This document shows positions 1-64,000 of a stretch of 64,000 nucleotides of DNA, piece after piece (the stretch's first letter is position 1; every line of letters starts with the position of its first letter). Origin of the DNA: a virus. The notes under the pieces were generated by a model. It made no database searches and was not told where the DNA came from. It saw only the letters and a list, made by a program, of their open reading frames with translations. The stretch lies in IMG/VR virus record IMGVR_UViG_3300036045_000316, positions 1-64,000 of that record. The stretch is one strand, 5' to 3'. The position numbers and the translations under genes are program-made.

Positions 1-2
1 GT

Positions 3-686
3 CACATCCCCCTAAACAAGTGGCTACATGCTATTCACCTGATGTCTAGCAGCAAGAAGGGCATTAGCGCCCATCAGATTCACCGCATGTTGGGCGTGAC
101 CTATGAGGCTGCATGGTTCATGTGCCATCGTATCCGTTACGCAATGACGCAATCGCCTTTAGTTGAGAAGCTAGAAGGTATCGTTGAGGTTGACGAAACC
201 TATGTTGGTGGCAAGCACAAGGGCGGTAAGCGTGGTCGTGGTTCGGAGAGCAAGACGCCAGTAGTGGCTATTGTAGAGCGTGATGGCAAGGTTCGCGCTA
301 AGAAGATGAAACACGTCACACGCCAGAATCTACATGAGTACATTCGTGGCAATGTCTCTAGTCGGACTCGCATCATGACCGATGGCTTGTCAGCCTATAA
401 AGGTATTAAGAAGGGATTCAAGAATCATCAGGTGGTTGACCACTCTAAGGGGGAATACGCTTGGGGTGATGTGCATGTTAACTCTGCCGAGAGTTGGTTC
501 GCCATCCTAAAGCGTGGTGTCTATGGCACTTTCCACCATGTCAGCGAAAAGCATCTAAACCGCTATGTCAACGAGTTCGTATTCCGTTGGGACAATCGCA
601 AGATCAGCGACTATCAGCGGACTTTGGAAGCGATCAAAGGAACAGTAGGAAAGCGGCTGTTGTACCGTCCGCGAAAAAGTGAATAG
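3..686 (+). CDS. IS1595-family transposase, 5'-truncated by the window edge
   Basis: DDE-type (ISXO2-like) transposase that would cut and paste its own insertion sequence. The reading frame is open from the first bases, so the gene begins before the window; the first internal ATG is at 42. Three acidic catalytic motifs are visible: EVDETYVGG (first D), MTDGLSAY (second D) and NSAESWFAILKRG (E), in the usual IS1595 order and spacing. The missing N-terminus normally holds a zinc-ribbon/HTH. The C-terminus looks complete (RWDNRK). No right inverted repeat could be assigned because the left end is outside the window. The neighbouring Bro-N genes could be passengers or simply adjacent. Confidence 0.9.
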   Translation, partial: HIPLNKWLHAIHLMSSSKKGISAHQIHRMLGVTYEAAWFMCHRIRYAMTQSPLVEKLEGIVEVDETYVGGKHKGGKRGRGSESKTPVVAIVERDGKVRAKKMKHVTRQNLHEYIRGNVSSRTRIMTDGLSAYKGIKKGFKNHQVVDHSKGEYAWGDVHVNSAESWFAILKRGVYGTFHHVSEKHLNRYVNEFVFRWDNRKISDYQRTLEAIKGTVGKRLLYRPRKSE

Positions 687-734
687 TGGTAACATGAGAG
701 GAGATACCCCTCTCTCTAGTACGGATAGGGTACG

Positions 735-1775
735 ATGAGTAAAAAAGCTCTAATTCCAAGCGTGACCGACACTGATGAACGACCACTCCCTCTCATTGTT
801 GCGGAGAGGTGGGAGTTCCCGCTTCGTACAGGTGAAAATGATACACTGTTTTGTTTACGCGACTGGATTGTAGGCTTGACGGGATCAGCAGACCCCGCCA
901 ACCTTATCAGACAGATGCGAAACAAAGGCGTTATTTCAAATAACGCCCGTAAGATAAACGGCTTGGAATACCTCACTGACAAACAGCTATATAGCGTCAC
1001 GCAGGATATACGTACCACAAAGGCACGTCCAGCCGTAGCTGCAATCAAAGAATTTCTCGGCAAGTCTGGCGCATTCGTCGATCAGATTAGACGTGATCCT
1101 GTCGCACGTGCGGAGGTCAGCGCAAGCGGAGACCCCGATGCGCTTATCAACGTTGCAATAGATCGCTATCGAAAAGCTGGTCATGATGACCGTTGGATTC
1201 AAGCGCGTATTGAGGGAATTATCACGCGCAAGCAGTTCATAACTGCATTAGGTGCTGCTGTGCGGTTTGCTTCAAAGCATCTTTACCGCAATGGCACGGA
1301 GAAAATATATCAGGGATTATGGGATCGCACTACGGCACAACTGCGTGGTGACTTAGACCTGATAGCTGGTGACAATGTGCGTGATGAGTTCGGTGAATAT
1401 GCTCTCATCTACACGCGCCTAGCTGAGAAGGTGGCAAGCGACAAACTAAGAGATGTGGAGACCGTGAAGGAAAAGGTCGCCATGCAGATCGTGTTTGAAG
1501 CAGCTAGGCTAATTCATGCGCAAGCGCAAGCCACATCGGAAGCGCTAGGTATTGACTTGGTGACAGAAAGACCCCTGCTCTCCGAAATTATTGCGGCACG
1601 AAACAAGGGGAAGGATGAGCCAAAGAAGATAACGAACGAAAAGCCTGTTTCTCTAAATCCGGTGGGATTTGAGGATGCAGTTCGTGGCTTACTTGCTACC
1701 CCTCCGCCAAAGCTATTGGGGGCTGGTCAGCCGAAGGAAGGCAAGAATACGCGGAAAACGAAAACTAAACGCTAG
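735..1775 (+). CDS. Bro-N/DinD-like antirepressor-type protein
   Basis: 346 aa, probably a DNA-binding phage regulator. The N-terminal 90 residues resemble a Bro-N/KilA-type fold (FCLRDWIVGL, IRQMRNKG, YLTDKQLY). Residues about 140-250 resemble the C-terminal region found in DinD-like proteins, with a GIITRKQF segment, then a NVRDEFGE...RLAEKVAS stretch matching the family's 'LRD...LAE.A' pattern. The tail is K/T-rich. The start is supported by AGGG five bases upstream. It sits alone between the transposase and a second Bro-N gene, and its stop codon lies inside a 9-bp inverted repeat. Family assignment is by pattern only. Confidence 0.6.
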   Translation: MSKKALIPSVTDTDERPLPLIVAERWEFPLRTGENDTLFCLRDWIVGLTGSADPANLIRQMRNKGVISNNARKINGLEYLTDKQLYSVTQDIRTTKARPAVAAIKEFLGKSGAFVDQIRRDPVARAEVSASGDPDALINVAIDRYRKAGHDDRWIQARIEGIITRKQFITALGAAVRFASKHLYRNGTEKIYQGLWDRTTAQLRGDLDLIAGDNVRDEFGEYALIYTRLAEKVASDKLRDVETVKEKVAMQIVFEAARLIHAQAQATSEALGIDLVTERPLLSEIIAARNKGKDEPKKITNEKPVSLNPVGFEDAVRGLLATPPPKLLGAGQPKEGKNTRKTKTKR

Positions 1776-1811
1776 TTTAACGAGTCTTACGTTCATTGGT
1801 TTGTTAAACTA
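1773..1811. promoter_or_regulatory. 9-bp perfect inverted repeat overlapping a stop codon
   Basis: TAGTTTAAC (1773-1781) and GTTAAACTA (1803-1811) are exact reverse complements separated by 21 bases; the left arm contains the TAG stop of the Bro-N/DinD-like gene. The wide loop argues for a protein-binding site rather than a terminator. AT-rich arms of similar character occur in the switch region near 47.2 kb. The function is inferred. Confidence 0.35.
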
Positions 1812-1817
1812 TTGATT

Positions 1818-1846
1818 GCTTAGCTCTTTTGTGCTAAGCTCTTTCC
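1818..1846 (+). terminator. Candidate terminator after the Bro-N/DinD-like gene
   Basis: GCTTAGC (1818-1824) pairs perfectly with GCTAAGC (1833-1839) around an 8-base loop, followed by the T-rich tail TCTTTCCCT. The stem is short and not very GC-rich, so strength is uncertain, but the position 42 bases after a stop codon fits a terminator. Confidence 0.45.
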
Positions 1847-1859
1847 CTAGAAAGCGAAA

Positions 1860-1927
1860 CCCAGAGATGGGCGTCTCTGGGCTTCAAAAAGAACTTATAG
1901 GACTTCAAAAAACGACTCGTGCGAGTC
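1860..1927. other. Two consecutive hairpins in the 320-bp gap before the Bro-N gene
   Basis: CCCAGAGA (1860-1867) pairs with TCTCTGGG (1874-1881) around TGGGCG, then a 14-base palindrome GACTCGTGCGAGTC spans 1914-1927. Neither has a U-tract. The gap 1776-2094 contains no convincing gene; these structures could be a second terminator, an operator or leader RNA structure for the downstream antirepressor. Confidence 0.4.
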
Positions 1928-2094
1928 TCCACAATGTTACCCCCCTTTGCGTGACGTTGTCAAGCTCTGTTATCCTCCTGTAAGTTCCGCCCTCCAAAGC
2001 ATAGCTTACTCTTGTGCCATCACGAATAACCGCGATGGCTAGTCAATGATGTAAAACAACCCCATCATTGTCTCCGTAAACGGGAGGGATCGCT

Positions 2095-2841
2095 ATGTCG
2101 TGTACACTAACCAGTTTTGACTTCGATGGTCAACAGCTTAGTGCCGTTATTGATGAACAGGGTAACGCTTGGTTCATAGCGGCAATCGTGTGCGAGATTC
2201 TCGGATATAACAACACATCCCAAGCCGTAACTAGCCACGTTCATCCGAAAGATAAGGGCTACGTTACGATTGAGCAGGGCGAAGTTATAGGGGGTATATC
2301 TGATCGATATACCCCCTCGCAGTCCCTCGTCATCAATGAGGCAGGTTTGTATAGGATAATCTTGAGAAGCGGTAAACCATACGCTGAGACATTCAGGGAA
2401 TGGATAACTTCTGAGGTACTTCCAACTATCCATAGAAGCGGCTCATACTCTTTGCAGCAGACGCCGTCAACACCAGCAGAACTTATCCTTGCACAAGCGC
2501 AGGTACTCGTTAGTCACGAGCGAAAACTCATTGAGCATGATAATAAGTTAGCCGATCATACTGAGCGATTGGCTGTAACAGATCAGCGGGTTAACTCCCT
2601 TGAAGCCCGTGCTAATGCGCGTGATAAGGGATCGGAATATTACACAGTCCTAGCATACAGTAATCTAAACGGACTATCATGTACTAATGATCAGGCTTTG
2701 TTGCACGGTAGACGCGCTGCTGCGCTCTCACGAACACGTAACATCCCCATTGGTAAAGCACCTGATACGCGATACGGTCAGGTTAATTCATACCATGTAA
2801 CGATCCTTGATGAAATATTCGGGAACAATCGAAAAAACTGA
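2095..2841 (+). CDS. BRO-family phage antirepressor (Bro-N plus ORF6C-like)
   Basis: 248 aa. Residues 1-115 are a Bro-N domain (WFIAAIVCEILGYNN, INEAGLYRIILRSGKP, FREWITSEVLPTIHRSGSY is the family's hallmark end). A heptad-rich coiled coil follows (about 130-180). The C-terminus matches ORF6C-like antirepressor domains (AAALSRTRNIPIGKAPD, RYGQVNSYH). Such proteins counteract phage repressors during induction. The ATG has GGGAGG seven bases upstream. A hairpin follows the gene. It lies just upstream of the main early-type promoter, which suits a regulatory role, but the partner repressor is not identified. Confidence 0.85.
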   Translation: MSCTLTSFDFDGQQLSAVIDEQGNAWFIAAIVCEILGYNNTSQAVTSHVHPKDKGYVTIEQGEVIGGISDRYTPSQSLVINEAGLYRIILRSGKPYAETFREWITSEVLPTIHRSGSYSLQQTPSTPAELILAQAQVLVSHERKLIEHDNKLADHTERLAVTDQRVNSLEARANARDKGSEYYTVLAYSNLNGLSCTNDQALLHGRRAAALSRTRNIPIGKAPDTRYGQVNSYHVTILDEIFGNNRKN

Positions 2842-2858
2842 GTCGTAATCGGCAAAAT

Positions 2859-2878
2859 AGAGGGCTTCACAGCCCTCT
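2859..2878 (-). terminator. Hairpin between the Bro-N gene and the 3-kb promoter
   Basis: AGAGGGCT (2859-2866) and AGCCCTCT (2871-2878) form an 8-bp perfect stem with a TCAC loop. On the minus strand it is followed by ATTTTG, the better terminator tail; on the plus strand the tail is A-rich. It may insulate the promoter that follows. Confidence 0.45.
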
Positions 2879-2952
2879 AAAAAATGAGTTGGGTTTGTCA
2901 AGCCGATGATTCCGATTTCTAGGGTTCTAACCAAACTCGAACGATTGAGTTG

Positions 2953-3008
2953 TTGACAAGTGATAGCACTTGCTCTATAGTATACATAAAAGCAAGTGCT
3001 ATCGCTTG
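2953..3008 (+). promoter_or_regulatory. Strong sigma70-type promoter with two palindromic operators
   Basis: TTGACA (2953-2958), a 17-base spacer and TATAGT (2976-2981) make a near-consensus promoter for the operon starting at 3017. CAAGTGATAGCACTTG (2957-2972) is a 6+4+6 palindrome overlapping the -35 and spacer. CAAGTGCTATCGCTTG (2993-3008) is a related site (one mismatch in its own symmetry) just after the start of transcription. The two sites are also inverted copies of each other, centres 36 bp apart. This is the layout of a repressed phage early promoter. Which of the element's regulators binds here cannot be told from sequence. Confidence 0.75.
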
Positions 3009-3016
3009 AGGTAACG

Positions 3017-3871
3017 ATGAAAGCAACGACTAAGCAGATCAGCTACGCAAAAGCGCTCATCCAGCAGAAGATCGACAAGCGTGTGTATGCACAATATGCA
3101 CTTGACGCTCTTAAAACTGCTGATGTCGCCAAGTTGGATCGGGAGCAGATGAGCAGCCTGATCGACGCGCTGAAGGCGGGCAGTCCGTCGTCGGAGACGC
3201 TCGGCAAGCTGCTGGGCATCACCATTAAAGCGCCTGTTTCCACGCAGACAATCAACCCATTTATGAGTTATATGCCTGCATCCGCTGTTGCTGCGCTCAC
3301 GTTCGAGCAGAAAATTGAGCGCGAGGCAGCAGCGCAGCAGCTTGACTTGAACAATGCGAGACTCGCGTATCACAATTGGAAGCGCGATTTCGTCAGCAAA
3401 CAGCGCCACGAAGCCAAAATGCGCGAAGAAGCGCATAAGCGCTACATCGCTAAGATGACGAAGTGGGCGAACGACATCGCCGACACGGACTGGCACGCGG
3501 CAGAGTACGTCTACAATCCCGCAGATGGTGCATATGCCCGCATCGAAGCGGCTATCGTTAAGCGGTTCAAAAAAGCGGAACACTTGATGGTGTGCAAAAC
3601 CAAAACGGGGATCGTTTTCCGTTGGCACGATCCGCGTCAAATGAGCGAAGCACAGGAAAACTTCATTTTAGACATGATGGGACGCTTCGACATGACGCTC
3701 GGTTACGAGTCGCGCAAAGCAAAGTTGGAACGCTACTTTGAAGCAGCACAGTGGATCGACGTGTGGTTCATGTGGAAGCGCGGTGAGATTATCGAAGCTG
3801 CTTTTCGTGAAATCACGAAGTTGGACATCTATGTTTCCACCTTCGATGAGATGAGCGATCATAATTTATGA
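3017..3871 (+). CDS. Unknown phage protein, first gene of the 3-kb operon
   Basis: 284 aa, not recognised with confidence. The N-terminus (TTKQISYAKALI...Q) resembles short helical domains of the DUF3072 kind, and a related 'MSEAQENFI' segment recurs near residue 205. The middle is charged and helical (about 90-150). ATG 3017 is chosen over one further upstream in frame because GAGG lies five bases before it and the mRNA would start around 2988-2990. It overlaps the next gene by ATGA, so the two are translationally coupled. Confidence 0.7.
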   Translation: MKATTKQISYAKALIQQKIDKRVYAQYALDALKTADVAKLDREQMSSLIDALKAGSPSSETLGKLLGITIKAPVSTQTINPFMSYMPASAVAALTFEQKIEREAAAQQLDLNNARLAYHNWKRDFVSKQRHEAKMREEAHKRYIAKMTKWANDIADTDWHAAEYVYNPADGAYARIEAAIVKRFKKAEHLMVCKTKTGIVFRWHDPRQMSEAQENFILDMMGRFDMTLGYESRKAKLERYFEAAQWIDVWFMWKRGEIIEAAFREITKLDIYVSTFDEMSDHNL

Positions 3872-4101
3872 ACACCATCACTCCACGTCAAGCAAAGCAG
3901 CAATTCCCCCACTCGTTTCGCAACGAGCAGGTGTACGAAGTCGTCTCCAACGCGGTAGACGCGGGCGAGGCGGAACTCTACGTAGCGACGGATGGCATAC
4001 TCATGTACGACGATCCTGTTTTTCACGAGAAAGTCGTGGCAGTGCGCGATCTGGGCTACAACTCTGAAATCGGATTGCATCTCAAATTCAAGGAGGACTA
4101 A
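3868..4101 (+). CDS. Small unknown protein
   Basis: 77 aa, acidic, no recognised domain. It starts inside the stop of the upstream gene (ATGA at 3868) and ends one base before the next start, so it is part of the same operon. Confidence 0.65.
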   Translation: MNTITPRQAKQQFPHSFRNEQVYEVVSNAVDAGEAELYVATDGILMYDDPVFHEKVVAVRDLGYNSEIGLHLKFKED

Positions 4102-4102
4102 G

Positions 4103-4675
4103 ATGTTCGAGGATGGAGATAAGGTGGTACTTACCACCACGCTGTTCGGGTCGGATTGGGCGCTCTTGACGGGCAGTCGCGGTGTCATCGACACCTACAG
4201 CGACGGCGTGCGCGGCGCATGGTTCAATGATGGCTTCTACGTCGGCGGCGTCGCTGCCGATGGGCAAGGCTACGATCTGCTTGCTGTAGTCGAACACGTC
4301 AACACGCTCCCGCTGGACGTGTTGATCGACGGCGAAGAAATGCGACGCCAAGACATCGAGCGCCACGAGGTGGCAGTGGAACTCGCCAGCATCACGCACG
4401 ATACCATCAGCGCCGCCCTGCGGCGTGACGATCTCGATGATGGCGATGAAGGCGTATTGCACCTGTTTCCGCATAGCGATACCATTGACGCATTCATGTA
4501 CAGCTATCGCGTTGTGCGTCACCGCAAGGAAGCGCGTAATCGGCTGCTCATGCGGGCGCAGATGGATCGGTTCGCACGCCTCGAAGGGACTTTCGAGGCG
4601 GAGCGCGACGAAGATCGATTGATCGCGTTCTATGAGAGTTACTTCGCTACCGACGTTGACAAGATGATGTTGTAG
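4103..4675 (+). CDS. Unknown acidic protein
   Basis: 190 aa. ATG 4103 is preceded by AGGAGG at 4091-4096, a near-perfect ribosome site, so the longer frame upstream is not used. The N-terminal 60 residues look beta-rich, similar in style to small SH3/KOW-like folds (GDKVVLTTTLFGSDW...GSRGVI); the rest is helical and charged. No family recognised. Confidence 0.7.
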   Translation: MFEDGDKVVLTTTLFGSDWALLTGSRGVIDTYSDGVRGAWFNDGFYVGGVAADGQGYDLLAVVEHVNTLPLDVLIDGEEMRRQDIERHEVAVELASITHDTISAALRRDDLDDGDEGVLHLFPHSDTIDAFMYSYRVVRHRKEARNRLLMRAQMDRFARLEGTFEAERDEDRLIAFYESYFATDVDKMML

Positions 4676-4682
4676 GTGCAGC

Positions 4683-5054
4683 ATGAGACGAAGGAAGTTT
4701 TCTTTGCGAATTCCCGAACGCTTGCTTGATAAACTAGAAGCAGGCGCGAAGCAAATAGGAACGCAGTCCACCAACGAGTATATCGTCAACAAGTTGGCGG
4801 AGTCTGAGGGGATTGAATGTCCATCCCCTCAGTGGGGCGGGTTGCGCCAGCGGCTGGATCAAGTTTACATTTTCGCTGCGGGGGGACGCGCACAGGTGGC
4901 GAAAACGGCAAACGACGAAATAGTGTTCGCCTCCAACTGGCAGCAGTTGGAGGAGGCAGCGGTAGTTGAGGTGACGGCGCAAGGCGGCGATGTCTCCATG
5001 GGGGGCATCTACGCTTGTTCATCCGCATTAGCCAAGCAAGCGGAGTGGGTATGA
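4683..5054 (+). CDS. Ribbon-helix-helix-like DNA-binding protein
   Basis: 123 aa. Residues 4-45 have the Arc/MetJ-type pattern: a short strand (KFSLRIP), a helix (ERLLDKLEAGAKQIG) and a second helix (STNEYIVNKLAE). The remaining 75 residues are unassigned. It is the kind of small repressor found in phage early operons; its operator is unknown. Confidence 0.65.
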   Translation: MRRRKFSLRIPERLLDKLEAGAKQIGTQSTNEYIVNKLAESEGIECPSPQWGGLRQRLDQVYIFAAGGRAQVAKTANDEIVFASNWQQLEEAAVVEVTAQGGDVSMGGIYACSSALAKQAEWV

Positions 5055-5272
5055 ACCGCGATAAAACCCTCGACGCGCTGATTGACGCCACCATCCGCGA
5101 GTTGCGGGACCGCGGACACGCCATACTCCCTACCGACGCGCAGATCGCTGATGCCATGTACACCGCCGCCGCGATGAACCTCACGCTGGTGGCGAAAGCG
5201 GCAGCCGTCGGCGCGTCCAAGACCGACACCTTCGCCAAGTTCGTGCGCGGACTGCTGGCGAAGGCGAACTAG
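5051..5272 (+). CDS. Small helical unknown protein
   Basis: 73 aa, starting at the ATGA overlap at 5051 with MNRDKTLDALIDATIRELRD. It is predicted to be all-helical with no known motif. The overlap with the RHH gene makes coupling likely. Confidence 0.65.
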   Translation: MNRDKTLDALIDATIRELRDRGHAILPTDAQIADAMYTAAAMNLTLVAKAAAVGASKTDTFAKFVRGLLAKAN

Positions 5273-5326
5273 TCAATTTAAGGTTATCGGGGTTGCACAT
5301 CGTTCACGCAAAAAAAGGAGGAAAAA

Positions 5327-5554
5327 ATGAGTGGAGAGATTATCTATTGGGATGGCGAGGGGTACTATGCTGCTCGCCAGCAGCCGGACGGTATAATAAC
5401 CGTCAAAGTTGACGAGGACCAACCCGACGCGCACGCGCGTCGGTTGGGGCTAGGGACAGCCATTTGGATTAGTGAAGAAGAGCTAATCCAAAAGGAAGAA
5501 GACGGGATTGTCGTTGACCGCGACGACATCAGCGGGGGTTATCGCTGGCTGTAG
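5327..5554 (+). CDS. Small acidic unknown protein, last gene before a terminator
   Basis: 75 aa with AAAAGGAGG immediately upstream. Its opening MSGEIIYWDGEGYY resembles the opening of the gene at 6279 (MSGEFAWWYGGGY), suggesting a shared N-terminal element. It is followed by a 14-bp stem-loop. Confidence 0.65.
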   Translation: MSGEIIYWDGEGYYAARQQPDGIITVKVDEDQPDAHARRLGLGTAIWISEEELIQKEEDGIVVDRDDISGGYRWL

Positions 5555-5570
5555 CATAGCCAGCGGTATT

Positions 5571-5602
5571 ATAGAGCCGAGATCGGACGATCTCGGCTCT
5601 AT
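5571..5602 (+). terminator. Long perfect stem-loop terminator
   Basis: ATAGAGCCGAGATC (5571-5584) pairs fully with GATCTCGGCTCTAT (5589-5602) around GGAC. There is no long U-tract (TCTCCC follows), but a 14-bp stem right after a stop codon would end or attenuate the operon. Confidence 0.7.
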
Positions 5603-5656
5603 TCTCCCTACCGCCTGCACACCGTCACCACCGCATCCGCCAGCGTAAAGGAGAAG

Positions 5657-5695
5657 ATGGCGGCGATTTTGCCATCGGAGAGGAAGCATCAATGA
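5657..5695 (+). CDS. 12-codon leader-type mini-ORF
   Basis: ATG at 5657 has AAAGGAG at 5648-5654 and encodes MAAILPSERKHQ; its TGA overlaps the ATG of the next gene. It may serve only to couple ribosomes into the downstream gene. One of three such mini-ORFs in this region. Confidence 0.4.
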   Translation: MAAILPSERKHQ

Positions 5696-6195
5696 CAATT
5701 CCAACACCACAGGAACAGCAAGCCATCGTCCACACCATCATGAGCGACGAGAGCGCGTTCCCAATCACACTGCCCATCCTTGAGGCGTGGGCGATCATCA
5801 GCGCCCTGCGGTTGGCGGCAGAACACCCCGCTAGGACCAAGGCGGGCGCGACCAATGCGCGACAGATAAAAGCCGCCTTCGAGGACGCAATCACCAGCCG
5901 CCACCCCAAAGCGAAATACCTGTTCGAGCCGGGCAGGATGTCGCAGGCGCAGTTCGCGCGCAAGATGAAGCCAATCCTGAGCGACGCGGAACCAGTGACC
6001 GTCAACATCACCATCCGCCAAGAGTGGATGATCCTCGCCAACATCCAACTCGCCGCACGGCATCCCGACATGAATGAGGCGAACAAGGCGCGGCTCGTGC
6101 AGATCGCGGAGCAACTGGAGGCACATCTTCTGGAATCCCACCCGCAGGCACAAGCACTGATTGGCATGGGCTGGAATCCAGAGTTTGATCGGTAA
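5692..6195 (+). CDS. Unknown protein built from two tandem helical repeats
   Basis: 167 aa. Residues about 26-72 (ITLPILEAWAIISALRLAAEHP...) and 101-155 (VNITIRQEWMILANIQLAARHP...) are two copies of the same unit, each ending in a SRHPKA/ESHPQA segment. No known family. The ATG overlaps the stop of a mini-ORF that supplies the ribosome site. Confidence 0.7.
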   Translation: MTIPTPQEQQAIVHTIMSDESAFPITLPILEAWAIISALRLAAEHPARTKAGATNARQIKAAFEDAITSRHPKAKYLFEPGRMSQAQFARKMKPILSDAEPVTVNITIRQEWMILANIQLAARHPDMNEANKARLVQIAEQLEAHLLESHPQAQALIGMGWNPEFDR

Positions 6196-6278
6196 GAGGC
6201 GGGGATCGCTGACCGCCCCTTCAACGGCGCGGTCAGCCGTGCGATAATTGAGGCAAGCAGCAGGAGGTAGGATTACCA

Positions 6279-6596
6279 ATGAGTGGTGAATTCGCGTGGT
6301 GGTATGGCGGCGGGTACTGTGACGATGCACTACAAAGAGTCGCTGAAGCGATGCGCGAGGAAGCAACGCAGGCGACTTCAATCCTTGCCGCCGACTTCGT
6401 TGAGCGTGTTGGCACTGGACTGCTGCACCTAATCGCTTACTCGGAAGCCAGCGACGCCATTATTGATGAGCGCAATATGCCGGAAGTGGAACAGGAACTT
6501 GATAAGCTCATTGCCGTCTTGCGCGAGATGAAACAACGGATACCTGAGCTAGTTAACCAAGGCAACGGCGCGGAATTGCTTAGGGATACTGATTAA
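6279..6596 (+). CDS. Small helical unknown protein
   Basis: 105 aa with AGGAGG about nine bases upstream. The aromatic and glycine-rich start (MSGEFAWWYGGGY) resembles the gene at 5327; the rest is helical and acidic. No function can be assigned. Confidence 0.65.
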   Translation: MSGEFAWWYGGGYCDDALQRVAEAMREEATQATSILAADFVERVGTGLLHLIAYSEASDAIIDERNMPEVEQELDKLIAVLREMKQRIPELVNQGNGAELLRDTD

Positions 6597-6616
6597 AAGT
6601 GAGAATCGAGGCGCTT

Positions 6617-6694
6617 ATGGATTTCGGACGCGGGATGCCGCCGCTGATTATCCGCGCCGATGGCTGCGTGCGGTGGTTCGAGGAGGGTGAATGA
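6617..6694 (+). CDS. 25-codon mini-ORF upstream of the 6691 gene
   Basis: Encodes MDFGRGMPPLIIRADG plus a short tail, with GAGG five bases upstream of ATG 6617; a GTG six codons earlier (6599) is an alternative start. It ends in an ATGA overlap with the next gene, whose own ribosome site (GAGGAGGG) lies inside it. Confidence 0.4.
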   Translation: MDFGRGMPPLIIRADGCVRWFEEGE

Positions 6695-7116
6695 ACAATA
6701 AAGTCTATGCAGAGGATGTGAATTACTATCAGACCAGCACAACGGCGGCTGATACTTGGATCGATAAAGCTAAGAAAGAGATCGCCCGAATTGGAGGGCG
6801 CGTAAAGGCGTCTGCATTCGGTGAGGATGATAGTGGTCGGGCTGCGTTCATGATGCTTTTCCAGATCGGAGAAGACGCTTTTCGTATTTCATGGGCGGTA
6901 TTGCCACAGCGCAAAGCAAACGAACGGGCGGCGAAGATTCAAGCGGCAACGATGCTGTACCATGACGTGAAGCACAAGGTCGTCATGGCGAAAGTCAAAG
7001 GCGTTAAAACCGCTTTCATGGAGTATTGGCTGTTACCAGATGGACGCACTGCCGCTGAGGCGACTAATGTTGATCTGATGAAGGCGATGCCAATTTTACT
7101 TCCAGCGCCGAAATAG
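6691..7116 (+). CDS. Unknown phage protein
   Basis: 141 aa, mixed alpha/beta (IARIGGRVKASAF, FQIGEDAFRISWAVLP, MEYWLLPDGR). It resembles small proteins seen in phage and plasmid early regions, but no function is known to me. Translation is coupled to the mini-ORF at 6617. Confidence 0.65.
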   Translation: MNNKVYAEDVNYYQTSTTAADTWIDKAKKEIARIGGRVKASAFGEDDSGRAAFMMLFQIGEDAFRISWAVLPQRKANERAAKIQAATMLYHDVKHKVVMAKVKGVKTAFMEYWLLPDGRTAAEATNVDLMKAMPILLPAPK

Positions 7117-7132
7117 ACGAGGGCATAAACTG

Positions 7133-7177
7133 ATGAATGCGCTCACGGTACGGTTGATCGCCGCATTGGAGGGGTGA
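7133..7177 (+). CDS. 14-codon mini-ORF upstream of the 7182 gene
   Basis: Encodes MNALTVRLIAALEG; its last codons contain GGAGGGG, which serves as ribosome site for ATG 7182 four bases after its stop. It may be a coupling leader or a relic of a longer gene. Confidence 0.35.
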   Translation: MNALTVRLIAALEG

Positions 7178-7181
7178 AGTG

Positions 7182-7463
7182 ATGAACAAAGATGAAACTG
7201 CATTAGTGTATCTACAGCGGAAGATCGGCGGGGAGATGGGGACATTTCAGGGCTTCCCCGCGCTCGTCGATAAGGGCAACGCGGCGTTGCCCTCGACATT
7301 CCGAATGCACAATGTTCCGTCGGTCTTAGCGTTCCTGCCGACTGAGCAGTGGTTAAAGAAGGAAAACGCTCGTTCCAAGCAGAATTTTGCTGTTTTCCAC
7401 GACATGATTTCTGAAACAAGATTTTCTGTTGGTTCATCTCTCGTCGGGCAAGGAGACCCCTAG
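7182..7463 (+). pseudogene. Unknown gene truncated by insertion of the tnpB element
   Basis: About 80 residues look like genuine coding sequence (MNKDETALVYLQRKIG..., SVLAFLPTEQWLKKENARSK), after which the frame runs into the left end of the IS200/IS605 element and stops at the TAG inside its terminal hairpin (7461-7463). A coding-looking 3' fragment beyond the element (8668-8817) may be its missing end, but the frames cannot be joined from sequence alone. Confidence 0.55.
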
Positions 7464-7530
7464 CTTTAGCTATGGGGAGGAATTGCCCACTCTCCTTTCA
7501 ATATCTTGAAACTTGTGATATACTGCCAGC

Positions 7531-8646
7531 ATGAAACTGACAGCTAAGGTGAAGCTGATCACCACGCCTGAACAACATACACTCCTGCTGCAAACGATGG
7601 AGAGAGCGAACGCCGCCTGCAACTATATCAGTCAGCAGGCGTGGGAAACCAACACCTTCCGTCAGTTTGATTTGCACAAACTCACCTACAAGACGGTTCG
7701 CGCTGCCTTCGGATTGGCGGCGCAGGTGGTGATCCGCTGTATCTCCAAAGTTGCCGACGCCTACAAACTGGATCGGCAGACCAAGCGGACGTTCAAGCCT
7801 CGCGGCGGCGTCGCTTACGATGATCGTGTGCTGAATTGGCGTTTGGTACAGCGGCAGGTATCGATCTGGACGCTGAACGGACGTGAGATGATGCCGTTCG
7901 CAGCGGGCGAACATCAACTCGAATTGCTGCGTACTCAACAAGGCGAAACCGATCTTGGCTATGTCGAGGGTGCGTTCTACCTGTTCGCCGTGTGCAACGT
8001 TGAGGAAGCCAAGCCGATTGATGTCGATGGTATTCTTGGCGTCGATCTTGGCGTTGTTAATCTCGCCACCGACAGCGACGGCAAGCTGCACTCTGGCAGC
8101 CACATCAAAAGCGGACGCATTCGCCACCTTCGGATGAGGAAGAAACTCCAGAAAAAGGGAACAAAAGCAGCCAAACGACTGCTTAAACGCTTGTCTGGCA
8201 AGGAAACGCGTTTCGCCAATGATGTCAATCACTGTATCAGCAAGCAGATTGTAAAGACTGCGAAAGGCACTCGGCGCGGTATTGCCCTCGAAAACCTCGA
8301 AGGCATCCGCCAGAGGATCACGGCTCGTCGCAGGCAGCGAACAATCCTGCATAGCTGGTCGTTTGACGATCTCCAACAGAAGATTAGCTACAAGGCAAAG
8401 CGCGTCGGTGTTCCCGTGATCTTCGTTGATCCCCGTAACACTTCTCGCACCTGCCCAGCTTGTGGTTGCATCGATAAACATAATCGCCCGAACCAATCTA
8501 CCTTTGCCTGTATCGCTTGCGGTTTCGCTGCCCATGCCGATCAGGTTGCCGCGATCAACATCAAGTCGCGGGGCGTCAGTCAATACGCCGCACGTCTCGG
8601 ATGCCAGACTAACCCTAGTCTGGTAGCGCCGGGGACAAGCCCCTAA
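7531..8646 (+). CDS. tnpB: TnpB RNA-guided nuclease
   Basis: 371 aa, normal length for TnpB, the transposon-encoded RNA-guided DNA endonuclease related to Cas12. The RuvC residues appear intact: D in GILGVDLGVVN (about residue 172), E in IALENLEGIR (about 250) and D in AHADQVAAINI near the C-terminus. A zinc ribbon CPACG...CIACG lies between the last two. The N-terminus has the usual helical domain (TPEQHTLLLQTMERANAACNYIS). The stop codon lies inside the right-end hairpin. In this family TnpB helps retain the element by cutting the empty donor site with a guide transcribed from the right end. Confidence 0.92.
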   Translation: MKLTAKVKLITTPEQHTLLLQTMERANAACNYISQQAWETNTFRQFDLHKLTYKTVRAAFGLAAQVVIRCISKVADAYKLDRQTKRTFKPRGGVAYDDRVLNWRLVQRQVSIWTLNGREMMPFAAGEHQLELLRTQQGETDLGYVEGAFYLFAVCNVEEAKPIDVDGILGVDLGVVNLATDSDGKLHSGSHIKSGRIRHLRMRKKLQKKGTKAAKRLLKRLSGKETRFANDVNHCISKQIVKTAKGTRRGIALENLEGIRQRITARRRQRTILHSWSFDDLQQKISYKAKRVGVPVIFVDPRNTSRTCPACGCIDKHNRPNQSTFACIACGFAAHADQVAAINIKSRGVSQYAARLGCQTNPSLVAPGTSP

Positions 8647-8668
8647 CTTTAGTTATGGGGTCGTTGAC
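8500..8668 (+). ncRNA. Predicted omega (guide scaffold) RNA at the element's right end
   Basis: In TnpB elements the guide RNA scaffold overlaps the 3' end of tnpB and ends at the right tip, with the guide reading into flanking DNA. The hairpin at 8640-8660 fits the terminal scaffold stem. The 5' end given here is arbitrary; only the 3' structure is seen. Confidence 0.4.
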
Positions 8669-8817
8669 TTTTCACCAGAGGAACGTGGGACGATCCTGAC
8701 TCTCGCCAGTCGTTCCTGCACTTTCCAATGGCTTTCAAGGTGGACGATGGCGGGTTTGTCGGGGGCGAGTACATGATCCGCCGCGATGTGGTGAAGAAGC
8801 ACAGCTGGGAGGGGTGA
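8668..8817 (+). pseudogene. 3' fragment of an interrupted phage gene
   Basis: Immediately after the element a frame reads ...RGTWDDPDSRQSFLHFP, then MAFKVDDGGFVGGEYMIRR to a stop at 8817. It looks like the end of a real protein with no start of its own. An internal ATG at 8728 could give a 29-residue peptide. It may be the detached end of the gene at 7182. Confidence 0.45.
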
Positions 8818-8821
8818 AAGG

Positions 8822-8923
8822 TTGGACGAACTGGACGCAATTCGAGCGCGATTGGCAGCAATGAGGCGGAATTGTCTTACCGTCTGCATGGCGAACTCGT
8901 GCCTAGTGGAGACTAGTGGGTAA
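8822..8923 (+). CDS. Short ORF with TTG start
   Basis: 33 aa (LDELDAIRARLAAMRRN...) starting at TTG 8822 with GGGAGGGG seven bases upstream. The helical opening resembles many tiny phage early proteins. Overlaps the next GTG ORF. Confidence 0.35.
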   Translation: MDELDAIRARLAAMRRNCLTVCMANSCLVETSG

Positions 8924-9047
8924 GCGCTTGAAAAACCTGTGGTGTCTTGAGCAGGTTAAGCTACAACCCCGTGTCTTCCCTTTGCTCAAAGGGGATCATG
9001 TAGAGGTCGCCCGGCTGACCATCCTGCCGAAACCCAAGCCGTACTAA
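8916..9047 (+). CDS. Short ORF with GTG start
   Basis: 43 aa, with GGAG four bases before GTG 8916. The second half (QVKLQPRVFPLLKGDHVEV, ARLTILPKPKPY) reads like genuine protein sequence. It has no known family and may be the remnant of a longer gene. Confidence 0.4.
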   Translation: MGKRLKNLWCLEQVKLQPRVFPLLKGDHVEVARLTILPKPKPY

Positions 9048-9123
9048 GACGACCTTGCTCTTTTCAGGTGGCGTGAATTATATAGCACCTGAGTCCCGTC
9101 CGGAAGCGGGTAAAGTGAAAATC

Positions 9124-9402
9124 ATGAACGATGACGCCGACTTTCACGCCGCGCTCAAAGCCACAGGATTACGTGGAAAGTGGGAAACTGATGGCGAGTC
9201 ATTCTTCCTTCAAAACGTGTGGTGGCAATCATTTGATGTCTATGGCGATGATGAAATCGGGTGGAAGCTCTCCATCAGCGACCACGATGTAGATATGGAT
9301 GAGAATGGTCAGTCAATGTCAGCTACCGATATTCAGGACGATCTGTTTCCGACGTGGATCGACGCCGCAAAACGCGCTGAAGCCCTTTGCCGCTTCGACT
9401 GA
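9124..9402 (+). CDS. Small acidic unknown protein
   Basis: 92 aa from ATG 9124 (MNDDADFHAALKATGLRG). The frame is open upstream with GTG 9115 and TTG 9055 as alternatives; no strong ribosome site decides between them. No family recognised. Confidence 0.55.
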   Translation: MNDDADFHAALKATGLRGKWETDGESFFLQNVWWQSFDVYGDDEIGWKLSISDHDVDMDENGQSMSATDIQDDLFPTWIDAAKRAEALCRFD

Positions 9403-9432
9403 GCAAAACAAAGACGGAGGTTGCACTAGCCT

Positions 9433-9849
9433 ATGCACAAGATCAAAGCAACTGGTCTTTCCAGTGCCTTTATCGTCCATGTTGACGGCACGAAGGAACC
9501 GTTGGGGAGCAGACTTCAGAAAACTACAATGTTTCGCTTCGAGCCAGCCGAAGTATTGCCTGAAGAACCGATCTATACGTTCATTTCGGAGCCGCTTTCA
9601 TGGACATGGACTCTGTCCGCTGACCAACTTTTTAAGTTTCCCCAATTGGCTCAAGCCGGCTACTTGTTGGTCTTATCGCTGCCGCGCCGACAGGAATGGG
9701 CGGGATTGTCGAATTCAACGGTGCATCGGATCAGGCGATCATGGGCGCGGCGCGTGTACAAGTTGCTGCGCGATCATGGCATTCCCGCGACGCAGTATCA
9801 TATTTACGTGGAATTTGAGGCGGTTGTGAACTTAGGAGCAGGCGAATGA
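9433..9849 (+). CDS. Unknown protein
   Basis: 138 aa with AGACGGAGG about ten bases upstream. It has a beta-rich N-terminal half and a basic helical C-terminal part (RIRRSWARRVYKLLRDHG). No domain recognised. It overlaps the next ORF by ATGA. Confidence 0.6.
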   Translation: MHKIKATGLSSAFIVHVDGTKEPLGSRLQKTTMFRFEPAEVLPEEPIYTFISEPLSWTWTLSADQLFKFPQLAQAGYLLVLSLPRRQEWAGLSNSTVHRIRRSWARRVYKLLRDHGIPATQYHIYVEFEAVVNLGAGE

Positions 9850-10013
9850 ACCCTACTGAGCTACAGGAGATTAAGGCGAAACTTGAAGCTATGGAAGCCT
9901 GTATGGAGTCGAGTGCATGGAGATTGTCGGAATACGAGCAATCGGCTGATGTCACGGAATATGTCTATGTTCGTCCCCACACTGGTCTTATACGTCAAAG
10001 GCGGCAAACTTAG
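9846..10013 (+). CDS. Small unknown protein
   Basis: 55 aa (MNPTELQEIKAKLEAMEACM...), starting in an ATGA overlap with the preceding gene. It is charged and helical, and its 3' part overlaps in another frame the start of the methylase remnant. Confidence 0.45.
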   Translation: MNPTELQEIKAKLEAMEACMESSAWRLSEYEQSADVTEYVYVRPHTGLIRQRRQT

Positions 10014-10278
10014 TCCTGCATATATGCGTGAATTGCGCGGGGTGATAGAGCGAGAATCTAACGTGACTATGGGTGGCTTTATCTGCCTTCAAGAGCCGAC
10101 AAAGGGAATGATAAGCGAAGCGGCTGAAGCTGGCATGTTTGAGTATCGTGGAGTGAATTACCCTAGACTGCAAATTAGGACAATTCAAAATCTGTTGGAC
10201 GGCAAAGGATTTGAAACGCCGTCTAAGGTTCAGACGATGGATTGGATTAGGCAATTAGCCCTCCCCCTAACCTCATAG
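9949..10278 (+). pseudogene. C-terminal remnant of a DNA methyltransferase
   Basis: From LYVKGGKLSPAYMRELRGVI onward the sequence matches the conserved C-terminal part of site-specific adenine DNA methylases: GGFICLQEPTKGM, EAAEAGMFE and YPRLQIRTIQNLLDGK correspond to the family's 'IGvfitLe.PTk.M..EA..AG', 'yPriQilTIeeLL.Gk'. All catalytic motifs (AdoMet binding, DPPY) are missing, so no methylation is expected. The nearest in-frame ATG is 9949. It is a relic of a methylase gene in a region that also suffered an IS insertion. Confidence 0.75.
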
Positions 10279-10362
10279 GGGGGGGTAGACACAAGTCCTA
10301 AAGGTGATAATTCCGAAAAATATTATCCCTATCGTGGGATCAATGATTACAAGGGTAGCTTC

Positions 10363-10659
10363 TTGTCTTTCGACGAGGCAAGACAAAAGTGGGAGGTCTA
10401 TCTAAAGAGTGATGAAATTTCGTTGGAGCAAGATGCTTGGGGACATCTCTGCTACCTTCGCCAAGATGGGGTGCTGCAATTGATGATGGAGTTTGAGCGC
10501 AACTCTGGCGTTCGTGCTTTTCGCGCCGCCGGTAAGGAAGAGTGGAGTTACATTGACCCGGAGACGGATAAGAAACTGTACCGAAAGTTCTGGCGAGACA
10601 ACAACTTTTCTCTCAAAGTCCAATATGCAGTTGATCAGTTTGAGGAGGGTGAAGATTGA
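10363..10659 (+). CDS. Unknown protein with TTG start or lost 5' end
   Basis: 98 aa from TTG 10363 (SFDEARQKWEVYL...). The frame upstream, back to a TAG about 85 bases earlier, still looks coding (YYPYRGINDYKGSF) but has no ATG or GTG. So either TTG is the true start (weak AAGGG before it) or the gene lost its beginning. It ends with GAGGAGGG, the ribosome site of the next gene. Confidence 0.5.
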   Translation: MSFDEARQKWEVYLKSDEISLEQDAWGHLCYLRQDGVLQLMMEFERNSGVRAFRAAGKEEWSYIDPETDKKLYRKFWRDNNFSLKVQYAVDQFEEGED

Positions 10660-11396
10660 ACGCATTCGTTCGTATACCAACCGAAATCCTGCGAAACTTT
10701 CAACCGGAAAGTATCCATGTCGTGCCTGCCTACCTTGATGCCGTGCCGAACGGCGCAGGCGATCCGCTGGCGGCATTGCAACAGACCCCGATCTCCGAAA
10801 AGACGCTCCCCGCTATCAAGATAGTGCGAATATTCACCGATGAAGAGGTCAGAATCAAGCAACGCCTCCCTGCGAATATCCCGTTCTATGAGGCGTTAGT
10901 TGCGGATATTCCTCAGGTTTCGTTCGACGGCGGGAAGTGGTGGCGCGACAAGCAACTCTGGTGGGTGCTGTGGGATGAAATAGCGCCCTTTAATCACACA
11001 ACTGAACTTCACTGCTACTTGCGTCGTGAGGCGATACTGTCGGAAATTAGGATTCGTCGCCATCAACCGCAGTACATGAATCCCCTGCTGATTGCGCCGT
11101 TCACGGCAACTGCTGAGGAGTGGAGAGAGTTCACGCGGCGACGATCATTCACCGTTACGCCGATGGGGATAACTATCGCCCTCAACTCAAGGGCGTTTGA
11201 AGTGGCGAATGTTGTCGAAAGACGCGTGTACGATGGGGGCAGCAAGACATTTGAACACACTGCTTACTACTTGAGAGAGAGCGGGGCGGCAACGAACAGC
11301 GACGATGTTCGACGCTTTGAACATGCCGAGGATGTCAAGTTTTACCTGAACCTCGTTGGACGCGAATGGGAGATAGAGTTACGTGACCAGATTTAA
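10656..11396 (+). CDS. Unknown protein with TTG start
   Basis: 246 aa. TTG 10656 overlaps the upstream stop (TTGA) and has GAGGAGGG just before it, so the rare start is well supported. Mixed alpha/beta, no recognised domain; aromatic-rich around residues 85-125 (GGKWWRDKQLWWVLWDE). Confidence 0.65.
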   Translation: MNAFVRIPTEILRNFQPESIHVVPAYLDAVPNGAGDPLAALQQTPISEKTLPAIKIVRIFTDEEVRIKQRLPANIPFYEALVADIPQVSFDGGKWWRDKQLWWVLWDEIAPFNHTTELHCYLRREAILSEIRIRRHQPQYMNPLLIAPFTATAEEWREFTRRRSFTVTPMGITIALNSRAFEVANVVERRVYDGGSKTFEHTAYYLRESGAATNSDDVRRFEHAEDVKFYLNLVGREWEIELRDQI

Positions 11397-11727
11397 AGAC
11401 CTATCCGCACTCGTTTGCCAGTACGTCATTGATTTCTGGCGGCTGATTTTGGGACGACGCGACGCTGCTTTAGACTTGGACTTGAACAAGCCGAAGCGCC
11501 ATCACTACGGCGAGACAGAAGGGGATATGTGGCTTGAAGCGGCGTGGCGTCAGGCGATGGATAGCAGGGAAAAGGTGATTTACATCACTGCCGATCAGGT
11601 GGGGACGGTTTTGAAGTCAATGGAACTCCTGCCTGTCTTTGCATTTGCCATTCCGTTTCCGTCCGATCCTACCCTGATCGGTAGGTATCGGGGTTTTGAG
11701 GTCAGAGTTAAGGATGGTGCGAAGTGA
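11383..11727 (+). CDS. Small unknown protein with GTG start
   Basis: 114 aa from GTG 11383, overlapping the upstream gene by 14 bases. There is a hydrophobic N-terminal stretch (ALVCQYVIDFWRLILG) but no clear membrane segment. The C-terminal half resembles small phage proteins of unknown role. Confidence 0.6.
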   Translation: MTRFKDLSALVCQYVIDFWRLILGRRDAALDLDLNKPKRHHYGETEGDMWLEAAWRQAMDSREKVIYITADQVGTVLKSMELLPVFAFAIPFPSDPTLIGRYRGFEVRVKDGAK

Positions 11728-11831
11728 GCAGCGAGATTGAACCCGTTCCCGCTTCGGCGGTGTTGACGTACCTCTATAAAACGGGCGACGGCGAAGCACG
11801 GTATCTGGTGGGGGTGCATCTGCTGTCATGA
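11724..11831 (+). CDS. 35-residue ORF coupling into the HTH gene
   Basis: GTG 11724 overlaps the previous stop (GTGA) and its own stop overlaps the next start (ATGA at 11828). It encodes VSSEIEPVPASAVLTYLYK and a short tail. It may be a real small protein or a coupling peptide. Confidence 0.45.
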   Translation: MSSEIEPVPASAVLTYLYKTGDGEARYLVGVHLLS

Positions 11832-12166
11832 AACCAAACGCAGCATCTCCATCCCATGAACGACGCAGCTACGGTCAGGCGCAAATCGACCTGATCAATG
11901 CCGTGATCGACTACAAATTGGATGAGCAGAACAACGGCAATCCGCCGTCGCAGAATGAGCTTGCCGACATTCTGGGCATCAGTCCTTCTACCGTGCGGAC
12001 GCTGATCGACACCATCATTGCCAATCCAAAACCGTCGCATCCGGCGCGGCTGGGCAAGGATCACATTGGGCGCGTCACCGTCCCCGACGGCGAATTTAGG
12101 ATGATCGCCAAGCAACGCCAAAGCAAACAGGAAAACACCCCTACGAAACAAGGCGAAAATCCTTGA
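11828..12166 (+). CDS. HTH transcriptional regulator
   Basis: 112 aa. Residues 17-62 form a winged/LuxR-like HTH (PPSQNELADILGISPSTVRTL is the helix-turn-helix). The C-terminus is basic. It is the last gene before the strong terminator at 12.23 kb and could control this operon or the late genes that follow. It is not close enough to a named family for a symbol. Confidence 0.7.
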   Translation: MKPNAASPSHERRSYGQAQIDLINAVIDYKLDEQNNGNPPSQNELADILGISPSTVRTLIDTIIANPKPSHPARLGKDHIGRVTVPDGEFRMIAKQRQSKQENTPTKQGENP

Positions 12167-12225
12167 TCAGCGCGATTGCGCTCACGTAATCCTGTGAGTG
12201 TGCGCCGGCGTTGCCGCCTGTCAAT

Positions 12226-12256
12226 GCCCGTTGTATGCTCCGACAACGGGCTTTTT
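12226..12256 (+). terminator. Rho-independent terminator closing the 3-12 kb operon
   Basis: GCCCGTTGT (12226-12234) pairs perfectly with ACAACGGGC (12243-12251), followed by TTTTTGTTG. This is the clearest intrinsic terminator in the window and separates the small-gene region from the structural genes. Confidence 0.9.
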
Positions 12257-12282
12257 GTTGTGGTGAACGCGAACAGGGCAAC

Positions 12283-13407
12283 GTGGGACTTTTCGACAAC
12301 GACTTCATTCAAGATACGTTCGGCGTCAGCGGGCTTGACTGGAAACTGCGCGACGAGTTCACGACGGCGGCAGTTGCGCCGCTGACCAGCCCGCGCCCCT
12401 GCGAACCGGGACCGGGCTTGATCACTATCTCCGACTCCGGCAACCGCGCTTCTATTGCCAGCGGTGCGCTCACCTTCACCGGAGGGGGCAGCGCCAACCC
12501 GCATTTCATTGGGCAAGCAGCAGCAGGATTGGCGCGTGTGGTTGGACGCATGTTCTTGATGGAGCATACGCCCGGCGGCGCACGGAATGTCCTGGGCTGG
12601 CAAACAGTCACCTCGGCATCCAACGCCGCACACGGCTTGCAGGTGAACGGAACGGCGCTCACCATTACTGACTCGGCAACTGGTGGCTTCAACATGGCGA
12701 CTGGCTTCACCGTTGCGAGTTCCACTTCTTATCAGATCGCCGTCATTGCCCGCACAGCAGGGATGCACATTCTGATCAAGGGGGGCGCGTATTCGACGTG
12801 GACACTCCTATGGACGGATGACGTCGGCAGCTTTGCCACCATGTATCCAGCGGTGTACCCCCTGTCCAATCAAGCGGGAACATCAACGATGTCGTACTGG
12901 CGCATCCGCGATCTGGCTGCCTACTTCAATGCCAACAACGCCATCGCTACTGTGAATGCGGCGTCACCGTCCGGTTCGTATACAGCAACGGCAGACCAAC
13001 AACTCAACATCACCTTCACTTCGCCGAGCAGCATCACCGCCGAGTCCGGTATTCGCTTCCGCGTGACCGACGCCAGCAATTACCTATGGGCGGGCTTCAC
13101 GACTGCCGGATCGTTCCAATTGCGGCGCTACACCAGTGGAACACCAACAAACTTGATCGACGTGGCAAGCGTCATTTCGACCAGTCAAACGCGCATGGTT
13201 CAAATCAATATGGCGGGATCGACCCTTGACGCCTACACATGGTCAGGCACAACGCCGACCAAGCGCGGATCAACGATCACCGAGTCGCAAGGCAACACTC
13301 AGACGGGAATTACCACCGACACTGGATCGGGTTGGACAGCGGCGAATCTGCTGAGTTTCCCGCGCACGAACGCCGCTTGGGATGCGGAATTGGATCGGGT
13401 GGCGTGA
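12283..13407 (+). CDS. Probable virion surface protein, beta-rich
   Basis: 374 aa from GTG 12283; the frame is open further upstream but earlier starts would lie in or before the terminator stem, so a start after it is chosen. The protein is S/T/G-rich with long beta stretches and two similar jelly-roll-like halves (SYQIAVIARTAGMHILIKGG; ESGIRFRVTDASNYLWAGF), typical of LamG/concanavalin-like phage surface modules. Its position ahead of the terminase genes suggests a fibre or decoration role. Named by fold impression only. Confidence 0.55.
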   Translation: MGLFDNDFIQDTFGVSGLDWKLRDEFTTAAVAPLTSPRPCEPGPGLITISDSGNRASIASGALTFTGGGSANPHFIGQAAAGLARVVGRMFLMEHTPGGARNVLGWQTVTSASNAAHGLQVNGTALTITDSATGGFNMATGFTVASSTSYQIAVIARTAGMHILIKGGAYSTWTLLWTDDVGSFATMYPAVYPLSNQAGTSTMSYWRIRDLAAYFNANNAIATVNAASPSGSYTATADQQLNITFTSPSSITAESGIRFRVTDASNYLWAGFTTAGSFQLRRYTSGTPTNLIDVASVISTSQTRMVQINMAGSTLDAYTWSGTTPTKRGSTITESQGNTQTGITTDTGSGWTAANLLSFPRTNAAWDAELDRVA

Positions 13408-13589
13408 TGACCCTACTGCAATGCCTAGCCGACTTTGCCCTCAGAATCGTCCTCGTCGCTGGCTGCATCAGTACGGCGCTGCTGCTATTGCTTGCATGGC
13501 TGTCCGAACGGGAGATGAAGTTTCGTGATCAACGCTTAGAGAAGGAGCGTCAAGATGGAACGGAAGATGACGGTATCGCGCCTATTTAG
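13407..13589 (+). CDS. Small single-pass membrane protein
   Basis: 60 aa starting at a TGATG overlap. One strong membrane segment (residues 10-29, ALRIVLVAGCISTALLLLLA) is followed by a charged tail. It could be an accessory lysis or envelope protein; nothing more specific is visible. Confidence 0.6.
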   Translation: MTLLQCLADFALRIVLVAGCISTALLLLLAWLSEREMKFRDQRLEKERQDGTEDDGIAPI

Positions 13590-14106
13590 CTGTCTATTCG
13601 CGCTGATGTTCGTGTTCGTCAGTCTGCTCGTGCCGACTGGCGCAGCGCCCGCGCAAGCGGCAGAGTACGGCTCGGTGGGGTGCTTGCCGTCGATCCTCAC
13701 CGCCGAGTCGGTGCTGGTGTCGCCGCTGAAATGGCATCCCGATTACGAGCGCCTCAAATGGCAGAAGCGCACCTTCATGCCCGTGACCGGACTTGCCGAC
13801 TGGCAGGTGCTGGACGGCGACAAAATTCAGCCGGATTATGTGCTTCACGGTTGGTGGTATGGCGATGTGTTCGCCGATGTGAAACTGTTCACTTATCCCT
13901 TCTGGGCGCGGTTTCAATCCGAACAACCGCCGCGAGATTATCAGTACGGGGTGGGACAAATTCTGTTCGGCGTGCATCCGACATTCCCCGATCACTACGT
14001 CGTCTTCGTGATGGATCGGTTTCATCCGCAGTGGTCGCCAGCGGATCACTGTTTCTGCACGTTCCTCGTGGACAAAGCCCGCGTGGATGCGCTGACGGGG
14101 TGGTGA
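13555..14106 (+). CDS. Secreted protein of unknown function
   Basis: 183 aa with a classical Sec signal peptide: basic start MERKMTVSR, hydrophobic core LFALMFVFVSLLVP and an AQA-A cleavage-like site near residue 35. The mature part contains several tryptophans and three cysteines. It overlaps the preceding membrane-protein gene by 35 bases. No family recognised. Confidence 0.65.
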   Translation: MERKMTVSRLFSCLFALMFVFVSLLVPTGAAPAQAAEYGSVGCLPSILTAESVLVSPLKWHPDYERLKWQKRTFMPVTGLADWQVLDGDKIQPDYVLHGWWYGDVFADVKLFTYPFWARFQSEQPPRDYQYGVGQILFGVHPTFPDHYVVFVMDRFHPQWSPADHCFCTFLVDKARVDALTGW

Positions 14107-14111
14107 TAGTA

Positions 14112-14270
14112 ATGCCCTTCGGCTTCGATATTCCTCAGCTGATCGTCCTCGCCTGCTTTACATTACTTGGCATCACGGTGGGCTTTCTGATCGGGGTGGT
14201 GGTGATGGGGCGGAAGGGTGAACGAAGCAGCAAGTACGACCATAACGAGACGGGGGAAAGCAGACGGTAG
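14112..14270 (+). CDS. Small single-pass membrane protein
   Basis: 52 aa from ATG 14112. Residues 9-31 form one membrane helix with glycines (LIVLACFTLLGITVGFLIGV) and a charged C-terminal tail. It ends immediately before the terminase small subunit start. Confidence 0.6.
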   Translation: MPFGFDIPQLIVLACFTLLGITVGFLIGVVVMGRKGERSSKYDHNETGESRR

Positions 14271-15131
14271 ATGAGCGTTCGGTACAGCGCGGCAGACAAG
14301 AAAAAGGTCATTCAAACGTTGCAGCGATCCGGCGGGCTGACTGCTGACGGAATTGCTGCTGTGCGCCGCCTTGAATTACATATTGCAACTCTCAGTAAAT
14401 CAACAATACGCCGCTGGTGGTCGCGGCACCAGCATGACGGCGGCGCTCCCCCTGCCAAGCGCAATAAACGTAAACAAGATTCTGCGAAGTGGACTGATCG
14501 CGCTTCGGCTAACAAGGTGTCCGAGATCGCTGACGATGACCCACTTGCCTTCCCCGTTTACGATGGACTTACACCTAAGCAGCGCGTGTTCGTCGCCGTT
14601 TATTTGCGGACGCTCAATGCCACTGAAGCAGCAATGCAAGCCTACCAAACGACAGATCGCGTAGTAGCGGCATCCATCGGCTACCAGAATCTTCGCAAAC
14701 TGAATGTTCGCACCATCATTGATGCCGAACTTGACGCAAGGACACTCACTAAATCAGAAATTCTGTTCCGACTGACCGAGATCGCCATTGGCTCAATCGA
14801 GGATGTGGCTGATCTGCGTGATGATGGCACATGGCAAGTCAACCTTACGAAAGCACATTTACGCGGCAAGTTGCACTTAATCCACAAATTGACCGAGAAG
14901 CGGAACACTGACGGCGACGGCAATACTGAATCAACGTTCGCCGTTGAACTCTACGATGCCCACGCCGCGCTGCGCGATCTTGGTCGCCACCGTCAACTAT
15001 TCAATGAGAAGATCGAACTGGCGATCCCAAAGGAAGTGGCGGAGTTACTTGGCAAGTACAACATCTCGATGTCGCAGTTCTTCGCCGTGTTCCAAAAGCT
15101 GCTAGAACGCAAAGTGATCGCCCATGCTTGA
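14271..15131 (+). CDS. terS: Phage terminase small subunit
   Basis: 286 aa. DNA-recognition part of the packaging motor. An N-terminal HTH-like segment (residues 1-60) is followed by a basic linker and the Terminase_2 core (LTPKQRVFVAVYLRTLNATEAAMQAY, then the helical RTIIDAELDARTLTKSEILFRL). The C-terminus continues with helices likely used for oligomer formation. It overlaps the large-subunit start by 8 bases, the expected order. Confidence 0.88.
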   Translation: MSVRYSAADKKKVIQTLQRSGGLTADGIAAVRRLELHIATLSKSTIRRWWSRHQHDGGAPPAKRNKRKQDSAKWTDRASANKVSEIADDDPLAFPVYDGLTPKQRVFVAVYLRTLNATEAAMQAYQTTDRVVAASIGYQNLRKLNVRTIIDAELDARTLTKSEILFRLTEIAIGSIEDVADLRDDGTWQVNLTKAHLRGKLHLIHKLTEKRNTDGDGNTESTFAVELYDAHAALRDLGRHRQLFNEKIELAIPKEVAELLGKYNISMSQFFAVFQKLLERKVIAHA

Positions 15132-16590
15132 ATTGAGCGTTGACACCCTCGCCGAGGAACTGGCGCAAGAACTTGGCATCGAGGTGCCAGTTGCGCCGCC
15201 GATTTGGACGCCACAACCCGGACCGCAAACGCTGGCGAATAACTCACGCGCCGATGAAGTTGGTTTCGGAGGTCAAGCTGGGGGCGGCAAGACTGATCTT
15301 GCCATTGGCTTATCGCTCACTCAATTTACGCGCAGCATCATCTTTCGCCGCATCAGTAAGAACCTGCGGGCGATCATTGACCGCACCATCAACATCGTTG
15401 GCAGCAGCGAAGGACTGAATCAGTCAACGAATGTGTGGCGACTGCCGAGTGGTCGCCAGCTTGAATTCGGCTATATGCAGCACGAAAACAGCAAGTTTGA
15501 TTGGCGCGGCAACCCTCACGAATTATATGTCTTCGACGAAGGCTCGGAATTCAACGAGAGTCAGATCGATTTCGTCACAGCATGGAAACGCACGACTATC
15601 CCCGGTCAGCGCACACAGACGTTGATCACCTTCAACCCGCCGACGGACGCACAGGGCGAGTGGCTGATTGAGCGCTTCGGTCCTTGGATCAATCCGCAGC
15701 ACCCCAACCCCGCAGCACCGGGTGAACTGCGCTGGTATGCGATGGTGGATGGCAAACGTATCGAAGTGCAGAGCGGCACTTCTTTTATGCACAATGGCGA
15801 ACTGATCGAGCCAACCTCGCGCACCTTCATTCCAGCCCGCCTTGAGGACAATATTTACCTCACCAACACTGAGTATCGGGCGCAGCTGCAAAGCCTCCCC
15901 GAACCGTTACGAAGCCAACTGCTGTATGGACGCTTCGATCTGATCCTTGAAGATGATCCTTGGCAGGTGATTCCTACCAAGTGGGTGCAAGCAGCGCAGC
16001 GCCGCTGGCTGGAGACCGAAAAACCTGACCTGCAAGCACGATCAGTTGGTGCGGACGTAGCACGGGGAGGCATCGATAAGTCATCAGTCGCCCGATTATT
16101 CGGCAACTGGTTTGATTTGCATTCACGTCCGGGCGCGGAAACGCCTGACGGACCGACGGCTGCTGAGTGGATCGGCGGCTTGGCGGGTGGTGCACCGATC
16201 TCGTTAGATGTCATCGGCATTGGCAGCAGCGTCTACGACTCTCATGTGACGCGCGGCGACAATGTGGCTGGCGTCAACTTCGGTGCATCAACCAAAGCAA
16301 CTGATCAGACGGGCAAGTTCGGTTTCCTCAACATTCGCGCCGAAGCCTACTGGCGACTGCGTGAAGCCCTTGACCCCGCCAGCGGTGAAAACTTGTGTTT
16401 ACCGCAAGATCGGGCATTGCTTGCTGATTTGTGTGCGCCCCGCTTCAAAGTAGTCAGCGGCAAGATTCAAATCGAGGACAAGGAATCTATCAAGAGCCGG
16501 ATCAATCGTTCACCCGATGACGGCGATGCAGTAACGCTGTGCTGGTATGGCGCAAGTCGTGAATTCAAGATCATTGAGGTGGATACGTGA
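15124..16590 (+). CDS. terL: Phage terminase large subunit
   Basis: 488 aa ATPase-nuclease that pumps DNA into the prohead. Walker A is GGQAGGGKT (residues 49-57). Walker B is LYVFDEGSEF (about 134-143) with adjacent D and E. The C-terminal RNase H-like nuclease begins with SVGADVARGGIDKSSVA (about 309). The segment NIYLTNTEYRAQLQSLPE, then LLYGRFDL, is typical between the two domains. It overlaps the portal gene by 4 bases. Confidence 0.93.
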   Translation: MLELSVDTLAEELAQELGIEVPVAPPIWTPQPGPQTLANNSRADEVGFGGQAGGGKTDLAIGLSLTQFTRSIIFRRISKNLRAIIDRTINIVGSSEGLNQSTNVWRLPSGRQLEFGYMQHENSKFDWRGNPHELYVFDEGSEFNESQIDFVTAWKRTTIPGQRTQTLITFNPPTDAQGEWLIERFGPWINPQHPNPAAPGELRWYAMVDGKRIEVQSGTSFMHNGELIEPTSRTFIPARLEDNIYLTNTEYRAQLQSLPEPLRSQLLYGRFDLILEDDPWQVIPTKWVQAAQRRWLETEKPDLQARSVGADVARGGIDKSSVARLFGNWFDLHSRPGAETPDGPTAAEWIGGLAGGAPISLDVIGIGSSVYDSHVTRGDNVAGVNFGASTKATDQTGKFGFLNIRAEAYWRLREALDPASGENLCLPQDRALLADLCAPRFKVVSGKIQIEDKESIKSRINRSPDDGDAVTLCWYGASREFKIIEVDT

Positions 16591-18434
16591 ACGCACTGAT
16601 GCTGCGCGGCAATGGGCGTATCGAGACATTGAAAGCCATCAAGAGTGCCGATGGCATCGGCGAAGGCGGCACATCCGTACTTAGCGAGTATACCGCTGCC
16701 ATGCGCGACTTGACGACGGACGATAACAGTCTCGCCACCGCATACACAGCGTCGGTATGGGCGTTTCGCTGCACCAACGTTCGCGCCAGTAAGGTCGCCA
16801 GCATTCCCCACCGGGTGATCAGCAAGAAGACCCAAGAGCCGATTCCTGATCATCCCCTGATTACCGCCATCCAAGCAGCGTATTGGTATTCGCACCGTTC
16901 GCTCTTGTTCGACTTCGAGATGTCGATTTGCCTCTACGGGGAAGTGTTCATTGAACTCATCCGCAATCTTGTGGGCATGGCAGACGGGTTGAAATGGCTG
17001 AATCCGCTGGGTGTTGAGCCGTTCATCTATGGGTCGCACATCCTCCACTACGATGTTTACGAGCAGAACGGAGGCGCTTACAAACACCTCAATCCCGAAC
17101 ACATGATCTACTACCACACGGCGAACCCGCGTGACGACCTGCGCGGCTTGGCAGTGATGACTACCGCGCTTGACTCCGTCAATGTGGATCGGGCGATCCA
17201 GAAAAGCACCAAAGCGTGGTTCCTGAATGACGCTCGACCTGACGGCATCATCTCGCCGCCGGAAGGGGCAACCTTCCCCGATCCCATGCTGGCACGTCTG
17301 CAACAGTGGTGGCAGAACCGCCTCAAGGGACCGCGCAATCGCGGCAAAACGGCGATCCTTCCTACCGCTGTGCGCTGGCAGCAGGTGCAGCGAGAGCCGA
17401 TTCCAGAGCAGCCAGAACTGAAAATGGATGTGCGACGCGAAACCTGTGCAGCGTTTGGCGTGCCCGTCTCCATTGCGGGCGGGTGGGATGATGCCAGCTA
17501 CCAGAGCGCCCCTGAGCAACGCAAGTCGCTGTATGAAGAGACGATTTTCCCCGAATGCAACCTGATCGCCGAATTCATCACCGAAGTAGTGCTGCCGGAA
17601 TTTGATAGAAGTGGTGGTAGCAAATTCGAGTTCGATAAAAGCGCGGTGCAGGCGACGCTCGAGGATCAGGAAAAGAAATCGCGCATCGCTAAGGATAAGT
17701 GGCTCGGCGGATTGATGACCATGAATGAGGCGCGGCTTGCTGGCGGCGACAAATCAATGGGCGCGGCAGGAGAGATTTTACTTATCCCCAGTGGTTACAC
17801 CGTCATCCCCATCAACCAGCTTGCCGACGCCCCGCAGTTGGTGGCGCAGGCTTCCGTGCCATTCGCGTTGCCCGCGCCTTCTCTCTCTCTAGCCGATCCC
17901 AACGCCGAACAGAACAATTCGCCGCGATTGCCGTTGGCGTCCAGTGCCGTCACCGATCAGGAGGTCGCACATGGTTCGACCTCTCTCGCTCCGGACCGCA
18001 CAGCAGATCGAGAACTCAGCAAGTGGGAGAAGGCGGCGCTGCAATCGGGCAAGAGCAAGGCGTTGCGCTTCCAGTGTTACGCCGTGCCTGCGTATATTGC
18101 CGCCTACGTCCGCAAGTCGCTGGAACTGACCGACTTCGACAACCGGGCAATGGTGCGGAGCGTGTTCACCAAAGCAGCGCGATTGTACGCCGCGACGGAG
18201 GCGATCAGGGCGGGGGATGTAGATGTCAATGCTGAAGTGGGCATGGACGACAGTGGCGCGGTGTTGACTGTGGATTCCGAGATCGATAGCGACACTGACA
18301 CCGTGCCTCAGGTGAGCGATGCCGAGATCGAGGCGGCGCGACTGGCGCTCAAGTTGGCTGGTGTTGAGTTCGGGGTGGAGGCGGAAGTGAATGCTGATGC
18401 TGGCGATACCGATAGAGAGAAGGAAAGTGCGTGA
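16587..18434 (+). CDS. HK97-type portal protein
   Basis: 615 aa, longer than the usual 400-500. Forms the dodecameric vertex through which DNA enters. Residues about 60-400 match phage portals (AYTASVWAFRCTNVRASKVASIPHRV start; FDFEMSICLYGEVFIELIRN; ETCAAFGVPVSIAGGWDDASY; RKSLYEETIFPECNLI). The 200-residue C-terminal extension is S/A-rich and then acidic (GMDDSGAVLTVDSEID...). Extra mass of this kind often faces the capsid interior, but its role here is unknown. It is followed by two paralogous small genes. Confidence 0.9.
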   Translation: MNALMLRGNGRIETLKAIKSADGIGEGGTSVLSEYTAAMRDLTTDDNSLATAYTASVWAFRCTNVRASKVASIPHRVISKKTQEPIPDHPLITAIQAAYWYSHRSLLFDFEMSICLYGEVFIELIRNLVGMADGLKWLNPLGVEPFIYGSHILHYDVYEQNGGAYKHLNPEHMIYYHTANPRDDLRGLAVMTTALDSVNVDRAIQKSTKAWFLNDARPDGIISPPEGATFPDPMLARLQQWWQNRLKGPRNRGKTAILPTAVRWQQVQREPIPEQPELKMDVRRETCAAFGVPVSIAGGWDDASYQSAPEQRKSLYEETIFPECNLIAEFITEVVLPEFDRSGGSKFEFDKSAVQATLEDQEKKSRIAKDKWLGGLMTMNEARLAGGDKSMGAAGEILLIPSGYTVIPINQLADAPQLVAQASVPFALPAPSLSLADPNAEQNNSPRLPLASSAVTDQEVAHGSTSLAPDRTADRELSKWEKAALQSGKSKALRFQCYAVPAYIAAYVRKSLELTDFDNRAMVRSVFTKAARLYAATEAIRAGDVDVNAEVGMDDSGAVLTVDSEIDSDTDTVPQVSDAEIEAARLALKLAGVEFGVEAEVNADAGDTDREKESA

Positions 18435-18787
18435 TGAAAAGTGATTTCGACTTAGAACTAGAGCGGATTGGTGCTGAGATCGAGGAAAAGGCGATCAAGA
18501 CTGCCGAAAACACGATCAAGCAACAATTGCGGGCAATCGGCGAATTGCAAGATGTCAAAGCTGTGATCCAGTCCTGGCTCTCAGAGGTTGGCTTGTGGCT
18601 GATGGCATCACCCTCAGGCAGTCATTACTGGGATGTGTTCGAACCAGCGGCAAAAGATGATCCACTAGGTTTGTATCCTACCTACGAGATCGCGCTGCAT
18701 GAGGCGCTCAAGCTGGTGGCGCAGCGAATCGCCGCGAAAGCGTCTGCGCCTACCGTCGTTGCCGATGAAGTGGGGAAAGGTGAATGA
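18434..18787 (+). CDS. Small helical protein, paralogue of the next gene
   Basis: 117 aa from ATG 18434, which overlaps the portal stop. It shares a layout with the next gene: a helix, a WL..(V/A)G segment, a variable strand region, then ALHEALKLVAQRIAAKA versus ALREAVAIASKRIAEKA. Probably a tandem duplication. Function unknown. Confidence 0.65.
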   Translation: MKSDFDLELERIGAEIEEKAIKTAENTIKQQLRAIGELQDVKAVIQSWLSEVGLWLMASPSGSHYWDVFEPAAKDDPLGLYPTYEIALHEALKLVAQRIAAKASAPTVVADEVGKGE

Positions 18788-19152
18788 TGCCTCCAATTTC
18801 GGCTAAGTCCATTCTAGGGAGCGTTTCTCAGTCCAATGACCGTGTTGAGCAAGTCAAAGCCAGTCCAACATACAAGGCACGTCTTGCGAAATACTTCAGC
18901 CGCGTCAACAAAGCATATGATGCGGAGAATGTCCTGCAAGAGTGGTTGCTTGACGCTGGCATTATAGTTGCGGAGTTATCGGCGGGCTGCGTCGTTATCG
19001 ACATCAATACTAAGAAGTCGCTTGTTGAGACAATTGACGGCAATGCACCAACTTATTTACATGCCCTGCGCGAAGCAGTAGCCATCGCCAGCAAGCGGAT
19101 CGCGGAAAAAGCGCAGACGGAGCTATCGTCAGTGGACCAGCCAAGTGACTGA
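18784..19152 (+). CDS. Small helical protein, paralogue of the previous gene
   Basis: 122 aa starting at ATGA overlap 18784. It aligns by eye with the upstream gene in its last 75 residues (VLQEWLLDAGI; ALREAVAIASKRIAEKAQ). Its N-terminal 45 residues are unrelated. No function known. Confidence 0.65.
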   Translation: MMPPISAKSILGSVSQSNDRVEQVKASPTYKARLAKYFSRVNKAYDAENVLQEWLLDAGIIVAELSAGCVVIDINTKKSLVETIDGNAPTYLHALREAVAIASKRIAEKAQTELSSVDQPSD

Positions 19153-19624
19153 GCCAGAGATTTACTACTTCGAGTGGCGCTGGGCGGATGACGAGGTGAT
19201 CCAGTGGCAGCGCGATGGTGACTGTAACGGCTGCGGCGCGTGCTGCAAGACGCTCATTCAGTTCACCATGAGTCGCGCTTACCTGCCGCCCGTAAACGAC
19301 TTCAGCGATTGGCTTCCCAACAACGGCGGCGTCATCTCTGCCCGCGTTGGCATCGGGGTACAGGTGATGATCAACGGCAAGTCGCGCTACTTCGATAACA
19401 TTCAGATCATCCCCAACGATCCTAACCATAAACCGTGCGGGTATCTCACTGCCGACAACCGCTGCCGCGTACACGCGGGCAAGAACCGTCTGTGTGCGAT
19501 GTGGCCCATGACGCCGACACATGCCGCTGCATTCGAGGAGTGCAGCTACACCTTCACCGAAATTGGACGCTGGAAGATCAGCGAGTTAGAGGCGCAAGAT
19601 GCAACCGAACCACAGTCGGTCTGA
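19145..19624 (+). CDS. YkgJ-like zinc/iron-chelating cysteine protein
   Basis: 159 aa from GTG 19145. Cysteines are arranged as in the YkgJ (UPF0153) family: CNGCGACCK at residues 28-36, then PCGYLTADNRCRVH and LCAMWP. These ligands are proposed to bind a metal or Fe-S cluster. Such genes are uncommon inside a head module; it lies between the portal and MuF-like genes and shares the operon, so a virion or modification role is possible but not shown. Confidence 0.75.
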   Translation: MTEPEIYYFEWRWADDEVIQWQRDGDCNGCGACCKTLIQFTMSRAYLPPVNDFSDWLPNNGGVISARVGIGVQVMINGKSRYFDNIQIIPNDPNHKPCGYLTADNRCRVHAGKNRLCAMWPMTPTHAAAFEECSYTFTEIGRWKISELEAQDATEPQSV

Positions 19625-19997
19625 TCGCTCCCCGCAAGGCTCGCTCAGAGCAGCAAAGTCCCGCCTCATGCGCTGGCTGCGTTCATGGTGGTGGGGCGAG
19701 ATCAAGGCGCACAAGAAAATTGTCACTCCTTTCAAAGACGCCCCATTTGAGATCAACGGCATCCCGCAAACCGTTGAAGCTGTCACCTTCCACTGGAAGG
19801 GCGGACGACGTGTGCTAATCGGCGGCAGTTTTGTCCGCGAAGCCGGACCCACCTACTTCGAATGGCTACTGAACGGGCGTGCCCGCTTCTGCTGCTACGA
19901 CGTGGAAGTGCTGTGCTACGACGCGAGGCGGGATGTTTACATCGCCCGACGGACTAGTTGGTCGTGGAGGGAGGCGTTCAATGCAGTCACTGCTTAA
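19599..19997 (+). CDS. Unknown basic protein
   Basis: 132 aa, starting inside the preceding gene. A W/R-rich segment (LMRWLRSWWWGEIKAHKK) precedes a beta-rich domain. No family recognised; shares the head operon. Confidence 0.55.
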   Translation: MQPNHSRSDRSPQGSLRAAKSRLMRWLRSWWWGEIKAHKKIVTPFKDAPFEINGIPQTVEAVTFHWKGGRRVLIGGSFVREAGPTYFEWLLNGRARFCCYDVEVLCYDARRDVYIARRTSWSWREAFNAVTA

Positions 19998-20445
19998 GGT
20001 TAATGGGGAGATCGTGGTCGGCATCAAGCGCGACACTGTTTCCGCTTATAGCATGAATGGGAAGCATCTCACCAAAACGTATGAATGGCGCGGCGGGGAC
20101 ATTGCCTATGTTGATGCACGGGATGAATCGCTGCAAGCGTTGATGATCAAGCCCGGAGGGAAAAGTATTGGTCAACACATCAGCATTGGGCATTACCGCG
20201 CCATCATTGCCGATTGGGACCCCTCGTGCAACTGGTACATCATCATCCGCGTCGGCAGATTTAGCTGGCTGCGCTTCTTGCTCTTCCGCCTGCGCGATGT
20301 CGCCCTCTCACTCAATTGGCGGGTGCTGTGGACGCTACACATCTGGGGCTTAGTCGCTCGCCCCGATTATGGTGAACGCATCGCGTGGCGGAGGGTACGT
20401 CCCCTGCGTTGGCTGCTCGCCAGATTTCAGGCGAAAGGGAAGTAG
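19981..20445 (+). CDS. Unknown protein with aromatic C-terminal half
   Basis: 154 aa from ATG 19981. The N-terminal half is beta-like (LLKVNGEIVVGIKRDTVSAY). The C-terminal half is W/R/L-rich (RFSWLRFLLFRLRDVALSL) and could associate with membrane. It overlaps the previous gene by 17 bases. Confidence 0.55.
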   Translation: MQSLLKVNGEIVVGIKRDTVSAYSMNGKHLTKTYEWRGGDIAYVDARDESLQALMIKPGGKSIGQHISIGHYRAIIADWDPSCNWYIIIRVGRFSWLRFLLFRLRDVALSLNWRVLWTLHIWGLVARPDYGERIAWRRVRPLRWLLARFQAKGK

Positions 20446-20450
20446 CAGTC

Positions 20451-21167
20451 ATGCCGACCCTCGCCAACCTCGCCGTTTTCGAGGCAAGCGCCCTCCCCCG
20501 CCTTCAGCAGCCGATCCAAGTCTACTACCGGACGCTGGATCAGGTGGGCAAACCGTCGCTGGAAGCACGGGTAGCGCAATCGCTTGCCCGCGTCGAGATG
20601 GAGCGTCTTCTCAGGCAACTGCACACGGAGGCGGCGCTCATCGGTGCAAACGGAACACTTGATCCCGATCAGCGCGGCATCCTACGCGACATCATCTCAA
20701 ACGATCTGCGCTACCTGAATCGTTTCATGGATGCCCTACCGACGCTCACCCGCGCTCAAGCATTGGCACGTTGCCAAGCGTACCTGACCACGCTCCGGCA
20801 CACGGCGAACGAGATGGCGGCGCTCAAGCTGCCTTGGTTGCCTGTGTACCCGGGAGATCGCCACAACCTGATCTGCAAGTGGCACTGCAAATGTGCGCTC
20901 GACATCAAAAAAGTGAACGGCGTGGGCAATTGGGATGTTTACTGGCAGCGCAGCGCCCGCGAGAGTTGCTCGACCTGCCGCGCCCTCGAAGCGGCATGGC
21001 GACCACTGCGAATCAGGGGGGGCAAGATCGTCGAGGGGCAGTCGCTATCGAAGGCAAGCGAGATTAGGGCGATTAAGGCGGTGTTGGGATTGCTTGACAA
21101 GCAACCGACACCGACGCCAGATCACGTGATCACTCCGGCAGCAGACCTGCGGCACACCGCCGCGTGA
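20451..21167 (+). CDS. MuF-like phage head morphogenesis protein
   Basis: 238 aa from ATG 20451. After a helical N-terminal part it shows a C-terminal pattern typical of SPP1 gp7/Mu F-type minor head proteins: a cysteine/histidine cluster KWHCKCALDIK, then WDVYWQRSARESCSTCRAL and GGKIVEGQ. Such proteins sit on or near the portal and aid head assembly or DNA ejection. Its position between portal and capsid genes fits. Assignment is by motif and position. Confidence 0.6.
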   Translation: MPTLANLAVFEASALPRLQQPIQVYYRTLDQVGKPSLEARVAQSLARVEMERLLRQLHTEAALIGANGTLDPDQRGILRDIISNDLRYLNRFMDALPTLTRAQALARCQAYLTTLRHTANEMAALKLPWLPVYPGDRHNLICKWHCKCALDIKKVNGVGNWDVYWQRSARESCSTCRALEAAWRPLRIRGGKIVEGQSLSKASEIRAIKAVLGLLDKQPTPTPDHVITPAADLRHTAA

Positions 21168-21211
21168 GCGCGACATAGATAGTAGAGAACAGAACAGAGA
21201 GGAGCATAGCA

Positions 21212-21556
21212 ATGACCGGCGTAGTAGGCGGACCACCCGTCACCAAAGAACTTTTGGAAGTGAGCAATACTTTCAGCACCAGCGGCGACCAAACCCTGAT
21301 CGCCGCACCAACGACGCAAAGCCGCATCGTCATCACCCACATCGTCATCCAGAACACGACGACGACCTCGGCAACGTTTCTGCTCAAGCGCGGCTCGACG
21401 CAGTTCTTTGCCATGTTGTGTGAAGTGCAGGGCAAAGGGATCGCGTGGCGACTGGACGCGGGGCGCGAGTACCGTCTGCCGCCCAAAACGGCACTCGTGT
21501 TGAATCTAAGTGCCGCCGTCGCCTTCAATGTGACCATCTGGTACTTCTTGGAGTAA
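21212..21556 (+). CDS. Probable small capsid-associated protein
   Basis: 114 aa, almost entirely beta strand (RIVITHIVIQNTTTTSATFLLK; ALVLNLSAAVAFNVTIWYFLE). It resembles small head-decoration or fibre-tip jelly-rolls, and a protein of similar character (25295) follows the capsid gene. Role inferred from composition and location. Confidence 0.5.
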   Translation: MTGVVGGPPVTKELLEVSNTFSTSGDQTLIAAPTTQSRIVITHIVIQNTTTTSATFLLKRGSTQFFAMLCEVQGKGIAWRLDAGREYRLPPKTALVLNLSAAVAFNVTIWYFLE

Positions 21557-21566
21557 CTGCTCCCCT

Positions 21567-22082
21567 ATGCTGCGCCCCATCCCTACACCCGAACACGCCG
21601 CCACTTTGCACGCGCTGCGCGGTATCTGCCACGACAGCGGACGCCCTGTGCGTACCGTATGTGTGGCAGAAATGGTCGCTTGTCCCGTCCGCACTACGCG
21701 GGATCGGATCGCACGGCTAGAGGACATTGGCTTGGTACGTCGGGTGGGAACGCGGGGCGGTTGGCTGCCTGCCATGCCGTTCGAGCAAGAGGACTTGATC
21801 CTCACCGCGCTGCGCGGCATCTGCCGCGACACCGGACGCCCTGCCCGCTGCGTGGCGGTGGCGGCGCGCTGCGCTGCATCGGATCGGGAAGCCCTGCGCT
21901 GGATGCAGTATCTAGAGCGACTCGGCGTGGTGGAGCGCGTAGGCGTTCGGCGTGGTTGGTGTCCCGCCCCCTTCGCCCCCATGACCATGACCACCGTAGA
22001 ACACGATCCCACCGTCTCTCGTCCACCGCCAGCGATGCCGATGACTCTCCCCTTGAATGAGGCTTTGCCGATAGCGGTCTAA
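21567..22082 (+). CDS. Tandem winged-helix DNA-binding protein inside the head module
   Basis: 171 aa made of two copies of a 60-residue winged-helix unit. Copy 1 runs LHALRGICHDSGRPVRTVCV to IGLVRRVGTRGGW (about 14-66). Copy 2 runs LTALRGICRDTGRPARCVAV to LGVVERVGVRRGW (about 80-132). Each unit has the trihelix-wing pattern of MarR-like or phage HTH domains. The P/T-rich tail is unstructured. It lies directly upstream of the capsid fusion gene, an odd place for a regulator; it could tune capsid expression or bind packaged DNA. Confidence 0.7.
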   Translation: MLRPIPTPEHAATLHALRGICHDSGRPVRTVCVAEMVACPVRTTRDRIARLEDIGLVRRVGTRGGWLPAMPFEQEDLILTALRGICRDTGRPARCVAVAARCAASDREALRWMQYLERLGVVERVGVRRGWCPAPFAPMTMTTVEHDPTVSRPPPAMPMTLPLNEALPIAV

Positions 22083-22137
22083 AAATCGTCGTATCTTGCG
22101 CGTACCTCTCTCTAGTATGGAAGATGAGGTATTCCGC

Positions 22138-25100
22138 ATGACGGCAGTTGCCAACAATTCTTACAAGTGGGACATTCCGCCGCATTGGAACGGCGCATTG
22201 ATCACTGGCGCGACGAACACTAGTGTGAAGATGTCGCCGCATCCCGGCGCAATGATTGCCCTGTACCCCTCGCCAGAAGTGGCGCTGCGGGTGAATGAGT
22301 TTGCCACCGCGATGACGGCGATTGAACCCACATTCACGCCCGCCCACGCCGCCGATCTGCACGTCACGCTCGTCTATCTCGCCGAAGATGCAAGCGCCAT
22401 TGAGCGCGAGAAATACGAGGCGCTGTGGGAAACATTAAGCGCCGCCGTATTCTCTCCCCTCGTTGGTGCGCTGAACGGCATCGGACGCTTCACCGATCCT
22501 GACTCTGGCGCGATTTACCTCAATGTGGATAGTCCCGCGCTGCCAGAGTTCCGCCAAAAGCTGATCGATCTCGTGAAGAGCGTGGGTATCACGCCAGTCG
22601 AGAATCACGGCTTCACTCCGCATTTAACCATTGGCTACGCGCCCGTCGATAACACCCAGATGGTACTGCCGACGGTGGAGGTGATCCCCGTTGATTTCCA
22701 GCGCCTTGTGTTGGTATGGAATGGGGAGCGCACACAGTTCGAGGCGGCACGTCTTGATCCTGCTGCCGCAGAAGCCGCCCGCGCCGTCGTGGAGGCACAG
22801 ACGGTGGAACAGATCGCTGATGAAGAAGCGATGGTCACACTCGTTGATGGCGAGGGCAAGACCATCAAGGCGCTGACGAGCGAGTTGCTCGTCTCCTACG
22901 GCGGCGCGATCAAAGCGATAGCCAGCACCGCCGTGTCGCCTGATGGCAATCCTATTATGCGCGTCGGTGGCTATGTTGTGCATTGGGGTTCAGAAGACGA
23001 CAAAGACCTCGACGATCAGTATTTTGCGCCGGATACCGATTACTACCTTGGTTATTTCAGCACACGACCCGCCCTCTACCATCATGGCATCGACCTCAAG
23101 GTGAAGGGGATGAAGGTCGGCACGATTGACCACATCCATGCAGACGATGTTGGTTTATGGGCAGAAGCGCAGATCGAACTCTACAACGACTATGTTCGCG
23201 CTATTCACCAGATGGTCAAGCGCGGATTACTGAAATGGTCGTCTGGCGCACTGCCGCAACTCGTCACTGCCGCCAAAAACGGCAAAATCCTGACGTGGCC
23301 CATTGTCGAAGGGTCGCTCACACCTACTCCTGCCAAACCATTCGGGACGCTTATCGTCCCGGTTAAGGCGCTGAAAGCGCTGCCGCTGCCTGATCTGACT
23401 AAAGAGCTTATCGCTGAAGAGTCATCGGACGTGGAAGCTGCCCCTCAGCTAATGCCAGAACGGGAAACTTCGCCACAACATGAGCTTGAGCCTGAACACT
23501 CAATCATTTCGGCGAGGTTCCCTTCAAGTTCTAGTTCTAGCTCCACATCACTCGAAACGGCAGTGAACACGTCGTTAGTGACGGACGCTGCCCCCAGCAC
23601 CATAAACGAAGGTGAACCAATGACTCCTGAATCCTTACTCGTCATCCTCAAGGCGATGGCGGAAAAGTTAGGCATCCAGTTGGATGAACAGCAGCAGCAA
23701 GCTGCACTTGAGGCGGCGCTGTCCGCGTATGGTCAGTTGGCAGAAACCGTCGCGCCCGTGAGCGCCGAAGAAGCCGCCAAGATGACCGAAGAAGAGATCG
23801 CCAAGCAAGAAGAAGAAGCGGCGATGAAGGCGGTCCGCAACCCCGCGTTCTTGCAGCAGATCGCGCAGATCGTGCGCCAGTCCGTGCCCGTGCGCGAACC
23901 CGCGTTCGCGCCGACGCTCAAGACCGCCGTTGGTGCAGCCGTCGCTGCCCTGCCACCCGGTCAGTCGCAGACAGGCGCATTTCGCGGTAACGGTAACGGG
24001 AATGGCAATGGTCGCCAGCCGCATATTGAAGTGAGCAGCAAGTATGCTCGCTTGAGCGCCGAGGATATGAGCTTTGTCGCCCGCTTCATGAAGGCGATCA
24101 AGGCGCGGGATCAACAGGCATGGACGCCCGCCCCTGAATTCATGCGCGAACTTGTCGATAAGGCGGATCGCGCCATCAAGACTGGTGCTACTTACGAGAA
24201 AGAAACGCTGCGCGGCGTCAAGGCGTGGAAGGCGAACGAACTCAACTACAGCACGCTGGCGGCTGGCGGCGATGAGTGGGTGCCAACGATGTGGCTAGAC
24301 CGCATCTGGGAACTGACGCGCATCGAGAATGTGGTCGCGCCGCAGTTCATGGAAGTGGACATGCCCTCGAACCCCTATGAGTTGCCTATCGAAAGCACCG
24401 ACCCGACGGTTTCCCGCGTGGCGGAAACCAAGGACGAGACGCAGATGACGCTGGCAGCCAGCGGCAGCCCCATCCCCGACAGCAAAGTGACGACGGGCAA
24501 AGTCACACTTAACGCCGACAAACTGGCGTTGCGGGTGATGTTCAGTGAAGAAGTGGACGAAGATTCGATCATCCCCTTCGCGGGTCAACTGCGTAATCAA
24601 GCGCAGCGTGCCATCTTGGACGCCATTGACTTCGTTGATCTGAACGCCGACGACACCGCTTCAGGCAACATCAACCTCGACGGCGGTACACCCGCTGCGA
24701 CAGACAAGTACAACGTCGTCTTCAAGGGCATCATTTACACCGGACTCGTCGCCAACTCCGGCAACAACAAGGTGGATATGGGCGGCGTCGCGCCGACGCT
24801 CCAGTACATCCGCGCTGCGCGTTGGAAACTGGCATCGCGCTACGCTTCACGCCCGCAAGACCTCGTCATCTTCTGCGACGCGGCGACCTACGCCAAACTG
24901 CTCAATCTGCCCGAATTCCTGACGATGGACAAGATCGGCGCCCAAGCGACCATCGTGACGGGCATGGTCGGGCAGATCGACGGTATTCCGGTGCTGCTGA
25001 CGAACGAAATGGCGCTCGCCGCCGCTAACGGCAAGGTCAGTTCAACGGGCACGAACAACACCTTCGGGCGCTTGGTATACGCGCACAAGCCCAGCTTCTA

Positions 25101-25242
25101 TCAAGGCTATCGCCGCCGCGTGACCGTTGATCTGGAACGGTTGTCGTACTACGACTCGTGGGTGCTGACGGCAACGGTACGTCCGGCGTTCGTCGCCCGC
25201 GATGCTACTTGTGCGTCGATCCTCTACAACATCGCTGTCTAA
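22138..25242 (+). CDS. 2H-phosphoesterase / prohead protease / scaffold / HK97 major capsid fusion
   Basis: 1034 aa polyprotein. Residues about 30-215 form a 2H phosphoesterase (LigT-like) with two H-x-T motifs, LHVTLVYL (H75) and PHLTIGY (H162). About 255-420 match an S78 prohead protease, with candidate triad H315/H316 (ALYHHGID), S368/S369 (LKWSSGA) and E391 (PIVEGSLTPTPA). An S-rich linker and an acidic, glutamine-rich coiled coil (about 490-600) look like the scaffolding delta domain, followed by a GN-repeat linker. From about 635 to the end is an HK97-fold capsid (LAAGGDEWVPTMW; VMFSEEVDEDSIIPF; TAYRRRVTVDLERLSYYDS-like end). Start 22138 has GAGGT eight bases upstream; 22117 (ATG) and 22096 (TTG) are alternatives. 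The protease presumably self-cleaves. Confidence 0.88.
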   Translation: MTAVANNSYKWDIPPHWNGALITGATNTSVKMSPHPGAMIALYPSPEVALRVNEFATAMTAIEPTFTPAHAADLHVTLVYLAEDASAIEREKYEALWETLSAAVFSPLVGALNGIGRFTDPDSGAIYLNVDSPALPEFRQKLIDLVKSVGITPVENHGFTPHLTIGYAPVDNTQMVLPTVEVIPVDFQRLVLVWNGERTQFEAARLDPAAAEAARAVVEAQTVEQIADEEAMVTLVDGEGKTIKALTSELLVSYGGAIKAIASTAVSPDGNPIMRVGGYVVHWGSEDDKDLDDQYFAPDTDYYLGYFSTRPALYHHGIDLKVKGMKVGTIDHIHADDVGLWAEAQIELYNDYVRAIHQMVKRGLLKWSSGALPQLVTAAKNGKILTWPIVEGSLTPTPAKPFGTLIVPVKALKALPLPDLTKELIAEESSDVEAAPQLMPERETSPQHELEPEHSIISARFPSSSSSSSTSLETAVNTSLVTDAAPSTINEGEPMTPESLLVILKAMAEKLGIQLDEQQQQAALEAALSAYGQLAETVAPVSAEEAAKMTEEEIAKQEEEAAMKAVRNPAFLQQIAQIVRQSVPVREPAFAPTLKTAVGAAVAALPPGQSQTGAFRGNGNGNGNGRQPHIEVSSKYARLSAEDMSFVARFMKAIKARDQQAWTPAPEFMRELVDKADRAIKTGATYEKETLRGVKAWKANELNYSTLAAGGDEWVPTMWLDRIWELTRIENVVAPQFMEVDMPSNPYELPIESTDPTVSRVAETKDETQMTLAASGSPIPDSKVTTGKVTLNADKLALRVMFSEEVDEDSIIPFAGQLRNQAQRAILDAIDFVDLNADDTASGNINLDGGTPAATDKYNVVFKGIIYTGLVANSGNNKVDMGGVAPTLQYIRAARWKLASRYASRPQDLVIFCDAATYAKLLNLPEFLTMDKIGAQATIVTGMVGQIDGIPVLLTNEMALAAANGKVSSTGTNNTFGRLVYAHKPSFYQGYRRRVTVDLERLSYYDSWVLTATVRPAFVARDATCASILYNIAV
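23608..23622 (+). promoter_or_regulatory. Possible internal start for scaffold-capsid
   Basis: GAAGGTGA (23608-23615) precedes an in-frame ATG at 23620 (MTPESLLVILKAM), residue 495 of the fusion and exactly between protease and scaffold. Independent initiation here would give extra capsid subunits without the enzymatic domains. Confidence 0.45.
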
Positions 25243-25294
25243 CCCGGTGGGGCTGACCGAATAAGCCAGTTGAGCAAGGGAGGCTTCACAACAC

Positions 25295-25723
25295 ATGGGT
25301 AACAAAATGCTGGAACGCATCGCGGTGGACAAGTACATGATCGCGCTGCTGTTCCAAACGACCAACATCCCTGACGCTGCGGGGACGATGAAGACGACGC
25401 AAGTGGACTCCGATGATTACGTGATGCCGTTCAAGGGTAGCATCGTCGGCTTGAGCATCCGCCAGAACGCAGCGCTTTCGGGCGGCGAACTGACCTTCAA
25501 GCCAACGCTGGCGGGCACGGCGGTCACGGGCACCGGCTTGAACTGCGTCCTCAATTCTTCCGCGCAGCAGGCGCATAAGAGCCAGCTTGCCGACATCGCT
25601 ACCTTCACCTTCGCGGCAGGGGCGCGGCTCGGCATCGCGTGGACGAAAACGGGCACAGTGGCGGCGACGACCACTGACGCCGTAGCGACACTGTTCGTCT
25701 TGGTCGAAGTGGACGACTTATAA
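25295..25723 (+). CDS. Probable head decoration protein
   Basis: 142 aa, directly downstream of the capsid gene where decoration or cement proteins are usual. Nearly all beta strand, with S/T/A-rich repeats (VGLSIRQNAALSGGELTF; TFTFAAGARLGIAWTKTG). No named family seen. Confidence 0.6.
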   Translation: MGNKMLERIAVDKYMIALLFQTTNIPDAAGTMKTTQVDSDDYVMPFKGSIVGLSIRQNAALSGGELTFKPTLAGTAVTGTGLNCVLNSSAQQAHKSQLADIATFTFAAGARLGIAWTKTGTVAATTTDAVATLFVLVEVDDL

Positions 25724-25775
25724 GCGCAAGCATTTCGTCGTCACTTACGAAGCTGAGAAAGAAGGAGATCAAGAC

Positions 25776-26243
25776 GTGATCGAACTACCGAGTGCCTACA
25801 ACGGACGACCTTCCGGCGGACTAACCATTCCGCCGGGTGTGTACGCCGACGATGATCCGCGCCTGCTCAATCTTGCCGAGTACCTCGTGGAAACGAGGCA
25901 CGCTATCCGCGTGGGCACGTTTCCCGATGCCGCTGAAGTGGCTACGCTGGCGGGTAAAGACGCTCCCAGCGCAGACGGCGCGGCAGAGACGGCGGTTGCA
26001 GTGCCGCACGCAGCAGAAGGTGAGCCGAATGAGGGCGGGGTTTCAACGACTGGCACAGGCGCAAGCGACGAATCAGCGGTGGATAACGCAACTGCTGAAG
26101 ACGCCGAGCCTGTGGCGCAACCAGTGAACGAATCAGACGGCGCGGCTGAGAGCGCCACGCCCGCTGCTGACGCTGCGCCCGCTAAAGAAGAGAAGACGAA
26201 TAAACCCGCCTCCACCTCCAAATCAAAGAGCAAGCAGGGATAG
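25776..26243 (+). CDS. Unknown head-module protein with low-complexity acidic tail
   Basis: 155 aa from GTG 25776 with AAGGAG upstream. Residues 1-55 look folded (IPPGVYADDDPRLLNLAEYLV); the remaining 100 are A/E/P/T-rich and end in K/S repeats. In other phages small proteins of this type lie between capsid and connector genes. Confidence 0.6.
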   Translation: MIELPSAYNGRPSGGLTIPPGVYADDDPRLLNLAEYLVETRHAIRVGTFPDAAEVATLAGKDAPSADGAAETAVAVPHAAEGEPNEGGVSTTGTGASDESAVDNATAEDAEPVAQPVNESDGAAESATPAADAAPAKEEKTNKPASTSKSKSKQG

Positions 26244-26258
26244 AGGTAGCGGTCACTC

Positions 26259-27176
26259 GTGCCCAATCGTTACGCAACCATTGATCAGGTCAAGCGGGAA
26301 GTCGATATGGATGGTGGCAGTACCACCATGACGACAGCGACCTACCAGTATCTGTGGCAGGCGTTGGAGTCCGTGTCGGCGCGGATCGAGCGAGAGACCG
26401 CCCTTGAATTCGCGCCGCGCGTAGAGACTCGCTACTTTGATGCACGAGGGGATCACCTGCTGCGTGCCAGCTTACTCGACCTGATCGCTGGACAGATCAT
26501 CGATGTCAAATCGCCGCTGCTCGGTATCACATCGGTGACGCTGGGCGGTGACAGCGCCGCACTGGCGACGAGCGCCTACCGTGAATATCCACGCGGCGTG
26601 ACGCCGATCCAGATGCTTGAACTGATCGACGGCGATATATGGACGCAGTATGACACTACGTACCGCAACGCTCACGCTATCGCTGGACTGTGGGGCTACC
26701 GCACGCGCTATGCGACGGATGCTTGGAAGCTGGTGGACTCACTGACGAGTGCGGTGGCGAATACGTCGGTGGAAACGGTCAACGTCTCCAGCACGAGCGC
26801 GGTCACTGGCTATGGCTTGCCGCGCTTCTCACCGGGCATGTTGATCCGCATCGGCACAACGACGACGACGGAACTGCGCTACATCCACACCATCAACAGC
26901 ACCACGCAGTTTAGCGCCAGCCGCGCCGAGAACGGTACGACGGCGCAAACACCCGCGCAGGATACGGGGGTATGGGTGTTCCAACCAGAATCCGCGATCC
27001 AGCGGGCGGCGCTGCGGTGGGTGGCGTACTTACAGCATCGACGAGCCAAGTTTGGCAACGTCACTTACGACGGCTTGACTACTGAGTCATTCCCGTCGGA
27101 TATGCCGCAGGAAGTCCGCAACATTCTCGAAGAGGGTGGCTTCCTCCAGCGCGGCATGGCATGGAGAGCGATCTGA
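26259..27176 (+). CDS. Head-tail connector (gp6-like adaptor)
   Basis: 305 aa from GTG 26259. Residues 1-70 and 240-300 carry the helical adaptor features of HK97 gp6-like proteins (ATIDQVKREV; YLWQALESVSARIERETALEF; ALRWVAYLQHRRAKF). A beta-rich insertion occupies the middle, longer than typical. It lies between capsid and tail-completion genes. Confidence 0.7.
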   Translation: MPNRYATIDQVKREVDMDGGSTTMTTATYQYLWQALESVSARIERETALEFAPRVETRYFDARGDHLLRASLLDLIAGQIIDVKSPLLGITSVTLGGDSAALATSAYREYPRGVTPIQMLELIDGDIWTQYDTTYRNAHAIAGLWGYRTRYATDAWKLVDSLTSAVANTSVETVNVSSTSAVTGYGLPRFSPGMLIRIGTTTTTELRYIHTINSTTQFSASRAENGTTAQTPAQDTGVWVFQPESAIQRAALRWVAYLQHRRAKFGNVTYDGLTTESFPSDMPQEVRNILEEGGFLQRGMAWRAI

Positions 27177-27177
27177 C

Positions 27178-27648
27178 GTGTACGAGCAGACGGTAAGGAT
27201 CAAGGGCGATTTGTTCAAGTTGTTCGAGCAAGAGATAAAGACGGCGCGCACGAAGGTGCGGCGACTGCTCTTCCGCGTGGTCACAGGTGAAACGGTCTTG
27301 CGGACGCTGCGCGGCTTGAGCGTCGAGCCGGGTAAACCTACCTATCCGATCCGCTGGCAGTCCGAGAAGCAGCGCCGCTATGTGATGGCGAAACTGCGCC
27401 GTGAGCGTAACTTGCCGTACACGCGGACACACCGCCTCTCGCAAGGGTGGACGGCAGTGGTGGGGGAGGGCATGACGATCCAGTTCGTTAATCGTTCGCC
27501 CGCCGCTGCTTACGTGCAAGGGAAGCGACAGCAGATCATGCACAAAGGCAGGTGGCCGTATGCGCCGAGCGTGATCGCCCAAGCCGCGCCAGACATCATG
27601 AACGAAGTTGCCCGCCAGTACGCGAACACGTTCGGTAAGAGGGTCTAA
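27178..27648 (+). CDS. HK97 gp10-like head-tail joining protein
   Basis: 156 aa from GTG 27178, just after the connector stop. It shows the gp10-like core with a basic central segment (YPIRWQSEKQRRYVMAKLRR), then RTHRLSQGW and the strand region VGEGMTIQFVNRSPAAAYV. Earlier in-frame codons lie inside the upstream gene. Order with neighbours supports the call. Confidence 0.7.
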   Translation: MYEQTVRIKGDLFKLFEQEIKTARTKVRRLLFRVVTGETVLRTLRGLSVEPGKPTYPIRWQSEKQRRYVMAKLRRERNLPYTRTHRLSQGWTAVVGEGMTIQFVNRSPAAAYVQGKRQQIMHKGRWPYAPSVIAQAAPDIMNEVARQYANTFGKRV

Positions 27649-27667
27649 GCAGGTGAGGGAGTGACCG

Positions 27668-28138
27668 ATGGCTGATCGCTTGAGTGATGTTTTCGATAGG
27701 GTGGTGGCGTGCCAAAAGGAATTGAGCGCCAGTTGGACGAAAACGCCCAATGCCGTGCCCTATTTTCTGTACAATTCGTCGCAGTATCCCTATTGGACGA
27801 ATCTGCTTGGTCCTTGGGCAACGACGAAGGACTCGGACGGGCGCACCATCTACCAGCACAACATCACCATGCAACTGACCATTGGAGCATCCACTGGCGG
27901 AGAGGCAGGCGAGTACGAACAGTTGGCGCGGGAGTGGACGGTGAGCGTGCAGGACTACTTCGCCCGTCGCCCGAACTTGAAGAGCACCGCATATCCCGAT
28001 GGCGCGAAATGGCTGCGGGAAACGGCTTACATCTCTAACTCCAGCGGACTGCTGATCAATGAAGAGGCGTCCGGCAAGGAGTGGTACATGAACTTCAACT
28101 TAGTCATTGAACTCGGCATCCCGACGCCGACTTCGTGA
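27668..28138 (+). CDS. Probable tail terminator protein
   Basis: 156 aa between the gp10-like gene and the tail tube gene, the position of the tail terminator. The fold pattern (strand-helix with HNITMQLTIGAS, EYEQLAREWTVSVQDYFARRP, long C-terminal strand MNFNLVIELGIP) fits this small family, which is poorly conserved in sequence. Confidence 0.6.
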   Translation: MADRLSDVFDRVVACQKELSASWTKTPNAVPYFLYNSSQYPYWTNLLGPWATTKDSDGRTIYQHNITMQLTIGASTGGEAGEYEQLAREWTVSVQDYFARRPNLKSTAYPDGAKWLRETAYISNSSGLLINEEASGKEWYMNFNLVIELGIPTPTS

Positions 28139-28162
28139 TCTGATCCACAAGGAGAATCAACG

Positions 28163-29020
28163 ATGGCACGAGGCTATCCCGTCGGCTTGGCGCGGGCGCT
28201 CATATGGACATATGTGCTGACCGGCGCACGCAAAGGCACGGCAATCGGACAGGGTTCCACAATCGCCAATGGCGCAACATCGGGGGCGTTCGTGCTGCCC
28301 GATGTCAAAACCGCCAATCTCGCCCCCGTCCCCGCAGAGACGATTGAAATTCAAGGCGGAGATCGCATCGTAGCGACCCCAGCATTTGGCGGCGGCAAAA
28401 CGTCACCATTCGAGATCGTGTCGTCAAGCATCGACACCGTGCTGATGGGGTTGATCGCGGGATCGAACGTCAACACGACCAACTCGCAGCATACCTACTT
28501 CGGTCCTAACCACAACCGCAGCACACCGCGTTCGCTCGGCTGTGCGATCCAACAACGCATCGAGATGAGCGATGGCAGCACCTACTTCCTGACGCGCATC
28601 TTCCCCGTCTGCGGCATGGTCATTGGTGGCGGCAATGCCGCCTTCCGTGCGGGCAACGACAGCACCATCACGGTCAGTCCGGTCAACACCTCAACCGCGC
28701 TTGACGGACGCAGCTTCGGCTCAACAGGTCTGAACTTGGGGTATCAGGATGACATCGGCGACACCTATTGGCTGATCTCGCCGTACCCTGTCTACTTCGT
28801 CACGTTCGCGGCAGACGGGACGGCGACGACGTTCAGCACGATCTACAAGCCCGTCTCCACGACGGTGACGATCAACGCCAGCGTCAACGAGATGGTCAAG
28901 AACGCCACCGTTACGGCACTGTCGGCGATCACGCTGGCGGGCACGGCTACGTTGGCGGCGGCAGGCACGGCAGCCGACCTCCACGTGTTGACCTTAGGCA
29001 CGGAATACGTACCCGTTTAA
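28163..29020 (+). CDS. Major tail (tube) protein
   Basis: 285 aa, beta-rich with an AAGGAG ribosome site. Abundant G/S/T and a C-terminal Ig-like segment (TVTINASVNEMVKNATVTAL) are typical of siphophage tube subunits. It precedes the chaperone genes and is followed by a strong hairpin, consistent with high expression from a separate transcript level. Confidence 0.65.
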   Translation: MARGYPVGLARALIWTYVLTGARKGTAIGQGSTIANGATSGAFVLPDVKTANLAPVPAETIEIQGGDRIVATPAFGGGKTSPFEIVSSSIDTVLMGLIAGSNVNTTNSQHTYFGPNHNRSTPRSLGCAIQQRIEMSDGSTYFLTRIFPVCGMVIGGGNAAFRAGNDSTITVSPVNTSTALDGRSFGSTGLNLGYQDDIGDTYWLISPYPVYFVTFAADGTATTFSTIYKPVSTTVTINASVNEMVKNATVTALSAITLAGTATLAAAGTAADLHVLTLGTEYVPV

Positions 29021-29026
29021 TCCTTG

Positions 29027-29059
29027 CTGATGGGAGAGCTACCTTAACTCTCCCATCAG
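29027..29059 (+). terminator. Hairpin after the tail tube gene
   Basis: CTGATGGGAGAG (29027-29038) pairs fully with CTCTCCCATCAG (29048-29059), 9-base loop. No U-tract follows, so it may cause partial termination or stabilise the upstream mRNA. Confidence 0.6.
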
Positions 29060-29098
29060 TATCAGTCTTGACTTGACGGCAGCGACATAGGAGAGAAG

Positions 29099-29401
29099 AT
29101 GCCAAAAGTAGTGTTGACCGAAGAGCAGATCGGGACGCTATCGCCCGATCTGGTGCGCTATCCGCGCCTCGATGTGCAGGGGCGAGAATTCAACCGCCGC
29201 GAAGTGAATACGCGCAGCGTAGGACACAACCTGTTCGTGGTCATCCCCGCTGCCATCGACGGCGACGGCTGGGAATTCGTGTTGCCCGCTGCGTACAGCA
29301 ACCCTGTCGCAACGGATACGGCGAATGAAGCCGACGCCAGCGCGGATACGGTGGTCGTTACGCCCGTTCCCGCGCCACCGTCCAATGCAAAGACAAAATA
29401 A
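29099..29401 (+). CDS. Small unknown tail-region protein
   Basis: 100 aa, GGAGAGAAG upstream. The N-terminal half folds as a short alpha/beta unit (VVLTEEQIGTLSPDLVRYPRL); the C-terminal third is T/A/P-rich. No family. Confidence 0.55.
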   Translation: MPKVVLTEEQIGTLSPDLVRYPRLDVQGREFNRREVNTRSVGHNLFVVIPAAIDGDGWEFVLPAAYSNPVATDTANEADASADTVVVTPVPAPPSNAKTK

Positions 29402-29404
29402 GCG

Positions 29405-29860
29405 ATGCCAGTAGCCCGCCTTGAAGATCACCGCATTCGTGCAGGCATCCAGACCGTAGCGAACGTCACCAGTACCTACGCGGTGAAGAACATCGCGCTG
29501 GTGGCGGATCAAGCCCCGTTTGAAACGCCTTGGATCATCGCTTCGCGGTCAAGCATCCCGCTGCGCCGCGCCCGCTACAGCGACAGCGCCGATAGCGGGG
29601 TGATCGCTGATGGTTATTGGATTTTCGAGTGGGTGATCAGCTACATGACTTTCGGCATGGTGAGCTACTGGAATACGACGTTTTACCCAAGCAGTGTGGA
29701 GTACGCCGATGTGACAGTGATGACCTACGACCAGAACAATACCGCCGTATTCCTGACGTGCAAGGGCAGGCGGCTCAATTTCCCCCGCGACGGTGCGAAC
29801 TGGCCCGGCGGGTATCGAGATGTCAGGATGCAGTTTGAAGAAGGAAATGTGATCACATGA
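29405..29860 (+). CDS. Probable tail-associated structural protein
   Basis: 151 aa, beta-rich and aromatic (GYWIFEWVISYMTFGMVSYW; DGANWPGGYRDVRMQF). It lies between tail tube and chaperone genes and overlaps the latter by ATGA. It resembles minor tail proteins in composition only. Confidence 0.55.
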   Translation: MPVARLEDHRIRAGIQTVANVTSTYAVKNIALVADQAPFETPWIIASRSSIPLRRARYSDSADSGVIADGYWIFEWVISYMTFGMVSYWNTTFYPSSVEYADVTVMTYDQNNTAVFLTCKGRRLNFPRDGANWPGGYRDVRMQFEEGNVIT

Positions 29861-30366
29861 CCGATAAACCAGAACAGGGAAGCGCTGCGACGGCATCTGT
29901 ATCTACACCAGCGCCAACGCGCAGCATCCGTGACTATGTTCAGTTTCATTGCCTTGCCGCAACACTCGGCACCGAACTCGCGGCAAAGCGGATGTTTGAG
30001 GAGTTCAAGAGATTAGATGACTTCGATGAATCGCTGAGCGGTCATATGGATCTCTTGGCGACCATGTATACCTGCACAGAACGAGTCACCTTTACACTCG
30101 ATGGTTCTGAACGCAACCAGGTACGCGAATTCCAGAAGGCATGGGAAAAACATGGCGGCAAAACGGCGGCGTTGTGGCAATTGCGGAAGAACATGCCGGA
30201 TTTGCTGGTATCTGCGTGGATCACCGCCTTCAACGAAGCGCAAACATTGTTCGATGTGCCCATTGAGCAGAAACCGTTTAGTTGGTTGACGGCTGACGAG
30301 CAAGCGGAGGCACTGGACATCAACAGCCCTTTAGCCGTAAGCGCCGCCAATGGAAATTCAGCGTAG
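29857..30366 (+). CDS. Tail assembly chaperone, G-type
   Basis: 169 aa, helical, located between the tail tube and tape-measure genes. Proteins here (lambda gpG analogues) coat the tape measure during tail growth. Near its end, in frame, is a slippery CCCTTTA followed by a stem, so a fraction of ribosomes should shift -1 and continue into the next frame, giving a 248-residue G-T fusion. Confidence 0.8.
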   Translation: MTDKPEQGSAATASVSTPAPTRSIRDYVQFHCLAATLGTELAAKRMFEEFKRLDDFDESLSGHMDLLATMYTCTERVTFTLDGSERNQVREFQKAWEKHGGKTAALWQLRKNMPDLLVSAWITAFNEAQTLFDVPIEQKPFSWLTADEQAEALDINSPLAVSAANGNSA

Positions 30367-30381
30367 TTGATTTGGCGGCGC
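30327..30381 (+). promoter_or_regulatory. Programmed -1 ribosomal frameshift signal
   Basis: The heptamer C-CCT-TTA (30327-30333) is of X-XXY-YYZ type and in register with the chaperone frame. After a 7-base spacer, GCGCCGCCAA (30341-30350) pairs perfectly with TTGGCGGCGC (30372-30381), a 10-bp GC-rich stem with a 21-base loop. The -1 frame is open from about 30294 to the stop at 30602. Location matches the conserved tail-chaperone frameshift of long-tailed phages. Confidence 0.85.
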
Positions 30382-30602
30382 GATATCACGAACACACCGA
30401 CCTGACTCTGCCTGAACAGTTGGACCTGGGAGGGTATCCGCCTGCACTCGTGTTTCGCGCCGCCGAAATTGCCAAGCGGACAGGCAACTTACCCCACCCA
30501 GACGACATTTTGCGATTGCCCCAAAGATGGGTGCACGCTATCAGCCAGATTTTGTTGCTTTGGCAACTGACCGAGCCGAAGAAGTCTGAGACCAGCGAAT
30601 GA
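30372..30602 (+). CDS. Tail assembly chaperone, T-type extension
   Basis: 76 aa if started at TTG 30372, but more likely made as the C-terminal part of the frameshift fusion, entering the frame at 30333 (SRKRRQWKFSVVDLAARY...). It is helical, ending WQLTEPKKSETSE. The TTG lies inside the frameshift stem and has no ribosome site, which argues against independent initiation. The tape measure starts in its stop codon. Confidence 0.75.
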   Translation: MAARYHEHTDLTLPEQLDLGGYPPALVFRAAEIAKRTGNLPHPDDILRLPQRWVHAISQILLLWQLTEPKKSETSE

Positions 30603-33118
30603 GCGACAATCCAAGCGTACAGGGCGTACTCGAAATTGTATTACGCGGGGATCGGGAAGCCGCTGCGGGGCTTCAGCGCGTCCGGACCGAAGCGGAGCGC
30701 GTCCTCAAACTGTCCGATAACACCCGTCGAGATATTCGCGCCATTGGCGAAACCGCCAAACAATCGCCGCTACTCGGGCGAGACTCATTTGCCAGCGCCG
30801 CTAAAGGGGCGGATGAACTCTCCAAGCGGCTGAAAGTAATCAGGACAGGTTACGGCGACCTCCGTAAAGAACTGCTACTGCTTGATACTGAAGCCGCCAA
30901 GTCTGCCGCCGCACGAAAAGTCGCCGATCTGCGCGAGGAGGTAAGTGCGCGTGCCGCAGGCACAGTACGTAAAGGGCTATTCGACAGTGCTCAACTGGCA
31001 GCGCAGGGGAATGTAAAAGGCGCAGCCAATGTCGCCGTCAACACCGCGCAGGCAGCCGCAGCAAACGCCTCGCTGACATCGGTAGTTGGCGCGTTTGGCT
31101 TAATTGGTGGCGCTGCTATTGCTGTTGCTGTTGCCTCGCGTCAATTCTTCCAGATTCTAGATCAAGGCAAAGCCGCCGTAACAGCCGCCGCGAACAGCCA
31201 GCGGTTGTATTATGAAACGCTGACCGAAGGCACAACCACAAGTATTCAGGATCAGATCAAGGCGCAAGAAACGCAAAAGTCAGTCACCGATCAGACGATC
31301 CGCGATTTGGAGAATGCTCGAAACATCGCCGCGCAGTCAGGCGGGGTGTTTGGTGACTTTCTCGTTCGCGTGGGCGACCTGACAGGGTACATGGGCGGCG
31401 TGTCGGCGGATGAGATTCAGCGCCTAAAAGACGAGTCGCTGCAACTGCAATTCAACATCAATGCGCTTAATTCTGCCATGCAAAGCAGCGAGGTTTCGGC
31501 GAACGACCTTAAAATCGCTGAGGAGAAACTAGCGGAAGAGCGCAAAAAGCTGAACGACTTCCTCGTCTCCGATTCCATTCGTGCTGCTACCGTTGAACTG
31601 GATTACCGTCGGCAGTTCAATAGTTACAGCAAACAAAGTGCCGACCAACTGCGCGACAGCGCCGCTGCTTTGCAGCAGCAGATCACCGATCAGGAAGCCT
31701 ATATTGCCATGTTGGAAACGACCACTGGCAATAATGAGCAGTTGGCGCAGGCGATGAATGCCGCCGCCGACCAATTGGCGGTGCTAAAAGACCTGCACAC
31801 GGCGGTCACTGGCACACTGTTGCAGAATGCGCTGGCGGAGGAACGGCGTCTCAAGGTCATTAAAGACAGCACTTCTGCGATTGAGGAAGCCACACAGATT
31901 CGTCAATCGATCTCCGATCTCCAAAAACAACAAAGCGAAGTGCTCGAAGAACGTCGCCGCGCCGATGACCGCAACGCGCAGGTGAAGGCGCTGCAAGATC
32001 GCATCGCCACCGCGAAAGCAGTCGAAGCCGAGCAGGAACGCACTGCCCGCCTCGCCAAACTGCGTGCCGACGCCGTAAAGCAAGAGGGTGCAGACCGCGC
32101 CAAGCTGAACACGAACGTCAAGAAACTGAACGATAATTTCTTCGCTAACGAACTGAAGGCACATGCTGAATTCCGCCTGAGCGAACAACGCATCAACGAT
32201 AAGGCGGCATTGGAGCGCGTCCGCAAGCTGCAAGACTTGGAAGACGAACTCTCCGACCTCGCGGCGGGCGGCGACGTGGTGGCGTTCATCCGCGCCCAAC
32301 GACAGGGGCTGAAGGACATCAATCGCACCGATGAAGATCAGGGCGTCGAACGCCGACAGCGCTTGGAAGACTTCCAATTGCAACGGCAAGAAGCTGCCGA
32401 TGCCCGCAACGCGCAGGTGCGCGACTTACTCGCTTCCTTCGAGGAAGATCGCCGCGTCCGCCAGCAAGAGAACGCCGAACGCATCAATCAGGAGATCGCG
32501 GCGGGCAAGACGCGGGTGACGCAATCGGCATTGTTGGAGCAGCAACTTGCCGACCTGCGCGAACAATTCGCTGCTGACGATCTTGCCCGTACCCGCCAGC
32601 GTGAAGATGACGCCACGCGCACGCAACTGGAAGCCTTACGGAAACGACAGGCAGAACTTGCCCCACAGATCGCCAAAGGCGCGGACCTCCTCGCCAATAG
32701 CGCGGTCAAATTCTTGGATCAGGTATCGGGCGGGGTGGTCAGCATGATCAACCGCATTCGCAACGCGACGACGGCACAAACGCAGTCGAAAGGTACGCCC
32801 CCCAAGCTGAAAGGTGGCATCCCGCTGAACTTTGAAGGCGGCATTTACACGCAGCCGACGATTGGCGCACTGGCGGAAACGAACGGCTACGGCGACATGG
32901 TGATCCCCTTCCGCCAGTCGGAGGGCTTTTATCCGGCACTTGAACGCGCCATGCGTACTGCGGGGGGCGGTGGCGGACGCGCCGCGACGTTCACCTTCAA
33001 CTACACCGTCGGCGATGTGGCGACGGAGACGCGCCTGCGCGAAGTGCAGCACCAGATCGTGGAGGATGTGGTGCGGACGCAGCAAGAAGCGCAGCACATC
33101 TTGCAGCGGGGAGCGTAG
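30599..33118 (+). CDS. Tape measure protein
   Basis: 839 aa; sets tail length and is ejected with the DNA. Long coiled coils cover about residues 200-690 (repeated Q/E/R heptads), with a membrane-like segment near 160-185 (VVGAFGLIGGAAIAVAVAS). The C-terminal part has a conserved-type ending PTIGALAETNGYGDMVIPF common in siphophage tape measures (the usual form is 'EaG.E.vvp'). Length would correspond to a tail of roughly 125 nm if 0.15 nm per residue holds. Confidence 0.9.
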   Translation: MSDNPSVQGVLEIVLRGDREAAAGLQRVRTEAERVLKLSDNTRRDIRAIGETAKQSPLLGRDSFASAAKGADELSKRLKVIRTGYGDLRKELLLLDTEAAKSAAARKVADLREEVSARAAGTVRKGLFDSAQLAAQGNVKGAANVAVNTAQAAAANASLTSVVGAFGLIGGAAIAVAVASRQFFQILDQGKAAVTAAANSQRLYYETLTEGTTTSIQDQIKAQETQKSVTDQTIRDLENARNIAAQSGGVFGDFLVRVGDLTGYMGGVSADEIQRLKDESLQLQFNINALNSAMQSSEVSANDLKIAEEKLAEERKKLNDFLVSDSIRAATVELDYRRQFNSYSKQSADQLRDSAAALQQQITDQEAYIAMLETTTGNNEQLAQAMNAAADQLAVLKDLHTAVTGTLLQNALAEERRLKVIKDSTSAIEEATQIRQSISDLQKQQSEVLEERRRADDRNAQVKALQDRIATAKAVEAEQERTARLAKLRADAVKQEGADRAKLNTNVKKLNDNFFANELKAHAEFRLSEQRINDKAALERVRKLQDLEDELSDLAAGGDVVAFIRAQRQGLKDINRTDEDQGVERRQRLEDFQLQRQEAADARNAQVRDLLASFEEDRRVRQQENAERINQEIAAGKTRVTQSALLEQQLADLREQFAADDLARTRQREDDATRTQLEALRKRQAELAPQIAKGADLLANSAVKFLDQVSGGVVSMINRIRNATTAQTQSKGTPPKLKGGIPLNFEGGIYTQPTIGALAETNGYGDMVIPFRQSEGFYPALERAMRTAGGGGGRAATFTFNYTVGDVATETRLREVQHQIVEDVVRTQQEAQHILQRGA

Positions 33119-33121
33119 ATG

Positions 33122-34075
33122 TTACTCCTTATCCTGCTCCCGTACCCACTCAAAATAATCCTCAATGCGTTTGAGGATTTGCTTGCCCTTAGGCGATCCG
33201 TATTTGCCGATCAGCCATTCGCGGGGATCGCGGTTGCTTTTGGAATTGTTGCAACCGTCTTGTCCCTGACACAACGGAACAATATTCGTCGCCACTGTTC
33301 CGGGGCAAACAGGAGATGTAATAGGTATCCAATGATCAGCGGCAACCGTATGGAACAATCCGCGTATGGGTTTGCTACAAACCGCGCAAGTATGATTGAA
33401 ATACATCAAGGCTCGATTCCAATCTTGCCCTCGAAGTGTATCGGGCAGTCCCCGCTTTCTTGCCGCACGCCGATGGTAGGTTGCCTTGCGGGCGCTCTGA
33501 TAAGTACGGACACGCATTTGATCGCGCCATTTCCTTCTTTGGCGCACATCGGCGCGGGAATTATATCGGATATACCAATCTCTATACTTAGGAGTTTGTC
33601 GCCACCGCCTTCCACGCTCTTTATATCTCTCCGCGATTTCGGGGCGCGATTGATAAAGGGCGCGAACGATCTTGCTTCTTTCACGCACATGCGGTTGCTG
33701 TCGATAACCCTGCGCCCTTGCAGACACGAGGTTTTTGTTAGCAGCAAGCCATTTGTCCTGAATCGCTTTCACTCGGCTAGGATTTTGTCGTCGCCATGCC
33801 TTTACCCTTTTTTTGTGTTCGGCTTTGTGATTCTTGTAGTAACGCTGATTATATTCTCGCCGTTTGTCTGGATGAGCCTTCTGCCATTCTTCCTTTCTTT
33901 CATTTGCCAGTGCTGCATTGTTTTTTTGCCAGTCACTGGAAGCACGTCGATTACAAGCCTTGCAGAGCGCATCCCGCTTATAGGTGCAATGCTTCGCTCT
34001 AACCATTTGATCAAGTGGATACCAGTTAAAGCAGCGACGGCAAAACTTACCAATTGGAAGGGGGGCGTAGATCAT
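33122..34075 (-). CDS. Free-standing HNH homing endonuclease
   Basis: 317 aa on the opposite strand to all tail genes. The N-terminus has a zinc knuckle (CRRCFNWYPL...LCKACNRR), then about 140 residues of K/R/W-rich DNA-binding repeats (DPRR-like YKNHKAEHKKRVKAW...). The C-terminal HNH core is CAVCSK...AADHWIPI...NIVPLCQ...CNNSKSNRDPREWL. Its stop lies 3 bases from the tape-measure stop and about 110 bases separate its start from the next tail gene. This matches homing endonucleases parked between phage genes. Confidence 0.88.
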   Translation of the reverse strand: MIYAPLPIGKFCRRCFNWYPLDQMVRAKHCTYKRDALCKACNRRASSDWQKNNAALANERKEEWQKAHPDKRREYNQRYYKNHKAEHKKRVKAWRRQNPSRVKAIQDKWLAANKNLVSARAQGYRQQPHVRERSKIVRALYQSRPEIAERYKERGRRWRQTPKYRDWYIRYNSRADVRQRRKWRDQMRVRTYQSARKATYHRRAARKRGLPDTLRGQDWNRALMYFNHTCAVCSKPIRGLFHTVAADHWIPITSPVCPGTVATNIVPLCQGQDGCNNSKSNRDPREWLIGKYGSPKGKQILKRIEDYFEWVREQDKE

Positions 34076-34185
34076 AGCATCCTCACAAATGCTGGCTCAC
34101 AAATGGTGTCGGCAGACGTTATGAGTGCCGTTTCTTCGGGAGCTACCCTAGCCGACCTCTTTATTGTACCTCAAGTGAGGGCAAA

Positions 34186-37100
34186 ATGGCTGTGACGCCC
34201 GCCCTCACGGGTACAGAACAAACGAATCTCTCGGGAGCAAGCACACGCAAGACTTATTTGGCGGTGGTGCCCGAGACGCAGGTTGCCACCGCGCAGATCA
34301 ACGCGCCAAGTGGTCTGACTTTCCCGCTGGCGCAGCTGCCCGTTGATAACACCTCTGCCGGATGGTTGAATACCAAAAAAGGACATACTGTTTACATAGG
34401 CACAGCAGCGGGCGCAAGCGATGTAGGCATCTACCGCGTGCGGAAAGCGCCATCTGGCACAACGGCGCTTGACATCATGGAGATCGGCGCGGCGGACGCG
34501 GGGGCGCTGGCAGTGCAGCAGCAAACCAAGATCGCCGACAATTTTCACGTTACTGTCGTACAGCGCTACGATATTTTCTCGGTTTTGCCGCGCATCCTAT
34601 ACAGTCCTCCCAGCACATCAGCCGTGTACGAAGATTATGACACCAACCCCTCGACGCTGATTCAGTACCCGACGCCCATCGTCAACGTCAAGATCAACAA
34701 CAGTCGCGGCGGTCATTTCTTCACCAAAGTCAGCGACGGCGCGATGCAAGCGATCACCGCCGTAATCACCTTGCAGCATTTCCCCACCAGCACCAGCGCC
34801 ACCTACAGTTGGACGGTCCCCGCTGGCTGGACGGGGGTAGCGGGCAGCACGACGGCGACGCTGACCGCCACCGCGCCCGTCGGCAACTACGAACTGCGCT
34901 GCACGGTGACGCCCAACGTGGGCACGGCGATTGAGATCGTCAGGCGCGTACATGTGTATGACGACAGCACCAACCCGCCGATCCTGATCAGCCCGCCGAC
35001 CAGCGACACGCGAGACCGCACCGGAAGGCGCGTCACTTTCTCCCTGTACGATGACGCCCTCGCCGACATCCCTGAGGGGGCGATGTGCGCCCTGTTCGAT
35101 GTCTGTACGTGGAACGGCACGACGGTGGAGACGGCGACGACGACCTTCGTCGGCTGGTTCACGCGCACGCGCTTCAACCTCGGCAAAGGCGTCAAGGACG
35201 CTGAACCGGAGATGGTCGGTCCGGCGGGACTGCTGGCGATGCTCGGCAACACGAGTCAAGAGTGGACCGGCGTGCCCGGTCTACCCGTCAGTTGGGATCA
35301 GGTGCGGCAGGACTGCTGCAACCTCAATTTCCTGCTGTGGTGGCTGCTCAGTTTCCGCGCCGCCAACCTGCTCAAGTTGTTCAACTATCACCCCCTCAGC
35401 ACAGCGGCGACGAGCGCCCGCAACACCAAGTTTGAAATCGCCAAGGGGTCGCTGCTTGGTCAACTGCAAGGCTTGGCGCGGCGCTACGGCGAAGCGAATT
35501 TCGGCTGCAACAGCGGTGGTGAATTCTTCTTCGCCCGTCATCCCAATATGATCGCCGCCGCCTCCCGCGCCAGCGCCGTCGTCACCCGCGACATACTGAC
35601 CAACGCCAAGTATGCGCCGGGGGTCAGCTTTGAGAGCAACGAACGCCCTGACCTCCGATCCCTCGAAGGCGCAGCATTCTGGTGGGACGGCTTTTCGTCG
35701 CAGCCCGTCCCCTATCGCTCCATCGCGCCGCATAAGCCGGGGCAGGGCGTCGGCGAAGAAGAGATGAACGACCTGATCGTCGATGGCAGCAGCCCGCAAG
35801 CGACGCTGAACACGCTGACCGGACTGCGCTATGCTTGGCGCAACGCCCGCACCCGTTCGGTGAGCCTGACCGTGCCGCGCAACCGCGATGCCTATGAACC
35901 TGCCGAGATGAGCTTCGTCAGCGTGACCATTCCAGCGGAGGCGCATCCGCTGGGCACGGCGTGGACGTTCAACGGCATCCCCGACACGGTGAGCAAACGC
36001 TACTACCCGGGCGGCGCGACGGACATTGAGTTGACGTTGGAGGTGGAAAGCAGTGGAGCGGACGGCAAGACGGTGGCGATCCCCCCACCGGGTTCGCAGA
36101 CCGACCCGAACGCGCCGCCCATTGAACCGCAGCCCCTCGACCCGCTGCCGGATTGGGGACCAGAAGTAGACCGCGATCCGGACACGCAGGAAGTGATCTC
36201 GCCTGACCCCGACGCGCCCGCCGAATACGGGAAAGCCATCCTCGCCACGACGGAGGCGCATGTGGCACGCCTCGTTTTCCCCGTCGCCTTCACCAACATC
36301 AGCCCGTCCAGCAGCGTCAGGGGGTTGATCGGCAACGCGATTTTGCTGGAACAGGACGCCGCCGACTATAAGAAGATGTGGCTGTACTGTGATCGGGGGC
36401 TGATCTACACGGCGAACTGGCTGGCGACAGCGGTGAGTTGGCGGACGCCCGTGTACGCGGCAGTGGCGGCGGGCATTGATGATTGCGCCGTCTACGATGT
36501 GACCACCTACAACGCTGGCATTGCCAAAGGCTCTTTGCCTTACACCATAGCTGGACATGAGCCCTACGATCCGCTGTCCATCGGCACTTTTACACCGGGG
36601 ACAGGATGGGTTGGCGAGAGCCAAAGCGACGGCGCTGGACACTACGCTTATGGTGTAACCATCAGTTTTACGCCCGCTTGCCCGCTCAAATTCGCCAGCT
36701 TCACGGCGGGGGTAACGGCTTCCGCCTCGCACGGTGTTTTCTTCGAGGTGCAATACCGTAAGATCGGTGAAGCGACGTGGACGGCGGGCAGCGGCGGCAG
36801 CATCACCGTTTCCAGCGGGGCGGGATCATACACGCGCACGGGCGTAGGCACTGGCTCGAATTACGCTGTGGAGATCATGATCATCTTGCGCGTTGCTTAT
36901 TCAGGTACACCGCCGCCCGCGAACACATTCACGGTCACGTCGATAGAGTTGCTCAACTGTGAATTCCAAGACTGCGACGCGCTGGACGCCTCGGAAACGC
37001 TGATCAGCGACTTCCGTTCCCTCGCCGATGTGAAGGGCGGCTATCTGTGGCTGACCAAGCGCACCATTGACGGCACGGCTTACGTCTTTTACAACCGCAC

Positions 37101-37839
37101 TTACGACAATTTCGGTTCGGTACAGCGGGTGCAGGTCGCCCGCTATACAGCCAACATGACCTACAGCATCGCCGCTTGCAAGCACAACCACCTGCTGGTT
37201 TATGTGTCAGCGGGCGATCCGTCGGCGGGTGATGCCTACGTCTACCAATCGGTGGATGGCGGCGGCACCTTCACGCGCACGGCGCGCAGCCTGAACACGC
37301 GGGGCGGCTTGCTGTATTGGAACTGGTCAACGGGGACGCCCAACGCCCGCAACAATGACCCCGCCTACCTGATCATCGGCATTGGCTTGGACGGCTCGAA
37401 CAATTATCAGGTGTGTCGCGGCATCAGCGGTACGCCTGTGACCGTCGCCACCGGATCGGGCAAGTATCCGTTATCCAGCAGGGCGTTGTGGGTGGAGGAC
37501 AGGGATCAGGATAACGCCTACCTCGTATTCCAAGACCGCACCACGTACAAAAGCACCAATGCATCCAGCAGCTTGACGTGGAGCGCCGTAACCAGCGTGC
37601 CCGGCGCGGGCACACCGCGCGCCCTGATGGGTTATCCCGCCGATCCGTCGTTCATCTACGCCAACGGCTTGAATGCGCTGGCGTACAGCAAGGACAGCGG
37701 CGCGGCGTTCACCAACATTCAATCGAATTGGGACACCTTTGCCGATGCCACCTACGGCGCGGGCGTGGGCGAAACCATCGTCAGCGTCCTGCCCGACATC
37801 GCCACGCACTACCTCGTGCCTGTGACCGGAGGGACGTGA
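34186..37839 (+). CDS. Tail tip/adhesin protein with propeller-like C-terminus
   Basis: 1217 aa, the largest predicted protein. The N-terminal 600 residues resemble a tail hub or tip protein with an Ig-like domain (TYSWTVPAGWTGVAG; TLTATAPVGNYELRCTV) and a helical piece (LGQLQGLARRYGEANF). A P/D-rich linker sits near 640-690. The C-terminal 500 residues look like a beta-propeller: Asp-box-like motifs YQSVDGGGTF and YSKDSGAAF and repeated LWVEDRDQDNAYLVF units. The propeller probably contacts a surface glycan. Immediately downstream is a second tail protein, overlapping by one base. Confidence 0.7.
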   Translation: MAVTPALTGTEQTNLSGASTRKTYLAVVPETQVATAQINAPSGLTFPLAQLPVDNTSAGWLNTKKGHTVYIGTAAGASDVGIYRVRKAPSGTTALDIMEIGAADAGALAVQQQTKIADNFHVTVVQRYDIFSVLPRILYSPPSTSAVYEDYDTNPSTLIQYPTPIVNVKINNSRGGHFFTKVSDGAMQAITAVITLQHFPTSTSATYSWTVPAGWTGVAGSTTATLTATAPVGNYELRCTVTPNVGTAIEIVRRVHVYDDSTNPPILISPPTSDTRDRTGRRVTFSLYDDALADIPEGAMCALFDVCTWNGTTVETATTTFVGWFTRTRFNLGKGVKDAEPEMVGPAGLLAMLGNTSQEWTGVPGLPVSWDQVRQDCCNLNFLLWWLLSFRAANLLKLFNYHPLSTAATSARNTKFEIAKGSLLGQLQGLARRYGEANFGCNSGGEFFFARHPNMIAAASRASAVVTRDILTNAKYAPGVSFESNERPDLRSLEGAAFWWDGFSSQPVPYRSIAPHKPGQGVGEEEMNDLIVDGSSPQATLNTLTGLRYAWRNARTRSVSLTVPRNRDAYEPAEMSFVSVTIPAEAHPLGTAWTFNGIPDTVSKRYYPGGATDIELTLEVESSGADGKTVAIPPPGSQTDPNAPPIEPQPLDPLPDWGPEVDRDPDTQEVISPDPDAPAEYGKAILATTEAHVARLVFPVAFTNISPSSSVRGLIGNAILLEQDAADYKKMWLYCDRGLIYTANWLATAVSWRTPVYAAVAAGIDDCAVYDVTTYNAGIAKGSLPYTIAGHEPYDPLSIGTFTPGTGWVGESQSDGAGHYAYGVTISFTPACPLKFASFTAGVTASASHGVFFEVQYRKIGEATWTAGSGGSITVSSGAGSYTRTGVGTGSNYAVEIMIILRVAYSGTPPPANTFTVTSIELLNCEFQDCDALDASETLISDFRSLADVKGGYLWLTKRTIDGTAYVFYNRTYDNFGSVQRVQVARYTANMTYSIAACKHNHLLVYVSAGDPSAGDAYVYQSVDGGGTFTRTARSLNTRGGLLYWNWSTGTPNARNNDPAYLIIGIGLDGSNNYQVCRGISGTPVTVATGSGKYPLSSRALWVEDRDQDNAYLVFQDRTTYKSTNASSSLTWSAVTSVPGAGTPRALMGYPADPSFIYANGLNALAYSKDSGAAFTNIQSNWDTFADATYGAGVGETIVSVLPDIATHYLVPVTGGT

Positions 37840-39008
37840 TGAATCCAGCGCAGCGCAAGGCTTACCTTGAGTCAATCGTGCAGATGGGGCGATCCATCGG
37901 CTTCACCGAAGCCAGTCACGCCAAGCTGGGCTATGGCGACGGGTCGGGGCGCATCGTGGAGAATCAGACGCTGCGCCGCGCTTATATTCATTACGGCGAC
38001 AAGGGCAGCGAGACCGATCCGCGCGGCGTGGCTTATTTTCCGTCGTGGGACTGCGGTATTCCCTTCGAGGATAGCAAGATCAACGAGGGATTGGACATTG
38101 AACTCCGCAAGCCACCGGATGGCGGGGTGCCTGAAATCTTCCGAATTCACCCCACAGGCATCCAAGCGAAAGGCGGCAGGACCGGCAGCGAGGAAAAGTT
38201 GGACATCGCCTTGCAGCCGTCCATCGCCCAATTGGGCATCTTGCGTCCCAGCGGCGTAGGCACGGACGCGATCATCGATGAGATTTATCCGTATCGCCAC
38301 CCCTTCACCGGACGGGCGAAGATCGCCGTCAACCCGTCGCTGGCATTAGCAGCGGACATCGCCGCGCTGACCGCTGGTCAACATCAGGTCGCCTATGTGT
38401 ACTTCGATCCGACGCGGACGAGTAACCAGCTGCAGCGCGTCTTGACGAGCGCCGCCACTGCTTCGTTCACGCTGCCCAGCGTCGCCAGCCGCGGCGAATT
38501 CGGCGCGAGCACGATCTACAGCTTGATGAACAGCGTCCCGGCGTTTTGCTACGACATTGGCGCGGTGTATCTGTATTACGGTCAGACGAGCATCGCTGAG
38601 GCGGATTGGTATCGCAAATACAATTCGCGGCGGGTGATCAATGAGCCGTTGGAAGCGATGGCGCGACTGACCACCAGCGACGCCACGACGACGGATGTGA
38701 TCGCCTTCGCGCTCAGCGAATTGCAAGCGGTGACGCTGACGGGTCGCTTCCTCGGCACCAAAAGCGACTACAGTGCGGCGATTGGCGGGACGTTCAGGGG
38801 GACGTGGCGGCGCGCTTCCGGCGGCAATGTGACGATGATCGGCTTAGGCACAGTGACTTCGGAAGAGGATAGCAGCGGCACCCCCGCCGTCACCCTCGCC
38901 GCCGATACGACCAACCAGACGGGCGATGTGCGGGTGACGGGCATCGCGGCGGAAACATGGACGTGGGTGTTGTGGTATCAGGCAGTGCTCATCAGTTCAG
39001 CGGCATAG
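37839..39008 (+). CDS. Tail fibre or tip protein
   Basis: 389 aa, starting at the TGATG overlap at 37839. The N-terminal 120 residues resemble upper-baseplate or fibre attachment segments (IHYGDKGSETDPRGVAYF); the rest is beta-rich with S/T repeats and a jelly-roll-like end (GDVRVTGIAAETWTWVLWYQ). It lies at the end of the tail module, the usual place for receptor-binding proteins. Confidence 0.6.
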   Translation: MNPAQRKAYLESIVQMGRSIGFTEASHAKLGYGDGSGRIVENQTLRRAYIHYGDKGSETDPRGVAYFPSWDCGIPFEDSKINEGLDIELRKPPDGGVPEIFRIHPTGIQAKGGRTGSEEKLDIALQPSIAQLGILRPSGVGTDAIIDEIYPYRHPFTGRAKIAVNPSLALAADIAALTAGQHQVAYVYFDPTRTSNQLQRVLTSAATASFTLPSVASRGEFGASTIYSLMNSVPAFCYDIGAVYLYYGQTSIAEADWYRKYNSRRVINEPLEAMARLTTSDATTTDVIAFALSELQAVTLTGRFLGTKSDYSAAIGGTFRGTWRRASGGNVTMIGLGTVTSEEDSSGTPAVTLAADTTNQTGDVRVTGIAAETWTWVLWYQAVLISSAA

Positions 39009-39050
39009 TCGTTCTCCCCGGATCAATTATATGCGCCGCGCACAACTAAT

Positions 39051-39089
39051 GCCGCCCTGTCTGCCGATGTAGCGGAAGAAGTGGGCGGC
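39051..39089. other. Inverted repeat in the gap after the tail module
   Basis: GCCGCCC (39051-39057) and GGGCGGC (39083-39089) are exact complements with a 25-base loop. It may end or attenuate tail transcription; there is no U-tract. The 120-bp gap has no gene. Confidence 0.35.
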
Positions 39090-39128
39090 TACTTACCTTG
39101 CTCCTGACATACCCTTATTGTGCATTCT

Positions 39129-40220
39129 ATGTCGCTGGTCGACTCTGATCCCACCAGCGCCGTAGGATGCATCACAAGCGGATCAGACGCGGATGAAGTC
39201 ATGCCCACTAGTTTTACCGATTTTGCCCAAGCAAATCCCGTGATCGCACTGCTGTTCATCGTCGTGCTGCTCGTTGGACCGGGTGGCGTTGTCGTGTTGT
39301 GGATGCAGCGTAAGCGGGACGTGGAGAGGTACGAGCGCGATTTGGAAAATGGGCGAACCGAACTTGCCAAGTTGCAAGAGCAAGGTGAGCAAGAGGCGCG
39401 GCGCGAACAGAGCCGCATGGCGTTGGAACTCTTGGACGCGCAGCGCACCTTCACAAGCGAATTGGCGGCAAATCGCAAGGAACGTGAAGCCAATGGCGTG
39501 CTCCTCAGCGGCTTTTTGGAGAATCAGAAAAGGCTGTCAGCGTCACTAGAGGAACAGCAAACGCTGCTCACGCGGATCGAAACGTCCATCGCTGCCGAAT
39601 TCGACGTGCTGGACAGCGCTCAAACGCGCATGTTCGATGCCATTCGCGCCGCGCAGGAGCAGCACAGCGCCTCCTTTGAGCAAACTCGTTCCGGCATTGG
39701 TGAACTGAGCGCCGAGATCGAAAAACGCTTTGACCGCATTGACCCGCACCTGCTGCAACTGAATAATCGCGCCTCGCAATTAGAACGCTTGATCGCTGAT
39801 TTGCCGAAAGCGATTGCGGCGACGAAGACAGATTTGCTGGCGGAAATGCACGAGGTCAGCAAGCGCCACGTCACCTTAGGCGAACAACTGCGGAACACGG
39901 GCGATAAGCTGGATCGGCTGGACACGATTGCTACCGTCATTCAGTCAGCGGCGACAGGCATTTCCGCCGACATCAAACAGTTGATCAAAAGTGGCACGGG
40001 ACCATTGCCGCCTATCGACGAGATCATTGAACCAGCGGCGGGCGACGAGGACACCAAGCAACTGCCGATCACCAAAGCGGGGATGGAGACGCCAAGCATA
40101 GCAGCGACTGTCGTTGGTCTTGACCCGCCACCAGACGCTCCGAGAAAACCCGCCCCGCCCAATGAGTCGACATTTAGCAAACCACCTCCTCCTGACCGCA
40201 AAAAGAGCGAAGGGTTGTGA
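39129..40220 (+). CDS. Membrane-anchored coiled-coil protein
   Basis: 363 aa from ATG 39129 (ATG 39201 and GTG 39120 are alternatives; none has a good ribosome site). One transmembrane helix at about residues 37-60 (ALLFIVVLLVGPGGVVVLWM) is followed by more than 200 residues of coiled coil and a proline-rich tail. The layout resembles RmuC-like or phage spanin/scaffold proteins, but no catalytic motif is visible. It is coupled to the glycosyltransferase gene. Confidence 0.65.
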   Translation: MSLVDSDPTSAVGCITSGSDADEVMPTSFTDFAQANPVIALLFIVVLLVGPGGVVVLWMQRKRDVERYERDLENGRTELAKLQEQGEQEARREQSRMALELLDAQRTFTSELAANRKEREANGVLLSGFLENQKRLSASLEEQQTLLTRIETSIAAEFDVLDSAQTRMFDAIRAAQEQHSASFEQTRSGIGELSAEIEKRFDRIDPHLLQLNNRASQLERLIADLPKAIAATKTDLLAEMHEVSKRHVTLGEQLRNTGDKLDRLDTIATVIQSAATGISADIKQLIKSGTGPLPPIDEIIEPAAGDEDTKQLPITKAGMETPSIAATVVGLDPPPDAPRKPAPPNESTFSKPPPPDRKKSEGL

Positions 40221-41257
40221 TGAGAATCCGCCCGTTAGGGATGATGGTAGCGTTCGGCTTGATCGCCCGTCTCGCGGTGGCGTGGACGATGCCTATACCG
40301 TTTTACTACGACCACTTTGAGCGCGATGTCGAATTGTGGGCGACGCACGGCAACATTTACGCTGAACACGCCTTCTATAATTATTCGCCGCTACCGATGC
40401 ACTTGCTTGGCATCGCCGCATGGTTGGCGGATCGGCTCACACTGCCGCATTTCATCGGCTTTCGCCTCCTATTCATCGTTGGCGACGTGCTCACTGCTCT
40501 GATCTTCCTGCGCCGCGATAGCGCTACCGCCCGCCGCTGGTGGCTCAATCCAGCGGCGATCTGCTTCAGCGCCTTTTTATGCAGCTTCGAGATATGGGCG
40601 CTTGCGCCGATCTTGTTCGCTGCCACGCAGAAGGACGCAGACGCGCTCACGCTTGGCATCGTCGCTGTGCTGATCAAGCAAAACGTCGCGTTTCTGGTGT
40701 GGGCATTGTACGTATACCACTACGGTGTCAAACGCGGGGCGATCTATCTCCTGCTGACGGCAGCGGCGCTGGTGGCGACGTTCATCACCTATCTGCCCGA
40801 CGGCGCGGAAGGCATCTGGCGTAACGTCCTTACCTACGGCGGTGGGGAAGCATACGGCTTGGGACTGCTGCTGCCGAGATGGGTCGCCGCCGCGATCTTA
40901 TTCACGGCACTGCTGACATTACCTGTGGTGACGCAGCGGCTTGGCATCACGCTGGAGCACGCTTTGTTCCTCTCGGCGCTGCTCTTTTGCGGCTTGGCGT
41001 GGGGTGCGTCGCCCGCCATGTTCGCGCTGCCGTTAGTGCTGGCAATGACGCTGGATGAGTGTTCCTACAGCGCCCTCACCGTCGTCTGCTTCCTTCTCTT
41101 TTGCCCGCTGACGTGGAACTTAGCCTCAATACCGATTTTTCGCGTCAGTTGGTTCTGCTGTGTAAGCGCCGTTGCGCTACAAGTCATCTCGTTCGTTCGT
41201 GCGCCCCGCATGGCAATCTCGCCAGCGCCGCTGCACGCCATCATCATGGAAAAATAG
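40220..41257 (+). CDS. Multi-pass membrane protein, probable GT-C glycosyltransferase
   Basis: 345 aa with about nine hydrophobic segments. The first loop carries the acidic aromatic pattern FYYDHFERDVELWATHGN, then YNYSPLPMHLLGI, as in GT39/GT87-type lipid-linked sugar transferases; a second pattern QKDADALTLGIVAVLIKQNV is also typical. Phages use membrane glycosyltransferases to alter host surface polysaccharide and block superinfection. Substrate cannot be told. It starts at the TGATG overlap with the preceding gene. Confidence 0.65.
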   Translation: MRIRPLGMMVAFGLIARLAVAWTMPIPFYYDHFERDVELWATHGNIYAEHAFYNYSPLPMHLLGIAAWLADRLTLPHFIGFRLLFIVGDVLTALIFLRRDSATARRWWLNPAAICFSAFLCSFEIWALAPILFAATQKDADALTLGIVAVLIKQNVAFLVWALYVYHYGVKRGAIYLLLTAAALVATFITYLPDGAEGIWRNVLTYGGGEAYGLGLLLPRWVAAAILFTALLTLPVVTQRLGITLEHALFLSALLFCGLAWGASPAMFALPLVLAMTLDECSYSALTVVCFLLFCPLTWNLASIPIFRVSWFCCVSAVALQVISFVRAPRMAISPAPLHAIIMEK

Positions 41258-41259
41258 AC

Positions 41260-41739
41260 ATGGAAAACGTCAAAAGCTTATTCCACTCGCGTAAGTTCGT
41301 GATCAGTCTCATGTATCTGCTGGTGACGATCCTCGCCGCATTCGTGCCGCAACTGGCGGACAACATTGAGGTCATCGCTGGCGGCGCGGCGCTCGTTTCA
41401 CTCGGCATCGCCGGACTGATCACCATTGAGGATTTCGGGCGGGCGTGGGCGGAGAACCGTCCGCTTAACCGACAGGGCGCGATTGCCGCCATCGTTGATG
41501 AATTGAAGCGCGTGTTCTTGGGCATTGCGCCGACTGCTAGTGCTGCCAACGCCGCCAAGCCGCAGGAATTAGATCTAACCCTCGGCGAGGATGGCGTTTG
41601 GGAACTGAAGATCGTGGCGGGCAAGAATGCCAGCAAGGAACGCCTAACCGATCAGCAGCTTGTCGCTCGCGTCGAAGCGCTGACCAAGCGCCACGTGACT
41701 GTGCCAGCCGCCGAAACTGCCGCAGCGCCAAACGGTTAA
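41260..41739 (+). CDS. Holin-like membrane protein
   Basis: 159 aa. Two adjacent hydrophobic segments (about residues 14-32, VISLMYLLVTILAAFVPQL, and 37-57, EVIAGGAALVSLGIAGLI) with a hairpin turn between them, then a soluble tail (LTLGEDGVWELKIVAGKNA). Size, topology and place just before the cell-wall enzymes fit a class II holin. The long tail is unusual for a holin. Function inferred. Confidence 0.55.
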   Translation: MENVKSLFHSRKFVISLMYLLVTILAAFVPQLADNIEVIAGGAALVSLGIAGLITIEDFGRAWAENRPLNRQGAIAAIVDELKRVFLGIAPTASAANAAKPQELDLTLGEDGVWELKIVAGKNASKERLTDQQLVARVEALTKRHVTVPAAETAAAPNG

Positions 41740-41772
41740 TCGGCATCGTCCGCCGTTAGTGAGGATCAGCGC

Positions 41773-43407
41773 ATGAACAAGAGATGGTCAAGGCTCGTCA
41801 TCTTCGGCGGCATCTCCCTTGCGGTGCTGCTGGCGTACACATGGTTTTTCCCGCCCCGTGCCGCCACGCCAACATTCACGCCCGACGTGATTGCCACCGC
41901 AGATGCAACAGCGGAAATGACAATGGACGCCCCACCTGAATCAGCGTTCGCGGTGGGGGCGGGGCGCGTCGATATTGCCATCAGCGGGGGATCGCCGATG
42001 CCCATTTTCGCGGCGACGGAGACGCCGAACGACGGTGTTGGCGGTGCGGCGACAGTCGCGCTCGATTGGGTGACGATCTCCGGGCGGAGTCTCTCGTACA
42101 AGGGCGCGGCGCTGTACCTGCGCGGGACGAACTTCGCCAACATCAACGCGCTGGGGGCGCTGACCACGCCGACGGATCGCATCGGCACAGGCGATCCGCG
42201 CGATGTGCTGACGACGTTTGCCGACTACCAGAAGTTGCGCGAGATGGGCGGCAACCACGTCCGCCTCGGCTTGGATTACTACTGGTACATCAAGCACACC
42301 GACGCCTTCTGGTCAATGCTGGATCAGCAGGTAGGCTACGCCGAACAAGCGGGGGTACATCTGCTGCTGCTCAGTTTCGGCAATCCCTCGAAGAATGGCA
42401 CCGACTCCTGCTACGAAGGCTACAGCGAAGTCTGCGATCTGTGGGACAGCAGCATCAATCAGAGCCGACTGATCGAATGGTGGGCACTCATCGTTGAACG
42501 TTACAAGAGCCGTCCAGCGGTGATCGGCATCGATCCGGTCAACGAGCCAACGGTAGGACCGAACCAGAACTGGCAAACCGACCACTACTGGCGCATCGCC
42601 GAACGCCTGCGCGATCAGGTGGTCGCCATCAACCCCAACATCCTTATATTCATCGAAAGCGGAGCGGACGCGCAGTTCACGCGGCTGCTCGGCAGAAACG
42701 TAGTCTACCAAAGCCACTATTACACGCCATTGGCAGGTACGCACTGCGATTACGTGGAGCCGCGCGACTATGTGACTTATCCCGGCGCTGCGCCGCTGTA
42801 TGACCAGCGCCGTCCCTATTTCGACGCGGAAACCCTTGCCAACCCCGATCATCCCGCCAGCATCTACCAAGCGGTGCAGTCCATCGCATGGGCGAAGGCA
42901 CGGAATGTCCCTTTGTATATCGGGGAATGGGGCGTTGCCAGTCCGAATTGCTATCGCGGCGGCGTCCAGTATATGGCGGATGTGGCGGCGATCTTCAATG
43001 CCGAAAGGCTGCATTGGGCGTATTACTCGTGGCGGGCGACGGAACGACGCTGGGGGACATTCCCCGAATACGGCGGACTCACGCCCTACTCGCCAGCGAA
43101 ATACGACATGCTCGTTGCCGCGTTCGGGCAAGCGCAGAATCCACCAGTAGGAGCGACACTGACGCCGCGTGCCACACAGACCGCCACCAGCACCATGACC
43201 GCCACCCCGACGCGACGGATCACGGCAACGCCCCGCACACCCGTGCCGACGAATACCTCGCGTACACCAACGGTTACGCTTGCGCCGACGCAGCCGTTTA
43301 CCCGGACGCCAACGCCAATCTTCCAGCCGACCTGCGCCGTTGGTCAGACGCTGGTTGAACTGATCGTCGGTGGTAGACGTGCCAGCCTGTGCGCGTGGGT
43401 GCAGTGA
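41773..43407 (+). CDS. Membrane-anchored GH5-type glycoside hydrolase
   Basis: 544 aa. N-terminal anchor (residues 7-25), then a (beta/alpha)8 barrel from about 100 to 450. The acid/base is E258 in IGIDPVNEPT and the nucleophile E385 in LYIGEWGV; other clan A features are YLRGTNFANI and GGNHVRLGLDYYW. A T/P-rich linker (about 455-520) and a short cysteine-containing end follow. It may cut a cell-surface glucan or mannan at lysis or entry. It overlaps the next gene's start region. Confidence 0.85.
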   Translation: MNKRWSRLVIFGGISLAVLLAYTWFFPPRAATPTFTPDVIATADATAEMTMDAPPESAFAVGAGRVDIAISGGSPMPIFAATETPNDGVGGAATVALDWVTISGRSLSYKGAALYLRGTNFANINALGALTTPTDRIGTGDPRDVLTTFADYQKLREMGGNHVRLGLDYYWYIKHTDAFWSMLDQQVGYAEQAGVHLLLLSFGNPSKNGTDSCYEGYSEVCDLWDSSINQSRLIEWWALIVERYKSRPAVIGIDPVNEPTVGPNQNWQTDHYWRIAERLRDQVVAINPNILIFIESGADAQFTRLLGRNVVYQSHYYTPLAGTHCDYVEPRDYVTYPGAAPLYDQRRPYFDAETLANPDHPASIYQAVQSIAWAKARNVPLYIGEWGVASPNCYRGGVQYMADVAAIFNAERLHWAYYSWRATERRWGTFPEYGGLTPYSPAKYDMLVAAFGQAQNPPVGATLTPRATQTATSTMTATPTRRITATPRTPVPTNTSRTPTVTLAPTQPFTRTPTPIFQPTCAVGQTLVELIVGGRRASLCAWVQ

Positions 43408-43409
43408 TC

Positions 43410-46184
43410 ATGTTCTGTAACCCCATCGGCGCGTCGGCAGCCGAACGCGACAGCGGCGTTTGCCCGCCGGGACATTGGTTCGACGCCACGCCCTTCGGCA
43501 AGGAATACGATGCGCCGAAGGGACGCGCCATCCATACCGGCGCGGACTTCAACTGCAATAAGCCTGTATGGAACGCCGACGCGCATACGCCCGTGTGGGC
43601 AATTGGTGACGGCACGGTCATTGACGCCAGAGAGTGGGCAGTGTGGGGCAACGTGATCGTCATCCAGCACGCCGATACGCCCGACGGCAAACCCGTGTAC
43701 GCCCGCTACGCCCACGTCGAACAGATGGAGGTCATTAAAGGTCAGCGCGTCCGAAAAGGTCAGCAGATCGCCCGCGTCGGCAACGCCTATGGTCAGCAGC
43801 CTTACCACCTGCACTTCGACATCAGCCAGACGGACATCTTGAGAGGGAAACCCTCACATTGGCCCGGGATGAACGAGGATGCGCTCCGTGCTAACTACGT
43901 TGATCCGATCCAATTCCTGCGAACCTACAACAGTGGCAACGGGGACGACGACAGGGGCAAGCCGATCCGCCTGCAAGTGCATGGCGGTGGCTTAAATATC
44001 CGCGCCGCCGCGACGGTGACGAGCAAGGTGATGGGCGCTCTCGCAGCGGGTAGTGAGATTGAAGTGTATGCCAAGCCGCGACCCGATCCCGCCTCCAAGT
44101 ACACCTTCGTCGCCCTCGTTGATGGCAGGGGCTGGGTTGCCCGCGAATTTCTGAAAGAGCCATCGGCGGCACAAGTCACTTTTATACGCTACGTTCAACC
44201 TGTGGACGGCGCGAACGTCCGCGCCGCGCCCAAACTGGCAGCAACGGTGCAGTACGCCCTGCCGTTTCGCCGTCTCGTGGTCGTAGACGCCGCGCTGATC
44301 GATGATCCGGCATCGGGACTAGCGTGGCGGCGGATGGCGGATGGCAGTGGTTACGTCGCCGACACGTTGCTCAGTAGCACGATACCCGCCTTACCGTCAC
44401 CGGAACCGTTGCCTAATCCGAGACCCGCGCTCCCAACGACGCTGGGCACGAGCGTCGGCGTCCACGTCGCCTTCAACGGTAACGCCGGCGATCTGCTGGG
44501 CGTGGTCGAGCGCCTAGCCCAGAAGGGGACGCCTGTACCGCTGGTGGTGGCTGTCTCCGATACCGATTTGTGCGCGGCGATCAAGCAGGTCTCGCCCACG
44601 ACGACAACGGTGTACCGCTACGTGGAAGGGGAGACCGATCCGCGCCCGTTCGGGGAGGACGAGAATGCCGACGGGTGGCATGACGGCGCGGCGTGGTTCG
44701 ACAGTTTCTGGCAGCATCACGGCAAGGTCAAGGGCGTCGATTTCCACCAGATGTACAACGAGGTCTCGTTCGCGGATAATGTGCAGAGCGAAGCGTATGC
44801 GCGGCGGGTAAATGCGTTCGAGTTGGCGCTGATGCGGCGGGCAAACGAGTGCGGCGCAAAAGTAACCATTGGCAACTACATGCCCGGTGTACCAGAACAA
44901 CGCCATATCGAACAACTCCGCCCGGCGCTGGCATTCGCCGAGCAGCACGGTCATGCACTGTGCTACCATGCGTATACGAGTGCCAAAAACGATGTCTCAT
45001 TCATGACGGACAGCGATTATTACGCGCTGCGTTGGGTGAAATGGGTGGCGGATTACCCCCGCTTGCGGGTGATCTTAGGCGAGGCGGGGCACTTCCGCGC
45101 CCCCCGTTTTCGCGGCGTCGCCGATTTGGTGACGATGTTCGGCGCACTGGATAAGCTGCTGCTGCCGCTGCGGATGGCGGGGCGGCAAGTGGACGCCGCC
45201 TATTGGACGATTCGCGGGCAACTTCATCTCAAATGGCGGAACGACGATTGGACAGCGCACCTCAGTAATTACGAGCAGTACGCCGGAACGACGATCTTTC
45301 AGATCGCACCTATGCCGCAACCGCAGCCCGTACCTTCACCAAGTCCCCTACCGTCACCAGCGCCCGCGCCTGCTTGGACGCACGGCATCGACCACAACGA
45401 AGCGGGACTCGGCGCATCGGCTGGTGGCTGGCGTCCCAGCGTCGATGAACTGAATACTTTCCGCCGTAACAACATTCGTCATACCCTGATCGTGGCTTAC
45501 GAGCCAAATCAGGCGGCGGGTGCTATCGCCGATTTCCGGCGAGTGGGCGTGACGCGCTTCATCATTCGGGCGGCGGTGCATCTGAACGCGCAGAATCCCG
45601 ATCCCGGCAGTGCCGCCGAATTCACCGCCAAGACCTTGCCACATCTAAGCGAGTATGCCGCTGCGCTGGGCGGCTCGAAGGACATGATGATCCAGTTGCA
45701 CAACGAGCCGAACGCAGTAGGCGAGGGTTTCGCCAGCCGCTGGAAGGATGGCATCGACTACGCCAAGTGGCATCTGGAGGTGGCAAAGGCGTATCGCCGT
45801 GCCTTGCCCGGCTGCCGGATCGGATTCGCGGCACTCAGTCCGGGCGGGAGCATGTCCGGTGTTCGCGGTGATGAAGCGCGTTTCGTGCGCGAGGCAGCGG
45901 CGGCAATAGCTGATTCGGATTGGGTGGCAGTGCATTACTATTGGGCAAAGGAGGATGGCAGCGACATCGCGCCGCCCATTGACGACTGGCGCAAGTGGTA
46001 CGGGAGTAAGGCGCTCGTGGCGACGGAAGTGGGTCCGGGTAATGACATCGCGGTCACGACGGCGACAGCACGTCTGGCAAGGGTAGCGTTCAAGGCGATC
46101 CGCGTGCCCGATATTGAGTGGGTAGGCAGCGGCGCGGGTGCATGGAGGAACGCCGATTGGACGCTGCGACATATCCAGATGTAG
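43410..46184 (+). CDS. Modular lysin: M23 peptidase, two SH3b, two GH-A barrels
   Basis: 924 aa. The M23/LytM endopeptidase occupies residues about 20-170, with metal/catalytic residues H42 and D46 (HTGAD), H102 (YAHV) and H133-L-H135. Two SH3b-type cell-wall-binding repeats follow (LNIRAAATVTSKVM and ANVRAAPKLAATVQ). Then come two TIM-barrel glycosidase-like domains. In the first, E451 (MYNEVSF) and E558 (VILGEAGHF) are candidate catalytic acids. In the second, after a P/S linker, they are E766 (LHNEPNA) and E873 (ATEVGPG). No signal peptide is visible. GTG 43404 (GTGA overlap) is an alternative start. It is far larger than ordinary endolysins, so it could also be virion-associated. Confidence 0.85.
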   Translation: MFCNPIGASAAERDSGVCPPGHWFDATPFGKEYDAPKGRAIHTGADFNCNKPVWNADAHTPVWAIGDGTVIDAREWAVWGNVIVIQHADTPDGKPVYARYAHVEQMEVIKGQRVRKGQQIARVGNAYGQQPYHLHFDISQTDILRGKPSHWPGMNEDALRANYVDPIQFLRTYNSGNGDDDRGKPIRLQVHGGGLNIRAAATVTSKVMGALAAGSEIEVYAKPRPDPASKYTFVALVDGRGWVAREFLKEPSAAQVTFIRYVQPVDGANVRAAPKLAATVQYALPFRRLVVVDAALIDDPASGLAWRRMADGSGYVADTLLSSTIPALPSPEPLPNPRPALPTTLGTSVGVHVAFNGNAGDLLGVVERLAQKGTPVPLVVAVSDTDLCAAIKQVSPTTTTVYRYVEGETDPRPFGEDENADGWHDGAAWFDSFWQHHGKVKGVDFHQMYNEVSFADNVQSEAYARRVNAFELALMRRANECGAKVTIGNYMPGVPEQRHIEQLRPALAFAEQHGHALCYHAYTSAKNDVSFMTDSDYYALRWVKWVADYPRLRVILGEAGHFRAPRFRGVADLVTMFGALDKLLLPLRMAGRQVDAAYWTIRGQLHLKWRNDDWTAHLSNYEQYAGTTIFQIAPMPQPQPVPSPSPLPSPAPAPAWTHGIDHNEAGLGASAGGWRPSVDELNTFRRNNIRHTLIVAYEPNQAAGAIADFRRVGVTRFIIRAAVHLNAQNPDPGSAAEFTAKTLPHLSEYAAALGGSKDMMIQLHNEPNAVGEGFASRWKDGIDYAKWHLEVAKAYRRALPGCRIGFAALSPGGSMSGVRGDEARFVREAAAAIADSDWVAVHYYWAKEDGSDIAPPIDDWRKWYGSKALVATEVGPGNDIAVTTATARLARVAFKAIRVPDIEWVGSGAGAWRNADWTLRHIQM

Positions 46185-46217
46185 CGCCAACATGCCAACC
46201 AGATGAATACGGCTCGT

Positions 46218-46331
46218 CTAGCTTATCAAAGATAAAGCGGCTGCCAGTCCTCCGGCACATGCACCTCTATCGTCACCGTGAACGGCTTTGGCGTTGTCGT
46301 GCTGGGGATTAATTTTGTGCTTTGCGGACAT
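46218..46331 (-). pseudogene. Tiny minus-strand ORF, probably frameshifted
   Basis: ATG at 46331 (minus strand) follows a perfect CGGAGGT with 7-base spacing. Its own frame gives MSAKHKINPQ and then unconvincing sequence. The adjacent frame gives PKPFTVTIEVHVPEDWQPL ending at 46226, which looks genuinely coding. A single-base indel would join the two into a protein of about 35 residues. Confidence 0.35.
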
Positions 46332-46680
46332 GCGCTAGACCTCCGAACAAATGTGCTATTTTACGTTAGCGCAACATCATACGGGGGATCAGCTGCTCCC
46401 GTCAACGAAACGAAGTATGTTTCGGCGTCGCTTGGTAGTCGTCTAGCGGCGCGAGGGTTATACAACATCCTAACAAAAGTAATGGAAATTCAAATATTTG
46501 TCAAACGACGCTTTAACCCTTCTGCAAGGATGAAGCGGTTAACTCCTTACAGATTGCCTACGAGCTTGTGAGGTCTGTGAAAAATTTACGAATTTCAGGA
46601 ATGTTAACGCGATTTTGGCGTAACATTAACATTTACCCGATGCGAAACCCCCAATTGCAGCAGCGGGTAGGAGAGTTATT
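46332..46680. other. AT-richer intergenic stretch without a clear gene
   Basis: Lower GC than its surroundings. It holds an imperfect stem TGTTA-A-CGC (46602-46610) with GCGTAACA (46618-46625) and the phrase AACATTAACATT. I see no supported gene; the region may carry regulatory sites between the lysis and immunity modules. Confidence 0.4.
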
Positions 46681-46758
46681 GTGTTTACATCTTTTGAGGA
46701 AATCGCCAATCTCGCCACATCACAGCAGGAATTATTCTGCCAACTTGTTTCTGAAGCC

Positions 46759-47091
46759 TTATCCTTGCTTGCTGAGGGTTATAGCGGCGATCGTGTTTCG
46801 GACTTCCTCTGGCAGCGACATGTAAGCCAAGAACGCACGGCGCAAGTCGTCGGGGATGCTTTTGATCTCGTAGCTCATACTCGGATCAGCCATCATTCTC
46901 AACTCGGCTTCGGACTTTCCAGTAAGGATGGACAAGCCCACAAAGAACTTTTTGTCGGGGCTGTCGGTCTTCCCGTTCAAGACGTTGCCTAACGTCGCGG
47001 GCGCAATCTTCATCCTTAATGCCATTTCATTACGGGAAAGATTGCGCTCGTCCATCCACTCACGAATATAGCCGATCAATTTTTGGTGCAT
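46759..47091 (-). CDS. Xre/Cro-type HTH repressor (candidate lysogeny regulator)
   Basis: 110 aa, the only regulator on the minus strand. Residues 4-55 form an Xre HTH (LIGYIREWMDERNLSRNEMA; KIAPATLGNVLNGK is the recognition region). The C-terminal half is helical and acidic, shorter than a LexA-type CI, with no autoprotease S/K pair visible. ATG 47091 begins the fold cleanly, though its AGGGA is very close; ATG 47127 is an alternative giving a nearly leaderless mRNA. It faces the plus-strand early operon across overlapping promoters. Confidence 0.78.
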   Translation of the reverse strand: MHQKLIGYIREWMDERNLSRNEMALRMKIAPATLGNVLNGKTDSPDKKFFVGLSILTGKSEAELRMMADPSMSYEIKSIPDDLRRAFLAYMSLPEEVRNTIAAITLSKQG

Positions 47092-47137
47092 TCCCTTTAA
47101 TCCTATTGACGGGGGCGCTAGTCTCATTGTAAGACTG

Positions 47138-47216
47138 AACTTTAAGTTTGCTTATTATAACCACATTACCGTATTGACAAACTACTGTTTGCGTTTACTA
47201 TTTAGTTACCTAACTA
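47138..47216. promoter_or_regulatory. Divergent promoter/operator region (genetic switch)
   Basis: Plus strand: TTGACA (47174-47179), 16 bases, TACTAT (47196-47201), reading into 47234. Minus strand: TATAAT (complement of 47154-47159) with a TTGTCA -35 about 15 bases upstream (47175-47180), reading into the repressor. The two -35 boxes overlap. Three palindromes lie across it: AACTTTAAGTT (47138-47148), CAAACTACTGTTTG (47178-47191) and TAGTTACCTAACTA (47203-47216). These are likely operators for the repressor. Confidence 0.65.
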
Positions 47217-47233
47217 ACCAGTGAGGGTAGACC

Positions 47234-47470
47234 ATGAAGATTGTGATCAACTTGCCCGTTCGCCTCACCGTTGCGGAGAAAGCAGCAATCAAAGCTAAGG
47301 CGGCGTTGTGTGGGATGCACCTTGCCGATTATGTGGCTGCGGCGGTGAAAGCCTATGATTGCGCCTCAGATGATCAGGCAACTAACCGACCAGTTGACAA
47401 TCTCCTGATGGGCATCGCCGCTGATGACAACGTGACGCTGCCGACGCCGCAAGCGTTGGAGGTCATCTGA
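47234..47470 (+). CDS. RHH/MobC-like small DNA-binding protein
   Basis: 78 aa, first gene of the plus-strand early operon. Residues 1-42 have a strand (KIVINLPVRLT) and two helices (VAEKAAIKAKAALCG; HLADYVAAAVKAY) as in ribbon-helix-helix or MobC-like proteins. It could act as a Cro-like counter-regulator at the adjacent switch; that is inference from place. Confidence 0.6.
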   Translation: MKIVINLPVRLTVAEKAAIKAKAALCGMHLADYVAAAVKAYDCASDDQATNRPVDNLLMGIAADDNVTLPTPQALEVI

Positions 47471-47700
47471 TGCTCACCGTCATCCAGCCCCAAGCGATCC
47501 ACCCCTCCCCACGCCTCCGCGCCGACGCCTTAGCGCCGGACGAACTGGCAGTCTACCGCAAGGTGTGCGCCGCCGGACCGCGCGGGTTGCTGACGGCTTG
47601 CCCGGTGGAACGGAGTCTGTTGTGGTGGCTGTACCTCCTCGGCTTCGTGTACGAGACGGATCGTGCGGACGGCACGGTAGTGTACCGGGCGGTGGTGTGA
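47470..47700 (+). CDS. Small winged-helix-like protein
   Basis: 76 aa, ATG overlapping the previous stop (TGATG). The pattern LAVYRKVCAAGPRGLLTACP, then LWWLYLLGFVYE and VVYRAVV fits a compact winged helix. Unknown role. Confidence 0.5.
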   Translation: MLTVIQPQAIHPSPRLRADALAPDELAVYRKVCAAGPRGLLTACPVERSLLWWLYLLGFVYETDRADGTVVYRAVV

Positions 47701-47921
47701 TGGTGATGGTGATGACAGGACCAGACTACGCGACGCTGCGGATGCTCTCCGCCGCTGCCCGCCGTGAGCGCAAGCTGGTGATCAACGTCGCCAGCGCGCC
47801 GGAGGAAGCAAAGCGCTTGGCGGCGCTGGAACGGGAGGGCTGCGCCACGAGTTGGCAGCGCGGGCGGGGCTGGATCGAGTACCGCATCACGGTGAAGGGG
47901 GAGCGACAGGCGATGTTGTGA
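47700..47921 (+). CDS. Small unknown protein, winged-helix-like
   Basis: 73 aa starting at the TGATG overlap at 47700. The C-terminal part (LAALEREGCATSWQRGRGWI, then EYRITVKG) resembles the wing of phage HTH proteins. Confidence 0.5.
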   Translation: MVMVMTGPDYATLRMLSAAARRERKLVINVASAPEEAKRLAALEREGCATSWQRGRGWIEYRITVKGERQAML

Positions 47922-48208
47922 AGACACCGCCAGCGCAGGCGCGGCAAGGGTTCAAACCATCTATATCGTTAGGTGCTATGAAAATCAGCCTTTGCCGCGC
48001 CTGCGGTGTCGATGTCAGACCGTCGCCCTATCGTCCGAAGATTGTAGGGACGGGGCAGCGTCAGCACCTTTACGAACCCCACCCGCTTGGCAGCGACGGT
48101 AGTCCTCACGCCGCCGCTGCTGGGGAGGGGGAGTTAGCCCTCACCCCCGACCCCTCTCCCTCAGGGCGAGGGGAGGAAGAGGAAAACGGAAGAAAGACAG
48201 AAAGGAGC
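47918..48208 (+). pseudogene. Small cysteine-containing ORF running into a palindromic repeat
   Basis: GTG 47918 overlaps the previous stop (GTGA); ATG 47978 is an alternative. The start MKISLCRACGVDVRPSPYRPK looks like a short zinc-binding protein, but the frame then crosses a REP-like repeat and continues, without stop, beneath the next two genes to 48661, where it no longer looks like protein. The original C-terminus was probably lost to the repeat. Confidence 0.4.
48131..48174 (+). repeat. REP-like palindromic repeat
   Basis: CCCTCACCCCCGACCCC followed by CCCCTC-T-CCC (48151-48160) pairing with GGG-C-GAGGGG (48164-48173) around TCA. This is a widespread class of dispersed bacterial palindromic repeat, often mistranslated as 'LTPDPSPSGRGE'. 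Its presence in a phage region implies acquisition from a host chromosome. Confidence 0.6.
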
Positions 48209-48212
48209 AAGG

Positions 48213-48449
48213 ATGGACGAAGCAACGGGCACGATGAAGATGAGCGCGGCACAGGCGCACGGGCTGGGCAGCTATTTGCGGCGCGAGGGCAAGCGGCTGG
48301 AAGACAGCGGCTACATCGGGGAGATCAGCCTCGTGCGGCACGGCGGCGACCTCGACTTCGTGATCGAAATTCGCTTGGAGAACGATCAGGGCGAGGAATA
48401 CACGGTAGCGCACATCGACCAGATGGGCGAGGTGGAGGTAGTGGACTGA
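48213..48449 (+). CDS. Small acidic unknown protein
   Basis: 78 aa with AAAGGAG upstream of ATG 48213. A helix (QAHGLGSYLRREGKRLE) precedes three strands (EISLVRHGGDLDFVIEIRLE; EEYTVAHID), an alpha/beta meander. No known family. Stop overlaps the next start. Confidence 0.6.
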   Translation: MDEATGTMKMSAAQAHGLGSYLRREGKRLEDSGYIGEISLVRHGGDLDFVIEIRLENDQGEEYTVAHIDQMGEVEVVD

Positions 48450-48661
48450 TGGAAGCACTAAAAACCGGAGAGTGGCGGGTGCTCACCCCCTCCCAACCAG
48501 AACAACCCTTCATCACTTGGATACGCGAGGAAAAGTTCCCGTGTCCAACTTGCGGCAGGACGCTGCACGCGGAGCGCGTCAAATACAGTCACAAGCCCGA
48601 ACTCAAGCTGAAGGCAGTGGCGTACTGCCCGATCTGCGAACAGGTTCACGATTATGACTAA
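48449..48661 (+). CDS. Zinc-ribbon protein
   Basis: 70 aa from the TGATG overlap at 48449. Two CxxC pairs (CPTCG near residue 32 and CPIC near 62) make a zinc ribbon. Possibly nucleic-acid binding. Overlaps the next gene by 8 bases. Confidence 0.65.
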   Translation: MEALKTGEWRVLTPSQPEQPFITWIREEKFPCPTCGRTLHAERVKYSHKPELKLKAVAYCPICEQVHDYD

Positions 48662-48992
48662 CGGAATCGCTCTCAAGAATGTGTGCCTGACCTGCGGCAA
48701 CCGCCGCGCCACCGTCGGCAACCACTGTGATGCGTGCGCCGCTGAGAAGTACGTGATGACGCCGACGCGGGTGGGCGCGTACCTCGATCAGGCGGGGGCG
48801 TTCTTCTCGCCAGCACAGATGGCGCAGCTGCGGGTGATCCGCGAACGCTACGAGATCATGGATCCGCACTTGATCGCCGTCGCAATGATCGTGCGGGCGC
48901 TGATCGTGGGGCAGATGAAGACGACAGCGACGACACTGACGGCGATGCCCGTCATCGACAATGCACTTGCACTAGAAAGCGAAAACGCCTGA
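48654..48992 (+). CDS. Zinc-ribbon plus helical domain protein
   Basis: 112 aa. CLTCG (11-15) and CDAC (25-28) form a short zinc ribbon; the rest is helical (AQMAQLRVIRERYEIM; VAMIVRALIVGQMK). Unknown role. Followed by a hairpin. Confidence 0.6.
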   Translation: MTNGIALKNVCLTCGNRRATVGNHCDACAAEKYVMTPTRVGAYLDQAGAFFSPAQMAQLRVIRERYEIMDPHLIAVAMIVRALIVGQMKTTATTLTAMPVIDNALALESENA

Positions 48993-49010
48993 CGGCTGAC
49001 ACCGTTAGGC
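48987..49010 (+). terminator. Hairpin after the zinc-ribbon genes
   Basis: GCCTGACGG (48987-48995) pairs with CCGTTAGGC (49002-49010), one G-U pair, loop of six; the tail CTTCTAACCTTT is weakly U-rich. Confidence 0.5.
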
Positions 49011-49045
49011 GCTTCTAACCTTTAGGAAGGCTGTGAATTACGACA

Positions 49046-50383
49046 ATGGTAGCAAATTCCGATCCCCACGTCAACCTATTGCAAGAAAATCAGATCATCG
49101 GCGCACGGTTGGAGCGCAAAGGGACGAAGTGGTCGATCCACCTCGTCCTCGCCACGAAGGGCTACATCGAGGTTGATGATGCCTCCCAGGTGAAGGACCT
49201 CAAACAGCAGTTGCGCGTGTTCGAGTGCGGCTACACGCGCCTGCGGCAGCCGTTCACGGCGCGGTACTACGCACGCGGGCACAAGCTGCACTTGGCGGAG
49301 GTCATCGCTGGCGCGGCAGCACCTGCCCAATCGCCGGGTGATCAAAAGACGAACGATTCAGCAGCGGGCGGTTCACGAACCGCCCCGACACCGACGATGC
49401 CGACGGCGTTGATGGTGGTTGCGCCAGCGCCGTCATTGTCACAGCCGCCACGCATGACGGTCAATCACCGCCGCGTGCGCGTGGCGTCGTTGGTGGCTGG
49501 CGTCGTCCTCGCCACGACGGGAGTGATGATCCCGCCCGCGCCGACAGCGGCAGCAGAGAACGAGATCGTGCGCCCGCCGTCAGCGCTCGACGAGACGCAA
49601 GAAGTGCTGACGATCCCACCCGGCGCGATGACGATCCACCACGATCAGCCCGCGCCAGCGCCCGCCGCTGCGCCCGTCACAGAAATCATCGCTATCGGCA
49701 ATGCGCCGGCGCAGGAACAGCGCGGCGAGGAGGTGTACCGCCACAGCAGCACGCGCTGGAAGACGGTGCAACCACGCGGCGCACGTCACCAGATGATGGA
49801 GTCGGTAGATCGGGTGCTGGACATCTCGATCCTGCTCGTCAGCGGGGACATCGCCTTAGCGGATTGGGATCGGGCGATGCAGCGGTATCGCGCCGATCTG
49901 CTCAAGATCAAGGGACAGGTGACGCAGGAGCACAACCGCCTCGCCGCCACCAGTACAACAATCCTCCCCGCCGCCGATGCGCCGCAGATCAATCCGGTGG
50001 CACTGGCGACGCGGGAACAACGCCTACGCATCGAGCGCGGCGTGACCAATGATTACGCCAACGACGCAGCGCGGCTGAAGGCACTAGTACGGGAATGGCT
50101 GGGCATCGACATTGAGCCGACGAGCAGCAGCTACAACGCGGGCTTGAACGAACCCACCTTTGCACTGCGGACGTGGGGGGATGAAAAAGCGCTAACAATG
50201 GAGATGTATGTGCCGACGGGCGCACGGGGTCAGCGCATCAGCCGCACCGTTCGCAGCGCCGCCGAAGCGCGGGAAGCACTGGCAGCCGTGCTGCGTGAGT
50301 ACGACATGGCGATGCAAGCGCGGGAACGGGGCTTGACCAACCGTGAGCAGCAGAAGCAGCGCCACAACACCAAGAGGATTTGA
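49046..50383 (+). CDS. Single-pass membrane protein of unknown function
   Basis: 445 aa. The N-terminal 85 residues look folded (WSIHLVLATKGYIEVDDA). A P/A/T linker leads to one membrane segment at about 146-165 (VASLVAGVVLATTGVMIPP). The distal half is helical (SVDRVLDISILLVSGDIA; RLRIERGVTNDYANDAARLK) and ends with charged helices. No enzyme motif. It opens a run of acidic and helical genes. Confidence 0.6.
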   Translation: MVANSDPHVNLLQENQIIGARLERKGTKWSIHLVLATKGYIEVDDASQVKDLKQQLRVFECGYTRLRQPFTARYYARGHKLHLAEVIAGAAAPAQSPGDQKTNDSAAGGSRTAPTPTMPTALMVVAPAPSLSQPPRMTVNHRRVRVASLVAGVVLATTGVMIPPAPTAAAENEIVRPPSALDETQEVLTIPPGAMTIHHDQPAPAPAAAPVTEIIAIGNAPAQEQRGEEVYRHSSTRWKTVQPRGARHQMMESVDRVLDISILLVSGDIALADWDRAMQRYRADLLKIKGQVTQEHNRLAATSTTILPAADAPQINPVALATREQRLRIERGVTNDYANDAARLKALVREWLGIDIEPTSSSYNAGLNEPTFALRTWGDEKALTMEMYVPTGARGQRISRTVRSAAEAREALAAVLREYDMAMQARERGLTNREQQKQRHNTKRI

Positions 50384-50387
50384 ACGC

Positions 50388-50780
50388 ATGGAATTAAACA
50401 TCAAGATCAGCCGGTCGGTGTGCTGGCTGATCTTGCTACTCCTCGCGGGGTTGTTGGGGTGGCGTCTGTACAAGCGCCAGCACATGGCAGCAAAGCCCGC
50501 GCCCGCGATGGTGAAGCCGACACCGCGTAAGACGGCGATGCCGTTCACGGCGGGCAAGGAGGCTGTAGCGGGCGATCAAGCGACAGCGACGGTAGTGGTG
50601 AAAAAGCCATCGCCGCGCCGCACTCGCCAGCGCCAGACCGTGACGCCGCTGCGAAGCCGCGAGGAGATGGAGGCGGAAGTGCAAGCGGGCATCGACAAGA
50701 TGAATGAGAACATCCAGCGCGTTAGGAATGAGTACACGGCGAGACGCGCCGCCCAATCGCCAACGACGGAGGCAAGCTGA
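50388..50780 (+). CDS. Small membrane-anchored protein
   Basis: 130 aa from ATG 50388. N-terminal membrane helix (residues 10-25, SVCWLILLLLAGLLGW), basic middle, helical C-terminus (EEMEAEVQAGIDKMNENI). It may partner the preceding membrane protein, whose stop is 4 bases upstream. Confidence 0.6.
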   Translation: MELNIKISRSVCWLILLLLAGLLGWRLYKRQHMAAKPAPAMVKPTPRKTAMPFTAGKEAVAGDQATATVVVKKPSPRRTRQRQTVTPLRSREEMEAEVQAGIDKMNENIQRVRNEYTARRAAQSPTTEAS

Positions 50781-51415
50781 TGACCGACCATGACTTGATG
50801 CTCCCCGACGATCCGGATCAGCAGATCGGCGTGTTCGCTGACTCGCTCAAGGCGCTGCACGAGGGGTTGGCATGGTTGCAAAAGGTGGGCACGGGCGAGA
50901 TCGCGGCGGATCAGGACACCTACAACAGCGTCATCACGGTGATGGATGAGAAGTTGGCGCAGGTCGGCATGATCCACGCGCAGATCGCACCGCTGCTGAC
51001 GGGCGCGAAGGAACTGATCGAGACGTTGAGCGCCCAACGCGATGAGGCACGCGATTACGCCGACCACGCCTATGAAGAAGGCATGATCGACGCGCTCAGC
51101 GAGACGTCCTTCGAGGACTTGCTGGGGGTCGTGAGCGAATCGCTTACCAACAGCGCCGACTATCTGGCGGCGCGGCTACGCGCCAAGGGCGATGTAGCGA
51201 TGGCGGACAATCTCGAAGCAGTGACGCAGCAAGCGGTGCAAGACCTCGCCACCGTGAACAACTTACAAGACCAGACGTTCGTGCTGGCACACTCACATTG
51301 GTTCAGCGATGGCGCTGCTGATGACGATGACGAGGGCGAAGATAGCGCGGAACATGAAGCCGACGACTTCCCCATCATCACCGTAAAGCCGCACCTGCTG
51401 AATGACGCGGACTAA
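50780..51415 (+). CDS. Acidic helical protein
   Basis: 211 aa from the TGATG overlap at 50780. All-helical with an acidic stretch near the C-terminus (DGAADDDDEGEDSAEHEADD). Function unknown; the acidic tail suggests DNA mimicry or interaction with a basic partner, but this is speculation. Confidence 0.6.
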   Translation: MTDHDLMLPDDPDQQIGVFADSLKALHEGLAWLQKVGTGEIAADQDTYNSVITVMDEKLAQVGMIHAQIAPLLTGAKELIETLSAQRDEARDYADHAYEEGMIDALSETSFEDLLGVVSESLTNSADYLAARLRAKGDVAMADNLEAVTQQAVQDLATVNNLQDQTFVLAHSHWFSDGAADDDDEGEDSAEHEADDFPIITVKPHLLNDAD

Positions 51416-51433
51416 GCAATCGTAACAATGGTC

Positions 51434-51474
51434 GAGGGGCATGGTCGCTTGGAACAACCACACCCCTCTTTCGT
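51434..51474 (+). terminator. Candidate terminator
   Basis: GAGGGG (51434-51439) pairs with CCCCTC (51463-51468), with GGT/ACC adding to the stem, followed by TTTCGTT. Moderate intrinsic terminator between two acidic-protein genes. Confidence 0.5.
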
Positions 51475-51496
51475 TAAAACGCAATAGGACTATACC

Positions 51497-52141
51497 ATGA
51501 CTTCTACGGCACTGGCAACCTTCGACACTCTTGAGTCTCTGGAACTGGATCACTTCAACCCCAACCTGCTGCGCGAATTCGCCACGCAGCGCATCGACGC
51601 GGCGAAGCTGCACTTGCAAGCGGCACAAGTTGCCCTGCAAGAAGCGCGCAGAGACCGCGATTTCCACATCGGCGACGAGGATGAGACGCCCGCCTACCGC
51701 GCCATGCAGCGGGTGGAGACCGCGCTCGCCAGCGCCGCCGACTGCTTGAACGAGGTGCAGGAACGCGCCGACGTGGTGAGCGAGTACGTGATCGGCGTGA
51801 CTGAAATCGCCCAAGCCCTGTACGTGCAGTCCAACGAACTACGCGCCGAATACGATGACCTTTCGCAAAACTTTCATGCACGGGTGGAGGAGGAGCTTCT
51901 CAACCAGATTCCGACGACTGAGGAGATGGATCGGGAGCAGATTCGCAGCATCGCCCACGAGATCAACGACGCGGGCGGGGATGCCGAACTGGTGTTTGGG
52001 TGGTATCGGGAGGATTTGGAACGGACCCTCCGCACCGCCGAGCAACTTGCCGCCGCGCTGCGACAGCAGCAGTACCTACAACCAGCCGCTGACGATGAGG
52101 ATGAGTACGACAGTGAGGACGACGATGCTGCAAGCGCGTAA
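51497..52141 (+). CDS. Acidic coiled-coil protein
   Basis: 214 aa, largely coiled coil (RIDAAKLHLQAAQVALQEAR; DREQIRSIAHEIND) with an acidic C-terminus (DDEDEYDSEDDD). Similar style to the gene at 50780. No family recognised. Confidence 0.6.
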   Translation: MTSTALATFDTLESLELDHFNPNLLREFATQRIDAAKLHLQAAQVALQEARRDRDFHIGDEDETPAYRAMQRVETALASAADCLNEVQERADVVSEYVIGVTEIAQALYVQSNELRAEYDDLSQNFHARVEEELLNQIPTTEEMDREQIRSIAHEINDAGGDAELVFGWYREDLERTLRTAEQLAAALRQQQYLQPAADDEDEYDSEDDDAASA

Positions 52142-52231
52142 CGGCTGGATCACCTTCGGGGCGCTGGTCAATTGGAGTTGCCGCTAGGTCTCAACCCGCT
52201 GACGCCGCGCCGCTGATGAGGGGAATATTCG

Positions 52232-52247
52232 GATAAGTAAGCTTATC
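52232..52247. promoter_or_regulatory. Palindrome upstream of the 52.27-kb gene
   Basis: GATAAG-TAAG-CTTATC, a 6+4+6 palindrome 20 bases before the GTG start, same geometry as the operators at 3 kb but a different sequence. Could be an operator or mRNA hairpin. Confidence 0.35.
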
Positions 52248-52266
52248 GGAAGTGGAGGGGTGAGCA

Positions 52267-52467
52267 GTGCAAAGCATCGTGAAAATGACAATTGACGGCG
52301 TGACCTACAAAGTTCTTGCTAGGGTGCGTAAACATGGTGTCTCTTTGAAGATGGTTAAAGGCAATCCACCTAAAGATGCGCCGAATTGGGATCACGAGGC
52401 AGTAGTAATTGAAGGCGATCCCGAAAAGAAATGTCAGTTTCTTCAAGGTGGAGTAATTAGACAGTAA
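52267..52467 (+). CDS. Small unknown protein
   Basis: 66 aa from GTG 52267 with GGAGGGG upstream. Beta-rich start (VKMTIDGVTYKVLARVRKHG). Unknown. Confidence 0.5.
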   Translation: MQSIVKMTIDGVTYKVLARVRKHGVSLKMVKGNPPKDAPNWDHEAVVIEGDPEKKCQFLQGGVIRQ

Positions 52468-52476
52468 GGAGTGGGG

Positions 52477-52920
52477 ATGATGGGCAAACCGAAACTATCG
52501 CCACAGATGATCTTCCAACTGGAAATGTTGCGCCGGGCTGCCGACTGGACCGCCGAACGGTTCGCGGCGGAATACGGCAACCACTACACGCACCCGCGAA
52601 GCAAAAAGATCGCCATGCCGAAGGGGTGGCTGTGCTTCGGCAGCGGCAGGACGGGTAAGGCGCTCGTCGAACGCGGCTTGGTCGAAAAGCAGGTGCAGCG
52701 CTACGTCCGCATCGGCGCACTGAGTTGGTATCGCCTCACTCAGGTGGGGCGGGAAGCGCTAGTTGGCGTCGATCTGCCGGAATGGATGAACGAGATCACG
52801 GTGGAGACGCCGGAGGGCAAGCTGACCGTTGGCGACGTGGATGTGCAGTACCGTGAAGAAGGGGATCGCGCCGCGCTGTCCGTCACCGTCAGCCATCTGA
52901 AGTACGAGGTAGAGGGGTAA
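52477..52920 (+). CDS. Winged-helix-like unknown protein
   Basis: 147 aa, AAGGAG upstream. Residues 1-100 resemble a winged-helix (QMIFQLEMLRRAADWTAERF; ALVERGLVEKQVQRYVRIG; WYRLTQVGREAL). The C-terminus is beta-rich and acidic. It may regulate the integrase operon. Confidence 0.55.
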   Translation: MMGKPKLSPQMIFQLEMLRRAADWTAERFAAEYGNHYTHPRSKKIAMPKGWLCFGSGRTGKALVERGLVEKQVQRYVRIGALSWYRLTQVGREALVGVDLPEWMNEITVETPEGKLTVGDVDVQYREEGDRAALSVTVSHLKYEVEG

Positions 52921-52923
52921 TTC

Positions 52924-53208
52924 ATGGTCTCTATCGTTGATAACAAAACCGTTGGTGAAGTACAGGTGATCGGCTTCGCCAACCACGAAAGCGAAGTGAT
53001 CAACGTGCTGCGCTACTCCATCAACAACTACGAATGGCAGCATGTCATCGTTGAAAACATCGATCAGTTGATGGGGGCGATTCGGGACGAAGTTGAAAGT
53101 TGCCTTGACACGGAAACGTTGGAGTACGGACTAATCATCCATGTTGATCGCGCCCGCATGACCCGCGCCGCGTTCAACGCTTTGCAGCCGCTTGAGGAGT
53201 GGGGCTGA
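52924..53208 (+). CDS. Small unknown protein before the integrase
   Basis: 94 aa, alpha/beta. Its stop overlaps the integrase start (TGATG at 53206-53210), so the two are co-translated. It could be an excisionase-like partner by position, but it lacks a clear HTH. Confidence 0.5.
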   Translation: MVSIVDNKTVGEVQVIGFANHESEVINVLRYSINNYEWQHVIVENIDQLMGAIRDEVESCLDTETLEYGLIIHVDRARMTRAAFNALQPLEEWG

Positions 53209-54191
53209 TGGCACATCGCCGACCCGGACGCCCAAGGAAACCCACCGTAGCCGAAGCGACGGAGAGCTTTCTGCGCTCCAAATCACTGCGGGCGACGCCA
53301 CACTACATCGCCACGATCACGGGCTTCATGCGCTACTTCGTGGACTACTACGGGCATCGCACCGTGAGTAGCTTGAGCATCGACGATATGGAAGAGTACG
53401 CCGTGTACCTCCAGAATCTTGATGTCAAGTTTGCCGCGCACCCGCGACGGTATCCGGTTGCCGAAAAACTGAGCAAGACGACGATTGACTCGCACCATCG
53501 GACGCTGCGGGCGTTCTTCAACTGGCTGATCAAGCGCCCCGAATACGGCGTCAAGGCAAACCCGATGTTGGAAGTGCCGCGCCCGCGCATCTTCGACAGC
53601 GATGTGCGGATCAAGCGGGTGGAGTGGTTGACGTACAAGAGGCTGATCGAGGCGGCGAGGACTTTAGAAGGTGCTGCCCAGAAGCGGGCGCTGGCGATCT
53701 TGTACATGCTGCCAGACACCGGATGCCGTGCAGCAGGCTTGTGCGGCTTGAAGTGGGCGGATGTCGATCTGGCAGAGCGCCGCGCCCACGTCGTTGAAAA
53801 GTTCGGCAAAGGGCGCTATGTATGGTTTTTGGTCAACACCCGTCGCCAGCTTGAGGAATGGAAGAAACACGCGCCTAAGTCGGAATACGTGTTCTGCTCC
53901 ATCCGCCCACACGATCTTGGTCAAGCGCTCACGCCGTCGGGACTGTATCAAATCCTGACCGACCTCTCCCGCCGCGCCAAATTGGAGCGCGACAAGTGGG
54001 TATCGCCGCACGACCTGCGGCATATGTTCGCCACCTACGCCGATGAGAAGGGCATCCCTATCGCTTACTTGCAGGCGCTGATGGGGCACGAACGCGCCGA
54101 AACGACGGCACGCTACATCCATCGCAGCGGCGAAGCGCTGCGGCTGGCACACGACAAATACAGCCCGCTGCTCGACCTGCTGCTCGAATAA
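53208..54191 (+). CDS. int: Tyrosine recombinase / phage integrase
   Basis: 327 aa. N-terminal SAM-like core-binding domain (residues about 15-120), catalytic domain from about 140. The conserved tetrad is visible: R in DTGCRAAGLCGLKW, K in KFGKGRY, H-x-x-R in SPHDLRHMFATYA, H in LMGHERAETTARY and the nucleophilic Y of ARYIH. It carries out site-specific integration, and its gene ends about 340 bases from a tRNA-Gly-derived attachment site. Confidence 0.93.
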   Translation: MAHRRPGRPRKPTVAEATESFLRSKSLRATPHYIATITGFMRYFVDYYGHRTVSSLSIDDMEEYAVYLQNLDVKFAAHPRRYPVAEKLSKTTIDSHHRTLRAFFNWLIKRPEYGVKANPMLEVPRPRIFDSDVRIKRVEWLTYKRLIEAARTLEGAAQKRALAILYMLPDTGCRAAGLCGLKWADVDLAERRAHVVEKFGKGRYVWFLVNTRRQLEEWKKHAPKSEYVFCSIRPHDLGQALTPSGLYQILTDLSRRAKLERDKWVSPHDLRHMFATYADEKGIPIAYLQALMGHERAETTARYIHRSGEALRLAHDKYSPLLDLLLE

Positions 54192-54216
54192 GACGAGGAA
54201 AGGAGGTAACGGACGC

Positions 54217-54435
54217 ATGGATAACGCACCTACCATCCAGAATCCAGTGATCGACACGGACGCTGCATTAGCGCGGCGCATCCGCGAACTAGTGGAACTC
54301 GGACAGCCCATTTACATCCCGCCAACAAAGGATGAAAACGATCTGATCCAGATTATTGCACTAGAGGACGTGCTGGTTCTCGACCCCGATCAATTTTATT
54401 GCGCGGGGCTGTTTCATCTCGTCAGTGACGAGTAA
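54217..54435 (+). CDS. Small acidic protein between integrase and attP
   Basis: 72 aa with AAAGGAGGT upstream. Acidic (TDAALARRIRELVELGQPIY; IIALEDVLVLDPDQF). Possibly a recombination directionality factor by location only. Confidence 0.5.
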   Translation: MDNAPTIQNPVIDTDAALARRIRELVELGQPIYIPPTKDENDLIQIIALEDVLVLDPDQFYCAGLFHLVSDE

Positions 54436-54505
54436 AAGGAAGGATGGGGAGGGGTGATTTTCCTAGAGAGACGTTGATGAATTTCGCTGACCGAAAAAAG
54501 AATAA

Positions 54506-54524
54506 AGCTAGTCGTTGACTAGCT
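54506..54524 (-). terminator. Terminator downstream of the tRNA-Gly fragment
   Basis: AGCTAGTC (54506-54513) and GACTAGCT (54517-54524) form a perfect 8-bp stem; read on the minus strand it is followed by TTTATTCTTTTTT. This is the normal terminator layout behind a minus-strand tRNA gene and may have been captured with it. Confidence 0.7.
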
Positions 54525-54531
54525 ATTCGTG

Positions 54532-54591
54532 GTAAGCGGGCGACGAGATTCGAACTCGTGACCTTCTCCTTGGCAAGGAGACTCTCTAGCA
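54532..54591 (-). other. attP: attP-like site: 3' half of tRNA-Gly(GCC)
   Basis: Read on the minus strand, it contains the anticodon arm TCTCC-TTGCCAA-GGAGA (anticodon GCC at 54574-54572), a variable loop, the T-arm ACGAG-TTCGAAT-CTCGT and acceptor 3' strand CGCCCGC with discriminator T, as in bacterial tRNA-Gly. There is no matching GCGGGCG or D-arm on the 5' side, so it is a fragment, not a working tRNA. With the integrase next door this is best read as the phage attachment core that would rebuild the tRNA 3' end on integration. Confidence 0.8.
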
Positions 54592-54706
54592 CTCCCTCTC
54601 CAACTTTGCTCCACTTCACGATAACCATATTACGGTAAAGCTGCAAGATCACGCTGACTAGAAACATCCGGCGACGCTGAGTCGCTGTTCAGAGGATTGC
54701 TTAACG

Positions 54707-56152
54707 ATGGCGGTTTGCCCACCTGCCTTATTACTGGATCGTTCGGTGTCCGCCGAAGCGCTGCGCCTGTGGCTGCTGCTTGCCGATTTACCCGAGGGCG
54801 ACCCGCCGCCGACGCGCCAAGTGCTGGCGACGACCTTCCGCTGCAATCCGGCGACGGTAACACGCTGGCTGAAGCAATTGGAGGACAGCGACTGGCTGAT
54901 CGTCTCGGTAGGCACGACGGCGCACGGACGCGGCAATCGCTACCACTGCTTCGAGGCTCAAGCGGACTGCCGGACGGCGCGGAATACCCCTCCCTCAAGC
55001 GCTGGGGGGGGTGATCGCAAAAATGCAAGCACCCCGTCCAGTGCCGATCTGCCTGCCCCTGAATCCGCACAGGGGGGTGATCGCATCCGTGCAACGATGG
55101 GGGTGATCGCATCCGTGCAACTACCCCCCCAGTCCTCTACGCACAAAGAGGGGGGTGATCGCATTTTTGCAACGACCCCCCTGGTAGATCTAGAGACTCT
55201 TGTATTAAAGAGTCCAGAAGCGAAGCATAGGGGTGATCAGGGATGGAGAGATCATCTCCCTTGGATCACCCCCATGCTTTGCTGTGAAGTATTCCCGGTA
55301 GTGGGCAAACAACCAGCGCCTGTATGCGCGGGCGGGCATCCCTACCAGTGGCGGCAGCAGCGACTAGGCAAGGCGGGCATCCATCGGGCTACGGCTTACG
55401 CTTGGCAAGTAGCGACAGGAATCGGCATGACCGCGCCAGAGAGGGATACGCTGGTGTTCGTTGATGTGGATCGCGCCGCGTTCGAGGATGACCTGCTGCG
55501 CTGGCTGCCGATTGCTGCCAGCACCTACCGCCAGCAGCGGGGAACGCACTCATGCCTCGCTTTCCGGCTGCCCGCGCCTTTACCGCAGCGGTTGAGCCTC
55601 AAAGACGCCAATGGGGAGGTTGCCAGTCTACGCGGATTCGGGAGCTATCAGGTGGGACCGGGCAGCTTGCACCCGTCTGGGGAACGGTACACCTGCAACT
55701 GGCGACCAGCGATCCATCTGAACGAACGGGAGATGCAGCAATTGATTGATCGCTTCCGGCAGGACGGCAGTAGGCAGAAAATGCATCAACCTCAACACCA
55801 TGCTTCGCTCTCGCGGCAACCTGTGCAAATGTCGCATGAGTTGGAGGAACGACTCAGGCGGTGGGCGCAGCGGGGTATCGAGCGCGAAGTGGACGCCTTG
55901 CGCCGCGTCGGTGAGGGCGGTTTCAACAACGCCTTGTTCGCCGCCACGCTACGCGCCTGCCGCTTGGCTTCATTGGCGCGAGAGGATGACGGGGCGATCA
56001 GGGCGTTGCTCTATGACGCGGCGGTGCAGGCGGGGTATGTGGCGCGTGATGGGGCAGCGGCGGCGTGGCGGACGATTCGCAGCGGGATGCGGGCGGGACG
56101 TCAACATGGAATGGTGGACTTGCCCACGTGGGCAGTAGGAGCGACGAAATGA
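54707..56152 (+). CDS. Replication protein: winged helix plus primase-polymerase
   Basis: 481 aa. Residues about 15-80 form a RepA/phage-O-like winged helix (TRQVLATTFRCNPATVTRWL, KQLEDSDWL). The segment 95-160 is low-complexity and coincides with a DNA repeat array. Residues about 200-335 match an archaeo-eukaryotic-type Prim-Pol: FVDVD (D253/D255), GTHSCLAFRLP and GSYQVGPGSLHPSG. The C-terminal part is helical (EGGFNNALFAATLRACRLAS). Likely initiates or primes replication of the element. Its stop overlaps csf1 by ATGA. Confidence 0.75.
   Translation: MAVCPPALLLDRSVSAEALRLWLLLADLPEGDPPPTRQVLATTFRCNPATVTRWLKQLEDSDWLIVSVGTTAHGRGNRYHCFEAQADCRTARNTPPSSAGGGDRKNASTPSSADLPAPESAQGGDRIRATMGVIASVQLPPQSSTHKEGGDRIFATTPLVDLETLVLKSPEAKHRGDQGWRDHLPWITPMLCCEVFPVVGKQPAPVCAGGHPYQWRQQRLGKAGIHRATAYAWQVATGIGMTAPERDTLVFVDVDRAAFEDDLLRWLPIAASTYRQQRGTHSCLAFRLPAPLPQRLSLKDANGEVASLRGFGSYQVGPGSLHPSGERYTCNWRPAIHLNEREMQQLIDRFRQDGSRQKMHQPQHHASLSRQPVQMSHELEERLRRWAQRGIEREVDALRRVGEGGFNNALFAATLRACRLASLAREDDGAIRALLYDAAVQAGYVARDGAAAAWRTIRSGMRAGRQHGMVDLPTWAVGATK
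55007..55274 (+). repeat. Iteron-like repeat array inside the replication gene (candidate origin)
   Basis: Four direct copies of GGGGGTGATCGCA begin at 55007, 55073, 55099 and 55151; each is followed within a few bases by TGCAA and, in three, by a C-run (unit GGGGGTGATCGCA-N4-TGCAA-N2-ACCCC). GGGGTGATC recurs at 55230 and an inverted GGATCACCCCC at 55264-55274. Copy 3 lies in a different reading frame from copies 1, 2 and 4, so the DNA, not the protein, is conserved. This is how replication-initiator iterons look. Confidence 0.75.
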
Positions 56153-56985
56153 ACGGGGATCGGCTGATGACGGGCGTGGATAGGCGGGAAGCAGTGGTGA
56201 TGATTTGTAGATTTTGCGGAGTAGAGGGAACGGGTGAAGCATTCAATCTTTGGGTAAAGCCGACGTTCACGGATTGGGACAAGTTGCTGCCCGGCGACAT
56301 CATCTGTGATGACTGTGCATTCTGGTTCGATGAGGCAAGCGAAGTGCTGACTGCCCGTACTGGTAAAGACAAGTTACAGCGAATGCGGAACTACAGCCAC
56401 TTCGTCCTCAATGGAGAGTGGACGCCACTAAGCAAAGGGGACAAGGCGCAGATGCAGGCGTTCTTGTGCGCTGATGTGTTCCCCGAACTCGCCGTCATCG
56501 CCGAGTCGGGGCAGAAGCATATTGTTTTCCGTGCTACGCGCAATCCCGTCGGATCGTCCGCTGGCTGGGTGCAATTCGAGGAACATTCACTGTGGGTTGA
56601 TCCTCCCCAGCTTCGCGCACTCATTGAGCGCGTGGAGGAACTTTACGTAACCTTCTCTAAAACAGAGATCGAGACGGGGAATTATCAGTCGCATCGCATC
56701 CTGAAATTTGGGGTACGGCGGTGGATGGAGGCAGACGGGGCAATTAAGCCACTGCGCGGATCACCACTGCTGGCATTGGCTTTGTTTCTAGCACAAAGGA
56801 GTGAAGATGACGCAGGAGGAACTACGGAATCAGGCGGCGGCGCTGCTGCTGCAAATGTGGCTGGGGCTGGGCAGCGACCTGAAATCGAGGTACCGGATGA
56901 GCATCTGGACGCAGTTCGAGGATCAGATACGCAGCGCAGCGTACACGAACAATCTGGGGAAATTCGTCAACTCTCTCTGTTCTAA
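56149..56985 (+). CDS. csf1: Type IV CRISPR-associated Csf1 (Cas8-like)
   Basis: 278 aa from the ATGA overlap at 56149. It is the large-subunit-like protein of type IV effector complexes. The family's zinc finger is present: C20-FC23 (CRFCG) and C53-DDC56 (CDDC), with VKPTFTDWDKLLPGD between. The middle (QKHIVFRATRNPVGSSAGWV; ILKFGVRRWMEADGAIKPLR) fits Csf1. The last 60 residues are G/A-rich where they overlap the next gene out of frame, ending in QLSLF, a match to the bacterial sliding-clamp-binding consensus. First gene of the csf cluster, coupled to the replication gene. Confidence 0.82.
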   Translation: MNGDRLMTGVDRREAVVMICRFCGVEGTGEAFNLWVKPTFTDWDKLLPGDIICDDCAFWFDEASEVLTARTGKDKLQRMRNYSHFVLNGEWTPLSKGDKAQMQAFLCADVFPELAVIAESGQKHIVFRATRNPVGSSAGWVQFEEHSLWVDPPQLRALIERVEELYVTFSKTEIETGNYQSHRILKFGVRRWMEADGAIKPLRGSPLLALALFLAQRSEDDAGGTTESGGGAAAANVAGAGQRPEIEVPDEHLDAVRGSDTQRSVHEQSGEIRQLSLF

Positions 56986-57169
56986 GCTAGATGCTGTGAT
57001 TGGCAAGAACGCCGAGGGGCGGGCAATTGCGGAGCGCATCCTGAACAGCGGGCAAGATCGGCAACTCCTCAAACTGATGCGCGAGGAGACGGTACTACTC
57101 GTCCTCATGGTGCGAATTGAAATGCAGAATCGTCGGGAAGAATATGAACAGGAGAATCGCAATGAATGA
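56807..57169 (+). CDS. cas11: Probable Cas11-like small subunit of the type IV complex
   Basis: 120 aa, all-helical, between csf1 and csf2, the place and size of Cas11 in type IV-B loci. ATG 56807 has AAAGGAG six bases upstream. It overlaps csf1 by 179 bases in another frame. Helices: MTQEELRNQAAALLLQMW, SIWTQFEDQIRSAAYTNNL, GRAIAERILNSGQDRQLLKL. Cas11 proteins diverge fast, so the call rests on context, size and helicity. Confidence 0.6.
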   Translation: MTQEELRNQAAALLLQMWLGLGSDLKSRYRMSIWTQFEDQIRSAAYTNNLGKFVNSLCSKLDAVIGKNAEGRAIAERILNSGQDRQLLKLMREETVLLVLMVRIEMQNRREEYEQENRNE

Positions 57170-57401
57170 CGAATTATCTAACTGGGAAAAGGGCGATTGC
57201 TATTCCATAGATACATCAGAATGGTATCCGCGTGGCATTGCTACCATTTTCATTTTGCCTTTTTGCAACAGATTGAGTCATTGGATGTGGATCGGCGTGG
57301 CGGGAACCGGGGAGATAGTGGTTAGCCGCGATGGATTCTCAACGCCCCAAGCTGCGGCGGCAGCAGTCGATGAATACTTGAGCGCACAGGAGAACAACTA
57401 A
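57162..57401 (+). CDS. Unknown small protein inside the csf cluster
   Basis: 79 aa between the Cas11-like gene (8-base overlap) and csf2 (one-base overlap). A W-rich alpha/beta protein (LSHWMWIGVAGTGEIVVSRD; STPQAAAAAVDEYLSA) of the same general style as the small protein at 63359. It is not a standard type IV component and may be an accessory or an unrelated passenger. Confidence 0.6.
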   Translation: MNDELSNWEKGDCYSIDTSEWYPRGIATIFILPFCNRLSHWMWIGVAGTGEIVVSRDGFSTPQAAAAAVDEYLSAQENN

Positions 57402-58366
57402 TGCATACTTACATCTTTGAGGGAGTGATGACGGCGCTGACGAGCATCAGTCACATCGGCGAGAGTCACGGCATCAATGCCCGTCTGCGACGCGAGAAGG
57501 TGATACAGCCGGATGGTAGCGTTGAGGAAGTGCCGATCCTCTCTGGTAATGCGATTCGCGGCATCTTGCGAGATCGGGGGATGCTGCACATGCTCAAGAC
57601 GCTCGGCTACGGCGTCAATGCTGAAACGGGTGAAGTAGCGGGACTGTCGCTGGCAGCGTTCTACTTTTTGTTTTCCGGTGGGGCGTTGACGAAGGACACC
57701 ACGCGAGGATTAGACGTTGAATCGGCGCGGCGCTGGCGCAGCCTAATCCCACTGGTCGGCGTGTTTGGTGGCGCGATGGGCAACCAGATCATGCCGGGTA
57801 AGGTAAAAATCGGTAAAGGTATCCCCATCTGCATGGAGACGGCGCACCTTCTACCTGACAGCTTGCGCGGTACTCCCGTTTCCTCCGTGTGGGATATGTG
57901 CCAAGAGGAGGCGTATACGCGCCGCGACGACGAAAAGAATGAACAACTGCGCCAACTCATCCAGCCAGAAACACGCAAGCTGCTCGATCTGGATCGAGCG
58001 CTCGGACGCGACAAGATGGATGACGCGGTTGAGGATACCGGACAGAAACAGCAGATGCGCTACTACGTGGAAACATTAGCCGCTGGATCACGATTCTTCT
58101 GGGAGATTGCGCTGGACGATGCAACGGACATTGAATTTGAGGCGTTCTGCGTAACGCTGGCGGAATTCGGACGTCTGCCATATCTCGGCGGCAAGAGCGC
58201 AACAGGACACGGCAAGGTGAGTATCCAGTTCGATAACTGGGTAGAAATTAACCCCCGTCTTGCGCCGACGGGACAGGCGATTAATTTCACGCTCGGCACG
58301 CGCTATCTCCAGCATCTCAGTGAACGCGGCGATGAGATACGGGGACTCATCCATGAGCTATCGTGA
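57401..58366 (+). CDS. csf2: Type IV CRISPR-associated Csf2 (Cas7 backbone)
   Basis: 321 aa RAMP-fold protein that would polymerise along a guide RNA. Strong Csf2 hallmarks: SISHIGESHGINARLRREKV, QPDGSVEEVPILSGNAIRG, FYFLFSGGALTKDTTRGLD and VGVFGGAMGNQIMPGKVKI. RNA-binding strand region YVETLAAGSRFFWEIAL and glycine loop LPYLGGKSATGHGKV follow. Length is normal for the family. AGGAG lies upstream. It overlaps csf3 by 14 bases. Confidence 0.9.
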   Translation: MHTYIFEGVMTALTSISHIGESHGINARLRREKVIQPDGSVEEVPILSGNAIRGILRDRGMLHMLKTLGYGVNAETGEVAGLSLAAFYFLFSGGALTKDTTRGLDVESARRWRSLIPLVGVFGGAMGNQIMPGKVKIGKGIPICMETAHLLPDSLRGTPVSSVWDMCQEEAYTRRDDEKNEQLRQLIQPETRKLLDLDRALGRDKMDDAVEDTGQKQQMRYYVETLAAGSRFFWEIALDDATDIEFEAFCVTLAEFGRLPYLGGKSATGHGKVSIQFDNWVEINPRLAPTGQAINFTLGTRYLQHLSERGDEIRGLIHELS

Positions 58367-59033
58367 TCGCTACCACTTGCAGCCGTTGGGTGTACGCGCT
58401 TACTTGCGTACACCAGTGGTGAGCGATAGCTTCCTGCCCCTCGATGGCTTGCTGCTGTATCAGGCGCACCGCGACATCGAGGAAGCGCAGATGATGACGA
58501 CACCCGGCGCGTACACCTCGCAGGCGGTATCTACGCTGCCACTGGGCATCCTGCATCCGGGCAAACGGCAGTGGTATTACCAATGCTCGTGGGCGCAGTG
58601 GGGGCGCAACACGGAAGGACAAGATCATTGGAACAAGCGTTTCGACAACTCCCTTGCCAGCTTGATTGATTTTCAGGGAAAAAGCGGCAGGATACTCATC
58701 GATAAGGGCGAATACAAGGCATATCGCACACCAATTTACTATCGTGCGGCGCTCTATGTCGAATGGTACTGCATCGGCGACCAGCGAGAAATCGCGTACC
58801 TGCTGTCTACGATGACGCACGTTGGCAAAAAGGGAGCGCAAGGATGGGGGCGAGTGTACCGATGGGAGATAGCGCCTGTTGCTGACGATTACAGCGTGTG
58901 GTATGGGGATAGGCTGATGCGCGGCGTTCCACCGGAGGAAGCGCCACGCTACCAGACGGGGGTGTACGGCATCCGTCCGTCGTATTGGAACAAGGGCAAT
59001 CAAATGCTGCTGGCGCTGCCAGAAAGGACGTAG
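58353..59033 (+). CDS. csf3: Type IV CRISPR-associated Csf3 (Cas5)
   Basis: 226 aa from ATG 58353 (MSYRDRYHLQPLGVRAYLRT). RAMP protein expected to cap the 5' end of the guide. Csf3 features: LDGLLLYQAHRDIEE, HWNKRFDN, DKGEYKAYRTPIYY, VEWYCIGDQREIAYLLSTM, then the glycine-rich THVGKKGAQGWGRVYRWEI and a C-terminal VYGIRPSYWN. Intact and of family length. Confidence 0.88.
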   Translation: MSYRDRYHLQPLGVRAYLRTPVVSDSFLPLDGLLLYQAHRDIEEAQMMTTPGAYTSQAVSTLPLGILHPGKRQWYYQCSWAQWGRNTEGQDHWNKRFDNSLASLIDFQGKSGRILIDKGEYKAYRTPIYYRAALYVEWYCIGDQREIAYLLSTMTHVGKKGAQGWGRVYRWEIAPVADDYSVWYGDRLMRGVPPEEAPRYQTGVYGIRPSYWNKGNQMLLALPERT

Positions 59034-59035
59034 TG

Positions 59036-60526
59036 ATGCTGTCGATGGCGATTCTCGATTGCAATTCGACGCTCAAAGACGACGACCATTTCGTTGAGAT
59101 TACCTCCGTTGTCGGACAGTGGTTGCGCTATGAAGTGGAAAAGGCAGGACTCATCGCTGTTTCCCCTGCTGACTGCGACGTACTTTTTCTAGTGCATTCG
59201 GGCGAACTGGATTTCCGTTGGAATGTGCGAGAAGGATTAAAGCGACTCGGCATCGAATGGGACGCCGAAAAGCGGAAGCGTCCCTATATCATCACTGGGG
59301 GGGCAGTAGATACCGCGCCGTTCATGGCGCTGACGATTGCTGACGGTCTGGCAGTGGGTGAGGCGTACACCTTCGTGCGGGAAGTGCTGCGTATTGTGAA
59401 AACAGGCGGGGACGTGCAGGACATTCGCGCATACATCACGGCGTATCCGCACGCGCTGGAGCGTCAGCAATTGGCGGACTTCGAGGCAGATCGAGATGCG
59501 CCTTGGCTGCTGACGAGCGCCCCTCCCGCGCTGGCATCCCCTGATCCCTACGTGGATTGGGGGGATATGCCCGCGTTCGTCAGCGATGACAACGTAGCAC
59601 GCCTGATGGCATCGAAGGGGTGTCATCTGAAATGCACCTTCTGCGCCACCACCTACCGTCAAACGTATCGGGTGAATGATCGCCCGGACATTCTAGTGCA
59701 GCAGATGCGCGAATTAAAAGCGAACAAGCAGGGCGTGTCGTTCATCACCAACGACGCGGGGGAACTTCCCTTCCTTGAGGATGTCGTCAATGAGGGGATG
59801 CTGCAATTCCAGTCGATGACGGTAAAGAGTATGCGCGATCCCCACACCCGCGAGATCATCACCCGCCGCCCGCTGAAGATTGTTCGCTTTGGCGTGGAGG
59901 GCATTTCAGAGCGCATCCGGGTCGCCTTCGGCAAGTCCATCAGCAACGCGGAATTACTGGACCTGCTGCACGATCTCCGCCATATCTACAACGCCGAACA
60001 GGATAAGACGCGGGCGCAGATGGTACGGCTGTTCTTCATCGTCGGCGCACCTTACGAGGACGAGTCCGACTGGGACAATTTGCGCGAATTCATACTCGGC
60101 AAAAACGGACTGGCGAAACAGGTAGAACAAGGCGTGGTGCAACTGAAATTCACCGCCTTCAATCCGCAGCCGCCCACGCCGCTGATGTATTTCGTCCCTA
60201 GCCGCGCTTACTGGCTGCGTTACCAGCAGTTAGAGAACAGCATGGTTATCAGCCGCGCTGAACGCGAACAGCACACCGGACGTTTTTCCAATCACGTCTG
60301 GGTCATGTCGCCGCGCTCACCCAAGAACCATGCCCGCGACTTCGCTGACAACCACCAGCTTACGCCCAGTCAGGCAAACGCCCTGTTTAACACTTACAAA
60401 ACCCGCGATCTAGCGCCGACAGTGGATCATGCGCGTCGCTTTGGCTGCGAAGTGATCCGCTGGCCAATTCCCTTGGAGATTCGCTATCGGGCTTCGCGGG
60501 TGTACCAGAAGCGGATGACGACGTGA
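59036..60526 (+). CDS. Radical-SAM enzyme associated with the csf cluster
   Basis: 496 aa, two bases after csf3. The N-terminal 180 residues look like a Rossmann/B12-binding-like domain (CDVLFLVHSGELDF; PYIITGGAVDTAPF). The radical-SAM core carries C196-xxx-C200-xx-C203 (KGCHLKCTFCATTYRQ) for a [4Fe-4S] cluster; VRFGVEGISERIRVAFGKSI, then LFFIVGAPYEDESDW are typical later barrel strands. The C-terminal 130 residues are family-specific. Organisation is like MiaB/B12-type radical-SAM enzymes, but the substrate is unknown. Type IV-B loci usually carry a CysH-like gene near csf genes; here this gene occupies that place. Confidence 0.85.
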   Translation: MLSMAILDCNSTLKDDDHFVEITSVVGQWLRYEVEKAGLIAVSPADCDVLFLVHSGELDFRWNVREGLKRLGIEWDAEKRKRPYIITGGAVDTAPFMALTIADGLAVGEAYTFVREVLRIVKTGGDVQDIRAYITAYPHALERQQLADFEADRDAPWLLTSAPPALASPDPYVDWGDMPAFVSDDNVARLMASKGCHLKCTFCATTYRQTYRVNDRPDILVQQMRELKANKQGVSFITNDAGELPFLEDVVNEGMLQFQSMTVKSMRDPHTREIITRRPLKIVRFGVEGISERIRVAFGKSISNAELLDLLHDLRHIYNAEQDKTRAQMVRLFFIVGAPYEDESDWDNLREFILGKNGLAKQVEQGVVQLKFTAFNPQPPTPLMYFVPSRAYWLRYQQLENSMVISRAEREQHTGRFSNHVWVMSPRSPKNHARDFADNHQLTPSQANALFNTYKTRDLAPTVDHARRFGCEVIRWPIPLEIRYRASRVYQKRMTT

Positions 60527-60601
60527 ACGTGAAGATGAAAATTGCATGATGAAACACCTAATTGCTCCCGCGTGGGCAGTGGCACAAGGAAGGAGTCAAC
60601 G

Positions 60602-61423
60602 ATGAAGGTCATGGCAACACATATCGGTAAGGGCGGCGACGGCAAGACCACGCTGACGAAGCATCTGGCGCAGGGATTGGCGGAAGCGGGCAAGCGCGTG
60701 CTGCTCATCGACGCCGATGTGCAGGCACATGCGACGTGGTCGTTCGGACACAACGCCGAGGACTGTCTGTACCGCTTAATGGTCAAGGGCGATTCGTGGC
60801 GGGATGTGATCCGCACCCCTGATCCGACCAAGTACCCGGAATTGTATCAGGACAGAAGAGGCTCTCTGCAAGCGATGTTGTATCTGGTGCCGGGCAACAG
60901 GGAGACCGCGGTGATCACCCTGCTTTTGCACGATGACAAGCTGCTCCGGCGGCGCTTGGCGGAATTGGAGGGCATCTTCGACTACGTACTGTTCGACACC
61001 AGTCCCGAAGCGGGGCTATTCGTCGGCTCGATCTTGATGGCGGCGACGCACGTCCTCGTGCCCTGCCAGCCGACGCCGCTGTCGGTGCAAAGCCTGATCC
61101 GCACGATGACGGCGCTGCAAGAAGCGCCACACTTAACGGTGCTGGGCATCCAGCCGACGCTGTTCGATGGGCGAACCGTTGAGCACGCCTCGCGGTTGGA
61201 GGATATGCAGCAGCGCTATGGCGATTTGGTGTGGACGCCGATCACCGAACGAAAGGCGTGGGCGACGGCGAGTGGGCAGCGGGCGGTGGTGTGGAAGGCA
61301 CGTCCGACATCCCCAGCGGCGCGAGAGGCGCGGGCGTTCGTGCAGCGGGCGCTGGCGGCGTTTGGCGAGACGAGCAGCGTTGAAGCGGAAGCAGAAGGAG
61401 TGCGCGATGCCGCCGAAGTCTAG
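60602..61423 (+). CDS. parA: ParA-family partition ATPase
   Basis: 273 aa from ATG 60602 with GGAAGGAG upstream. Deviant Walker A KGGDGKTTLTKHLA (residues 10-23), Walker A' LLIDADVQAHAT, Walker B VLFDTSPEAG, and the ALVPCQPTPLSV-like later motif (HVLVPCQPTPLS). Plasmids, phage-plasmids and chromosomes use such ATPases for segregation. Overlaps the next gene by 17 bases, as in par operons. Confidence 0.9.
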   Translation: MKVMATHIGKGGDGKTTLTKHLAQGLAEAGKRVLLIDADVQAHATWSFGHNAEDCLYRLMVKGDSWRDVIRTPDPTKYPELYQDRRGSLQAMLYLVPGNRETAVITLLLHDDKLLRRRLAELEGIFDYVLFDTSPEAGLFVGSILMAATHVLVPCQPTPLSVQSLIRTMTALQEAPHLTVLGIQPTLFDGRTVEHASRLEDMQQRYGDLVWTPITERKAWATASGQRAVVWKARPTSPAAREARAFVQRALAAFGETSSVEAEAEGVRDAAEV

Positions 61424-62126
61424 GACGAGTGTGGATTACGAGGAAAGCGGGGCGTCAGCGGGGTGGCAGGATGCTGCCCATGTGTGGGGCTTGGATCTGC
61501 CCACGTTGGCGCAGGCGGGCAAGCATATCCAGCGCACGGATGCGGGCTTGCGGATCGACGGCTTCACGCTGACCGAGAACGGCTTGCTGGCGGATGACGA
61601 TGTGACGCAGGCGCAGTGGTCGGCGCTGGGGGAACTGTTTCGGCAGTTCTCCAAGACGATGCGCTGGTGGATCGGCGACTGGATGAATGCAGCGGATGAG
61701 CAGTGGGGCGATAAGTACACGGCGGCGATGGCGCTGACGGGGCTGAAGTACGGATCGCTGCGTAATCTCGCTTACGTGTGCGGCTCGGTAGATTTGTCAT
61801 GGCGACATGACAAATTGACGATTCAACACGGACTGCTGATCGCCCCGCTGGATGACGAGGCGAAAGAATACTTCGCGCAGCAGATCGCCGAACAGGGTTG
61901 GTCGGTGCGGCGCTTGATGGCGGAGATCGCCGCGTCGAAGGGGGAGCAGGTGGATGCCCCCCCTTCGACGGCTGTTGCTGCCAAGCGCGTGCTGACGGCG
62001 ATGAAGCAGATTGCCAGCGCCCTGAACGCCCAGCAGCGCATCGATCCGGCGCACATCGCGGCGGTGCGAGATTGGCTGTCACAGGTGGAAGCCAGTGGGT
62101 TAGTTACCGAGAGTGAGGGGCATTGA
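61407..62126 (+). CDS. ParB-like / HTH partner of ParA
   Basis: 239 aa. Residues 40-165 match plasmid and phage DNA-binding proteins found beside ParA: LRIDGFTLTENGLLADDDVT, ALGELFRQFSKTMRWWIGDW, AMALTGLKYGSLRNLAYVC (HTH), then EYFAQQIAEQGWSVRRLMAEI. No ParB CTPase (GERR) motif is seen, so it is probably a centromere-binding protein of another kind. ATG 61407 follows AAGGAG. Confidence 0.7.
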   Translation: MPPKSRTSVDYEESGASAGWQDAAHVWGLDLPTLAQAGKHIQRTDAGLRIDGFTLTENGLLADDDVTQAQWSALGELFRQFSKTMRWWIGDWMNAADEQWGDKYTAAMALTGLKYGSLRNLAYVCGSVDLSWRHDKLTIQHGLLIAPLDDEAKEYFAQQIAEQGWSVRRLMAEIAASKGEQVDAPPSTAVAAKRVLTAMKQIASALNAQQRIDPAHIAAVRDWLSQVEASGLVTESEGH

Positions 62127-62521
62127 TGCACCAGATTTACACCACTGGCTACTTGGGGTGGACGCAAGATCAATTGTTCGCAGCGGTGCAGGGGATGAAC
62201 GCGCTGCTGGTGGACATCCGCTACTCGCCGCAAAGTCGTTATCCCGCGTGGAGAGTGGCGGCACTTCAACAAGCGCTCAGTGGCGATTACGTACACCTGA
62301 AGGCGCTGGGGAACGCGGCGTACAAAACTGGCGGGATGGTGATCGCCGACTACCCGGCGGGGTTGAAGTTCATCGCCGAAACGGTGATCGAGCGTCCGCT
62401 GGTGCTGCTGTGCGCGTGTCCTCATCCGGATCGCTGTCACCGCACGGTGGTGGGGGAGATGCTGCGGAACGATGGGTTTGCGGTGGCGGAGTTGGAGAGG
62501 GGCGGCACTGGATATGAATGA
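62126..62521 (+). CDS. DUF488-family protein
   Basis: 131 aa from the TGATG overlap at 62126. It shows the DUF488 pattern: YTTGYLGWTQDQLFAAV, LLVDIRYSPQSR and the C-terminal LLCACPHPDRCHRTVVGEML with conserved C and H. Role unknown; such genes recur in phages and defence or modification loci. Downstream of the par genes and probably co-transcribed. Confidence 0.8.
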   Translation: MHQIYTTGYLGWTQDQLFAAVQGMNALLVDIRYSPQSRYPAWRVAALQQALSGDYVHLKALGNAAYKTGGMVIADYPAGLKFIAETVIERPLVLLCACPHPDRCHRTVVGEMLRNDGFAVAELERGGTGYE

Positions 62522-62564
62522 GCAGATTGGTCGTCCGAGCAGGCGGTGGGAGGAAGGATAACGC

Positions 62565-63362
62565 ATGAACAAACAGAATCCGGGCATCGAGTGGACGCAT
62601 CGGTACGGACCGCACACGGGCTACACGTGGAATCCGCTGCAAGGCTGCGATCATGACTGCCAGTGGCGGATGCCCGACGGCACGATAGCAGGTTGCTACG
62701 CGAAGGCGATTGCGGAAAAGTTCAAGAGCGCGTCGTTCTTCCCCCAAGGCTTCGAGCAGCACTACTGGCATCCGAGCAAGCTCGACGAGCCGTTGAAGTT
62801 GACCACGCCAGCGGGCATCTTCTTGGATTCCATGTCCGACCTGATGAGCCGGCGCGTCCCTGAAGGACAGATCGAGCAGGTGCTGGAGGTGTGCCGTCGG
62901 GCGCACTGGCACACCTTCTTCCTGCTGACCAAGAACGCGCCGCGCCTACGGCAGTTTCAGTTTCCGCCGAATGTGTGGGTGGGAGCGAGTGCGCCGCCGA
63001 CGTTTATGTATGGCAAGGAACTCGACCTCGACCAGCAGCGGCGGATGCTCGGCAAGACGCTGGACATCCTCGCCACGACTGATGTGCCGGTGCGTTGGTT
63101 GAGCATCGAGCCGCTGTCGTTCGACGTGTCTAGCGTGCTGACTTACGCCCACATCGAGTACGGACAGGCGATCCAGTGGGCGGTGATCGGCGCGGCGACG
63201 AACGGCGCGAAGGTGTATCAGCCGCATCCTCATCTCGTGCGGCGGGCGATTGAGCAACTGCGGGAGATGGGCGCGGCAATTTTCTTCAAAGGCAACCTAC
63301 GCGGCAACGCGGCGGCGGCTGTGTGGCTGGAGGAGTTTCCGGCAGTGGAGGAGACTAGATGA
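62565..63362 (+). CDS. Phage Gp37/Gp68 family (DUF5131) radical-SAM-like protein
   Basis: 265 aa with a GGAGGAAGGA ribosome site. Family hallmarks: IEWTHRYGPHTGYTWNPLQG, C-DHD-C, then an insertion MPDGTIAG before CYAKAIAEKF; IFLDSMSDLM, HTFFLLTKNAPRL, VWVGASAPP, WLSIEPLSFD and GAATNGAKVYQPHPH. Found in many phages; the cysteines probably bind an Fe-S cluster. Substrate not established. Confidence 0.85.
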   Translation: MNKQNPGIEWTHRYGPHTGYTWNPLQGCDHDCQWRMPDGTIAGCYAKAIAEKFKSASFFPQGFEQHYWHPSKLDEPLKLTTPAGIFLDSMSDLMSRRVPEGQIEQVLEVCRRAHWHTFFLLTKNAPRLRQFQFPPNVWVGASAPPTFMYGKELDLDQQRRMLGKTLDILATTDVPVRWLSIEPLSFDVSSVLTYAHIEYGQAIQWAVIGAATNGAKVYQPHPHLVRRAIEQLREMGAAIFFKGNLRGNAAAAVWLEEFPAVEETR

Positions 63363-63664
63363 TCGTCCTTTGGGAGCGAGAATGGAAAGAAGGAGTCGAA
63401 TGCTACATCGCCAAGACGCCCCGATCTGGCTATGTTGGCGTGGTGGAACGCAATACATTGGACATTCCCGACCCTGAAAAGTCGTGGCTGTGGACAGCAG
63501 CGATTGAAAGGATGGGATCGCAACTCGGCACTGCCCCATCAATAGAGGAGGCGCAGCGAATGGTATTTGCTTGGTGGCAAGGGAATACGCCAGCCCAAGT
63601 CGGCATCCCCCGATGGCAGCAACTTCCGCCGCCAACCACGTCTGATGACACCGTGATTGAGTGA
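63359..63664 (+). CDS. Small unknown protein
   Basis: 101 aa from the ATGA overlap at 63359. A strand pair (CYIAKTPRSGYVGVVERN) and a helix (SIEEAQRMVFAWWQG) give the same general layout as the small protein at 57162. Unknown role. Confidence 0.6.
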   Translation: MIVLWEREWKEGVECYIAKTPRSGYVGVVERNTLDIPDPEKSWLWTAAIERMGSQLGTAPSIEEAQRMVFAWWQGNTPAQVGIPRWQQLPPPTTSDDTVIE

Positions 63665-63751
63665 CAACAGATAGAGGTTTTAATGCGTGAATACACGCAG
63701 ACCAGATTAGGAAAGCATCTTTCGTTGTGGGAACGCAAGGAGAATAGGCAT

Positions 63752-63991
63752 ATGGGGCGCGAAATATTCTATCAAGTGGATAGTGTTAGTATGGCTGTTG
63801 AAGCCGCAAAGCATTGCGATGAAAATAACGCGGTAGCCAGCACTTACGAACTGACTCAGATGATCCGAGAGATCGACAGTTTGGACGATCCTGCGCTGAG
63901 AGCGAAACACATGGCGAAGGTAGCAGGCTTGGCTATCTACATGACGGCGCTCAGTTTGGCGGGTAATGATGTAAGGACGCACAGGGTATGA
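63752..63991 (+). CDS. Small helical unknown protein
   Basis: 79 aa from ATG 63752, preferred over ATG 63683 because AAGGAG (63737-63742) sits nine bases before it and the 23 extra residues look non-coding. Helical (SVSMAVEAAKHCDENN; YELTQMIREIDS). Ends in an ATGA overlap with another gene. Confidence 0.55.
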   Translation: MGREIFYQVDSVSMAVEAAKHCDENNAVASTYELTQMIREIDSLDDPALRAKHMAKVAGLAIYMTALSLAGNDVRTHRV

Positions 63992-64000
63992 CACAGCGGT
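63988..64000 (+). CDS. Start of a gene cut by the window edge
   Basis: ATG at 63988 overlaps the previous stop (ATGA) and opens a frame reading MTQR before the sequence ends. Only the coupling supports it. Confidence 0.35.

What the first reader, a model, noticed from the sequence alone, without database searches (positions are those of the whole stretch)
59036..60526. A radical-SAM enzyme in the place of CysH in a type IV locus
Seen: a 496-residue protein with CxxxCxxC and a Rossmann-like N-terminus starting 2 bases after csf3. Known: IV-B loci carry a PAPS-reductase-like CysH of unclear role. Inference: both are redox or sulfur/Fe-S chemistry enzymes, so one may replace the other in modifying RNA or nucleotides used by the complex, which would point to a shared chemical step.
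Basis: partly seen in the sequence, partly recalled or inferred. Interest (0 to 1): 0.82.

Follow-up and report, generated by a model that had tools for sequence, protein, structure and literature searches.

The report
Radical enzyme replaces CysH beside Csf
A phage carries a type IV CRISPR-like gene set in which the usual accessory gene, cysH, has been exchanged for an unrelated radical-SAM enzyme; the same exchange happened at least three times and is also seen in phages where this enzyme is paired with a ParB-like gene, which suggests the two enzymes do interchangeable jobs and gives a new handle on what type IV-B systems do.

Summary
Window 59036-60526 encodes a 496-residue radical-SAM (rSAM) protein, 2 bp after csf3, closing a csf1-cas11-csf2-csf3 operon with no cysH, dinG, cas6 or CRISPR array in the 64.6-kb phage record. 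In 41 csf2+csf3 loci examined, 37 carry a CysH-like gene and 4 carry an rSAM gene right after csf3 (window, L073, L069/L077, L063/L076). None carries both and none neither. On a Csf2 tree the rSAM loci fall in three places among CysH loci (one clade rejected, p-AU 3e-6), so the swap recurred. rSAM relatives without csf mostly sit directly behind a ParB-like gene, before terminase. CysH-like (IbrA) genes occupy the same ParB slot in cultured phages and beside csf in haloarchaeal plasmids. The two enzymes therefore look interchangeable in two contexts. The model matches cobalamin-type rSAM methylases and MiaB/MtaB, but the family lacks the B12 motif and auxiliary-cluster cysteines. Best reading: an alternative base- or nucleotide-modifying enzyme served by the Csf complex (or ParB); the chemistry is inferred, not shown. 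Limits: only four rSAM loci, all metagenomic. I found no description in the open literature searched. New variant of type IV-B.

The parts
56200..56985 (+). csf1 (type IV Cas8-like, C4 zinc finger at N-terminus)
   Evidence: PADLOC Csf1_0_IV 1.2e-22; homologous to csf1 of L002-L018
56807..57169 (+). cas11 (small subunit)
   Evidence: PADLOC Cas11_1_IV 2.1e-27
57162..57401 (+). 79-aa open frame between cas11 and csf2, function unknown
   Evidence: and sequence; the longer frame 57117-57401 has no Pfam, NCBIfam or PADLOC match
57401..58366 (+). csf2 (Cas7-like backbone)
   Evidence: PADLOC Csf2_0_IV 4.5e-83; 54-73% identical over the full length to csf2 of 17 CysH-type viral loci
58353..59033 (+). 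csf3 (Cas5-like)
   Evidence: PADLOC Csf3_0_IV 9.4e-52, NCBIfam TIGR03116 1.9e-18, below its cut-off
59036..60526 (+). radical-SAM protein in the cysH position (Rossmann N-domain + rSAM barrel, CxxxCxxC 196-203)

Best explanation
The gene is the accessory enzyme of a type IV-B-like Csf system in which CysH has been displaced by an unrelated enzyme with an overlapping role. Shown here: csf3 and the rSAM gene abut or overlap in all four rSAM loci, so they are probably co-expressed; CysH and rSAM exclude each other; the swap occurred at least three times on the Csf2 tree; and the same enzyme family occupies, in other phages, a slot behind a ParB-like gene in which CysH-like (IbrA-type) genes also occur. 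Inferred: CysH-like PP-loop enzymes and this rSAM enzyme are alternative chemistries serving the same partner. The Csf filament (or the ParB-like protein) selects or presents a nucleic acid, and the enzyme modifies its bases, by ATP-driven adenylation or thiolation for CysH and by radical C-H functionalisation (methylation- or methylthiolation-like) for rSAM. Protection, marking or regulation of phage or competitor nucleic acid would follow. The substitution itself I hold at about 0.85; a nucleic-acid or nucleotide substrate at about 0.5.
For: Mutual exclusion over 41 loci, 37 CysH / 4 rSAM / 0 both / 0 neither (1/C(41,4) is about 1e-5 if loci were independent). No PF01507 in the four csf-rSAM records of 64.6, 16.8, 43.2 and 82.1 kb. 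Csf2 tree: at least 3 changes forced by supported branches, single rSAM clade rejected p-AU 2.9e-6, window + L073 alone rejected p-AU 8.2e-6; the Csf3 tree also forces 3. The window lies within a supported 16-row clade holding 15 CysH loci. rSAM tree: csf-linked members in at least two separate clades. ParB slot: L060, L064, L065, L066, L072; ParB identity phrog_620 1.1e-36 for L060. CysH-like next to ParB in phages Kamiyu, Wheelbite, Gaia, PY3 and CV-1-33, and a CysH-like DUF3440 gene overlapping a ParB gene by 4 bp about 1.3 kb downstream of csf3 in Halomontanus. Fold closest to MgmA, MtaB/MiaB, TokK, TsrM, AprD4. ParB-like phage genes also lie beside DNA-modification genes (Sonali 7-deazaguanine cassette, Shade Mom-like).
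Against: Only four csf-rSAM loci, all from metagenomic viral contigs, none cultured. No known substrate for CasCysH, so a shared chemistry cannot be checked. The rSAM family lacks the DxHxxG cobalamin motif and any conserved cysteine beyond CxxxCxxC, so neither B12-dependent methylation nor methylthiolation is confirmed. IbrAB have been described as activators of prophage gene expression (cited in PMC10434257), which could mean a protein or signalling role instead. The long branches of L076/L077 make part of the Csf2 tree unsure, though the window and L073 placements do not depend on them.
Confidence: 0.5

Rival explanations
1. rSAM replaces CysH but acts on a protein (a Csf subunit, host RNA polymerase or another host factor) or makes a small signalling molecule, not a modified nucleic acid.
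For: IbrA/IbrB are described as co-activators of prophage gene expression (PMC4490671; Sandt 2002 cited in PMC10434257). The nearest fold, MgmA, is a protein (McrA glutamine) methylase.
Against: The next folds, MiaB and MtaB, act on tRNA; the shared context is nucleic-acid-binding partners (Csf2 binds RNA; ParB-like) and DNA-modification genes.
Confidence: 0.28
2. rSAM prepares or matures a component (Fe-S or cofactor supply, or modification of the guide-like RNA before loading) so that the Csf complex works without CysH; it is a supporting, not an effector, enzyme.
For: The genes look translationally coupled to csf3 (2-bp gap or short overlaps; sequences).
Against: The same family works with ParB-like genes where no Csf exists.
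Confidence: 0.1
3. A passenger: a phage auxiliary metabolic gene landed behind csf3 by chance, and the loss of cysH is unrelated.
For: Phages often carry both cysH and rSAM genes as presumed metabolic genes (PMC9723712).
Against: The same junction in four contigs from at least two rSAM clades and three csf lineages, with exact anticorrelation with cysH.
Confidence: 0.06
4. Assembly chimera or mis-joined contig.
For: Metagenomic contigs.
Against: Same arrangement in L073, L069/L077 and L063/L076; matching G+C and GC3 of csf3 and rSAM.
Confidence: 0.02

Closest known systems
Type IV-B CRISPR-Cas (Csf1-Cas11-Csf2-Csf3 with CasCysH)
   Same: All four core genes in the usual order, on a mobile element, no CRISPR array, no dinG, no cas6; csf2 up to 73% identical to CysH-carrying loci.
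   Different: The subtype-specific cysH-like gene (described as strictly conserved, PMC8175902) is absent and an rSAM gene stands in its place.
Class B (cobalamin-type) rSAM methylases and MiaB/MtaB methylthiotransferases
   Same: Predicted fold: N-terminal Rossmann domain plus rSAM barrel; Foldseek best MgmA 9ccb E 8e-12, MtaB 9a6d 1.6e-10, MiaB 7mjv 4.5e-9, then TokK, TsrM, AprD4, OxsB.
   Different: 13-16% identity; no DxHxxG cobalamin motif and no conserved N-terminal cysteines for an auxiliary cluster. P0001 scores far below every NCBIfam cut-off.
TIGR03960-like Radical_SAM_N2 proteins (chromosomal)
   Same: Shared Radical_SAM_N2 plus rSAM layout over residues about 46-394; 24-31% identity in 18 of 400 genomes of one phylum (L043's MAG is titled Chloroflexi).
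   Different: The phage/csf family has its own motif RFGxEGxSERxR and its own C-terminus; 9 of the 10 chromosomal rows in the tree form a supported separate group.
IbrA/IbrB (CysH-like DUF3440 plus ParB-like) pairs of phages
   Same: Same two-gene logic: a ParB-like gene with a chemistry enzyme, in several phages just before terminase.
   Different: In L060, L064, L065, L066, L072 the enzyme is rSAM; in the window the partner is Csf, not ParB.

Membership tests
Type IV-B CRISPR-Cas | csf2 (type IV Cas7) | tested here: met
   PADLOC Csf2_0_IV 4.5e-83
Type IV-B CRISPR-Cas | csf1, csf3 and cas11 in one operon | tested here: met
   PADLOC 1.2e-22, 9.4e-52, 2.1e-27
Type IV-B CRISPR-Cas | cysH-like accessory gene | tested here: not met
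   No PF01507 in the whole record; no match of a CysH profile built from related loci in six-frame translation of the window
Type IV-B CRISPR-Cas | no CRISPR array | tested here: met
   No exact spaced repeats in the 64-kb window; none in the gathering-threshold Rfam scan
Type IV-B CRISPR-Cas | Csf filament formed on RNA | not testable with these tools
   Needs purification and cryo-EM, as for Mycobacterium sp. JS623 (PMC7937560, summarised in PMC8175902)
Type IV-A | dinG helicase and cas6/csf5 | tested here: not met
   No PF13307 or PF10040 in the record; csf5 models were not tested record-wide
Radical SAM superfamily | CxxxCxxC and Radical_SAM domain over Pfam cut-off | tested here: met
   33.5 vs 29.5 bits; Cys invariant in 11 relatives
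Cobalamin-dependent (class B) rSAM methylases | B12-binding domain with DxHxxG | tested here: not met
   Motif absent in all 11 members; some cobalamin rSAM enzymes lack it (own knowledge), so B12 use is not excluded
Methylthiotransferases (MiaB/MtaB/RimO) | three conserved N-terminal Cys for an auxiliary cluster | tested here: not met
   Only the three rSAM Cys are conserved

The most novel reading that the evidence does not exclude
Csf complexes of type IV-B and phage ParB-like proteins are two interchangeable targeting modules for two interchangeable nucleic-acid-modifying enzymes (PP-loop CysH-like and radical-SAM). Type IV-B systems would then be selective base-modification systems rather than interference or RNA-sponge systems.
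Probability: 0.3. Interest if true: 0.92.

Novelty: new variant of a known kind. Interest (0 to 1): 0.78.

Why it matters
The function of type IV-B systems, and of the cysH-like gene described as strictly conserved in them (PMC8175902), is an open question. Repeated displacement of CysH by an enzyme of unrelated fold argues that the accessory protein contributes a chemical activity, not just a binding surface. It weakens models in which the Csf complex alone is a passive RNA sponge, and narrows the candidate chemistry to what both a PP-loop ATPase and an rSAM enzyme could provide. The parallel exchange beside ParB-like genes ties type IV-B to the IbrA/IbrB-type pairs of cultured phages (for example Mycobacterium phages Gaia and Kamiyu, Arthrobacter phage Wheelbite), so nucleoside analysis of existing lab phages becomes a direct test.

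Tried and rejected
P0001 as a single query found nothing in viral contigs, GTDB genomes, 72,556 plasmids or 50,697 phages; the tool's own patterns were too narrow, and relatives only appeared with an alignment and hand-made degenerate motifs. A search for more L063/L069-type loci found only those two. Considered and rejected: chance passenger, chimera, cysH elsewhere in the record, a single origin of all csf-rSAM loci (AU test). The DUF5131 neighbour (62565-63362) was not pursued as part of the system. A model of the ParB-like protein was poor (pLDDT 59) and was not used; PHROGs gave its identity. One pattern search of the own record was pointless. In the early similarity screens the small-ORF query was translated one base out of frame, so nothing is claimed about its relatives. 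An early pick of the L011 cysH open frame was wrong; the right one (L011 11524-12369) was found by profile.

Full report
What is there. The window is nearly all of a 64,584-bp IMG/VR record. It is a tailed phage or prophage: terminase large subunit 15124-16590, portal 16587-18434, major head protein 22096-25242, peptidase/endolysin-like 43389-46184, integrase 53199-54191. ParA (60602-61423) follows the finding. The record holds csf1 56200-56985, cas11 56807-57169, a 79-aa frame 57162-57401, csf2 57401-58366 and csf3 58353-59033, with PADLOC E-values from 1e-22 to 5e-83. Two bases after csf3 starts a 496-aa protein, P0001. It passes the Pfam Radical_SAM cut-off and weakly resembles Radical_SAM_N2 at its N-terminus. 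Its three CxxxCxxC cysteines are invariant in eleven relatives. No CysH, DinG-type helicase or Cas6 domain was found in the record, and a repeat scan found no CRISPR-like array.

What its neighbours' relatives carry. Scans for csf2 brought 22 further viral loci with csf2 and csf3, and two contigs from metagenome-assembled genomes titled Chloroflexi and Anaerolineaceae. Csf2 of the main group is 54-73% identical to the window's. All 24 have a CysH-like gene (PAPS_reduct; L003 2.4e-19, L013 1.3e-9): 19 downstream of csf3, often overlapping it or one small gene away, and five between csf2 and csf3. Twelve plasmid loci (Rhodococcus, Mycobacterium, Cellulosimicrobium, Xylanimonas, Frondihabitans and three haloarchaea) and Skermania phage SPI1 also carry a CysH-like gene in the locus. 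In the six Rhodococcus and Mycobacterium plasmids it lies upstream, in the opposite orientation; in Natrinema and Halomontanus it is a DUF3440 protein about 1.1-1.3 kb downstream of csf3. L019 and L020 have a truncated csf2 without csf3 and were not counted. PMC8175902 calls the cysH-like gene strictly conserved in IV-B.

The rSAM family. Single-sequence searches for P0001 failed everywhere. Only distant (24-31%) Radical_SAM_N2-type proteins appeared in 18 of 400 genomes of the phylum of L043. Adding one of them to an alignment found L060, 40% identical to P0001 overall. Degenerate patterns for FGxEGxSER and GCxxxCxFCAT then found the rest. Eleven distinct members are aligned in A6; identity to P0001 is 49% (L073), 37-41% (L072, L060, L071, L075) and 17-19% (L063, L069, L064, L065, L066).

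Context 1: csf. In L073 the order is cas6-csf1-cas11-csf2-csf3-rSAM in a contig with a portal gene. In L069/L077 it is csf1-csf2-csf3-rSAM downstream of an integrase, and in L063/L076 csf1-(probable cas11)-csf2-csf3-rSAM. csf3 and rSAM abut or overlap by a few bases in all four loci (sequences). None of these three records has a PF01507 match. Across 41 loci the tally is 37 CysH, 4 rSAM, 0 both, 0 neither.

How often the exchange happened. A careful Csf2 tree of 39 loci needs at least three CysH/rSAM changes on supported branches. The AU test rejects one rSAM clade (p 2.9e-6) and rejects window + L073 together (p 8.2e-6). The window lies in a 16-locus clade (96/87) whose other 15 members carry CysH; L073 pairs with CysH-carrying L041 (100/99); L076 and L077 form the third place. 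A quick Csf3 tree also forces three changes. Long branches make the third placement unsure. In the rSAM tree the csf-linked proteins fall in at least two separated clades: window + L073 with L072/L060/L071/L075 (100/100), and L063 + L069 (100/100). So rSAM entered csf loci more than once.

Context 2: ParB. In L060, L064, L065, L066 and L072 the rSAM gene directly follows a ParB-like gene (profile E 2e-19 to 1.5e-91), usually with overlapping ends, followed by a small gene and terminase in most of them. L071 begins with what looks like the end of such a gene; L075 has a ParB-like gene nearby but not adjacent. The ParB-like protein of L060 matches phrog_620, ParB-like partition protein, at 1.1e-36; Pfam gave nothing. 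CysH-like genes occur in the same setting in cultured phages: Wheelbite ParB-PAPS reductase-ParB-methyltransferase-HTH-TerL; Kamiyu PAPS reductase-ParB-terminase; Gaia, PY3 and CV-1-33 PAPS reductase/DUF3440-ParB with short overlaps. In Halomontanus a DUF3440 CysH-like gene overlaps a ParB gene by 4 bp about 1.3 kb downstream of csf3; Natrinema is similar, and Actinarchaeum has a ParB gene and a second PAPS reductase gene downstream of csf3-cysH. IbrA/IbrB pairs are named in the literature as prophage co-activators. Thus CysH-like and rSAM enzymes appear to exchange in two different partnerships.

What the enzyme may do. The model (pLDDT 85.7, pTM 0.84) is closest to MgmA, MtaB, MiaB, TokK, TsrM, RimO, AprD4, OxsB and CysS: enzymes that methylate or methylthiolate proteins, tRNA or antibiotics, or dehydrate sugars. 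The family lacks DxHxxG and conserved auxiliary cysteines, so I do not file it in the cobalamin or methylthiotransferase families; it works like an rSAM of that fold. Because its partners are an RNA-binding filament (IV-B Csf2, PMC8175902) or a ParB-like protein, and ParB-like phage genes also sit beside DNA-modification genes (Sonali: TGT, QueC, QueD, QueE; Shade: Mom-like), I commit to nucleic-acid modification as the most likely role. A protein target is the main rival, since IbrAB act as expression co-activators and MgmA is a protein methylase.

Known or not. Full-text searches of the open-access library for type IV/csf2 or CysH together with radical SAM gave only unrelated hits. Subscription papers and preprints were not searchable, so priority is not proven. 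I call it a new variant of type IV-B: the core is met, the cysH feature is not.

Limits. Four csf-rSAM loci, all metagenomic; contigs may be incomplete; collection scans were pattern-based and not exhaustive; loci are not independent, so the 1e-5 figure is only indicative.

Noticed in passing
L073 7524-8300: A Cas6 gene (PF10040 6e-15; PADLOC Cas6 5e-51) directly precedes csf1 in the rSAM-type locus, although IV-B systems are described as lacking crRNA processing; no array was found in the locus.
   Followed up: partly
L060, L064, L065, L066, L072: A two-gene phage module of ParB-like protein followed by rSAM, upstream of terminase in most of them; I know of no description of it.
   Followed up: partly
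window 57162-57401: A 79-aa open frame between cas11 and csf2; in most of the related loci cas11 runs straight into csf2.
   Followed up: no
window 62123-63362: DUF488 and DUF5131 (phage Gp37/Gp68) genes near the csf operon. A Gp37/Gp68 gene also lies upstream of the type IV-B locus of Natrinema (L094), and a similar-looking protein lies downstream in L011 (14009-14866).
   Followed up: no
L019 6372-6920, L020 178-726: csf2 broken after about 153 residues with csf3 and cysH missing: a decayed type IV locus in a phage contig.
   Followed up: partly
L036 9411-11444: Two tandem csf3-like genes behind csf2-cysH.
   Followed up: no
window 22096-25242: A 1048-aa frame that matches major head protein families and, at residues 85-199, an RNA ligase family (phrog_14859, 8e-11).
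   Followed up: no
window 54535-54598: A tRNA-like match (Rfam, 31.8 bits, minus strand) next to the integrase gene, possibly an attachment site; ARAGORN did not call it.
   Followed up: no
L083 (Arthrobacter phage Sonali): A ParB-like gene directly before a tRNA-guanine transglycosylase and QueC, QueD, QueE genes.
   Followed up: no
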